Shown here: positions 1 through 36,995 of the stretch, one piece after another
Layout of the letters: each line of letters opens with the position of its first letter
Position numbering within the stretch: position 1 is the first letter of the stretch
Assembly (NCBI GenBank): GCA_009780415.1
Contig: WRAC01000027.1
Coordinates: 1-36,995, forward strand
From: Defluviitaleaceae bacterium
GTDB lineage: Bacteria > Bacillota > Clostridia > Lachnospirales > WRAX01
Reading direction: 5' to 3'
DNA: 36,995 nt
Program-made: the position numbers and the translations under genes
Notes under the pieces: generated by a model
What the model saw: the letters and a program-made list of their open reading frames with translations, nothing else
Told to the model about the DNA's origin: nothing
The model's database searches: none

Positions 1-1
1 A

Positions 2-914
2 AAAGTAGGCAGTCAATATGCCGAGGCAGGCATCAACGCTGCCTTGTACCGTAAAAAACGAGTAACGCCGGCAATACAGCCTATAGGGACAGGGGATGTA
101 GAAGCCCGTATTATCGCGCTTGCCTGTTCCGAACCTCCGGAAGGCAGAAGCAGATGGACATTACGCCTGCTGGAAGAAAAAGTTGTCAAGCTTAACATTG
201 TTGACACAATATCTGACAACACCATAGGCAGACTTTTAAAAACACCGCTTAAACCTCATCTAGACAAACGCTTCTTCATACCGCCGAAGCAAAAATGCCG
301 CCTTTGTCGCCCAGATGGAAGACGTGCTTGAGGTTTACCAGTGTGAATACGACGAAAATTACCCGGTCATCTGTATGGACGAAAAACCTTATCAACTGCC
401 GGGTGAGTGCCGAGAGCCAATTCCTATGAAACCGGGAGATGTTAAACGTTACGACAGCGAATATATCCGAAACGGTACATGCAGCATCTTCGTTTTTACA
501 GAACCGCTGAAAGGCCGGCGTAATGCTTCTGTGTCCCCTCGCCGTACAAAAAAGGATTGGGCGCGGCATATTGCGGAACTGCCGGAAGTCCATTACCCAA
601 ACGCACCGAAAATCTGTTTGGTCATGGATAATCATAACACTCACGCCATTTCATCGCTATATGATACATTCCCGCCGGACAGAGCGCGCGCTTTGGCCAG
701 ACGTCTTGAAATTCATTATACGCCAAAACACGGCAGTTGGTTGAACATCGCCGAGATTGAATTAAACGCAATGACATCACAATGTCTTCGGAGACGTATT
801 CCAAGCATAAACGCTTCAGCTAAGGAACTTGACGCTTGGAACTCCGACCGTAATTCGTCTGATGTATCTGCTAAATGGCAGAAGCTCCGATTATGCCTCG
901 AGAATATTTATTAA
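2..914 (+). pseudogene. IS630-family transposase, 5'-truncated by the window and frameshifted
   Basis: The reading frame enters from the left edge (frame of base 2) and gives an IS630-type N-terminal region with the motif WTLRLLEEKVVKLNIVD. A DDE catalytic part follows in another frame from about base 294: VICMDE (first D), LVMDNHNTH (second D) and HYTPKHGSWLNIAEIEL (E) are all present. The two halves join smoothly as PPKQ-NAAFVAQMEDVLEVY if one base is skipped in the five-A run at 291-295. That fits a one-base insertion (or +1 slippage) better than a normal start at 315. A second shift seems to lie near 890, where the usual C-terminal WQFTT-ADARIKL-like end changes frame. The catalytic triad is intact but the gene as read is broken. 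The left end of the element is outside the window, and I could not fix its right terminal repeat. Confidence 0.85.
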
Positions 915-1068
915 CGGGGACTTAGCGGATAATATCGGATGGATTGATGAAACCTATGATGATAACAATGTCTACCGGGTTGAACCGTTTCGTTTCGCGG
1001 TTCGCCCGGCGGGCGGCGTAATTGATAATCCGGGATACAATGTACGCAATTGTATTAATACAAATTGA
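891..1068 (+). other. Orphan reading-frame remnant downstream of the transposase
   Basis: After the transposase the frame of base 829 stays open to a TAA at 1066-1068. The first dozen residues from 891 (SSDYASRIFING) probably belong to the frameshifted transposase tail. The rest, with YRVEPFRFAVRPAGG, has a protein-like composition. It vaguely resembles the VRPA-type C-termini of some secreted clostridial domain families, but I cannot assign it. It overlaps the stop of the minus-strand gene by 14 bases. It may be the stump of a gene interrupted by the insertion sequence, or chance. Confidence 0.25.
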
Positions 1069-1960
1069 CAACCATCACTAATTTATTATCGGCAATTGTA
1101 TAAACCGTAAAACCGCAGCCATCCAAGCTCCCGGTTCCGTCGCCGTCCATCAGCGACGTCACAAAAACCGCCGCGTCTTCCGCCGAAACATTCGCCGCCG
1201 CCGAAACTACGGCGCACATGGCGGCATATGCGCCAAATTGCGTATCAGCACCGTCCGGCCCGCTCCAGCTATAGGTTATGTTAATGATTCCGCCGCTTTC
1301 GGGATCCAACTCAAGCGCGATTGCATTATGTTCATCCATCCAAGCGTTGATAAATAAATCGTTGTCAAGCTCCGGTTCAAACCGCAATGCGCTGTTCTCC
1401 CCGGCAAAAGCGGCGTTCACGCGTTCGGTAAAATCGCCCAAGCCAAGGGATTGTCGGTTAAGTTCAACGGGAGCCGCTTCACGGTCGTTCCCAGGCTCAG
1501 GATCGTTAGGATTCAAATCATTAAAACCTCTCGAATCACTGTCCCCATAAAAACCGCCGTATTCTTCAAAATACCCGTTCATACCGGCTCCTTGCGCATT
1601 GTTCCCCGAATCCCAGAAAATAATGTAGAAGGTTGCAACAGCGGCGACAACAAGGCCCATCGGCGCAAGGAAAAACGGCAGCCTGCTCCGTTCTTTTTTC
1701 ACGACATGCAGGCTGATTCCGGCGGTTTTGCATATATGCGCCGTAATCAACTGGATTTGCCTGTTTATAACGGGTTTAAAGTAAAACCGCGTTTCATCCG
1801 ACTGTTTAGGCTTTATGCGCAGTTCGCCCCGCACGCCGAAAACCGCCTGTTTAAAGGCAATCCGCTCAATGTCGCTATACGGTATCACTTTCAAGTCTAT
1901 CTCAATGAACTCGTCCGTCAAGCGCAGTTCCGAATCTTTAAATGTAAAAGTTTTGTCCAT
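1055..1960 (-). CDS. Single-pass membrane protein of unknown function, PH-like N-terminal region
   Basis: A 301-residue protein I do not recognise as a named family. Residues 1-90 are beta-rich with a pattern seen in bacterial PH-like or DUF-type membrane-proximal domains (EIDLKVIPYSDIERIAF). One hydrophobic helix follows at about 95-116 (FFLAPMGLVVAAVATFYIIFW). Residues 117-165 form a Gly/Asn/Asp-rich acidic linker, and 170-301 a presumably extracytoplasmic or regulatory domain with no motif I know. No signal peptidase site is seen. The ATG at 1960 has a GGAGGGTGA ribosome binding site and a near-perfect promoter (1980-2008). That promoter shares its -35 region with the rplJ promoter facing the other way, so the two units may compete for polymerase. 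Real gene: high; function: unknown. Confidence 0.8.
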   Translation of the reverse strand: MDKTFTFKDSELRLTDEFIEIDLKVIPYSDIERIAFKQAVFGVRGELRIKPKQSDETRFYFKPVINRQIQLITAHICKTAGISLHVVKKERSRLPFFLAPMGLVVAAVATFYIIFWDSGNNAQGAGMNGYFEEYGGFYGDSDSRGFNDLNPNDPEPGNDREAAPVELNRQSLGLGDFTERVNAAFAGENSALRFEPELDNDLFINAWMDEHNAIALELDPESGGIINITYSWSGPDGADTQFGAYAAMCAVVSAAANVSAEDAAVFVTSLMDGDGTGSLDGCGFTVYTIADNKLVMVVNLY

Positions 1961-1979
1961 TCAATCACCCTCCGCGGGA

Positions 1980-2008
1980 ATTATACCATAAATAATTTAT
2001 CTTGACAA
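1980..2008 (-). promoter_or_regulatory. Sigma-A promoter of the membrane protein gene
   Basis: On the minus strand TTGTCA (2008-2003), a 17-base spacer, then TATAAT (1985-1980). The start codon lies about 20 bases downstream of the -10 box, with a ribosome binding site between. The -35 box overlaps that of the opposing rplJ promoter by five bases. Confidence 0.8.
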
Positions 2009-2030
2009 CTCCTTCCGTCCCATATATAAT
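2002..2030 (+). promoter_or_regulatory. Sigma-A promoter of rplJ-rplL
   Basis: Consensus TTGACA (2002-2007), 17-base spacer, TATAAT (2025-2030). This is a perfect match to the vegetative promoter, as expected for ribosomal protein genes. Transcription would start near 2037, immediately before the L10 leader. Confidence 0.9.
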
Positions 2031-2036
2031 AATTTA

Positions 2037-2164
2037 TAATGCGCCAAAGACAGCGGGAGGCAATGCCGTAATGACGAAAGTCATCCCGCCAAGGCCAAGG
2101 GTAATATTTAAGGTGCAAAGTTTTTATGCCTACTATTCCCAGCCTTGTTTGGCAGGGTTTTTTT
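2037..2164 (+). ncRNA. Ribosomal protein L10 leader (rplJL autoregulatory 5' UTR)
   Basis: The leader contains the AAAGACAGCGGGAGG block (2045-2059) and the pairing TCCCGCCAAGG block (2083-2093), with a small ATGAC/GTCAT hairpin between them. These are the arrangement and sequences typical of the L10 leader of Bacillota. In Bacillus, the L10(L12)4 complex binds this fold and causes early termination (established knowledge). Here the leader is followed by a terminator-like hairpin at 2138-2164, so the same attenuation is inferred. Confidence 0.85.
2138..2164 (+). terminator. Attenuator hairpin in the rplJ leader
   Basis: CCCAGCC (2138-2144) pairs with GGCAGGG (2151-2157) with one central A-A mismatch and a six-base loop, followed by seven T (2158-2164). 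It sits between the L10-binding fold and rplJ, so it is an attenuator rather than a gene end. Confidence 0.75.
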
Positions 2165-2204
2165 AATGCTAAACTATGTAAACTATGAATGGTGGTGAAA
2201 AAAT

Positions 2205-2771
2205 TTGCCAAATCTCGAAAAGAAGCAGCAAGTCATAAGCGAGATTAAGGAAAAGGTAAGCAGGGCGGCTTCCGTAGTGCTTGTCGACGGGCGCGGCCTG
2301 ACGGTTTACCAGGATACCGAATTGCGCAAAAAATTGCGCGATGCGGGCGTTGACTACAAGGTATACAAAAATACCATGCTGCACCTGGCGTTCAAGGACA
2401 CGCCCTATGAAGCCCTGGACGGCCATCTGGCCGGGCCTACGACGGTTGCCATCTCCTATGACGACGCAACTGCCGCGGCGCGCGCTATCAACAAGGAGCT
2501 GAGGGGTCTTCCGAACCTGGAGTTTAAGGCAGGCGTAGTCGAAAACACGCTGTACGACGCGGCGGGCATCAAAGCCATTGCCGAAATCCCATCCCGCTCC
2601 GAGCTTTTATCACGGCTGCTGGGTTCTTTCAAATCGCCCATGTCGTCTTTCGCAAGGCTTGTTAACCAGATCGCCGAGAAGAAGGGCGACGGCGCACCTG
2701 AGCCAGCAGCGGAGTCTGCGCCTGAACCAGTGACCGAAGCCGCTCCCGAACCGGAACAAGCGGCGGAATAA
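2205..2771 (+). CDS. rplJ: Large ribosomal subunit protein L10 (uL10)
   Basis: A 188-residue L10. It forms the stalk base of the 50S subunit, binding 23S rRNA and L11 through its N-terminal domain and carrying L7/L12 dimers on its C-terminal helix. The N-terminal region (EKKQQVISEIKEKVSRAASVVLVDGRGL) and the central block with YKVYKNTMLHLAF and GPTTVAIS are diagnostic. The last 25 residues are an Ala/Pro/Glu-rich tail beyond the usual helix, longer than in Bacillus. The start is TTG at 2205, set by GGTGGTGA seven bases upstream. It is first in the rplJ-rplL operon and presumably controlled by its own product through the leader. Confidence 0.97.
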   Translation: MPNLEKKQQVISEIKEKVSRAASVVLVDGRGLTVYQDTELRKKLRDAGVDYKVYKNTMLHLAFKDTPYEALDGHLAGPTTVAISYDDATAAARAINKELRGLPNLEFKAGVVENTLYDAAGIKAIAEIPSRSELLSRLLGSFKSPMSSFARLVNQIAEKKGDGAPEPAAESAPEPVTEAAPEPEQAAE

Positions 2772-2807
2772 TAAATATTTACGTACATTAATATGGAGGA
2801 ATAAACA

Positions 2808-3185
2808 ATGGCAAAACTAACGATTGAAGAAATCATCGCCGCTATTGAGGAGCTTAGCGTCCTTGAGCTGAACGAGCTTGTAAAAGCCGCGGAAGATAAG
2901 TTTGGCGTATCCGCCGCCGCCGGAGTGGTAGTAGCCGCCGGGCCCGCCGCCGCCGCCGAAGCCGCTGAAGAAAAAACAGACTTTGACGTCGAGCTGACCG
3001 AAGCCGGCGCCGAAAAGATCAAGGTTATCAAGGTTGTCCGCGAAATCACCGGGCTTGGGCTGAAGGAAGCCAAGGACTTGGTAGAGGGCGCGCCCCAGAA
3101 GGTTAAAGAGGGCATCCCGAAAGACGAAGCCGAGGCGATTAAAAAGAAACTCGAAGAAGTCGGCGCAAAGATTACACTTAAATAA
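2808..3185 (+). CDS. rplL: Large ribosomal subunit protein L7/L12 (bL12)
   Basis: 125 residues, normal length. It contains an N-terminal dimerisation domain ([21 protein letters not shown]), an Ala/Gly-rich hinge at about 45-58 and the C-terminal factor-binding domain with [19 protein letters not shown]. It recruits translation GTPases to the ribosome. It lies 36 bases after rplJ with a GGAGGA ribosome binding site and is followed at once by a terminator, so the operon ends here. The usual downstream partners rpoB and rpoC are absent. Confidence 0.98.
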
Positions 3186-3191
3186 AATTGC

Positions 3192-3231
3192 AAACGGCTT
3201 CCTGATTCCTGTGAATCTCGAAGCCGTTTTT
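3192..3231 (+). terminator. Rho-independent terminator of rplJ-rplL
   Basis: AAACGGCTTC (3192-3201) pairs with GAAGCCGTTT (3220-3229), with an 18-base loop and a short T run running to 3231. It lies seven bases after the rplL stop codon. Confidence 0.85.
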
Positions 3232-3255
3232 CAGCATTAATGGGGATTAATTTAA

Positions 3256-3747
3256 ATGATAAGGAAAGCCACGGAAAACGACTTAAGCAGCATTACAATG
3301 ATTTACAACCAGGCGATTGAATCAAGAAAGGCAACCGCCGACACGGAAACACTCTCAATAGAACAAAGAAAATTATGGTTTTTATCGCAAAGCAAGGAAC
3401 GTACCCCTATTTTTGTGTATGAGGATTGCGGAACGGTTTTAGGATACTGTTATTTATTTGAATACCGTTTCGGCAGGAAAGCCTTTATTGACACCGCGGA
3501 AATTAGCTACTACATTGATTACAGCCACCACCGCAAAGGCACTGCCGGCAATCTTGTGCGTCATACTATTGACGCCGCCAAGGATTTGGGATACAAGAAT
3601 CTCCTTGCCCTTTTGCTAAGCTGTAATAACGGAAGCATCGCACTCCTTAAAAAATTTCAATTCGAATTATGGGGAACGCTTCCTGATATCGCGGTTATTG
3701 ACGGCAATGTATATTCACATTGTTATTATGGTTTGAAATTGAATTAG
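3256..3747 (+). CDS. GNAT-family N-acetyltransferase, PAT/phosphinothricin-acetyltransferase-like
   Basis: 163 residues, typical length. The opening (MIRKATENDLSSITMIYNQAIES) and the TAEISYYIDYSHHRKGTAGNLV stretch match the acetyl-CoA-binding beta4-loop of PAT/YncA-type GNAT enzymes. The usual RGxGxG/A loop is the degenerate HRKGTAGN here, and CNNGSIALLKKFQFELWGTLPDIAVIDG is the typical C-terminal part. The substrate is unknown; relatives acetylate small amines or amino-acid analogues. The ATG has GGGGA upstream. hflX follows after about 30 bases, so the two may be cotranscribed. Confidence 0.85.
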   Translation: MIRKATENDLSSITMIYNQAIESRKATADTETLSIEQRKLWFLSQSKERTPIFVYEDCGTVLGYCYLFEYRFGRKAFIDTAEISYYIDYSHHRKGTAGNLVRHTIDAAKDLGYKNLLALLLSCNNGSIALLKKFQFELWGTLPDIAVIDGNVYSHCYYGLKLN

Positions 3748-3776
3748 GGCTTTTTAACAAGAAAAGGACTCTGACT

Positions 3777-5609
3777 GTGCATAAAATACACGGAAACATA
3801 AACGGCATACGCCGTTCGTATATAGAGCGGCTGGAAAATATTTACGATACAGAAATAGACCGCAGGCAATTCTGTACGCAGGATATACTTGAATCGCTTG
3901 CGTTCTTTACCGAAGCTACCGGACGTGAAGCTATGGTATATATCGAACGCTCCGGGCGGATTATTACCGTCGCCGTCGGCGAGCATGACCGCGTGTCGCT
4001 CCCGGCTTTACGGAAACGCCGTTCGGAAAACCGGCTGAGCGGTATCCGGTGCATCCATACGCATCCCGGACGCATAGGCGGGCAATTCGTTGAGCGAACG
4101 GTCGGCCAAGGAGGAAGCGTTGCGCTTTCAATAGTTGACATACAATCTCTTAAAAGCCTCCGTCTCGACGCTATGGCTGCCGTCGGAGTATCGGGAGGAA
4201 TGCCTGTTTCGATGCAAGTCGGCATTCTGGACGGTACAGACGATGATCTCTCCGTCAATCTATTCGGCCCGTATAATATAAATTCGATACCTGACGATCT
4301 GCTTTGGGCGGAAATAAACCTGGCCGACATCCGCGTCCGCCCATCGGAAACGAAAAAAGCTGAAGCCGAGATTGCGCGCGCGATTTTAGTTGGTATTGAC
4401 GTTAAACAGGAGGATAATGAGCCGCTTTACGAGCTTTTACAACTAGCCAATACCGCCGGGTTTATAACCGTCGGATTTGTGCTGCAGCCCAGGGCAACGC
4501 CGGACAAGAGCTATTACCTCGGATATGGCAAGCTGCATGACCTGATTCTTGAAATTCAAAAGTTGCAAGCCGACGTCGTTATCTTTGACGACGAGCTTTC
4601 ACCGGCGCAAATCCGCAACATCCATAAGGAGCTGGGCAAAAAAACAGAGATTATTGACCGGACGTCGTTGATTCTTGATATCTTTTCCGGCAGGGCTTCA
4701 ACCCATGAGGGGCGGCTGCAGGTTGAGCTGGCTCAGACAAAATACCTGCTTCCAAGGATGATAGGCTACTGGACGCATATGACGCGTATGGGCGGCGGCG
4801 GGCGCGGCGGCAGCGGTGCGCGCCGCGGCGAGGGTGAAACGCAATTGGAAGTGGACCGTAGGCTGTTGCGTAAGCGTCTGGACGAACTGGAGAAGGAAAT
4901 TGACAAAATAAAAACCCAGCGCGACGTAGCGCGTATTGCGCGGGAGCGTTCTAAGATTCCCGTCGTTGCCCTTGTCGGTTATACAAACGCAGGCAAATCG
5001 ACGCTTATGAACAGCCTTTCGGGCAGCAGCGTTCTGGCGGAAGATAAACTGTTCGCCACCTTGGACCCGATATCCCGGCGGGTAAATTATGGTTTTGGCG
5101 AGTTTTTGCTGGTGGATACCGTTGGCTTTATCAAGAAACTTCCCCATGACCTTGTAAACGCTTTTCGCGCTACATTGGAAGAAACGCGCTACGCCGATTT
5201 ACTCCTTCATGTGGTGGACGCGTCCTCTGGTGACCGGACGCAGCAAATGGAGGTTGTCTGCGATGTGCTTAATCAATTGGAAGTCAACAACAAACCAACC
5301 TTAACTGTATACAACAAATGCGATATTTCAGGCGAATTCTTCAAGGAAAGCGCCAGCGTAGCCATTTCCGCCGCAACAGGGATGGGCATTGAAAACCTGA
5401 AGAATGCCATTGCCAAAGAACTTACCGTAATGCGTACCGAGCTTTCGGTTTTGCTTCCGCTTGACGCGGGGGCGTTATTATCCCGCGTTTATGCCAACGG
5501 ACAGGTACTTGACTGCCAATATCAGGAGGACGGCATCCATATAAATGCCGTTGTGTCCCTAGAGGACGCGTCACGCCTGCGCCAATCGGCAATCAAATTA
5601 TTTTCTTAG
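3777..5609 (+). CDS. hflX: Ribosome-rescue GTPase HflX, long clostridial form
   Basis: A 610-residue HflX. This GTPase binds the 50S E-site region and splits stalled or hibernating ribosomes. The GTPase motifs are GYTNAGKST (P-loop, about 401-409), DTVGFI (G3), YNKCD (G4) and SAATGMG (G5). The glycine-rich HflX linker (RMGGGGRGGSGARRGEGETQLE) and the coiled coil before the G domain are also present. An N-terminal extension of about 190 residues carries RCIHTHPG and a later SIVDIQSL, a JAMM/MPN-like HxHP...SxxD pattern that also occurs in the long HflX of other Clostridia. I chose GTG at 3777 because AAGGA lies eight bases upstream and the protein then begins with the family's HGNxxG motif. 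The longer frame back to 3720 runs into the acetyltransferase gene. Confidence 0.95.
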   Translation: MHKIHGNINGIRRSYIERLENIYDTEIDRRQFCTQDILESLAFFTEATGREAMVYIERSGRIITVAVGEHDRVSLPALRKRRSENRLSGIRCIHTHPGRIGGQFVERTVGQGGSVALSIVDIQSLKSLRLDAMAAVGVSGGMPVSMQVGILDGTDDDLSVNLFGPYNINSIPDDLLWAEINLADIRVRPSETKKAEAEIARAILVGIDVKQEDNEPLYELLQLANTAGFITVGFVLQPRATPDKSYYLGYGKLHDLILEIQKLQADVVIFDDELSPAQIRNIHKELGKKTEIIDRTSLILDIFSGRASTHEGRLQVELAQTKYLLPRMIGYWTHMTRMGGGGRGGSGARRGEGETQLEVDRRLLRKRLDELEKEIDKIKTQRDVARIARERSKIPVVALVGYTNAGKSTLMNSLSGSSVLAEDKLFATLDPISRRVNYGFGEFLLVDTVGFIKKLPHDLVNAFRATLEETRYADLLLHVVDASSGDRTQQMEVVCDVLNQLEVNNKPTLTVYNKCDISGEFFKESASVAISAATGMGIENLKNAIAKELTVMRTELSVLLPLDAGALLSRVYANGQVLDCQYQEDGIHINAVVSLEDASRLRQSAIKLFS

Positions 5610-5621
5610 GAGGACATACAA

Positions 5622-6110
5622 ATGAAGCTGACCGTGTTATACCATTCCGTAACCGGCAACACCAAACTGATGGCGGAAGCGATTACCGAAGGCATACAAA
5701 CGGCGGAAAACGCGGAAGCCAAGGCTTTCCCTATCGAGGAAATAGACGAGGCATGGGTAAAGGAGAGCAGATGCGTAATCCTGGGAACACCCATTTATTA
5801 TTCGAGTGTGAGCGCAGCGGTCAAGGGCTTTCTGGAAAGGCCGTTCAAAATATACGAACCGGCCGGGAAAATTGGCGGCGCTTTTGCTACCGCTAATTAC
5901 ATACATGGCGGCGGCGAGCTTGGCATACGCTTAATCCTCGACCATATGCTTTGCCACGGTATGCTCACCTATTCCGGGGGTTATGTCTGCGGTAATCCGG
6001 TGATCCATTTGGGTCCCGTCGCTTTAACAGCTCGTTTGGATGAAAGCATAGACACATTCAAGCTCTATGGCCAAAGAATGGCCGCGAAAACGACAGAGAT
6101 TTTCAGGTAG
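5622..6110 (+). CDS. Flavodoxin-like / NAD(P)H-dependent FMN-binding protein
   Basis: 162 residues with the FMN phosphate-binding loop HSVTGNTKLMAEAI at the N-terminus and the flavodoxin-fold motifs ILGTPIYYSSVSAAVKGFLE and GGAFATANYIHGGGELGIR. Members of this WrbA/flavodoxin group carry FMN and act in electron transfer or quinone reduction; which applies here is open. The ribosome binding site TAGGAGG includes the hflX stop codon, so it is translationally close to hflX and almost certainly in the same transcript. It converges with the minus-strand WG-repeat gene, and no clear terminator is visible in the 48 bases between. Confidence 0.85.
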   Translation: MKLTVLYHSVTGNTKLMAEAITEGIQTAENAEAKAFPIEEIDEAWVKESRCVILGTPIYYSSVSAAVKGFLERPFKIYEPAGKIGGAFATANYIHGGGELGIRLILDHMLCHGMLTYSGGYVCGNPVIHLGPVALTARLDESIDTFKLYGQRMAAKTTEIFR

Positions 6111-6158
6111 CCGCGAGCAGCTAAAGCGCGGGGCGGACACCGATTTGCGGTCATACCG

Positions 6159-7820
6159 CTATTCGACGTATTCGGTGTTGATTTCTAAGATGCCATATTG
6201 AAATCCGTTCGCGCTGTCACCCGTGTAAATCCAAAACAGCCCGTCGGCTCTATTATTATTACGGTCTTCGTTAAACTGTAAAAGGGCGTTTAACGGCAGC
6301 GCATTGACGGTATTTCCGGATATATTAATGATTGTATCTGTACCGGTTGACCAATTTCCCTTTCTGGCAAACGCTACCCCATCTATTAAACGCCATATCC
6401 GATCATATTCAAAAGCGATAATAGTATTGCCTTCATTATCTAAAAGCCCGGTTTTTCCATCTTTTCCGGCAATTCCCACCGCATTATCAAAACGATTAAA
6501 CCAATCATATGAAAAACTTCCAATCCAATCATATTCTATTGGGATAATAATATTGCCGGCACTGTCTATTAAACCGTTTTTCCCATCTTTGCTGACCGTT
6601 GCCACCCCATTTGTAAAAGGCCCGATCCAATTATACTCAAAGGGGATAACAACATTGCCGCCGGTGTCTATTAAACCGGCTTTGCCATCCTTTCTGGCAG
6701 ATGCGACACCTTCTAAAAAATAGCTGACGCTCTCATAATCAAAGGGAACCACTAAGTTACCGTTTGTGTCAACAGCGCCAAAAGTATGGTAAAGATCTAA
6801 TCCCCACTCCCCGTCTCTAAGTTCGCCTATACCTACTACGGCTAACCCTTCCGAAAATGAATAAATAACATCATACTCAAACGGAAGCATAACATTCCCC
6901 GTTCTATCTATAAGCCCGTATTCGTTCCCAGACTCCCAGTCGCCATTTTCCCAATCCTTTTTGCTGATTACCGCAAACCCATCTTCGAACGAACCGCGAT
7001 GTGCCCATCTTGACCTCCAACGCGGATCCTCCTCGCGGATGCCGATACTTCCATATTGAAACGGTATAACAACATTCCCGGTTATATCAATAAAACCGAG
7101 CATATCATCTTTCCGAACCGCTGCCAAACCTTCATAAAAGATGTCTATCCAGTCATATTCAAACGGCACTACAACATTGCCAAATCTGTCAAGAATACCT
7201 GCTTTGCCGGTTTGCCAGTCGCCATGCCTTGCATTGATCAAACCGTCTTCGGCAAAAGAAAGGCTGGTATAATCAAACGGTATTATGCTGTTCCCATTAT
7301 TATCTATGACACCGCTAAAGCCGCCTTTTCTGGCTATTGCCAGCCCATCGGTGAACTCAGTTATCCAATCGTATTCAAGAGGGACAGTAATCTGCCCGGA
7401 TGCGTCGATATAGCCAAACCTGCCATCCTTACTCACATACGCTGACCCATTAATGAAACGCCTTGCGGAACCATATTCATAAGGAATAACAAGGGCACCG
7501 GTTTTATCAATAAAGCCATATGTAAAACCGGTTTCCATGCTGCCTTGCCCTGCCCTTGCCAAGCCTTCGCTGAAGAAATGGGAAGCTGCGTCGAACTCTA
7601 TAGGAATAACAACCTCACCGTATTTATTGACAAAGCCCACTTTACCGTCTCTTTTTACCCATGCCATCCCATCCCTGAATGAGTATACCGCGTCATATAC
7701 TAATGACGGTTCCACCAGAATACGGACAAACCCGCTGATGCCATTCAGGGCGGCTGAGGGAAGAGCCAATAAAAAAATCACCGCTGCCAGAATGAATGAT
7801 ATCATTTTTTTATTTTTCAT
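6159..7820 (-). CDS. Secreted WG-repeat protein
   Basis: A 553-residue protein made almost entirely of about twelve WG repeats (KWGR family). Each has the form (D/E)G-A-RKDGK-G-ID--GN-VIPFEY, separated by a short DxIxxFxxG segment. An N-terminal signal peptide is evident (MKNKKMISFILAAVIFLLALPSAA), so the repeats act outside the membrane. WG repeats form stacked beta units with mostly unknown binding roles. Start chosen at 7820 because AAAGGA lies eight bases upstream; two longer in-frame starts lack spacing. It lies 36 bases downstream of the O-antigen-ligase-like gene and is likely cotranscribed with it. Repeats 5, 7 and 8 carry insertions of 4-15 residues. Confidence 0.9.
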   Translation of the reverse strand: MKNKKMISFILAAVIFLLALPSAALNGISGFVRILVEPSLVYDAVYSFRDGMAWVKRDGKVGFVNKYGEVVIPIEFDAASHFFSEGLARAGQGSMETGFTYGFIDKTGALVIPYEYGSARRFINGSAYVSKDGRFGYIDASGQITVPLEYDWITEFTDGLAIARKGGFSGVIDNNGNSIIPFDYTSLSFAEDGLINARHGDWQTGKAGILDRFGNVVVPFEYDWIDIFYEGLAAVRKDDMLGFIDITGNVVIPFQYGSIGIREEDPRWRSRWAHRGSFEDGFAVISKKDWENGDWESGNEYGLIDRTGNVMLPFEYDVIYSFSEGLAVVGIGELRDGEWGLDLYHTFGAVDTNGNLVVPFDYESVSYFLEGVASARKDGKAGLIDTGGNVVIPFEYNWIGPFTNGVATVSKDGKNGLIDSAGNIIIPIEYDWIGSFSYDWFNRFDNAVGIAGKDGKTGLLDNEGNTIIAFEYDRIWRLIDGVAFARKGNWSTGTDTIINISGNTVNALPLNALLQFNEDRNNNRADGLFWIYTGDSANGFQYGILEINTEYVE

Positions 7821-7856
7821 GTTTTCCATCCTTTCTTTATTGAAGCGCAATGGTAA

Positions 7857-9536
7857 TTATCTTCCCTCCATTGCTTGTATATATGCAAACAGAGGATTAA
7901 CCTCGGGTATAAGCAAATCGGCTTTGCGCCGGTATTCGTTCTGCATCTCCCCGTCAAGATGAGGCAGTATCTGTTCCAACAGCCTGTACCCTGTCAATCG
8001 GTGCGGACCGCTCTCAATACAGACAACAACGCTTTCCGCGGCTTCTTCATACAGCTCCCGGCGCATCAGTGACCGGGTCATTTGCGCATGCGCGATTGTG
8101 CCGGGATGCGGCAGATCTTCAAAAACCGCTTCCAACAAGTCATGCCGCTCCATATATAAATATATGGATATGCGCGATAAGGCCGCCCCGGTATCGTTAC
8201 GGATATAAAGCCGTTCCAATATCTCCGCCGCCGCCGGCGGGTCTGTCAGCGCTATCCATCCGGCATGATTTTTCATGGCAGACTGGACGAATACAACAGA
8301 GCATAACGCGAGAGGCAACAGAAACAAGGCTCGCGCCGATGCGGGCACAGTCTGCGATTTGGGGAGCGTAAGGACGATCAGCCACACGGTAACCATTGTA
8401 ATAGATAGGAACGAAAAAGATATATCCATAACCGCGCTGAGCAAAACCATGATAACGCATACCGCTTTGCCATCCCAATGCATGTTTTTGAGCCAATAAA
8501 TAATAAATATCAGAGATGCGGCAATCGCCAAAAACCCGGCATCCACACCGGCCGCAATGTATTCGCTATGTATTTTTGAGGCAGAGTATAAAGACGATTG
8601 ATGGGCAAAAAGCTCATACTGCCATATACCGGGACCGATTCCCAGCGGATGCCGGAATATAACCCGCAATCCGTCCCATATGTGGATAAGCCTCTCTATA
8701 TAAGTGGCGAACGGGCGTAACCCACGGGTAAGGAAAACAGCCCAAGCGGCAAAAAGGCATGCCGCGCCTCCGAGCCGGCAAAACCACCGGCGTTTCGCCA
8801 ACGCTTCAACCCATAGTGACAACTTTTTATGAAAGCCCAGTAAGATAACAAGGGACAGTATCCCAAGCTGTGGCATAAATGAAAAAAATAAAAGAACATA
8901 TATGCCCGCAGCTATGAAAAAGGAGACGGCAAAACCGCAAAGCACTAATTGAAACCGGACGTTTTTATTTTTAAGAAGATATATCGCCCAGCCTGCGGCA
9001 TAGATAATCAACGCTCCGACAGACTGCGTCAGAATTAATGCGGTTTCTATGAATGGGGCAAACGCGGAACGCTTCGTGTTGAGGCGCGTTAAAAATGCAG
9101 CCACACCAAGAAAGAATCCTGCGGCGTTTGCGTATTGGAAAACGCTTTGCAGCCTTCCGGATATTACAGCCCCATTCCAATAAAACACGTCACACAGAGA
9201 TGTAAATCCAATGGCGGCAACAACCATGCCAGCGATAAAAACCGATTCTGAAACATCGGTTTCTATGTTGTAAAACGCAATGAACAGTAAAAATGTGACC
9301 ATAACCCTGCATACAACAGCCAATGATTCAAATGGCAAACCATGAATTATTGCCGAAGCGGCGTACGCAATGATCAGCGGGAACATAATAACCAGGGCAG
9401 GCATCGGAGGCCGTTTCCTTGCGCGGGTCAAAAGGAACAGTGCTGCAACAAGACCGCACAAGCTCCAAACAGCATCGGAGAATCCGCCCTGCATTATCGT
9501 GATTAACACAAGTAACACCGTAAGCAGATATTTCAT
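7857..9536 (-). CDS. O-antigen ligase/polymerase-like (Wzy/WaaL fold) membrane protein
   Basis: About 559 residues with 10-12 hydrophobic helices in the first 430 residues and a soluble, helical TPR-like tail (about 450-559). The loop HPLGIGPGIWQYELFAHQ...SKIHSEYIAAGVDAGFLA is the large-loop signature of O-antigen ligases and polymerases (G-G--N/Q then H-E/xxL/I---E/D-G). It likely joins or polymerises lipid-linked surface glycans; the substrate is unknown. I prefer ATG 9536 (MKYLLTV, immediately hydrophobic). A GTG at 9572 would add 12 residues, and neither start has a strong ribosome binding site. It is first in a two-gene unit with the WG-repeat gene. Confidence 0.8.
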   Translation of the reverse strand: MKYLLTVLLVLITIMQGGFSDAVWSLCGLVAALFLLTRARKRPPMPALVIMFPLIIAYAASAIIHGLPFESLAVVCRVMVTFLLFIAFYNIETDVSESVFIAGMVVAAIGFTSLCDVFYWNGAVISGRLQSVFQYANAAGFFLGVAAFLTRLNTKRSAFAPFIETALILTQSVGALIIYAAGWAIYLLKNKNVRFQLVLCGFAVSFFIAAGIYVLLFFSFMPQLGILSLVILLGFHKKLSLWVEALAKRRWFCRLGGAACLFAAWAVFLTRGLRPFATYIERLIHIWDGLRVIFRHPLGIGPGIWQYELFAHQSSLYSASKIHSEYIAAGVDAGFLAIAASLIFIIYWLKNMHWDGKAVCVIMVLLSAVMDISFSFLSITMVTVWLIVLTLPKSQTVPASARALFLLPLALCSVVFVQSAMKNHAGWIALTDPPAAAEILERLYIRNDTGAALSRISIYLYMERHDLLEAVFEDLPHPGTIAHAQMTRSLMRRELYEEAAESVVVCIESGPHRLTGYRLLEQILPHLDGEMQNEYRRKADLLIPEVNPLFAYIQAMEGR

Positions 9537-9668
9537 ATCACAATTATATCTCAAAGCAAATTGATTTTCCACTTCTTTTTCGTAATTTAATTTTCCATTT
9601 TTATAAACCTTATGTCAGCCAAAGTTTGCGTGTTAATTAAACCCAATCTATCGTTTTACAAATTATTC

Positions 9669-9697
9669 TTGACAAATTAAAAACGTGTGTATATACT
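9669..9697 (+). promoter_or_regulatory. Sigma-A promoter of the GntR-ABC operon
   Basis: TTGACA (9669-9674), 17-base spacer, TATACT (9692-9697), followed about 45 bases later by the GGGGGTGA ribosome binding site of the regulator gene. Confidence 0.8.
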
Positions 9698-9707
9698 ATA
9701 CATATAC
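9689..9707 (+). promoter_or_regulatory. Candidate operator for the YtrA-type regulator
   Basis: The inverted repeat GTATAT (9689-9694), 7 bases, ATATAC (9702-9707) covers the -10 box of the operon promoter. YtrA-subfamily GntR proteins typically bind TA-rich inverted repeats at their own promoter, so autorepression is inferred. Confidence 0.5.
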
Positions 9708-9743
9708 GGTCATTCTCAGAAAAACATTTACGGGGGTGAAGAA

Positions 9744-10115
9744 TTGCGAATAGTTTTAACTCATAAATCAAGCGAGCCAATATACGAACAGATAAAAGAA
9801 CAGATTAAGGCGTCGGTTTTGTCCGGCGAGCTGCCTGAAAACGAGTTATTGCCGTCAATACGTCAGCTTGCCCGTGATTTGAAGGTAAGCGTTATAACTA
9901 CCACACGGGCATATAACGATTTGGAAATTGAGGGCTTCTTACAAACCGTGCCCGGAAAAGGGTGCTATGTAAAAAAGATTGACAGCAATTTAATGCGTTT
10001 TAAGTATGTAACGGAAACAAAGGAAAAGCTTGCCGCCGCCGTACGGCTGGGTAAAATGGCCGGGTTGACGATGGCGGAGATTCGCGGTTTATTAGATGAA
10101 TTGGAGGATGAGTAA
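9744..10115 (+). CDS. GntR-family transcriptional regulator, YtrA subfamily
   Basis: 123 residues, the short length typical of YtrA-type regulators. The winged helix-turn-helix occupies about 1-75 (EPIYEQIKEQIKASVLSGEL, then LPSIRQLARDLKVSVITTTRAYNDLEIEGF and VPGKGCYV). A short helical dimerisation tail follows, with no ligand domain. The start is TTG at 9744, set by GGGGGTGA six bases upstream; a longer frame to 9687 would begin inside the promoter. The stop codon TAA shares its last A with the ATG of the ABC ATPase gene, so the genes are coupled. It probably represses its own ABC operon until cell-envelope or antibiotic stress occurs, as in ytr operons of Bacillus. Confidence 0.9.
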   Translation: MRIVLTHKSSEPIYEQIKEQIKASVLSGELPENELLPSIRQLARDLKVSVITTTRAYNDLEIEGFLQTVPGKGCYVKKIDSNLMRFKYVTETKEKLAAAVRLGKMAGLTMAEIRGLLDELEDE

Positions 10116-10975
10116 TGCAAAATGCAATTGAAGTAAAAAACTTGATGAAGAAGTATAAGGGTTTTTCGCTAGACGGGGTAAGCTTCAACGTGCCAAGCGG
10201 CTATATCACCGGGTTTATCGGTCAGAATGGCGCGGGGAAAACAACGACGCTTAAACTTATGCTGAACATGGTATTAAAAGATGGCGGCGACATTGAAATA
10301 CTTGGAAAGTCCAATGATGATATTTCATTTAAAGAAGATTTAGGCGCGCTTTTCGACCAGCCTTATTTTCAAGAGGACTGGACACCGGCTGACATCGAGA
10401 AAGCTTTACGCCCGTTTTACAGAAAATGGGACAGTGAAGTATATCACAGCTACCTAAAAAAGTTTTCGCTTGATGCCGGACAGAAATTCAAAACGTTTTC
10501 GCGCGGCATGAAAATGAAACTCGGTATGGCCGCCGCACTGTCCCACGACGCTAAGCTTTTACTGCTTGACGAGCCTACTTCCGGCCTCGACCCCGTTATG
10601 CGTGATGAAATGCTTGATATTTTACAGGACTATTTAACGCAGGAAAATAAAACCGTACTGTTTTCAACCCATGTTACCGGCGACCTTGAAAAAATCGCGG
10701 ATTACATCATCTATATCCATAAAGGGCGGATTGTCTACACCGGGCTGAAAGACGAGCTTATCGAAAAATATTGCCTTATTAGGGGCCGCGCAGGGGATTT
10801 ACCTCGGGAAAAGCGCGAAAGCGTTATAGGGCTGCGTGAGGATACCAGCAGTTTTGAGGGCATGATTGAGGTTGCCAACCTCGGGGGCTTCCCCTCAAGA
10901 GTTGTTACAGAACCAGTCAACCTTGACGATATTATGATTCACATTAATAAGGAGGATTATAAAAATGATTGTTAA
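10115..10975 (+). CDS. ABC transporter ATP-binding protein (YtrB/BcrA-like)
   Basis: 286 residues. Walker A is GQNGAGKTT (about 37-45), the signature is FSRGMKMKLG, Walker B is LLLLDEPTSGLD, and the H-loop is FSTHV. The C-terminal 70 residues are the small extra domain common in antibiotic- and lantibiotic-type exporters. It powers the adjacent permease. Its end overlaps the permease start by 11 bases, a sign of coupled translation. The exported substrate is not evident. Confidence 0.93.
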   Translation: MQNAIEVKNLMKKYKGFSLDGVSFNVPSGYITGFIGQNGAGKTTTLKLMLNMVLKDGGDIEILGKSNDDISFKEDLGALFDQPYFQEDWTPADIEKALRPFYRKWDSEVYHSYLKKFSLDAGQKFKTFSRGMKMKLGMAAALSHDAKLLLLDEPTSGLDPVMRDEMLDILQDYLTQENKTVLFSTHVTGDLEKIADYIIYIHKGRIVYTGLKDELIEKYCLIRGRAGDLPREKRESVIGLREDTSSFEGMIEVANLGGFPSRVVTEPVNLDDIMIHINKEDYKNDC

Positions 10976-11642
10976 AATGGCGGCCCTTGATTGGCTGGCG
11001 ATGAAGGTTTATCTAAAATTCTTGTTTCCGATGTTGTTTTTTGTATTTTTGGGTGGATTAGGCAGTTCGTTAATAATTGTTTCTATTAGTGTTTGGTTGT
11101 TCACTGGCATGTCAACCTATCCCTTTGCCGTTGAGGAAAAAGGCGAATTGAACAAGCTGTATTTAACTTTACCCGTCAAAAAGCGCGATATTGTCGCCGG
11201 AAGATATTTTTTGTCATTTATTATATTAATCGGCAGTATATTAATTGGAATCGGCTGTATGTTTATGGTAAATAATTATAACATCCCTTTTTTCACCTTC
11301 ACGAACAAATATTTATTAAATGGTACTTTGTTAATCACGGTTATTGCCGTCGGTTACCTGCTGTATGCCGTACTTGTTCTGTGCAATTTTCCGTTACTCT
11401 TTACGCTTGGTTACTTGAAAGGCAAGTATTTAACAATCGTTATTCAAATAATCATTTTTTTAGGAGGATTATTTTCGTTTACGTTACTTGAAAACAGGTC
11501 GGAATCGCCTGTAGAAAAGTTCCTGAATTTCGCCGCTGAAAATATGGTTTTGGTGAATGGCATGATTTTTATAACCGCCACGGTTATTTTGGCCCTGTCA
11601 TACATTATTTGCGTCAAAGTGTATTCCAAACGCGACTTTTAA
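10965..11642 (+). CDS. ABC-2 type permease subunit
   Basis: 225 residues with six predicted hydrophobic helices (about 20-45, 85-110, 125-150, 155-175, 190-215 plus a first short one). The motif PFAVEEKGELNKLYLTLPVKKRDIVAGRY is the cytoplasmic loop typical of ABC2_membrane_5 permeases in ytr-like operons. It forms the membrane channel for the ATPase encoded just upstream. Start ATG 10965 has AAGGAGG within the end of the ATPase gene. Confidence 0.88.
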   Translation: MIVKMAALDWLAMKVYLKFLFPMLFFVFLGGLGSSLIIVSISVWLFTGMSTYPFAVEEKGELNKLYLTLPVKKRDIVAGRYFLSFIILIGSILIGIGCMFMVNNYNIPFFTFTNKYLLNGTLLITVIAVGYLLYAVLVLCNFPLLFTLGYLKGKYLTIVIQIIIFLGGLFSFTLLENRSESPVEKFLNFAAENMVLVNGMIFITATVILALSYIICVKVYSKRDF

Positions 11643-11925
11643 TCATTTGCACAATTTTCATCTTATTAAAACGGTACCTGAAGCCATTGCCGCCGTTGAG
11701 CCTGCATACGGAAAGAGTGACGATGCCTATTTTATACGTAAGGAGTTGCTTGGTGTACTCACTTATGTGCATTCTATCCGTTCTCCCCGAAGGATTGATT
11801 GACGTCTTGGACAAGCTTTCATACAACAAGGGGCTTTTAAATGCTTCAATCCTGTCCTGTTTATATATTTCTCTTACCGCCGTAACGATTTCTGATATGA
11901 TTTCATCGTTCGGGTCAATAATTCT
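11643..11925. other. 283-base gap with no convincing gene; possible decayed coding sequence
   Basis: No complete gene with a ribosome binding site was found. On the minus strand the frame of the response regulator stays open for about 100 codons past its TAG stop, beginning RIIDPNDEIISEIVTAVREIY. On the plus strand a stretch from about 11661 reads TVPEAIAAVEPAYGKSDDAY and is open to a TGA near 11802. Both look protein-like but only one can be right, and neither has a start. No terminator was seen for the converging genes. Confidence 0.3.
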
Positions 11926-12723
11926 CTATGTATTATTAATTCTTTGGCTTAATAAAGCGGCGGTCATTTCCGCCCAGCTATAGTTTGCCATGTATTCACC
12001 GGAGTAAGCGTTGGTAGTAACATGCCCGTTCAGCAGATCGTAATAATCGCAGCTTATTTTTGAAGTGTCAACCGCTATTTGATTCCAGCTTTTGATGATA
12101 ATGTCCTCAATGCCGTGTTCTCTGAGCACTTTAGTCATTTCGGAAATTACCGTCGATACCTGGTTTTTCACCGATTTGCCATACGATTTGTCCTCCCATA
12201 AAACAGCGGCAATCTCGGCCGTTGTTACAGAAGTCCCCTGACGGTCCACCAGGTATGCCAGCAATTCCTTGGCCTTTGACCGGTTGAACACAACGGTTTT
12301 GCCGTATACGAATACCTCAAAATTACTGAAGGTATGTACGTATACCCTCGCGTTCGCCTTCTGTTCAATAGGGAACCGGAGGATCTCCAGCTCGCGCCAT
12401 ACGGCTTCCTTCGTCACCGGCTTCATCATAAAACCGCATGGCCGCAAATCTATAATATCACGTTTGAAAGTAATGTAGGCCGTAAAAAAAACTATGTAAA
12501 TTTTTGGATGTATTTTCTTCAATTCCTCCGCAAGCTCCGGCCCGGACATTCCCCATGTTTCAATTTCTAAAAATGCCGCGTGGCAATCGTTTTCTTTCGC
12601 GAACGCTAAAAGCTCAAGCGGCTTCCCGAATGAAAAAACCTCAGCCGGCGGAAGCGCCTCTTTGATTGCGGTAACAAGTTCCTCTAAAGCCATTTTGTTA
12701 TCGTCAATCGCAAGGATACGCAT
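11926..12723 (-). CDS. Response regulator with winged-helix output, phospho-acceptor Asp replaced by Glu
   Basis: 265 residues. The receiver domain occupies 1-120 and an OmpR/SARP-like winged helix about 135-235 (FNRSKAKELLAYLVDRQGTSVTTAEIAAVLWED). It ends in the YMANYSWAEMTAAL tail usual for this clostridial regulator type. Receiver residues D7, D8, T81 and K101 are kept, but the acceptor position in AFLEIETWGMSG is E53 where AFLDIxMPxMxG is expected (codon GAA at 12567-12565). This may mimic the phosphorylated state, so the protein may act without a kinase; none is encoded nearby. Start ATG 12723 has GGGGAGG nine bases upstream. An upstream in-frame start at 12741 lacks a ribosome binding site. 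Confidence 0.85.
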   Translation of the reverse strand: MRILAIDDNKMALEELVTAIKEALPPAEVFSFGKPLELLAFAKENDCHAAFLEIETWGMSGPELAEELKKIHPKIYIVFFTAYITFKRDIIDLRPCGFMMKPVTKEAVWRELEILRFPIEQKANARVYVHTFSNFEVFVYGKTVVFNRSKAKELLAYLVDRQGTSVTTAEIAAVLWEDKSYGKSVKNQVSTVISEMTKVLREHGIEDIIIKSWNQIAVDTSKISCDYYDLLNGHVTTNAYSGEYMANYSWAEMTAALLSQRINNT

Positions 12724-13100
12724 TGCTTTCAACCTCCCCACATAAAAAGCCCGTGTCGTTTTGCAAACGAATTTTTAAATATACGGCAGCTCACATTATA
12801 GCGGGATCTGAACACTATAAGCTCCGATTCCGATATAAAACATGAATCTACATTTTTCATTTATTATAACACTCAAAGGCCATCAAAAGGCCATATAAAT
12901 TTTACCTATGCCGATTTAATCATCTCTTTTTCCAGTCAGCACCATATTTTTCCTGCTCCTTTAAAATATAATTGGGCTATTCCACCACGTTCATTAATTA
13001 TTGTCAATTTATAACGGTACATGTTATAATTATAACACAGCGATATGGATTGGCGGCTGACGGCGATAATGTTGTTTGCGCTTTTAGCGGGTGATTGAAA
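12724..13100. other. 377-base intergenic region between divergent genes
   Basis: AT-rich and without a gene. It holds the plus-strand promoter at 13001-13030 and, beyond it, a GC-richer 5' UTR of about 60 bases. A direct repeat AAAGGCCAT occurs at 12877-12885 and again 3 bases further on as AAAAGGCCAT. No clear promoter for the minus-strand response regulator was found; TTATAGCGGG and similar boxes are weak. Confidence 0.6.
13001..13036 (+). promoter_or_regulatory. Promoter with overlapping 14-bp palindrome, upstream of the GNAT-APH run
   Basis: TTGTCA (13001-13006), 18-base spacer, TATAAT (13025-13030). The -10 box lies inside the perfect palindrome GTTATAATTATAAC (13023-13036), a possible operator or simply AT-rich symmetry. 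Confidence 0.6.
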
Positions 13101-13541
13101 ATGAAGATACGTATATTTAATATAGCTGACTACGATGATGTATACGCGCTGTGGATGCGGACGCCTAATATGGGCCTTAATAATGTTGACGACAGCCGCG
13201 AGGGAATTGGTAAATATTTGAAAAGAAACCCGCATACATCATTTGTCGCCGAGCTTGACGGAAAAATTATCGGCGTGATTATGTGCGGCGACGACGGGCG
13301 CAGGGGGTATATACACCATGCTTGCGTGGATGTTTGTCATCGTAATAACGGTATCGGCACGCAGCTTGTGGAAGCCGCAATGGCCGCGTTGAAAAATATC
13401 GGCATTACCAAAGTTGCGTTGGTCGCATTCGGGTATAACGAGGGCGGCAACGCGTTCTGGGAGAAAATCGGTTTTACCTCCCGCTCGGACCTTGTTTACC
13501 GGAACAAAGCGCTTGTTGAACTGGTGCGGATTGATACATGA
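13101..13541 (+). CDS. GNAT-family N-acetyltransferase (YpeA/RimI-like)
   Basis: 146 residues from ATG 13101 (GGGTGA six bases upstream). The opening KIRIFNIADYDDVYALWMR and the acetyl-CoA loop VCHRNNGIGTQLVEAAMAAL (Q/RxxGxG/A form, here RNNGIG) are typical of small YpeA-type acetyltransferases. VALVAFGYNEGGNAFWEKIGF is the usual C-terminal motif. The substrate is unknown. Its TGA overlaps the ATG of the phosphotransferase gene by four bases (ATGA), so the two proteins are made together. That pairing suggests a shared role, possibly in modifying an aminoglycoside-like compound (inference). Confidence 0.88.
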   Translation: MKIRIFNIADYDDVYALWMRTPNMGLNNVDDSREGIGKYLKRNPHTSFVAELDGKIIGVIMCGDDGRRGYIHHACVDVCHRNNGIGTQLVEAAMAALKNIGITKVALVAFGYNEGGNAFWEKIGFTSRSDLVYRNKALVELVRIDT

Positions 13542-14317
13542 CGCTTACCCGAATAAAACCAAATATAGAGGCCTTCCCCGCCGATCTGCGCGCATATCTA
13601 GACGCTGAATTATTTGACAGTAGCTGCTCGCCGGAAGCGCGCGTTATCTTTATAAACAAAGACGCGGGGTTCTTTTTGAAGTCAATGCCGAAAGGCAGGC
13701 TGGAACGCGAGGCCGCAATGACGCGGTATTTCCGCGGCAAGGGTCTTGCGGCGAACGTTCTTGCCTACATATCAGATGAACGCGACTGGCTTTTGACTAG
13801 TAAAATACACGGTGACGACGGTATTGCTCCAAAACACTTGGAGCATCCTGAACGTTTATGCGATATATTCGCGGAACAGCTTGCCTTACTGCACAGCATG
13901 GATTTTACAGATTGCCCCGCGAACCATACGGAACAGTATCTTACCGGAGCGGCAGAGAATAAACGCAATGGCACTTATGATAAGAGCCGGTTTCCCGATA
14001 GACGGGGATATGCAAGCGAAGAAGAAGCTTGGACAATTGTGGAGAATCACGGGCATCTTTTAAAAACAGACACCCTCCTGCACGGGGATTACTGTTTGCC
14101 TAATGTAATCCTTAACGATTGGCGTTTCAGCGGGTTTATAGACCTTGGCCGCGGCGGAGCCGGCGACCGGCATATAGACTTGTTCTGGGCCGCGTGGACA
14201 TTGGCATGGAACTTAAAGACACATAAATACCGCGAACGGTTCTTCGACGCTTACGGGCGCGGAAAGGTTGATGAGGATATGCTGCGCGTTGTTGCGGCGG
14301 TTGAGGTTTTTAGATAA
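13538..14317 (+). CDS. Aminoglycoside 3'-phosphotransferase-like kinase (APH family)
   Basis: 259 residues, close to the usual 260-270 of APH(3'). It has the nucleotide-binding lysine in GFFLK (K48) with partner E58, the catalytic loop LLHGDYCLPNVI (H182, D184, N189), and the metal-binding IDLGRGGAGDRHIDL (D202) in place of the kinase DFG. APH(3') enzymes phosphorylate the 3'-hydroxyl of kanamycin-type aminoglycosides. The key residues are all present, but divergence is clear, so real resistance activity is not proven. Start overlaps the upstream acetyltransferase stop. It is followed after 55 bases by a nitroreductase. Confidence 0.88.
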   Translation: MTLTRIKPNIEAFPADLRAYLDAELFDSSCSPEARVIFINKDAGFFLKSMPKGRLEREAAMTRYFRGKGLAANVLAYISDERDWLLTSKIHGDDGIAPKHLEHPERLCDIFAEQLALLHSMDFTDCPANHTEQYLTGAAENKRNGTYDKSRFPDRRGYASEEEAWTIVENHGHLLKTDTLLHGDYCLPNVILNDWRFSGFIDLGRGGAGDRHIDLFWAAWTLAWNLKTHKYRERFFDAYGRGKVDEDMLRVVAAVEVFR

Positions 14318-14372
14318 GCGTTAAAAATCTTTGTGAGGTCAGGCCTTGTTCCTGCCCGGATTGGAGGAAACC

Positions 14373-14933
14373 ATGAACGAAAGGGAAAAGTATGTGTTCG
14401 GGAACATCTGCGCGAGGCGGAGTATCCGCCGGTATGTGGAGGGCAGGCCGGTTGAGAAAGAAAAAATCACAAGGCTGCTCGAAGCGGCGATGGCCGCGCC
14501 CTCGGCCTGTAATATCCAGCCGTGGGAATTTATAGTTTGCACGGACAAAACGGTGATTGATAAAATCAAAGCCGTGGTTTTCCCGGGAAATGGGGATTAC
14601 AACACCCCGCTCATCATGATCGTTTGCGGCAATCCCAAATTCATACCTTGGGAAAATGACGTCGGCACAATAGATTGCGCCGCCGCCATCCAAAACATGC
14701 TGCTGGCAGCCGAAGCGATGGATTTAGGGTCGGTATGGATCGGCGCGTTTAAAAATGAGGACATAAGGGGCTTATTAGGCATTCCCGATAACATTCATCC
14801 CGTCGGCATGGTTTACTTCGGTTACCCGGCGTATAATCCCGAACCCCGGACACAGTATGTTGAACAGGCCATCCATTGGGAGAAGTACGACGCGGACAGG
14901 ATACAGGAGAAGCGAAAGGGCTGTATCGTATAA
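14373..14933 (+). CDS. Nitroreductase-family FMN oxidoreductase
   Basis: 186 residues from ATG 14373, with GGAGG seven bases upstream. The N-terminal FMN-binding ARRSIRRYVEGRPVEKEKITRLLEAAMAAPSACNIQPWEF is the family signature. The later segments GAAIQNMLLAAEAMDLGSVWIG-like and GIPDNIHPVGMVYFGYP are also typical. Members reduce nitro compounds, quinones or flavins with NAD(P)H as homodimers; the natural substrate is unknown. It may be part of the run starting with the GNAT gene, since no terminator lies between. Confidence 0.93.
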   Translation: MNEREKYVFGNICARRSIRRYVEGRPVEKEKITRLLEAAMAAPSACNIQPWEFIVCTDKTVIDKIKAVVFPGNGDYNTPLIMIVCGNPKFIPWENDVGTIDCAAAIQNMLLAAEAMDLGSVWIGAFKNEDIRGLLGIPDNIHPVGMVYFGYPAYNPEPRTQYVEQAIHWEKYDADRIQEKRKGCIV

Positions 14934-14976
14934 ATCTCCATGCGCAGTAAGAATATGAATTAGGGGAATTTTAAAC

Positions 14977-15852
14977 GTGACTCTTTACTTTCTGACAATT
15001 TTTATCGGCGCGCTGGCTTCGGTTATGGTGGCGTTGAACGGGTTTTTGGCGGAGCGTTACGGGCTGCTGACCTCAACAGTTATTATACATATTTCCGGGC
15101 TGCTGATTATTTCCGTTGTTTTAGCTGTAAAACGCGACCGCGCGTTTATGGCGCGGCAGAAGTGGTTTCTGTATACGGGCGGCGCTGTCGGGGTTTTGAC
15201 TATTATCTTTAACAACCTCGCTTTCAGCAGGATAAGCGTAAGCGCGATAACGGCTTTGGTGTTGTTCGGGCAAGCCGTTTCCGGCCTTGTTATAGACCAC
15301 TGGGGCTGGCTGGGTATTGGGAAAAAGGCTTTTTACAGGCATAAATTGATTGGCCTTGTACTCGTTATGGCGGGTATCGCCGCGATGATAAACAGCTTCG
15401 AAGTAATTGCCGTTCTGGTGTCGTTCATAGCGGGGATTAACATTGCCGTGACCCGCATGACCAACGGCAGGCTTGCCGCGCTTACAAGCTGGCGCGCAAG
15501 CGCATGGTATAACTTCATGACCGGCTCGGTTTTTGCCATTATCGTTTTCTTGCTGTTCGGGCGAGGTGAGGCGGGCTTTGCGGAGCTGAGCCTTGACCCG
15601 AGGCTGTATATATACCTGGGCGGCGCAATGGGCGTATTTATGATCTCACTGGTAAACATAATCGTGATGAGGGTATCGGCGTTATACTTTGCGCTGCTGC
15701 TTTTTATCGGACAGGTTGCCGCGGGTTTGCTTATTGATATGCTGCTGTCGGGGGAGTTCTCTTGGCGGAATGTCGTTGGAGGGGTGCTAGTGGCTTTGGG
15801 GCTTTGCGTTAATTTGTGGATGGATCAAAAACGCCGCGGTTTAAGCGGCTGA
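14977..15852 (+). CDS. DMT-superfamily transporter, fused DUF606/YdcZ-like
   Basis: 291 residues with about ten hydrophobic helices in two similar halves. Each half starts with a short first helix and a GALASVMVALNGFLAERYG- or GAMGVFMISLVNIIVMRVS-like segment. DUF606/YdcZ proteins are usually about 145 residues with five helices and work as pairs. This one is the fused form, a single-chain small-molecule exporter of unknown substrate. Start is GTG at 14977 with AGGGGA upstream. It precedes the VOC gene by 23 bases and is likely cotranscribed with it. Confidence 0.85.
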   Translation: MTLYFLTIFIGALASVMVALNGFLAERYGLLTSTVIIHISGLLIISVVLAVKRDRAFMARQKWFLYTGGAVGVLTIIFNNLAFSRISVSAITALVLFGQAVSGLVIDHWGWLGIGKKAFYRHKLIGLVLVMAGIAAMINSFEVIAVLVSFIAGINIAVTRMTNGRLAALTSWRASAWYNFMTGSVFAIIVFLLFGRGEAGFAELSLDPRLYIYLGGAMGVFMISLVNIIVMRVSALYFALLLFIGQVAAGLLIDMLLSGEFSWRNVVGGVLVALGLCVNLWMDQKRRGLSG

Positions 15853-15875
15853 TATAATTACATAGGAGGAGCAGT

Positions 15876-16253
15876 ATGAGTAAAGGTAATATCAAGGGAC
15901 TTGCGCATATCGGAATATTTGTTAAGGATATGGAGGCATCCGTGGATTTCTACAAGCGCTTGGGGTTTTCGCTGGACAAAAGGGAAAGCATCCATGTTGA
16001 GCTTGCTTTTCTGAGCGCGGGAACGTGCCTTATTGAGTTGATCGAGGTAAAAGATGCCGTGCGTGCGGCGGGGGTTATCGATCACTTGGCTGTAGAGGTG
16101 GATGATATCGAAGCAGCTATTGCAAACGCAAAAGCAAACGGTATTGGGATAGACTCCTCAAAAATAAACTCCGTGCCTATTTTGGGCGGCGTAAAAAATG
16201 TGTTTTTCGAGGGGCCCGACGGAGAAAGGCTGGAGTTTTTCGAGTATGCGTAG
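15876..16253 (+). CDS. VOC/glyoxalase-fold protein
   Basis: 125 residues with the two beta-alpha-beta-beta-beta modules of the vicinal-oxygen-chelate superfamily: GLAHIGIFVKDMEASVDFYKRLGF, then VIDHLAVEVDDIEAAIANAKANGI and FFEGPDGERLEFFEYA. Metal-ligand positions are filled by His in LAHI, Glu in CLIELIEV, His in IDHLAV and Glu in RLEFFE, so it can bind a divalent metal. The group includes glyoxalase I, methylmalonyl-CoA epimerase and antibiotic-binding or -modifying proteins; which applies here is open. ATG has TAGGAGG upstream. Confidence 0.88.
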   Translation: MSKGNIKGLAHIGIFVKDMEASVDFYKRLGFSLDKRESIHVELAFLSAGTCLIELIEVKDAVRAAGVIDHLAVEVDDIEAAIANAKANGIGIDSSKINSVPILGGVKNVFFEGPDGERLEFFEYA

Positions 16254-16320
16254 GAGCCGGCCTTGTGTTTGCCAAATCCGCAAGCATTGATGGCATACAA
16301 TACCCGATATTGAAATCTAA

Positions 16321-16430
16321 TACCAAGTTGCAATCTAAATCACACTAACTCCGGGCGGATGATCCGGTACGCTCACGCTCAGGCCGGCTCATCCGCCCAA
16401 AGTAAGTGTTGCTTTGATTGCAACTTGGTA
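16321..16430 (+). mobile_element. 110-bp palindromic MITE-like element, copy 1
   Basis: The ends TACCAAGTTGCAATC and GATTGCAACTTGGTA are perfect inverted repeats, and pairing continues inward through GGGCGGATGA/TCATCCGCCC, so nearly the whole element folds on itself. It is flanked by TAA on both sides (16318-16320 and 16431-16433), a 3-bp target duplication. Copy 2 lies at 17580-17689 in the opposite orientation with 106 of 110 bases identical. It contains no gene. The TNA-type duplication is that of IS5-family (IS1031 group) or related transposases, the inferred source of mobility. Confidence 0.8.
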
Positions 16431-16455
16431 TAAGGGTAGCTAATCGCTACCCTTA
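16431..16455 (-). terminator. Stem-loop at the end of the small-protein operon
   Basis: TAAGGGTAGC (16431-16440) and GCTACCCTTA (16446-16455) form a perfect 10-bp stem with a five-base loop overlapping the stop of the 36-aa gene. There is no T run on the minus strand, so it may stabilise or process the transcript rather than terminate it. Confidence 0.45.
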
Positions 16456-16550
16456 GCCTCACGCTTTTGTTCCTGTACTTCCTGCGGTTCGCCTTTAACT
16501 TTTTTCCGCTTTCGTTGTTGTTTTATTCGGTTTGCCGGTGTTGAACCCAT
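16440..16550 (-). CDS. 36-residue highly basic protein
   Basis: Begins MGSTPANRIKQQRKRKKVKG and ends in EAKGSD. It is rich in Lys, Arg, Gln and Glu with no hydrophobic core, so it is probably disordered or nucleic-acid binding. ATG 16550 has AAAGGA eight bases upstream, which supports translation. It resembles no family I know. It is the last gene of the island operon and is separated from the previous gene by a 104-bp dyad. Confidence 0.6.
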   Translation of the reverse strand: MGSTPANRIKQQRKRKKVKGEPQEVQEQKREAKGSD

Positions 16551-16568
16551 ATGAATCATCCTTTAATT

Positions 16569-16672
16569 AGTCCATTGACCTAATTAAATTTTAATGTTCA
16601 GCGCTCAATCGTTTTCCATTAATAAGTAATTGATGCGCTGAACACCCTAAAATTTAACGCGGTCATTGGACT
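16569..16672. repeat. 104-bp dyad between the small genes
   Basis: The two halves pair over about 40 bases. AGTCCATTGACC (16569-16580) pairs with GGTCATTGGACT (16661-16672) with one mismatch. Inward come TTAAATTTTA with TAAAATTTAA, then TGTTCAGCGC with GCGCTGAACA, then TCAAT with ATTGA. The centre is unpaired. It is unrelated in sequence to the 110-bp elements and I see no target duplication, so it may be a structured RNA between genes or an older element. Confidence 0.7.
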
Positions 16673-16684
16673 GCCATATTAAAA

Positions 16685-16798
16685 TTATGACCGGTCATCA
16701 CGGTCATCCTTGTGTTCTTTTGATGATTCCCGTCTGGCAGGAGGTGTCTTATCATTGGATTTCCGTTGTTCTTCTCGGGTTTTTTTATTTATTGGCAT
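16685..16798 (-). CDS. 37-residue charged protein
   Basis: Begins MPINKKTREEQRKSNDKTPP and ends in DDRDDRS. It is highly charged, without hydrophobic residues beyond the start, and predicted disordered. ATG 16798 is preceded by AAGGAG at seven bases, a strong signal for a real gene. It is one of three similar-sized small genes in a row. No family recognised. Confidence 0.65.
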   Translation of the reverse strand: MPINKKTREEQRKSNDKTPPARRESSKEHKDDRDDRS

Positions 16799-16827
16799 GA
16801 TATGCTCCTTATCAGAAAATGAAATCA

Positions 16828-16941
16828 TTACTTAGGTGTACTGTCGCCGTCGTTACTCTCTTTTTTCTTGGGAACCTTGCGGCGTTGATTTTCCTCATCC
16901 TTGGTCGTGGATTGATTCTTGCTGTCCTTTGTTTCAGCCAT
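16828..16941 (-). CDS. 37-residue charged protein
   Basis: Begins MAETKDSKNQSTTKDEENQR and ends in GDSTPK. It is a Lys/Glu/Asp/Ser-rich, low-complexity, hydrophilic protein. ATG 16941 lies three bases after the DUF3892 stop codon, with GAGGT about eight bases upstream inside the end of that gene, which points to translational coupling. Not related in sequence to the other two beyond composition. No family recognised. Confidence 0.6.
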   Translation of the reverse strand: MAETKDSKNQSTTKDEENQRRKVPKKKESNDGDSTPK

Positions 16942-16944
16942 ATG

Positions 16945-17247
16945 CTATACCTCGTTTATATTCAGATCCTCTACAGACGGTAAAGACGAAAGGTTGTTAT
17001 CCTCAGTATCATCGGGATACGATTTCAAGTATTCTTCACCATTGCGATGAGCTATACCGACACCCGTGAATCCGCCCTGTTTAGCCAACGCAACGGCTTC
17101 GGGCTTACCGAGTATGGTGCCGTCTGATAATTGATAACCGGTAACGTGCCCATTTTCCTTAACGAGGGCGGTGATGATATTAGGCATCGGAGTATTGCTG
17201 GATTCGTTCATAGGCATAGTTAAAGCATTATTATCCTTCTCCGGCAT
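16945..17247 (-). CDS. DUF3892-domain protein
   Basis: 100 residues from ATG 17247 (GGGGGAA upstream). The stretch VKENGHVTGYQLSDG, then KPEAVALAKQGGFTGVGIA, then NGEEYLKSYPDD and NNLSSLP match the DUF3892 pattern: a small beta-rich domain with a conserved GVxIA, EYLRSxPD and NNLxxLP. The function of this domain is unknown in any organism as far as I know. The 30 residues before the domain are polar and specific to this protein. It overlaps the 86-aa gene by 17 bases and the next small gene follows three bases on, so it lies in the centre of the island operon. Confidence 0.8.
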   Translation of the reverse strand: MPEKDNNALTMPMNESSNTPMPNIITALVKENGHVTGYQLSDGTILGKPEAVALAKQGGFTGVGIAHRNGEEYLKSYPDDTEDNNLSSLPSVEDLNINEV

Positions 17248-17491
17248 TATTATTCCCCCAATTCGAAAGCAGCGTTTTATCGGCGGCCACCCGGTTAACA
17301 ATCTCTATACCAGAACGGCAGTTATCAAATGTGCCGTTATTGATCTCGGTTATTACCGCATTTTGTAAATTCTCATAGTATGTCTCTGCCGTTAAACCTG
17401 TTGTTGTCTTATCGAAATGCCGCTGTGAATCGCTGGAAGCAATATTTGCGTATGCTTCTTTAACCTGTGTTATTAAATTTTCACGTTTCAA
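17231..17491 (-). CDS. 86-residue protein of unknown function, first gene of the island operon
   Basis: A soluble, mostly helical protein with IVNRVAADKTLLSNWGNNN at the C-terminus and FDKTTTGLTAETYYENLQNAV in the middle. No family recognised. Start is TTG at 17491, eight bases after GGGGTGA. Its 3' end overlaps the DUF3892 gene by 17 bases. I could not find a clear promoter in the 88 bases between it and the flanking 110-bp element. Confidence 0.65.
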   Translation of the reverse strand: MKRENLITQVKEAYANIASSDSQRHFDKTTTGLTAETYYENLQNAVITEINNGTFDNCRSGIEIVNRVAADKTLLSNWGNNNAGEG

Positions 17492-17579
17492 TAAAAAATC
17501 ACCCCAAATGTAGGTTGCACACAGAGCAGGAAGTCTATGTATCTACTTTTTGGAATGATAAGGAAAAATGCGATACTGA

Positions 17580-17689
17580 TACCAAGCTGCAATCAAAGCA
17601 ACACTTACTCTGGGCGGATGAACCGGCCTGAGCGTGAGCGTACTGGATCATCCGCCCGGAGTTAGTGTGATTTAGATTGCAACTTGGTA
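17580..17689 (-). mobile_element. 110-bp palindromic MITE-like element, copy 2
   Basis: Reverse complement of the element at 16321-16430 with four substitutions, one of them in the terminal repeat (CAAGCTGC for CAAGTTGC). Flanked by TGA on both sides (17577-17579 and 17690-17692), a target duplication different from that of copy 1. The two copies therefore inserted independently rather than as one composite unit. Confidence 0.8.
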
Positions 17690-17740
17690 TGATGTGAACG
17701 CGCGGGCTCTTTCAACCTCTATTTTATCGAAGTTGAGCCT

Positions 17741-18394
17741 TTATAGCTTAGCGGCCGTCCATAATATGGCGTTATGTAAAATCCTGCGGAAATTATTATC
17801 GGCATACGCCCGGTTATCATGGCCCGAAGCATAGCAGAACACCCGGCTTTTTTTATATTCCCTTGTCCACGCTATATTCTTGATACTGTCCGGGTTATCA
17901 GTGGTAATAAGGATTAGGTTGCCCGGTTCATCAGGCTCACCCATAATGTATGTCTCGTCCGTTATGGTAAAATCCGGAATGTTGACAGTGATGGGATGCC
18001 CCGTATCTAAGATATGTTCTTTTACAATCTGGTTCTGCGTATAACGGAACAGTCCGTCCGCACCGCGAAGGCGCACACCGGAAACTTCAGTGTAAATATC
18101 CCACTTTTGAAAGCTGAGCAGTGCGTGATGCAGCAGGATTATCCCCTGACCGGTATTGCCGAGCTCATTTTCCATATATTTGTAAATCGGGCTGTCCTGC
18201 GGCGGGCAGTCCCAGTTCATGCTGTAGTACAGCACGGTATCATACTTGCCTTTATTGTCCTCATCCTGCGCAAATAAATCAAAGGGTTGGACATAGCAAT
18301 CGCAATCGGTAAAGCTGCCCAGCATTCTTTGAAAATTCACAACATCATATGGGTGGTTCTCAACTATAACCGCAACCTGCAATTTATCGCACAT
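17741..18394 (-). CDS. ThuA-like protein
   Basis: 217 residues of the ThuA (trehalose utilisation) fold, a glutamine-amidotransferase-like alpha/beta protein. It begins VAVIVENHPYDVVNFQRMLG. GIILLHHALLSFQKW corresponds to the HHA/G nucleophile-elbow region and VFCYASGHDNRAYADNNFRRILHNAILW to the conserved C-terminal GH-NF--H--LW signature. ThuA proteins occur in sugar operons and some relatives oxidise or process 3-keto sugars; the exact reaction is not known. It is the last gene of the carbohydrate operon. A weak stem-loop (GGCTCAAC/GTTGAAAGAGCC) follows. Confidence 0.85.
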   Translation of the reverse strand: MCDKLQVAVIVENHPYDVVNFQRMLGSFTDCDCYVQPFDLFAQDEDNKGKYDTVLYYSMNWDCPPQDSPIYKYMENELGNTGQGIILLHHALLSFQKWDIYTEVSGVRLRGADGLFRYTQNQIVKEHILDTGHPITVNIPDFTITDETYIMGEPDEPGNLILITTDNPDSIKNIAWTREYKKSRVFCYASGHDNRAYADNNFRRILHNAILWTAAKL

Positions 18395-18419
18395 ATAAAA
18401 TCTCCTTTAGAAAATTCAA

Positions 18420-18450
18420 GGGAGGGAAGCCCTTCAAATGCTCCCCTCCC
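18420..18450 (-). other. Intercistronic stem-loop before the ThuA gene
   Basis: GGGAGGG (18420-18426) pairs with CCCTCCC (18444-18450) around a 17-base loop. It lies between the epimerase stop and the ThuA start and has no T run. It probably influences transcript stability. Confidence 0.4.
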
Positions 18451-18457
18451 CCATTGT

Positions 18458-19279
18458 TTACTTATAAACCTTCTCGCGCAGTCCCTGCAAGTACGCCAGA
18501 GTTGTATCCGTTTCGTATTTATAATCGATTTCCGCGGCTCCGTTTGTTATTACCCATGGACATGCCGCGGATACTCCCTTATCATATCCTATTTCTTTAA
18601 GGATCTTAAACAGCTTTAAAAAGATATCATCCCTGCTCCCGACATTGGGCTGTGCGCCGCCATCGCCCTGGATATGCACGTCAAGGCAATACTCGGGGTA
18701 TTTCAAAATATCTTCCAGAGGCTGATCCAACTCAAGGAAATAGTTTAAGTCAACCATAGCCTTAATGGATCTGCGCCCGGTCATCTTAGCGAAGTCAATG
18801 GCTTCCAAATATCTGGGCCACAGCGTCGCCAGCTCGGCCTGGGGTTCAAGGGCAATCTCCATTCCGTACATCTCGGCAAAATCCGCCATAATGTTAGCGG
18901 TGCTGATGGCCTGATCCATGGCCTTAGCCCGGTCAAACCCGTCAGGGCAGTAAAAATGCCCGCCCCAGCAGCCAATGTATTTGCAACCCAACTCATTGAG
19001 CCTCTTAAACTCCCGCTCAAGCGCAAACAGAATCACTTCGCGGTTGTAATAAGGCCCGCACGCGCCCCGCCAGGTCATCCCCGGGCCCAACATGTGGCTT
19101 GTGCTCAGGCACGGGCGTCCGTCCGCCTTGTAAAGCGCCTTTTGGTCTTCCCATTCCTTGTCGCTGAACAGCGCGCTGGCATGGATCGCCGCGGGAACCT
19201 CGAAGTATTCCCAGCCCTTGCTGATCAGATTCAACGGCACCACATCAACAACTATGCCAAGCTTAAATTGCTTGCTCAT
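18458..19279 (-). CDS. Sugar phosphate isomerase/epimerase-like TIM-barrel protein
   Basis: 273 residues of the xylose-isomerase-like TIM-barrel family (AP endonuclease 2 fold). Likely metal ligands are Glu in EPQAE, Asp in MVDLNYF, and His and Asp in DVHIQGDGG. Typical strand-end motifs are GCKYIGCWGGHFYC and ANIMADFAEMYGMEIALEPQ. Such enzymes epimerise or isomerise sugars and inositols with a divalent metal. Together with ThuA and the ABC importer it suggests catabolism of an unusual or oxidised sugar (inference). ATG 19279 has AGGAGG upstream. Confidence 0.85.
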   Translation of the reverse strand: MSKQFKLGIVVDVVPLNLISKGWEYFEVPAAIHASALFSDKEWEDQKALYKADGRPCLSTSHMLGPGMTWRGACGPYYNREVILFALEREFKRLNELGCKYIGCWGGHFYCPDGFDRAKAMDQAISTANIMADFAEMYGMEIALEPQAELATLWPRYLEAIDFAKMTGRRSIKAMVDLNYFLELDQPLEDILKYPEYCLDVHIQGDGGAQPNVGSRDDIFLKLFKILKEIGYDKGVSAACPWVITNGAAEIDYKYETDTTLAYLQGLREKVYK

Positions 19280-19298
19280 AATACCTCCTGTTTTTTAT

Positions 19299-19331
19299 GC
19301 CTTGGGGGTGAATAAATCATACCCCCAAGGC
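19299..19331 (-). other. Intercistronic hairpin after the solute-binding protein gene
   Basis: GCCTTGGGGGT (19299-19309) and ACCCCCAAGGC (19321-19331) form a perfect 11-bp stem with an 11-base loop just 3' of the lipoprotein stop codon. On the minus strand it is followed by ATAAAAAAC, not a T run, so it is a stabiliser rather than a terminator. Such hairpins often keep binding-protein mRNA more abundant than that of its neighbours. Confidence 0.6.
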
Positions 19332-19339
19332 GTGTAATA

Positions 19340-20893
19340 TCAATCTACAAAACGCGCGGGATTTGCCGCCATGAAATCGGCTAATTCCTGTGCGATAGCA
19401 GCGGTTCTCGGGGCGTAGGTATTGCTGATATAATCCAGCAGAGCCGGTAATTGTACCTCGCCGGTTATGTAACGCACTTCAAGGCTGTTCAGCGTCATCA
19501 CTTCATCGGGGAACTCAACGCCGATCCGATCCAGCATTTTGGTAAAACCGAAGTACACCTTTGTTGTTACGGAGTCGGCAAAGCCCGCCTCAACCTGCCA
19601 TTTGGCAATCTGTTCGGGAGTGGCGCCGCCTTGCAGCGGAGGCCTGCCTTCAAAGGCGTTCGCCATGGCAAAGTTGTTGCTGGTTGCCCTTTCCCTTGCG
19701 GCAAGCTGTTCCGGCGCGCGGTCAACAGTACGGTTTACAATGTCGTACGAATTGTAGTGTACGCCTTGAATGCCCATCTGCAAGAGGACAAAGCCTTCCT
19801 CGGAGTTCGCGAAATCAAGAAGGCGAAGGGCGGCGTCCTGTCTTTCCGGGGTCGTGTTGGCGTTTACATAGTATGCCATCCAGCAGGAGGGGGGCATAGC
19901 GTATTGAGGCCTGTCCTCCAAGCTTCTTACCAAGGGAGGCATGAAAATGTAATCGTCAAGCTCAAGGCCGAACCTCTCAATGATGTTGGGGATATAGTTG
20001 CCTTCGGACGCGCCTATTATGCCCACGCGCTGCATGGCAAACTTCTCCTGGTTTTCATTGGCGCTGTGGGTTACGAATTCCCGGTCGATAATGCCTTCTT
20101 CGTAAAGAGCGCGTACAAGCTGCATGTAATCGGCGTATCCGGATTTAAGGGGGCGCAATTGCGCGCTTCCGTCAACGTCCGGCATACCGTGGTGCCAGCT
20201 TGAGATGTTAAAAGCCATTGAAAGGAAATCGTTTTGCAAATGCCAGATGCCCGAATCCAGGGATGTCTGGTTCCCGTGAAGGCTCGCGCCGAATGTCACT
20301 GCGCCGGTACCCGTGGGATCGTCAAATGTGAACGCGCGGCAGACCTCAATAAACTCGTCTATGGTGCGCGGCGGTTCAAGGCCGAGGTTATCAAGCCATT
20401 TCTTGTTTATCAGGAACCCCCATTTATCATAAGAGTTCGGGCGCGGTACGCCGTATATCCTGCCGTCGGGAAGGAAAATGCAGTCGCCAAACTGCTCCAT
20501 GGTAACATTCGCGGAGAGGTTGGGATAATTGGCAATCAGTTCGGTTACATCCAGAAGCAAGCCTTCCTCGGCCCACTGAGTGGCGAAAATGTCCGCTCCG
20601 TAATGCAAGAGATCGGGCATATCGCCGGTGGCTACCATCATCCTGACGCGCTCACCGTAACCGCTTTGCGGCGGCGCTTCGACAATAAGCTTGATGTTAA
20701 GCTTCTCTTCGATTATCGCGAATATGGGGTTATTTTCAATTACAACCTCGGGGTTGATTGAAAATACTGCCGTCAATTCCACCGGCGCCGAAGAATCCCC
20801 GGCACCAGCGGCAGGCGTGTCGGCCTGACACGCGGCAAACAGCATCGCCATCATCGCAACGGTGATAAACATGCTTAAAATCCTTTTACCCAT
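19340..20893 (-). CDS. Extracellular solute-binding lipoprotein of a sugar ABC importer (LplA-like)
   Basis: 517 residues, the long LplA/YtcQ-type family-1 binding protein. The signal peptide ends in the lipobox MLFAAC with acylated Cys22, so the mature protein is anchored outside the membrane. Binding-protein motifs include MVATGDMPDLLHYG, FAQWAEEGLLLDVTELI-like and YAMPPSCWMAYYVNANTTPERQDAALRLLDFANSEEGF. It captures an oligosaccharide or glycoside and hands it to the two permeases encoded just upstream. A dedicated ATPase is not present, as usual for this group, which shares MsmX-like ATPases. Good ribosome binding site GGAGG. Confidence 0.93.
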   Translation of the reverse strand: MGKRILSMFITVAMMAMLFAACQADTPAAGAGDSSAPVELTAVFSINPEVVIENNPIFAIIEEKLNIKLIVEAPPQSGYGERVRMMVATGDMPDLLHYGADIFATQWAEEGLLLDVTELIANYPNLSANVTMEQFGDCIFLPDGRIYGVPRPNSYDKWGFLINKKWLDNLGLEPPRTIDEFIEVCRAFTFDDPTGTGAVTFGASLHGNQTSLDSGIWHLQNDFLSMAFNISSWHHGMPDVDGSAQLRPLKSGYADYMQLVRALYEEGIIDREFVTHSANENQEKFAMQRVGIIGASEGNYIPNIIERFGLELDDYIFMPPLVRSLEDRPQYAMPPSCWMAYYVNANTTPERQDAALRLLDFANSEEGFVLLQMGIQGVHYNSYDIVNRTVDRAPEQLAARERATSNNFAMANAFEGRPPLQGGATPEQIAKWQVEAGFADSVTTKVYFGFTKMLDRIGVEFPDEVMTLNSLEVRYITGEVQLPALLDYISNTYAPRTAAIAQELADFMAANPARFVD

Positions 20894-20947
20894 TTTGGAA
20901 CCTCCTTTTTATTTAAAACCATAACACCGATATCCGGGATCATGGCT

Positions 20948-21889
20948 TTATTCCTTAACGGAGCCCAGTGATATGCCTTTAACAAAGTATCTCTGCATGA
21001 AGGGATAAATGGCCAGGATTGGCAGAATGGTTATAACGATGGCCGCCATTCTCAGGGTGAAGGGGTGGGAGCGCGATTCCGCCGTCAGCATCTGGGAAAC
21101 GGGCGAAACCATTGAGGTATCCTCAACGACCAGTTCCCGTAAAACAAGCATCAGCGGCCAGAGCCTGCGGCTTGATACATATAACATGGCGGAGAAATAA
21201 TTATTCCAATAATGCACCGCGTTAAATACAATCATGGTGGCTATCGCCGGTTTCAGCAGCGGTACGACTACCGAAAATAATATCCTTAAATCGTTTGCCC
21301 CGTCAATTTTGGCAGCTTCCTCCAAGGATTCCGACACTGTTATCCTTACGAAATTCTTCATCAGGATCAAATGAAATGCCGAAATGCAGCCGGGCAGTAT
21401 AAGCGCCCATAATGTATTATGAATGCCGAGGTTCCTGATAAGGATGAAGTTGGGTATCATGCCGCCGTTAAAAAACATTGTGAATAATATCATGCCCATA
21501 ACGAATTTACGGCCTTTAAGGTGCGGCTTGGAGAGGGGATAAGCTGAAATGGTAAGAAGGAATACGCTTAAAGCGGTTCCGCCGACGGTGATTATCAACG
21601 TCACTCTGTAGCCGGAACGGAACAGGTCATAACCCCAAATCTGCCTGTATGCCTGCAAGACGAATTCCCTGGGGAAAATACGCAGCGGATTTGCCAAATA
21701 TTCATTGTATGACATGAAGGATACAAAAAACACATACAAGAACGGTATAAGGCAGCATACGGCGAATATGCCCACAAAAATCACGCAAAAGCCTTCAAGC
21801 GCATAATCGCCTTTGCTCCTCAGGATGCGGGTACGCGGTTTCCTGGGGGTGTTTTTATGCATTGCCGGGGGTATGGAGATATCAGACAT
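20948..21889 (-). CDS. Carbohydrate ABC transporter permease (LplC/MalG-like)
   Basis: 313 residues, six hydrophobic helices after a polar N-terminus of about 30. The EAA loop SLEEAAKIDGANDLRILFSVVVPLLKPA docks the ATPase. The C-terminal FMQRYFVKGISLGSVKE is the usual MalG-type end. It pairs with the LplB-like permease, with which it overlaps by one base (TAATG). It forms one half of the membrane channel for the lipoprotein's substrate. Confidence 0.95.
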   Translation of the reverse strand: MSDISIPPAMHKNTPRKPRTRILRSKGDYALEGFCVIFVGIFAVCCLIPFLYVFFVSFMSYNEYLANPLRIFPREFVLQAYRQIWGYDLFRSGYRVTLIITVGGTALSVFLLTISAYPLSKPHLKGRKFVMGMILFTMFFNGGMIPNFILIRNLGIHNTLWALILPGCISAFHLILMKNFVRITVSESLEEAAKIDGANDLRILFSVVVPLLKPAIATMIVFNAVHYWNNYFSAMLYVSSRRLWPLMLVLRELVVEDTSMVSPVSQMLTAESRSHPFTLRMAAIVITILPILAIYPFMQRYFVKGISLGSVKE

Positions 21890-22824
21890 TAGAATATGCC
21901 CTCCTCTCCCAAAAGCTTCGCAATTTTATTCGCGGTCAGCAGCAGTATAAAACCTACGGAGGAACTGAACATCCCCACCGTCGCCGCAAAAGAGAACCGC
22001 CCGTTCACCAGGCCAAGCCTGTATGTATATGTTTCAAACACCTCCGAAACCTGCAGGTTGCTGTTGTTCTGAATGACGAAAATCTGCTCAAACCCGTTGT
22101 TCATGAGGTGTCCGATGGCAAGAAGCAGAAGTATTATTATCGTGGGTTTTATCCCGGGAAGGGTTACGTACCGTATCCTTTGCAAGCGTGACGCGCCGTC
22201 TATGGTTGCGGCTTCATACAGCTCCTGGTTGATTGACGTTATGGCGGCCAGGTATATAATAGTCTCCCAGCCCGCGTTTTTCCATACATGGGACACCAGC
22301 GCTATCCCGCGGAAATAACTTGAGCTGCCCAGAAAGAAGATAGGCTCGCCCCCGAAATTCCTGATTACCAGATTTATTATCCCCCATGATGGCGAAAGCA
22401 GGTTTACCAGTATACCGCCGATTACGACCCACGAAATAAAATACGGCAGATATACCATCGTTTGCGCGGCTCTTTTATACTTTAGGAACGGTATTTCATT
22501 TATGGCAAGGGACAGGATAATCGGTATGGGAAAGCAGATCACAAGACGTAAAAAGCTTAGCATCAGCGAATTCCCAAACACCCGGTAAAAATCCGCAAGC
22601 CCGAATAAATGCCTGAAGTTATCAAGCCCCACCCACGGGCTTCCCATAATTCCCCGCGAAAACCTAAAATCCTTAAACGCGATTACCAGCCCGTACATCG
22701 GGACATAATTAAAAACAATGAAATACACAACGCACGGAACTAATAACAAATAGAGGTAGCGGTTGGTCCAGAAATAAACAAAGGATCGATTCCTTGCGTC
22801 TTTTTTTTCGGTAACGGAATCCAC
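21889..22824 (-). CDS. Carbohydrate ABC transporter permease (LplB/MalF-like)
   Basis: 311 residues with six hydrophobic helices and the EAA loop LYEAATIDGASRLQRIRYVTLPGIKPT. The segment VYFIVFNYVPMYGLVIAFKDFRFSRGI in the first helix region is typical of LplB-type sugar permeases. First gene of the transporter operon. The start is GTG 22824, with GGGGGT six bases upstream. The likely promoter lies at 22860-22889, and the YesMN-type pair upstream is the probable activator. Confidence 0.95.
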   Translation of the reverse strand: MDSVTEKKDARNRSFVYFWTNRYLYLLLVPCVVYFIVFNYVPMYGLVIAFKDFRFSRGIMGSPWVGLDNFRHLFGLADFYRVFGNSLMLSFLRLVICFPIPIILSLAINEIPFLKYKRAAQTMVYLPYFISWVVIGGILVNLLSPSWGIINLVIRNFGGEPIFFLGSSSYFRGIALVSHVWKNAGWETIIYLAAITSINQELYEAATIDGASRLQRIRYVTLPGIKPTIIILLLLAIGHLMNNGFEQIFVIQNNSNLQVSEVFETYTYRLGLVNGRFSFAATVGMFSSSVGFILLLTANKIAKLLGEEGIF

Positions 22825-22859
22825 GCTGGCACCCCCTTATTCAATTATTGCTTATTGAT

Positions 22860-22889
22860 ATTATAGATTAGGTAAACAACCCATAACAA
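22860..22889 (-). promoter_or_regulatory. Candidate promoter of the sugar transporter operon
   Basis: On the minus strand TTGTTA (22889-22884), 18-base spacer, TATAAT (22865-22860), 36 bases before the GTG start. The -35 box is imperfect, as expected for an activator-dependent promoter. Confidence 0.5.
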
Positions 22890-23062
22890 TAAAGGATATA
22901 ATTCACAATTCCAATGATTTTTATAGAACGCTTGATTAGTTATAATTCAAAATGAAAACTTTGAACCGGCTTGTTTATAAGGGTGTTTTAGACAAAAATT
23001 TGCAATTGCCTCGAAATATGTTGTGCAAAAAGATGAAAAAGAGAATTGAAAAATTAAAAAGT

Positions 23063-24757
23063 TTAATGCGGTTGATATATTGTTATTTTTGTGCAAACAC
23101 CCTCCTTGCTGTCTATTATAACGTCGCCCAAGCCTTCCGAACACAGCTTTACCCTTTCAATTACGTTCCGCAGCCCATAACCGCTTTTGGAAACGGTTTT
23201 GTCCCCTTCGTTGATTTTATCAATTACCTCCTTGGGGATCCCGATACCGTCATCCTCCACGACAAGATAGTAAAATTCGGCATCGGCATAGCTGTAAATC
23301 GTGATGTTCAAATGATTGCCGCTCGCGCCCCTGCCGTGATATACCGAATTCTCTATAAGCGGTTGCAGTATAAGCTTCACTGTTTTCCGCCCCATCAATT
23401 CCGTATCAATATCTATATGCACATTGATCTCTTTGCCGTAACGTAATTTTTGCAAATATATGTATGCCTCAAGATGGTTCAGCTCCCTGTGAAGCGGCAC
23501 CTGGTTTTCATCCAGAACAAGCGAATATCTCAGGAATATGGCAAGGCTCTCCACAGCGTCGGCCAGCACATCCGGGTTGCCTTGATGCGACAGCCACTTA
23601 ATGGAAGAAAGTGAATTGAATAAAAAATGCGAGTTTATCTGCGCGCGCAGCGCCGACATCTCCGCAACGCGCTTTAGCTCGTTGATATCGTTGTTCTGCG
23701 CGATTAAGTCAAGAATACGTTTCCTCGTTTCGTCCAGTTCCCCGGCCAGCATCCCAAACTCGTCGCTGCCGTCAACACGCAGGTCCGTACTAAGCTCCCA
23801 GCTGCTTATCGCCGCGATTTTTTCCTGCAAGGTCTTTAGCCTGCTGCCAAAGCGCATGGACATAAGCGCCACAAAAACGAAGGAGGACGCAAGCACGCCG
23901 ATGATTACGGGAACAAGCCGTATCATCATCAGCCGGTATCCGCGGTTCAGGTTATCGGGAATCACCTCAATAACCACATCAAACCCGCTGTTTCCCGCGG
24001 TAATTGCTATCGCGTCATAAGAGATGTCAAGGCCTCCGCTTAAAATAAAAAGCTCGCCGCTTTGGCGGCTTGTGTGAAGCAGCGGCCCAAACAGCGTCCG
24101 GTCGCTCATTGACATTAAATTCCGCCCGTTTGTGACGCAGATGAGGTTCCCGCTTTTATCACTGCTGAAAAACCCGATTAACTCGGTTTCGTATACGCAC
24201 ATTTCAAGATAGTAATCCCATTCGGGATTGGTTTGATATACTTTCTTAAATATGGAAAAAACCTTTTCGTTTCGATTGTTTAAGTATGTGCCGGTTATAA
24301 GGAAATTGTCCCTGTACGCGGTGTTGCCCGGTATAAATTCGTTGAATACATCCCCAATATTACTGATAGCATTATACAAATCATCTATTTCGCCGAACGC
24401 GTTTCTGCGGTGGAGGCGGATATCCCTTATTCTTGCGGTATGCAGATCGGTAAACTCGGAGGTTATATCATTTAATATCACGCCCACTTGATGGTGGTTA
24501 CCGTTTTCCATCGGTTGGAGAAGCTCCTTGTTTGTTGCCAGAAGCCTGAGGTAGGACATAAAATACTCTATACGGTTATCAATGTTTATGGCTATTTGCC
24601 TGCCGTAAGCCTCCAGCACCTGGTTTTCCTGATTACGGTAGCTTTCCCTGAGGATTAAATGCAGCATTATCATAACCGTTGCTATGATAAATAATATAAT
24701 CATGGTGAATCCGGCGTTTAACTGCGTTCTGAACTTCAGATTATTAAGTAAACGCAT
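23063..24757 (-). CDS. Sensor histidine kinase, YesM type
   Basis: 564 residues from ATG 24757 (GGAGGG eight bases upstream). A first membrane helix lies at about 12-35 and an extracytoplasmic sensor region at 40-275. A second helix sits at about 280-305 and a HAMP-like linker at 305-360. The His_kinase domain has ALRAQINSHFLFNSLSSIKWL (phospho-acceptor His in SHFLFNSL, about 377) and the ATPase domain has LQPLIENSVYHG (N box), DDGIGIP and GYGLRNV. It probably senses an extracellular sugar signal and phosphorylates the AraC-type regulator whose gene it overlaps by 14 bases. Confidence 0.93.
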   Translation of the reverse strand: MRLLNNLKFRTQLNAGFTMIILFIIATVMIMLHLILRESYRNQENQVLEAYGRQIAINIDNRIEYFMSYLRLLATNKELLQPMENGNHHQVGVILNDITSEFTDLHTARIRDIRLHRRNAFGEIDDLYNAISNIGDVFNEFIPGNTAYRDNFLITGTYLNNRNEKVFSIFKKVYQTNPEWDYYLEMCVYETELIGFFSSDKSGNLICVTNGRNLMSMSDRTLFGPLLHTSRQSGELFILSGGLDISYDAIAITAGNSGFDVVIEVIPDNLNRGYRLMMIRLVPVIIGVLASSFVFVALMSMRFGSRLKTLQEKIAAISSWELSTDLRVDGSDEFGMLAGELDETRKRILDLIAQNNDINELKRVAEMSALRAQINSHFLFNSLSSIKWLSHQGNPDVLADAVESLAIFLRYSLVLDENQVPLHRELNHLEAYIYLQKLRYGKEINVHIDIDTELMGRKTVKLILQPLIENSVYHGRGASGNHLNITIYSYADAEFYYLVVEDDGIGIPKEVIDKINEGDKTVSKSGYGLRNVIERVKLCSEGLGDVIIDSKEGVCTKITIYQPH

Positions 24758-25982
24758 TAACCTGGCCCTCCGACATGCCATGCCTGAAATCGCTGGGAGT
24801 TAGGCCCGTTTCTTTCTTGAATATGGTGTGGAAATATGTCAGGCTGCCAAAGCCGCATTGATCTGCGATCTCATTGATCATCAGCGTACTGCCGCGAAGA
24901 AACTCCTCCGCCTTTTCAAGGCGCGTTTTCATCAGAAACCGGTTTACGCTTATTTTCTTCACGGACTTGAAAACAGTTCCCAGATAGTTGGGCGTAAAGT
25001 GCATTTGCTTGGCAATGGATTCCAGCGTAAGCTGGGATTGGTATTGCGCAAGTATGATTTCCTCAACCTCATCCGCTATTTGCTGCTTATTCTTCTTCTT
25101 TTCATCAGCCGGACCATGCCCGGGATATGGGCGCACACTGCGCCGCAGCAGCTCCGTATACAACTCATACGGGCTTCGCCGGCTGCCCTCCCCGCACACC
25201 ATTTTTATTTTCACAGGCTTAATGTTTCTTTCCTTAAAAAATTTCTGTAAAAGACCCTCCATCTTTTTGATTATATCTGGTTCACCCCGGACGCAAAAGA
25301 ACGTTATAAGTATTCCCGGCGTCATGCATACGCTGATTGACTGCGCGCAAAGCCTGGCGCAGTTTTTATTAAGGCTGGCGATGCTTTTGTCTATTGACTT
25401 TGTAAAATTTTTGTCGTAGAGGCTTAATAAAAGGCACAGCTTACCCGGCGACGGCTCACATAACCATTCGAGCCTCAAGTTGCGCGCATTCTCCCCGTCG
25501 GTTCGCATACCCATAAGCATACGGCTTATAAGGGCTTCGTGCGCAAGGCTTACGTTGATGCTGTAGCTTTTCTTAATCTCGCTGTACATCCGTTGTTCCA
25601 GGGCTTTTTCAGTTATTTCGTCAGCCGCTTTTTTTACAATCCGCAGAAGCTCCACTTCGTTGACGGGCTTCATTACATACGCTTGAATGTTTAAGTCTAT
25701 TGCCTGTTTGGCATATTCAAAATCATCATAGGAGCTGAGAAAGATGATTTTCGTTTCAGGGGCGTGCCTGCGTATTTTCCTTGATAATTCAATGCCGTTC
25801 ATAACCGGCATCTTTACGTCGGTAAGCACAATGTCGGGGCGCAGCTTCTCCACCAATGAAAACCCTTGCGAGCCATTGGAAGCCTCCCCGATAATCTGCA
25901 CGCCAACAAGCTTCCAGTCGATGCAGTTTACAAGCGAATTCCTTTCAAAAACCTCATCCTCTACTAATATCATCGTTGGCAT
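24744..25982 (-). CDS. AraC-type response regulator, YesN type
   Basis: 412 residues from ATG 25982, with GGGGGGA just upstream. The receiver domain (about 1-120) has VEDEVFERN, the phospho-acceptor Asp in DIVLTDVKMPVMNG and the switch Lys in VMKPVNEVE. A middle region of about 170 residues follows, then a C-terminal AraC DNA-binding domain (about 305-405) with LESIAKQMHFTPNYLGTVFK and IADQCGFGSLTYFHTIFKKETGLTPSDFR. It is the likely activator of the downstream transporter operon. Confidence 0.94.
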   Translation of the reverse strand: MPTMILVEDEVFERNSLVNCIDWKLVGVQIIGEASNGSQGFSLVEKLRPDIVLTDVKMPVMNGIELSRKIRRHAPETKIIFLSSYDDFEYAKQAIDLNIQAYVMKPVNEVELLRIVKKAADEITEKALEQRMYSEIKKSYSINVSLAHEALISRMLMGMRTDGENARNLRLEWLCEPSPGKLCLLLSLYDKNFTKSIDKSIASLNKNCARLCAQSISVCMTPGILITFFCVRGEPDIIKKMEGLLQKFFKERNIKPVKIKMVCGEGSRRSPYELYTELLRRSVRPYPGHGPADEKKKNKQQIADEVEEIILAQYQSQLTLESIAKQMHFTPNYLGTVFKSVKKISVNRFLMKTRLEKAEEFLRGSTLMINEIADQCGFGSLTYFHTIFKKETGLTPSDFRHGMSEGQVNAFT

Positions 25983-26024
25983 ATCTATCCCCCCGGCTGG
26001 ATTCATTTAAATATACCTATTATG

Positions 26025-26053
26025 ATTTTACTATTTTTTTACCGGTAAAACAA
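26025..26053 (-). promoter_or_regulatory. Candidate promoter of the two-component pair, with inner palindrome
   Basis: On the minus strand TTGTTT (26053-26048), 17-base spacer, TAAAAT (26030-26025). The perfect 14-bp palindrome TTTTACCGGTAAAA (26037-26050) lies in the spacer and -35 box and could be an operator. The -35 is imperfect. Confidence 0.45.
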
Positions 26054-26056
26054 GCA

Positions 26057-27469
26057 TTAATACAATTTCATGTGATAATCCAGTATGGTGGGGTAGGTAA
26101 TACGGCTGTAAAGTATGCAAGCGCCTCCCCAACCGCGGCCTATATGCTGAATCATCACATCGCTGTCGGGGTGGCCGTATGTGAGCCCGTTGGCCGAATA
26201 GATTGCTGAAGATTTGGATATCGTAGGGCATTTGGGAATTTTTAGTCTCCTGTCGGTTTGGGATTCGGGCGCAAGCGCGTAATCGCCGCCGTGGTGTGAC
26301 GCTTGCAGCCAGCACCTGCTCCCGTTTTGGATATCATCAAGCACGGGCTTTTGTATTCCCGAATACGTGCAATCTCCCGCAAGCAATGCATAGGTTTTGC
26401 TGGGATGATGCGTTATATGCATGTACAGCCCATGGTGGTGCGGATGGCGGTTCATGCCGTTCTTAGCGATATCGTAAGCGTCCACCTTACCCAGCACAAC
26501 GTTCGCCGATACATGTGTGCCGCCTCCGGGAAAGCTGTGTGCAATGGTATGGATAGTTGCCGTGGTCTTAAAGTAGCTCTGAACTTTTAATTTTGACGGC
26601 GCGTCGCTGTCCGGCACAATCAGAATACCGTTTTTGAAAAGCTCCGCGCCGGAATCGATTTTATGCAGTGCATGGATGAGGTTCACATGGTCATTATGCC
26701 AATGGGATATTACAACGGTTAAGCCGGGACTTGTCCGCAATAATTGAATAATTGCATCGCGGTTTCTTATAGCGGCATCTCTCAGTCCGGCGGAAACACC
26801 GCCGGGAATACAGCCAAGATCGAAGAAGCCCATTAAAGCATCGCCGTCATCATATAAACCGGCGCATAAACCCGCTCCGACATATTGAATCCTTACGGCT
26901 CTGATGTTCTTGGCGAAATAACCCAAGCTTGCGTCTGCATCGGGAGAGGGCGCAACCCGGAACAGCTTGCTTATCAGTTCGCTCATACCGGGTTTAAAGG
27001 GCGACACTTTTACGTTTACCACATCGGAAACATCATCGTCGTCATGCAGGCTGCTTGCGTATCCGACATCCGCGCCAAAAGCTGGGTCGATTACGTCAAG
27101 CCTAAGGAACACGCCCGGGCTGAAGAAACCCATAGAAACGTCATACCGCCCGTAAGGGTGCCACTGAAACATAAACAACGGTTTTTCTCCGAAATAATCA
27201 AGCTTCGCCCTGTTAAATTCGTCGCTGTCCATGCCGTGACAGCGCATTACATCAAGCGCGTTTACGAGTTCCGGGCTTTCGTTCCCTGTGAGTCTATAGC
27301 TGTCGTCAACCAGCGGCTGTACAAATTCCCACGGCATTACTTCAAGCTCTATAGTGCCGATATGCCGAAACGACCCGCTTGCGCCAGGTATCTTGCCCGA
27401 AACATCCAATATCGTGCGCGTTGTATACGCCAAATAAGAGCCTTTCCCCAGTCCAAATGCTCCGCCCAT
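26057..27469 (-). CDS. Metallo-beta-lactamase-fold hydrolase with long unknown N-terminal region
   Basis: 470 residues. The C-terminal part (about 190-470) has the MBL motifs: VVISHWHNDHVN (HxHxDH, about 251-257), HITHHPSK, LLAGDCTYS (metal-bridging Asp) and ASHHGGDY (last His), so a two-metal hydrolase site looks complete. Residues 1-190 contain alternating hydrophobic strands and do not match a family I know. No signal peptide. ATG 27469 has GGAGGGG. It diverges from the large DUF6603-like operon with only 123 bases between, which suggests a shared role and shared control. The substrate is unknown; nuclease, lactonase and phosphodiesterase activities are all possible for this fold. Confidence 0.8.
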   Translation of the reverse strand: MGGAFGLGKGSYLAYTTRTILDVSGKIPGASGSFRHIGTIELEVMPWEFVQPLVDDSYRLTGNESPELVNALDVMRCHGMDSDEFNRAKLDYFGEKPLFMFQWHPYGRYDVSMGFFSPGVFLRLDVIDPAFGADVGYASSLHDDDDVSDVVNVKVSPFKPGMSELISKLFRVAPSPDADASLGYFAKNIRAVRIQYVGAGLCAGLYDDGDALMGFFDLGCIPGGVSAGLRDAAIRNRDAIIQLLRTSPGLTVVISHWHNDHVNLIHALHKIDSGAELFKNGILIVPDSDAPSKLKVQSYFKTTATIHTIAHSFPGGGTHVSANVVLGKVDAYDIAKNGMNRHPHHHGLYMHITHHPSKTYALLAGDCTYSGIQKPVLDDIQNGSRCWLQASHHGGDYALAPESQTDRRLKIPKCPTISKSSAIYSANGLTYGHPDSDVMIQHIGRGWGGACILYSRITYPTILDYHMKLY

Positions 27470-27592
27470 TATTTACCCCTCCAGTAAATTTACTATAGGT
27501 ACTATTATTTTCAACATAATTGTAGCATATTTTGTCAAGGTATGCTATAATTTTAGTAAATTTTGGTTTATTTAACATTTGGGGGCGTTTAT
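27470..27592. promoter_or_regulatory. Divergent control region between the MBL gene and the large operon
   Basis: Contains a perfect 12-bp palindrome AGTAAATTTACT (27483-27494) whose AGTAAATTT half recurs at 27555-27563. It also contains an inverted repeat TAGCATA (27523-27529), 11 bases, TATGCTA (27541-27547). The right arm of the latter runs into a TATAAT box (27546-27551) facing the large operon, 42 bases before its ATG. No good -35 box is visible at 16-18 bases, which fits regulated rather than constitutive expression. Confidence 0.5.
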
Positions 27593-30500
27593 ATGAATAT
27601 AAACAAGATTGCGTCCAATATCCGCGCGTCTGTTTCCGGCGGGCACTGGACACTGTGTGACAAGAACACCTTCGGCAACGAAACGGGATATATCTCCGCG
27701 TACCTGAACGATGTTTTCGGCGAGGACACGCTGGATATGCGTGACGCGGTGTTCACGGACATTCACACGACGCCGGAAGGTAAAGCCGTAGCGGTTTCCG
27801 GCTTTGCCGAATGCCGCCAGAAGATAACATTTACGCAGAAAAATGAGGACGGGGAAACGGCGATTTTCGTCGCCCATCGTCTTGAAACGGAAATACCGGA
27901 GATAAGCCTTCCCGTTGCCGATTTGTATCAGGAATACGGCTTTACATCCGGTAAAGAGGGCATTTCCTCAAAGGGCGGCGGTTCTGTGCAAATCGGCGGC
28001 TGTCTGCTCGATTTATCCGGCGCGTATAACGGATATAGGAAAAACTGGGAGTTCAGCGCGGCAACTCGGGAGGGGGCGGATTTTTCACTCCTTGGCGTCA
28101 TGGGGGCAATGCTCAAACCGCTGGGGATAAATTTCAATCTGTCTTTGCTGCCGGATATCCGCGTTACCGACTTCACATTCATTTACGCCACGGGCTCGGC
28201 GCTGCTTTCGCCCATAGCGCATCTCGAGATGCGGACAAACGTCAGCCTGTCCGTATGTGAAAAACTGGGGCTGCGCAATTTGGGCGTCACCATCGGGCAT
28301 ACCTGCGGTAAAAAGGATGAATCAGCCTTCTCTTTCTCGCTGACGGGTGACTTGGTTATCGGAAACTCAAAATCCGCCGCCGTGATGAAGTATGAACGCG
28401 GCACGTTTAATTTTATTCTTGATACGGAGGATTTCACAGCGCCAAACATCGGTGATGTGGCGTCGGTTTTCGGGCTGGACGCGGCAAGCTGGCTTCCCCG
28501 GGAGTTTTCGCAGATTACGCTAAACCGCCTGGAAGCCGCCGTAGCCGGGGATTTCTCCGCCATTCCGTATTTTAACATCAGCTTTTCAACCGGAGAGCCT
28601 TGGAAATTCTTCGATATAGACAGCTTACAGCTGCTGAATATCGGTGTGTGCGTTACCGTAGAAAAATCCGGCGGAAACACCGGTGTGTTCGCGTTAATTG
28701 ACGGTACGGTACGGCTGTTCGGCCAGGATATTATTCTGTACGCAAGCGTTTCCCCGGAGCGGGAGGGATGGGAGTTCGGGGCTCGGCTGCCTGAAGATAA
28801 CGATTTCCACATAAACGCCTTCGTATCGGAGTTTGCCCGCGTGCTGTTCGGTGCGGAGGGCTTTGCTTTACCGATACCGGATATCCTTATCTCGAACGCA
28901 ATGCTCATGTTCAGGCTGTCGGATAAATCATTCACCGCCAAGGCAACGGTAAAGGTTGGTGAACCCGGCGGCGGCATACTGCGGAAATTCTTCGGCGGCG
29001 CGCAGGCTTCGTTTGAGGTTTCGTCTTCCGTGAAGGATGGCAAACGGGAATATAAAGTAATGTTTGACGGGAGCCTTGTGATTTCGGAACAGCATTTCGC
29101 GGTTAGGTACGAATACGACAGATCCGGCGGCACGAACATGCTAAGAGCCGGCTGGGAAAATAAGGCGCCGATTAGCCCGCTGTCCCTTGCGGCTGTGATC
29201 GGCGCAATGGGCGGCTCCGTACCCGCCGTACTGAACGATTTCGACCTAAGCGTGGACAAGGCGTCCATGGAATATGACTTTAGTAACAGTATTTTAAACA
29301 TAACCGTCGAAAACAAGAAATACGGCGGGGTCAAGCTGAGCGTATGGAACGACGGTATCATTGACTGCGCCGTCATTATCACGTGCAATGACATCGCCCT
29401 CTCCGGCCTGCCCGTAGTGGGAACGAAGCTGAAACTGCTGGATTCATTAAAAATCCAGCAGCTATCCTTTGCCGTTACCACCCGTAAAACAAAGTACGAA
29501 GGCTGGGATATTCCGCCGGGCGCGGCTATTATGGGCAATATATCCGGCGAGAAGGTTTACGCGCAGCTTACCGAGTTTAGACCGAAGGAAAATGAATTTG
29601 CACAGGATTCGGACGGCATATCCATGGTCAAGTGGTTTACAATCGAGAAGAGCCTTTCGGTGTTTAGCTTCCACCGTTTCGGTATCGGCTACGATAACGG
29701 GCGGCTTAGCTTTTTGCTGGATGCATCCTTGCAAACATCTCCCATTTCCATGAATTTGATGGGGCTGGGAGTGGGGATGAACATTAACAACCCGCGGGAT
29801 ATCGCATTCCGGCTGGACGGGCTGGGTGTCGGTTATAAGTCGGAGGCCGTTTCCATTTCCGGTGAGTTCGCAAATATGTCCACGAAGGAAAAGGAAACAT
29901 ACGCCGGTTCGCTGATGATTAAGATCAAGGATTTCTCGTTGTTCGCGTTCGGGCTGTACGAGGCTACTGAGGAATACTCCGCGTTGATGGCGTACGCGCT
30001 GCTGGGGCTGCCGATTGGCGGGCCGCCCATCTTCTTTGTGACGGGACTGGCGGCGGGGTTCGGATACAATGAGAAGCTGCCCGCCCCGCCAATCGAGAAA
30101 GTGGCGGAATTCCCGCTGGTAGCCGCCGCAACCGGGAAACTGAACGAGAAAGGTATGGTCGCGGCGCTGTTAAAAGCTATTCAAATGTCGAAAGGGCAAT
30201 ATTTCCTTGCGGCGGGCGTTCGTTTTACATCGTTCAAGCTTATCAACTCATTCGCCCTGCTGCTGGTGTCATTGGGGAACGAGCCGGAGTACAGCCTGCT
30301 GGGCGTTTCAACACTGACCGTACCGTTCGATAAGACCGAGTCGCCTATTGCCCGCGCGGAGCTTCTGGTGAAGGCTTCGTACAGGCCGTCCGCCGGGTTG
30401 TTTGCTATCCAGGCGCAGCTGTCCTCCGATTCCTACATCCTTTCTAAGGAATGTACGCTGACCGGAGGGTTCGCCTTCTTCACCTGGTTCTCCGGCAACC

Positions 30501-31702
30501 ACAAGGGCGATTTTGTACTGACCCTCGGCGGCTACAGCGATACATATACAAAACCTCCCCACTACCCCGCCGTACCCCGCGTCGGCTTCCGCTGGAGGGT
30601 CAGCAATAACATAACCATCTCCGGCGAGGCCTACTTCGCACTTACACCGAGGATGCTGATGGCGGGCGGCAAGCTTGAGGCCGTTTACCAAAGCGGCAAT
30701 CTCAAAGCCTGGTTCATAGCCAAGGCGTACTTTGAGATAAGGTGGAAGCCCTTGTGGTACGAGGCCGGTATCAGCGTGCGGCTGGGCGCGTCTTACAGGG
30801 TTTCGATATTCGGCTTTAAAAAGACGTTCTCACTGGAGATCGGGGCCTCACTCAGGGTATGGGGGCCGGAGTTCTCCGGGAAGGTGAGCATAAGCTGGTT
30901 CATTATTTCATTCACAATCTACTTCGGCGCAAACGCGAATAAGCCCGCCGAAACAATCGACTGGGATACGTTCTGTTCCTCCTTTCTGCCGCAGGATAAT
31001 ACAGCCAACGCGGGATATACGGCGTGTACCGTCAATGTGTCGTCCGGGCAGATTGGGATTATCAAGCTGGATGATAACGATACGCCCGCCGTACGCCCGG
31101 ATGAGCTGGTTATTACCGTCAGTTCATGTGTTCCGGCGGCAGAGATCACCGTCAACGGCTGTGGTCCGTTGACCGGAAGCGCGGCGGGAATATTACCCAT
31201 GGGCGCATCCGCTATGAAGTCGGATATTACCGTCCTATTTATCAGCAATAGAATTGATATTGTAACCGCCGAATACGAGGAGATACTCGATAATGTCCCC
31301 GCCGCGCTCTGGGGTAATGATCCAAGTTCCGGCAATACGTTGGTAAAGGGCGCGCTGACCGGTGTACGCGTGAGCCCCAAAAGAACTGAGGCCGACAAGA
31401 TATTCCCGGAGGCAAGCGACATTAATATCGAAAAGCTGGGTGAATTGGCGAAAATAGAACGTTCGTATAATTGGGCGTCCGCTCCCGTAATTAATAACCC
31501 ATACAAGCAGGAGAAGGCACTTGACCGCTTCTGCATGACTGCAATGGATGCTAAGATTATAAAAAACAGGGACAGTCTGTTGGAAAGCTGGCACGGCGAG
31601 GGTTTGCTCTCCGGCTTGCCCGGTGCGGTTGATATAACCGATCTAGCCAAGCATGGCAAAAACCTGTTTGACGCGGATATCTTCTTGGGGGTGGTAGTAT
31701 GA
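27593..31702 (+). CDS. Giant cytosolic protein with DUF6603-like region and internal repeats
   Basis: 1369 residues from ATG 27593 (GGGGGCG upstream). No signal peptide or membrane helix. Residues about 150-630 contain repeating units, each opening with a short helix ending in FG or MG, then an LP turn and long alternating strands (VFGLDAASWLP, VLFGAEGFALPIPD, AVIGAMGGSVPAVLND). Residues about 640-1130 resemble DUF6603: the block GGPPIFFVTGLAAGFGYNEK with PPIEKVAEFPLV, the later VGFRWRVSNNITISGEAYFALTPRMLMAGG, and a strand-rich SFTIYFGAN. The last 230 residues are a separate beta-rich region with VPAALWGNDP. The family has no known function. The stop overlaps the next ATG (ATGA), and three more large genes follow, so it is probably the scaffold of a multi-protein assembly (inference). 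Confidence 0.85.
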   Translation: MNINKIASNIRASVSGGHWTLCDKNTFGNETGYISAYLNDVFGEDTLDMRDAVFTDIHTTPEGKAVAVSGFAECRQKITFTQKNEDGETAIFVAHRLETEIPEISLPVADLYQEYGFTSGKEGISSKGGGSVQIGGCLLDLSGAYNGYRKNWEFSAATREGADFSLLGVMGAMLKPLGINFNLSLLPDIRVTDFTFIYATGSALLSPIAHLEMRTNVSLSVCEKLGLRNLGVTIGHTCGKKDESAFSFSLTGDLVIGNSKSAAVMKYERGTFNFILDTEDFTAPNIGDVASVFGLDAASWLPREFSQITLNRLEAAVAGDFSAIPYFNISFSTGEPWKFFDIDSLQLLNIGVCVTVEKSGGNTGVFALIDGTVRLFGQDIILYASVSPEREGWEFGARLPEDNDFHINAFVSEFARVLFGAEGFALPIPDILISNAMLMFRLSDKSFTAKATVKVGEPGGGILRKFFGGAQASFEVSSSVKDGKREYKVMFDGSLVISEQHFAVRYEYDRSGGTNMLRAGWENKAPISPLSLAAVIGAMGGSVPAVLNDFDLSVDKASMEYDFSNSILNITVENKKYGGVKLSVWNDGIIDCAVIITCNDIALSGLPVVGTKLKLLDSLKIQQLSFAVTTRKTKYEGWDIPPGAAIMGNISGEKVYAQLTEFRPKENEFAQDSDGISMVKWFTIEKSLSVFSFHRFGIGYDNGRLSFLLDASLQTSPISMNLMGLGVGMNINNPRDIAFRLDGLGVGYKSEAVSISGEFANMSTKEKETYAGSLMIKIKDFSLFAFGLYEATEEYSALMAYALLGLPIGGPPIFFVTGLAAGFGYNEKLPAPPIEKVAEFPLVAAATGKLNEKGMVAALLKAIQMSKGQYFLAAGVRFTSFKLINSFALLLVSLGNEPEYSLLGVSTLTVPFDKTESPIARAELLVKASYRPSAGLFAIQAQLSSDSYILSKECTLTGGFAFFTWFSGNHKGDFVLTLGGYSDTYTKPPHYPAVPRVGFRWRVSNNITISGEAYFALTPRMLMAGGKLEAVYQSGNLKAWFIAKAYFEIRWKPLWYEAGISVRLGASYRVSIFGFKKTFSLEIGASLRVWGPEFSGKVSISWFIISFTIYFGANANKPAETIDWDTFCSSFLPQDNTANAGYTACTVNVSSGQIGIIKLDDNDTPAVRPDELVITVSSCVPAAEITVNGCGPLTGSAAGILPMGASAMKSDITVLFISNRIDIVTAEYEEILDNVPAALWGNDPSSGNTLVKGALTGVRVSPKRTEADKIFPEASDINIEKLGELAKIERSYNWASAPVINNPYKQEKALDRFCMTAMDAKIIKNRDSLLESWHGEGLLSGLPGAVDITDLAKHGKNLFDADIFLGVVV

Positions 31703-33021
31703 GCAGTTCCGAAAATTTCCGGCTTATGCCGGTGTTTAAACCAAGCCTTACCGAAGGCGAGTATACGATCATCGCCAATCAAAAGGTGACGGATCCCGTA
31801 TCCCATGAGTTCCCCGAAGCCCGAGCCACAGTGTACGTAGGGACAAAGCATTTCTCGATACCGTCGGATGAAGTGCACAGCGTTTACCCGCCGCCGGATC
31901 AGGCCGGGGATTACGCCGATGTTCTGCCGCACATCGTGTTCAACAAGGCTACGCTGCCATGGGAACGTAAAATTAAGAACGACGTGCCGTGGATAGTCCT
32001 GCTCTGCCTTAACAAGGAGGAGATAGCCGATGTAAAGGACATAACAGCCGCTGAACTGTGCGATCCCACGAAAAGGGAGGGTAACGTTTTCTTTCCCTTG
32101 AACTCGCTGCCGCCCCTTGCGGGGGAAAGCGCGGACAGCGTGGTTTCGGTCATCGACATACCCAGGCGGGTATATAAGGACTTGTTCCCCATGCCGGAGG
32201 AAGCGCAATTCCTGGCCCATGTTAAAACCGTGAGCGCCGTGGACAAGGACGACAACCACATAACTCACGACGGGCAGTATTCCACTGTTTTCGCCAACCG
32301 TTTCGTACCCACCGGAGCCGAGACGCAATTAAACGAAATCCATGCCGTATCAATTGAGGGTTACACCGACTATTTTCCCGGCATGGCAAAGGAATCCGTT
32401 TTAGACGCATACGAAATGCTAAGGTTCATTTCACTGTACCGCTGGAATGCGCCCTCTCAGGGCGGCGCGCCTGTGGGGTTCAGGGATGTGTTCGGTGAAA
32501 TGGATGTCGCGCCGCTGGCTTTGGAGCCGTCAAAAACGGCGGGTGATCCGGTGAAGCATATGCTGGGGCGCGGCGAACTCCCGCGTATACACAAGACACG
32601 CAGCGGTGAGGTTACGGCGTCCGTTTACCGGGGGCCGCTGGTGCCGCATAATTCGGCGAAGGAAATAGATCCCGGTAATATCCCGCCTTACGAATCCCCC
32701 ACCGCCGACCATAAAGTCATATATGACTGCGAAAAAGGTGTGTTTAACACGGCTTACGCCGCCGCATGGCAGATAGGCCGCCTTGCCATGCTGAACGATA
32801 AAGCGCTATCCCATATACTGCTCCGGTGGCGGCAAGGCAACAGGAAAGCCCACGCCGGCAAGCGTTTAAACGAAATGCTGCGGAACAGGCTGTCGGAGTT
32901 TACGGAGCAGGAGGGCTTTTTGGAATATATTGCCCGCGAGCTTGCCGGGAAGATCATCGAAGACGGGTGCATTGCGCCGCTTGCGTCAGACGGGAGGGAT
33001 ATCGATGCAAAGCTGGATTAA
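31699..33021 (+). CDS. 440-residue protein of the DUF6603 operon, function unknown
   Basis: Soluble, no signal peptide. The N-terminal half is strand-rich: FKPSLTEGEYTIIANQKV, then ATVYVGTKHFSIPSDEVHSVYPP, with VPWIVLLCLNKEE in the middle. A STVFANRF...IHAVSIEGYTDYF segment looks like a conserved core. The C-terminal part is helical with NTAYAAAWQIGRLAMLNDKA followed by LRWRQGNRKAHAGKR, a basic helix. I recognise the pattern as belonging to uncharacterised proteins associated with DUF6603-type genes, but cannot name a family. It is coupled by ATGA overlap to the giant gene and overlaps the next start by 17 bases. Confidence 0.75.
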   Translation: MSSSENFRLMPVFKPSLTEGEYTIIANQKVTDPVSHEFPEARATVYVGTKHFSIPSDEVHSVYPPPDQAGDYADVLPHIVFNKATLPWERKIKNDVPWIVLLCLNKEEIADVKDITAAELCDPTKREGNVFFPLNSLPPLAGESADSVVSVIDIPRRVYKDLFPMPEEAQFLAHVKTVSAVDKDDNHITHDGQYSTVFANRFVPTGAETQLNEIHAVSIEGYTDYFPGMAKESVLDAYEMLRFISLYRWNAPSQGGAPVGFRDVFGEMDVAPLALEPSKTAGDPVKHMLGRGELPRIHKTRSGEVTASVYRGPLVPHNSAKEIDPGNIPPYESPTADHKVIYDCEKGVFNTAYAAAWQIGRLAMLNDKALSHILLRWRQGNRKAHAGKRLNEMLRNRLSEFTEQEGFLEYIARELAGKIIEDGCIAPLASDGRDIDAKLD

Positions 33022-33880
33022 TTTGCCGGATAACGATACATACGTATTTGACAGCGAAATATGGAATCCGAACCTGCTGCCGCTGACCATGCAGGATTGG
33101 CTGGGCGAGCTGGCTCTGCTAAGGAGTTTGCCATTCTGTTATCTTGTGCCGGACGAACGGCTGCTGCCCCCGGAATCCATGCGTTTCTTCTTTTTGGACA
33201 GGCCGTGGATCGACGCGATGGTAAACGGCGCGGTCAGCGTTGGGCGTGTATCTGAGAACGACGCGCGGACGGACGGGCATTTGGCGGCCGGCAATCTTGA
33301 TGTGGCTTTCTCAGCGGTAAGGGGCTACCGACCGTCCCGTATGCATAAGAACCATTTGAAAAAACTGCCGGAAAGCCGGACATTCCGCAATACGGTATTA
33401 TCAATAACCGGGTTTTTATTGCGTTCAAGAATTGTACGGTTTATGAACGGGCTGGAAGTGCAGGGCTTTGCCAAGGATGCCTCCGGTGAGGATGTGCCGG
33501 CGGATCTCATGCGTATGGAGCCTCTGAGCAACGACATCCTCCTTTGCCTGTTTGACGGTGAAGTCTCCCGTGTACGGATAAAAGAGCCGGTCGAGGGGAT
33601 GCGGTTCGGCGGCAAACGGCATGAAAACGGGGAGCGGTATATTCTGGCGAGAGATATAAAAGAGCCTAAGGTGGGCGAAGTCTTGGGCGAGATACCGCTG
33701 AAGGTTTCGGGCAGCGGGCGGCTGGATATCGCGGACTTAAAAGAAAAGCTGTCGGCAAAGCTCATGGATGCGGATTTAAACTCCGCTCATATGGCTTTCG
33801 AGCTGTTGGCGGCGCCCGAGATATTCGAGGTCACAAGAAAGGGAGGGACGGCTTTTGAACGCTCTATTCGTACCGATTGA
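33005..33880 (+). CDS. 291-residue protein of the DUF6603 operon, function unknown
   Basis: ATG 33005 with GGAGGGAT six bases upstream inside the end of the previous gene. A longer in-frame start at 32930 is unlikely because it lacks such a site. The stretch LPFCYLVPDERLLPPESMRF followed by FFLDRPWIDAMVNGAVSVGR is striking and probably the conserved core. The central part has FLLRSRIVRFMNGLEVQGFAKD and a C-terminal strand-rich region with LCLFDGEVSRVRIKEPVEGM. No signal peptide or membrane segment. Overlaps the next gene by 26 bases. No named family recognised. Confidence 0.75.
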   Translation: MQSWINLPDNDTYVFDSEIWNPNLLPLTMQDWLGELALLRSLPFCYLVPDERLLPPESMRFFFLDRPWIDAMVNGAVSVGRVSENDARTDGHLAAGNLDVAFSAVRGYRPSRMHKNHLKKLPESRTFRNTVLSITGFLLRSRIVRFMNGLEVQGFAKDASGEDVPADLMRMEPLSNDILLCLFDGEVSRVRIKEPVEGMRFGGKRHENGERYILARDIKEPKVGEVLGEIPLKVSGSGRLDIADLKEKLSAKLMDADLNSAHMAFELLAAPEIFEVTRKGGTAFERSIRTD

Positions 33881-36800
33881 CGTAGAGGCGCATGTAACAA
33901 ACCGCGAAAACCCCGACCACAAGAGGATAGCGGAACTGACCCCCAATTTCGCGGAGCTGTATTACGAAACGCTGGGCGGGAAGGTGGAGCGGCAGCCGTT
34001 TGACATCGGGCGGGTGCTTGAGGCCGGCGTCCATCTGCATTTTATTCTCCCAGACGCCCTGACGCAGGGCGACGAGGAGAACGGGTACAGGCATATCCCC
34101 AACCGCTGGCTTGTGACGCGTATCGTGTCGGGCAAGACATTCCGGGTTAAATGTTTTGTTGTGGAAAGCGATTACCTTGGCTCATCAAGCAAGGAGGGTG
34201 TGCCGGTGCCGCTTTTCGGCGGGGAAGAAGTGTACGAAGACCCCCCATACGGCTACCTGGGACGGCAATATCCCCTTGGGAGCCAGCCCAAACCCGGACG
34301 GGTGTACGGCGGCTTAACCGCGCTGGGCTACGGGGATCCGGCATTCTCAGCTTATTACCCCGGTTGCCGTTCGGTGCTGGGGTTATATGACGACCTTGCA
34401 GATGCCCCGTCCGAATGCGCGCTTACCTATACGGTCGCCGGGTGGTACGAGGGCGGCGCGGTTGTCCCTTTACGCAACGCCACGGAGGATACTTTCGCCG
34501 GGATACTGGACGCGCTGGCTTGGGACGCGGGGAAAAGCAAGGTAAAGAACGAAACGATATGCCACGGTATTGTAACGGGCATAGAATGGAAGGGTAAGGC
34601 TTCCCCATATCCCTCCGGGGAGCCGAAGGGGTTGGTGGAGGTCGCTGTCGGCAACACATCGGATGAAGCGCTGGCTGCGCTGATTGCCGCGAAGGCAGGC
34701 GGCTCCGGCGCGGAAGCGTTGGAACGCTTCCTGTTGGCGCTGCAATATGACCTGTTAAACGAGTTCACCGACGTGGATAAAGGCCCGGCGTACGTGCAGG
34801 ACTCTATACACCGCAACGCGTTCACGGAAGCCGACGGCGGTCTGCGCTGGATTATCCGCCGTACCGACAAGCCCGGGGACGTACAACTGCCCAAAGGTAT
34901 AGGAGTGCCGCTGGATATGCTGAACCGGAAACAGCGGGTTCTGGACGCTTTGCAAGCGGAGCGGCTCTTCTGGCTGGGGAAGATGCACACGACCTGGTAC
35001 GGTTACATGCTATGCCACGAGGAGGGCAGGCCCGGCAAGGAAGCTCCCTCCATTGAGGCGTTTACGGACGAGATTACAAGACTGGCAAGCATAGCAGACG
35101 ATATCACGGATGAATCCGAGATTTTAAATGGTGAAATCTCGTTCATATCAGATGAAATAAACAAGAAAATCGATAAGGATAAGGCCAAGGGCTTTTATAT
35201 TTTAGAAGCCGAACCGCGCGAGCGGTTCTACGCGCCGAACGACCCTGTGGTGCTGCTGGCCGGAGACGGCGTAGGCAGAGGGTTTCTCTTCGGCGAGGAT
35301 TCCCGGTACGATCCGGTGAACGGGCGCCTGAAATGCCGGGATACCTTAGTACACGGCATATCCGGGAAAACTGGCGGCAAAGAAGTTATTATTACCATAA
35401 ATGAGATATTGGGCTTTTTCGCCGATTTGCCGGATAAGGCTTCACAATTCCTATGGCTCAGCGGGCTTCTGTGTGAAACGGCCTGCCTCGCGCCGTCATT
35501 ATCCGTTGAAATAGCCAACACCTATAATCTCGCGTATGTAAAACCCGTAGGGGACATCCCCTGCCCCATAGCCGTAAATCCCTGGTCACAGCCATGGAAC
35601 ACGCTGTTTTTCTCATGGGAGATACAATACCGCGCAACCCGCACAGACAGCGGCGATGACAACACCATGAAAAATTGGGCGCAGGGTGAGATTGATTACT
35701 CATACAAGGGAGGATTGCCAACCGCGTTCCATAGGTACGGGGGCAACTCCGTCCTGACGCCTCACTCGGCAAAGCTGCTGTCAGACCGGCTAACCAAATA
35801 CGCCGGAACCGTAACCGACCCGGAAATGAAGAAAACATTGGACATGCTGGCGGGTATTATAAAAGACTTAAAGGTACTCTCACAGTCCTTCGGCGGTCAA
35901 CGGGAGTGGCTTCTGTCCCGCCGCCACGCCATGGAGCTGCCCCGGCTTCCTTTCAAGGGTGATAGCTTAACGGAGCTGGTTAACCGATACCTAAGCATCC
36001 CCGCTGGCCCGGATTGCCTGACGCCCGCGCCGGATTTCCCGTTCTTCCCGGTACGGGGCGGGTTCGTTAACATAGGCGAAATGGTTTCAGTGAATACGTT
36101 CGGCGGGCGGCAGCTTTTAGGTACTGCGGTCAACAATGTCTATGTGTCCGAAATGCTGAGGGCGGATATACCCGGGAACATAGCCCAATTACCGCCGCGT
36201 TTTACGCAGTTCGCACGGTTGGGATTTTCGTGGCTGTCCGTCATGAACGAAACTGTTGAATCCAACGCCGACCCCGACACCACGCCCGTTTGCGGCTTTA
36301 TCATCCCCAACATATTGAACAAGGGGCTGATGGTTTATGATATGGACGGCTCTTTCAAGGGTACGCTGAAGCTCGCCTATGAAGGCGAGAAGACCGTAGC
36401 CCGCTGGGTGAGCGCGCCCAGCCGGAAACTCCGCGTTTTTGAGGACGAAGAATTTTCAAACCGTCATTTGCGTGATTTTATCGCGGGTATCCTTTCGCAC
36501 AATAAGGAGGGCGGCGCATTTCAAGCTTTTCTGGCGGCGTTGGATCAGCGGCTTGATTCATCCATCAACGAAAGCGACGTATATGGGGAGCCGCTCTCAG
36601 CCATTTGGGGCAGAACATTGGTTCTGGCCCGCGCCAGCTTGAATTTGGAACTGATGACCCCGCCTGAATACAGTATGTCCTATAATGACCTAGGGGCGAA
36701 CCATACAGGCGGCTTCGAGAAAATACGCTTCAATACGCTGATTGGGGACGCGGCGCGCGTTAGGGATTCCCTCGCCGGGTATTTCGCGCAGAAAACAGGG

Positions 36801-36995
36801 ACGGCGGAGGATTACAAGACATTCTGTCCCGCCGCCAGTTCCGTACCCACGAAATACAGCTCCGCTTATGTAGATTATAAAAAACAAAACACCCTTTCCG
36901 CAAGTGACAAGGAAGCATCTGTATTCACCATGCTGATGGAACCGGGGGCAAGTTTTGTGATGCGCACGGGGATTCTTCCGGTAAAAACGGCCCTG
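33855..36995 (+). CDS. Very large protein of the DUF6603 operon, 3' end outside the window
   Basis: Open from TTG 33855 (GGGAGGGAC six bases upstream) to the window edge with no stop, 1047 codons so far. I read the frame through line by line. The N-terminus MNALFVPIDVEAHVTNREN is followed by a strand-rich region. A short coiled-coil-like segment lies at about 400-440 (ITRLASIADDITDESEILN). Then come conserved-looking blocks RFYAPNDPVVLLAGDG, QPWNTLFFSWEIQYR, LSQSFGGQREWLL, QLPPRFTQFARLGF, TTPVCGFIIPNILNKGLMVY and GRTLVLARASLNLEL, with MRTGILPVKTAL at the window edge. No signal peptide or membrane helix. Function unknown; likely a second large structural subunit beside the giant DUF6603 protein. 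Confidence 0.8.
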   Translation, partial: MNALFVPIDVEAHVTNRENPDHKRIAELTPNFAELYYETLGGKVERQPFDIGRVLEAGVHLHFILPDALTQGDEENGYRHIPNRWLVTRIVSGKTFRVKCFVVESDYLGSSSKEGVPVPLFGGEEVYEDPPYGYLGRQYPLGSQPKPGRVYGGLTALGYGDPAFSAYYPGCRSVLGLYDDLADAPSECALTYTVAGWYEGGAVVPLRNATEDTFAGILDALAWDAGKSKVKNETICHGIVTGIEWKGKASPYPSGEPKGLVEVAVGNTSDEALAALIAAKAGGSGAEALERFLLALQYDLLNEFTDVDKGPAYVQDSIHRNAFTEADGGLRWIIRRTDKPGDVQLPKGIGVPLDMLNRKQRVLDALQAERLFWLGKMHTTWYGYMLCHEEGRPGKEAPSIEAFTDEITRLASIADDITDESEILNGEISFISDEINKKIDKDKAKGFYILEAEPRERFYAPNDPVVLLAGDGVGRGFLFGEDSRYDPVNGRLKCRDTLVHGISGKTGGKEVIITINEILGFFADLPDKASQFLWLSGLLCETACLAPSLSVEIANTYNLAYVKPVGDIPCPIAVNPWSQPWNTLFFSWEIQYRATRTDSGDDNTMKNWAQGEIDYSYKGGLPTAFHRYGGNSVLTPHSAKLLSDRLTKYAGTVTDPEMKKTLDMLAGIIKDLKVLSQSFGGQREWLLSRRHAMELPRLPFKGDSLTELVNRYLSIPAGPDCLTPAPDFPFFPVRGGFVNIGEMVSVNTFGGRQLLGTAVNNVYVSEMLRADIPGNIAQLPPRFTQFARLGFSWLSVMNETVESNADPDTTPVCGFIIPNILNKGLMVYDMDGSFKGTLKLAYEGEKTVARWVSAPSRKLRVFEDEEFSNRHLRDFIAGILSHNKEGGAFQAFLAALDQRLDSSINESDVYGEPLSAIWGRTLVLARASLNLELMTPPEYSMSYNDLGANHTGGFEKIRFNTLIGDAARVRDSLAGYFAQKTGTAEDYKTFCPAASSVPTKYSSAYVDYKKQNTLSASDKEASVFTMLMEPGASFVMRTGILPVKTAL

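What the first reader, a model, noticed from the sequence alone, without database searches (positions are those of the whole stretch)
26057..36995. Undescribed system: DUF6603-like giant protein, three coupled large partners and a divergent MBL hydrolase
Seen: at least four plus-strand genes (1369, 440, 291 and more than 1046 residues) overlap at every junction (4, 17 and 26 bases). None has a signal peptide, membrane helix or recognisable enzyme motif. An MBL-fold protein with a complete metal site diverges from them across 123 bases. Known: DUF6603 is a domain of unknown function. Inference: obligate co-translation of very large strand-rich proteins in fixed order suggests stoichiometric parts of one cytosolic particle or machine, with the hydrolase as effector or processing enzyme. 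The operon continues past the window, so more parts are likely.
Basis: partly seen in the sequence, partly recalled or inferred. Interest (0 to 1): 0.88.

Follow-up and report, generated by a model that had tools for sequence, protein, structure and literature searches.

The report
Widespread cassette-swapping giant protein module
A set of very large proteins of unknown function, found together in the same block in scattered bacteria of about nine phyla, keeps a fixed core but swaps the enzyme encoded next to it and probably its binding tip, which suggests an undescribed carrier that holds and delivers interchangeable enzymes.

Summary
Four plus-strand genes (1369, 440, 291 and at least 1047 residues) overlap by 4, 17 and 26 bases, and an MBL-fold gene diverges from them across 123 bases. 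Only the first gene has a known domain (Pfam DUF6603). The window is a whole contig that ends as the fourth gene ends.

I collected 87 loci from about nine bacterial phyla using DUF6603 alone. The second and third families adjoin it in 85 and the fourth in 82; most gaps are contig or flank edges. Whole-genome searches with the second and fourth families hit the same two of 398 genomes. The second and third genes are often fused and fold as one unit.

The gene just upstream is a swappable enzyme: lipase, EEP-type nuclease/phosphatase, MBL, papain-like protease, HNH nuclease or glycosyltransferase-like. A fifth gene is often downstream, with tail-fibre or lectin-like ends. Two Okeania loci, 90-93% identical over the core, differ in the enzyme gene plus the first 556 codons of the DUF6603 gene. 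The MBL is therefore one of several payload types, not a constant partner.

Best reading (inferred): a modular carrier particle with interchangeable enzymatic payloads. Function is untested.

The parts
26057..27469 (-). P1: divergent MBL-fold hydrolase, 470 aa, metal-site motif HWHNDH; in a position comparable to the variable enzyme gene of other loci but on the opposite strand; membership of the system unproven
27593..29641 (+). P2 N-terminal region (aa 1-683): strand-rich repeats; in related loci this region is exchanged together with the upstream enzyme gene
29642..30997 (+). P2 core (aa 684-1135): DUF6603, PF20248, predicted large curved amphipathic beta sheet
30998..31702 (+). P2 C-terminal region, to the stop codon
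31699..33021 (+). P3 (440 aa): unnamed family, corresponds to the N-terminal half of the fused ~730-aa protein in other loci; overlaps P2 by 4 bases
33005..33880 (+). P4 (291 aa): unnamed family, corresponds to the C-terminal half of the fused protein; overlaps P3 by 17 bases
33855..36995 (+). P5 (>=1047 aa, TTG start): unnamed family, covers the whole family model; cut by the contig end; overlaps P4 by 26 bases

Best explanation
P2, P3-P4 and P5 are the fixed carrier of a modular particle made in the cytoplasm without Sec signals. P2 provides a very large amphipathic beta sheet that faces lipid or forms a shell. Its N-terminal region docks the enzyme encoded just upstream: lipase, EEP nuclease/phosphatase, MBL hydrolase, papain-like protease, glycosyltransferase-like and others. 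A downstream protein (P6), with beta-propeller, laminin-G, tail-collar or S74-chaperone ends, recognises a target surface. The particle would leave the cell by lysis or another non-Sec route and carry the enzyme to a target cell. Shown by computation: the fixed linkage, the exchange of the enzyme gene together with the P2 N-terminus, and variable binding-type ends on P6-type proteins. Inferred: particle assembly, docking, export, targeting, and that the enzyme acts on another organism. In the window, the MBL would be the payload by analogy only.
For: (1) Linkage: 87 loci found with DUF6603 alone contain P3 and P4 in 85 and P5 in 82, nearly all in the order P2-P3-P4-P5 or a rotation of it. Most exceptions lie at contig or flank edges. 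In 398 genomes of the phylum, P2, P3 and P5 each hit the same two genomes. (2) P3 and P4 are fused in many loci, and the fused protein is modelled with pLDDT 87 and pTM 0.81. (3) The gene before P2 is on the same strand in 72 of 82 loci, median gap 41.5 bp, and its family varies: Lipase_3 in 16, Exo_endo_phos in 8, Lactamase_B in 5, AvrRpt2-type peptidase in 2, HNH in 1, Hcp in 1, TAGT-like in 4. (4) Cassette exchange: Okeania loci L012 and L065 are 90-93% identical in DNA over P5, P3-P4 and the P2 core, but the upstream gene and the first ~556 codons of P2 do not align. L012 has a lipase and L065 an unrelated protein; the P6 C-terminus differs too. (5) On dereplicated loci, P2 N-terminal similarity follows payload class beyond core similarity: permutation p = 0.002. 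(6) P6-type proteins carry Kelch, Collar, Laminin_G_3, S74, PLAT and Fib_succ_major domains. (7) No signal peptides in P2-P5 or the lipases by a simple hydrophobicity test. (8) P2 strands alternate in hydrophobicity, z 4.2; the best Foldseek neighbours are ApoB100, LptD and FimD. (9) Patchy, cross-phylum spread.
Against: No immunity gene, export gene or lysis gene is consistently linked. The P6 cluster was built by single linkage and its alignment has only 8% mean column identity, so its members may not all be orthologous, and P6 was not found in the window's genome. P1 sits on the other strand and shows no homology to the MBL proteins of other loci beyond the metal site. The P2 fold matches are weak: porins at Z about 15 but rmsd about 12 A. 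Some upstream genes are plainly unrelated (DHFR, LytTR). About a dozen Bacteroidota and Gammaproteobacteria loci are followed by a polyketide synthase-like gene or its start, which a delivery model does not explain.
Confidence: 0.42

Rival explanations
1. An intracellular lipid- or membrane-associated scaffold. The amphipathic P2 sheet coats a membrane or lipid body, and the adjacent enzymes (lipase, phosphatase, glycosyltransferase) work on it inside the producing cell.
For: P2's best fold neighbour is ApoB100, a lipid-wrapping beta belt. Lipases are the commonest adjacent enzyme. Some loci continue into a FAAL-KS-AT-KR-ACP-TE synthase plus an Asp/Asn hydroxylase. There are no export signals.
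Against: Beta-propeller, laminin-G, collar and S74 ends on the adjacent P6 proteins and collagen-like neighbours point to binding outside the cell. Nuclease and protease payloads do not fit lipid metabolism. Payload and tip are exchanged as in conflict systems.
Confidence: 0.2
2. A surface or matrix assembly (adhesion or coat) that displays enzymes on the producer's own surface, rather than a delivery device.
For: Collagen-like glycine-rich proteins, laminin-G and propeller domains adjoin. A Sec-type secreted protein family (C4) follows the module in 12 loci. The P3-P4 model has small Ig-like parts, weakly S-layer-like (Z about 5).
Against: P2-P5 and the lipases lack Sec signals and no anchor domain was seen. 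Replacement of enzyme and P2 N-terminus together is not expected of a coat.
Confidence: 0.18
3. Only P2-P5 is a functional unit. The neighbouring enzymes are unrelated hitch-hikers in a variable island, and the pattern reflects shared insertion sites.
For: Some upstream genes are plainly housekeeping (DHFR, LytTR). The window's P1 is divergent and unlike the other MBL proteins.
Against: The same enzyme classes recur in the same slot and strand across phyla. P2's own N-terminus changes with the enzyme class.
Confidence: 0.15

Closest known systems
Umbrella toxin particles of Streptomyces (UmbA-C; PMC13274773)
   Same: Variable enzyme or toxin part plus variable binding ends (beta-propellers and laminin_G_3 among UmbA lectins), giving two-tiered diversity.
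   Different: UmbA carries a trypsin-like domain; no such domain was found in P2-P5. Here the core is a giant beta protein with P3-P4 and P5, in about nine phyla.
Extracellular contractile injection systems (phage-tail-like; PMC8213781)
   Same: Modular delivery logic; tail-collar and S74 domains in P6; a baseplate-V locus about 9 kb away in Paenibacillus and an Hcp gene adjoining P2 in Hydrogenophaga (L062).
   Different: No sheath, tube or baseplate family in P2-P5. The window's genome has no Pfam sheath match, nor do four of the other 14 genomes tested.
Tc toxins (TcA/TcB/TcC; PMC7861908)
   Same: Very large proteins made without recognised Sec signals (Tc from general knowledge); an enzyme part held by a carrier.
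   Different: No Tc domain found by Pfam in P2-P5 or, for PF12255, in 15 carrier genomes, though that search had no positive control. The enzyme is a separate gene upstream.
Apolipoprotein B / large lipid transfer proteins
   Same: Large curved amphipathic beta sheet; top Foldseek match of the P2 model.
   Different: TM-scores are about 0.1 with no sequence similarity; no membership claimed.
Polymorphic toxin systems (PMC3482391)
   Same: Swappable HNH, papain-like and lipase-like enzymes with a conserved carrier.
   Different: Classical ones fuse the toxin to the C-terminus of the carrier; here it is a separate upstream gene that changes together with the carrier's N-terminus, and no immunity gene was seen.

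Membership tests
Pfam DUF6603 (PF20248) | match above the curated cut-off (27 bits) | tested here: met
   460 bits, profile 1-453 of 502
P2-P5 module defined here | P3, P4 and P5 families adjacent to DUF6603 in fixed order | tested here: met
   window and most of 87 loci; P2, P3 and P5 co-occur in the same 2 of 398 genomes
P2-P5 module defined here | same-strand variable enzyme gene just upstream of P2 | tested here: not met
   a same-strand gene is present in 72 of 82 loci, but the window has only a divergent MBL gene on the opposite strand
P2-P5 module defined here | P6-type binding protein downstream of P5 | tested here: inconclusive
   window contig ends in P5; no P6 relative found in G000, without a positive control
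Contractile injection system (eCIS, T6SS) | sheath protein (PF04984) in the genome | tested here: not met
   no match in the window's genome; over the cut-off in 7 of 15 carrier genomes
Contractile injection system (eCIS, T6SS) | tube, baseplate or spike homologues among P2-P5 | tested here: not met
   no Pfam or PHROG match for P2-P5 other than DUF6603
Tc toxin complex | TcB/TcC-type domains | tested here: inconclusive
   no PF12255 match in 15 genomes, but nothing rang in the controls either
Umbrella toxins | UmbA/UmbB/UmbC families | not tested
   no Umb models searched; Pfam shows no trypsin-like domain in P1-P5
Polymorphic toxin system | toxin fused at the C-terminus of the carrier, with adjacent immunity gene | tested here: not met
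   enzymes are separate upstream genes; no recurrent small partner gene seen among neighbour clusters
MBL-fold payload class (cluster C7) | sequence homology of window P1 to C7 proteins | tested here: inconclusive
   only the metal-site stretch aligns (26 columns)
Large lipid transfer proteins (ApoB-like) | shared fold | tested here: inconclusive
   Foldseek E 1e-7 but TM about 0.1; porin matches Z about 15 at rmsd about 12 A
Anti-phage defence systems (PADLOC) | profile match of system proteins | tested here: not met
   none for P1-P5; an MBL from another locus (L037) resembles LmuA and RTasMBL

The most novel reading that the evidence does not exclude
A previously undescribed class of modular enzyme- or toxin-carrying particle, not derived from phage tails, Tc toxins or umbrella toxins. 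It is built around DUF6603 giant beta proteins and spread across about nine bacterial phyla, with exchange at both the payload end and the binding tip.
Probability: 0.38. Interest if true: 0.92.

Novelty: categorically new. Interest (0 to 1): 0.8.

Why it matters
Four large protein families, three of them without any name, turn out to be one conserved unit with a recurring logic: fixed core, exchangeable enzyme, exchangeable binding tip. If the reading is right, it is a new kind of protein-delivery or enzyme-display device, found in soil, marine and other environmental bacteria, and a testable one because complete loci exist in non-pathogenic, culturable species. Even if delivery is wrong, it ties DUF6603 to definite partners and predicts that the DUF6603 N-terminus binds the upstream enzyme.

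Tried and rejected
Viral contigs and phages gave no relative of P2, so a phage origin is unsupported. PDB profile searches with P2 and P4 found nothing, and P3 and P5 only noise or coiled coils. Foldseek and VIA for P3-P4 gave no match with E below 1e-3 (best Z 5.4); absence from those lists does not prove a new fold. No paper in the library mentions DUF6603. A test of whether the window's P2 N-terminus belongs to the MBL class was inconclusive. I rejected the MBL gene as a constant partner. I rejected dependence on a contractile sheath, because five of 15 carrier genomes, including the window's own, have no sheath match.

Full report
What is there. P2 carries DUF6603 at residues 684-1135 (E 1e-137). 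P1, P3, P4 and P5 match nothing in Pfam, NCBIfam, PADLOC or PHROGs. The window is an entire contig of a 2.5-Mb, 85-contig assembly. P5 fills its family model from first to last position, so only its very end may be missing. P1 has the MBL motif HWHNDH. The module has higher G+C (53-56%) and GC3 (0.63-0.66) than the rest of the contig (47%; GC3 0.43-0.63), which fits but does not prove recent acquisition.

Rarity and linkage. DUF6603 occurs in 1 of 146 relatives and 2 of 398 genomes of the phylum, and P1 in 1 of 96 relatives; in each case one of the hits is the window's own genome. A scan of one genome per species with a DUF6603 alignment gave 80 loci. With plasmid hits, genome G508 and the window this makes 87. 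Profiles built from the window's proteins find P3 and P4 in 85 and P5 in 82. The orders are P2-P3-P4-P5 (37), P2-P3P4-P5 (30) and the rotated P5...P2-P3P4 (9), among others. The missing cases are mostly loci cut by a contig or flank edge; L037 is a real exception for P3-P4. As an independent test, P3 and P5 profiles searched in whole genomes hit exactly the two genomes with DUF6603, at one place each. Gaps between the genes are a few bases (medians 5, 2 and 0.5).

Spread. A tree of 86 DUF6603 cores mixes phyla: 24 changes of phylum where 7 is the minimum, and starred branches alone force at least six each for Bacteroidota and Pseudomonadota. Near-identical versions occur in Vibrio and in Bacteroidota. 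This fits horizontal transfer, although MAG contamination and paralogy are not excluded. No relative was found in viral contigs or phages.

The variable enzyme. The gene just upstream of P2 lies on the same strand in 72 of 82 loci. Scanning 64 of them gave Lipase_3 in 16, Exo_endo_phos in 8, Lactamase_B in 5, AvrRpt2-like peptidase in 2, HNH in 1 and Hcp in 1. A four-member cluster resembles TET-associated glycosyltransferases below the cut-off, and one resembles a metallopeptidase effector. Some are unrelated housekeeping genes. In G508 a clostripain-type peptidase is in the upstream run, and Hint and DUF6765 proteins lie between P4 and P5. HNH, papain-like and lipase-like enzymes are known from polymorphic toxins (PMC3482391).

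Cassette exchange. Two Okeania loci (L012, L065) are the clearest case. DNA identity is 91% over P5, 90% over P3-P4 and 93% over the last two thirds of P2, but nothing aligns across the upstream gene and the first ~556 codons of P2. The enzyme gene is a lipase in one and an unrelated 505-aa protein in the other. The C-terminal third of the P6 protein also falls to about 23% identity. On 18 dereplicated loci, P2 N-termini are more alike when the payload class is the same (0.042 against 0.015 normalised score; permutation p 0.002). Examples are an MBL pair from Bacteroidota and Paenibacillus and a TAGT-like pair from Streptomyces and Pseudomonas. The P2 N-terminus is therefore most likely the payload-specific part.

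The binding end. A protein cluster found in 67 loci, mostly right after P5, carries Kelch propellers (11 members), phage tail Collar (8), Laminin_G_3 (5), S74 endosialidase chaperone (4), PLAT and Fib_succ_major. These are typical of tail-fibre tips and lectins. The cluster was chained by pairwise similarity and is heterogeneous, so common descent of all members is not shown.

Structure. The P2 model (residues 170-1369, pLDDT 77) is nearly all beta: repeats of four to five long strands with a helix, then one large sheet. Its strands alternate in hydrophobicity (z 4.2). Foldseek's best matches are ApoB100, LptD and FimD with TM about 0.1; VIA lists porins at Z about 15 but rmsd about 12 A. I read this as a large amphipathic sheet, not as a proven barrel. 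The fused P3-P4 protein gives a confident model (pLDDT 87, pTM 0.81) without a convincing match.

Function. The pattern (fixed core, exchangeable enzyme with matching docking region, exchangeable binding tip, no Sec signals, patchy spread) resembles toxin carriers in logic, most of all umbrella toxins (PMC13274773). The membership features of contractile systems are not met. I commit to a modular carrier particle at 0.42. The lipid-scaffold rival is fed by the ApoB-like sheet, the many lipases and the polyketide synthase (FAAL-KS-AT-KR-ACP-TE) with Asp/Asn hydroxylase after some giant-P2 loci. In the window the payload would be P1 by analogy only: it is divergent, rare and not homologous to the other MBL proteins beyond the metal site.

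Noticed in passing
L094, L095, L096 (downstream of giant-P2 loci in Hahella, Vibrio, Flavobacterium): A 2.3-kaa gene follows P6 in all three; in Flavobacterium it scans as FAAL-KS-AT-KR-ACP-thioesterase and is followed by an Asp/Asn beta-hydroxylase; a short acyl-AMP ligase start follows in ten loci (C5).
   Followed up: partly
L064, L068, L059, L056, L070, L074 upstream: Two or three short collagen-like glycine-rich proteins precede the lipase gene.
   Followed up: no
L002:1-7000 (Paenibacillus polymyxa plasmid): Baseplate-V proteins, a DUF4280 gene and a GH-E nuclease lie about 8-14 kb upstream of the DUF6603 gene.
   Followed up: no
L062:2034-2519: An Hcp (type VI tube) gene directly precedes a 3629-aa DUF6603 protein in Hydrogenophaga.
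   Followed up: no
L008:14582-17415 (genome G508): A Hint-domain protein and a DUF6765 (zinc phospholipase C-like) protein are inserted between P4 and P5.
   Followed up: partly
L097:2685-5330 and 14836-16533 (Mesorhizobium): An apparent LodA-like oxidase and three tandem tail-collar (Mdp-like) genes near the module; named by eye only.
   Followed up: no
L005:4074-9130: Annotated CATRA conflict protein and CHAT-domain protein about 5-10 kb upstream of a Streptomyces copy.
   Followed up: no
window 6159-7850: Protein made of WG repeats (PF14903, E 6e-104) next to an unmatched 571-aa protein.
   Followed up: no
window 17741-26006: Ordinary sugar-uptake block: ThuA, isomerase-like, solute-binding protein, permeases, sensor kinase and AraC-type response regulator ends just before P1.
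   Followed up: partly
L084 (Marinomonas rhodophyticola): P2, P3 and P5 are broken into several frames while its relative L086 (99% identical core) is intact: a decaying copy or sequencing errors.
   Followed up: no
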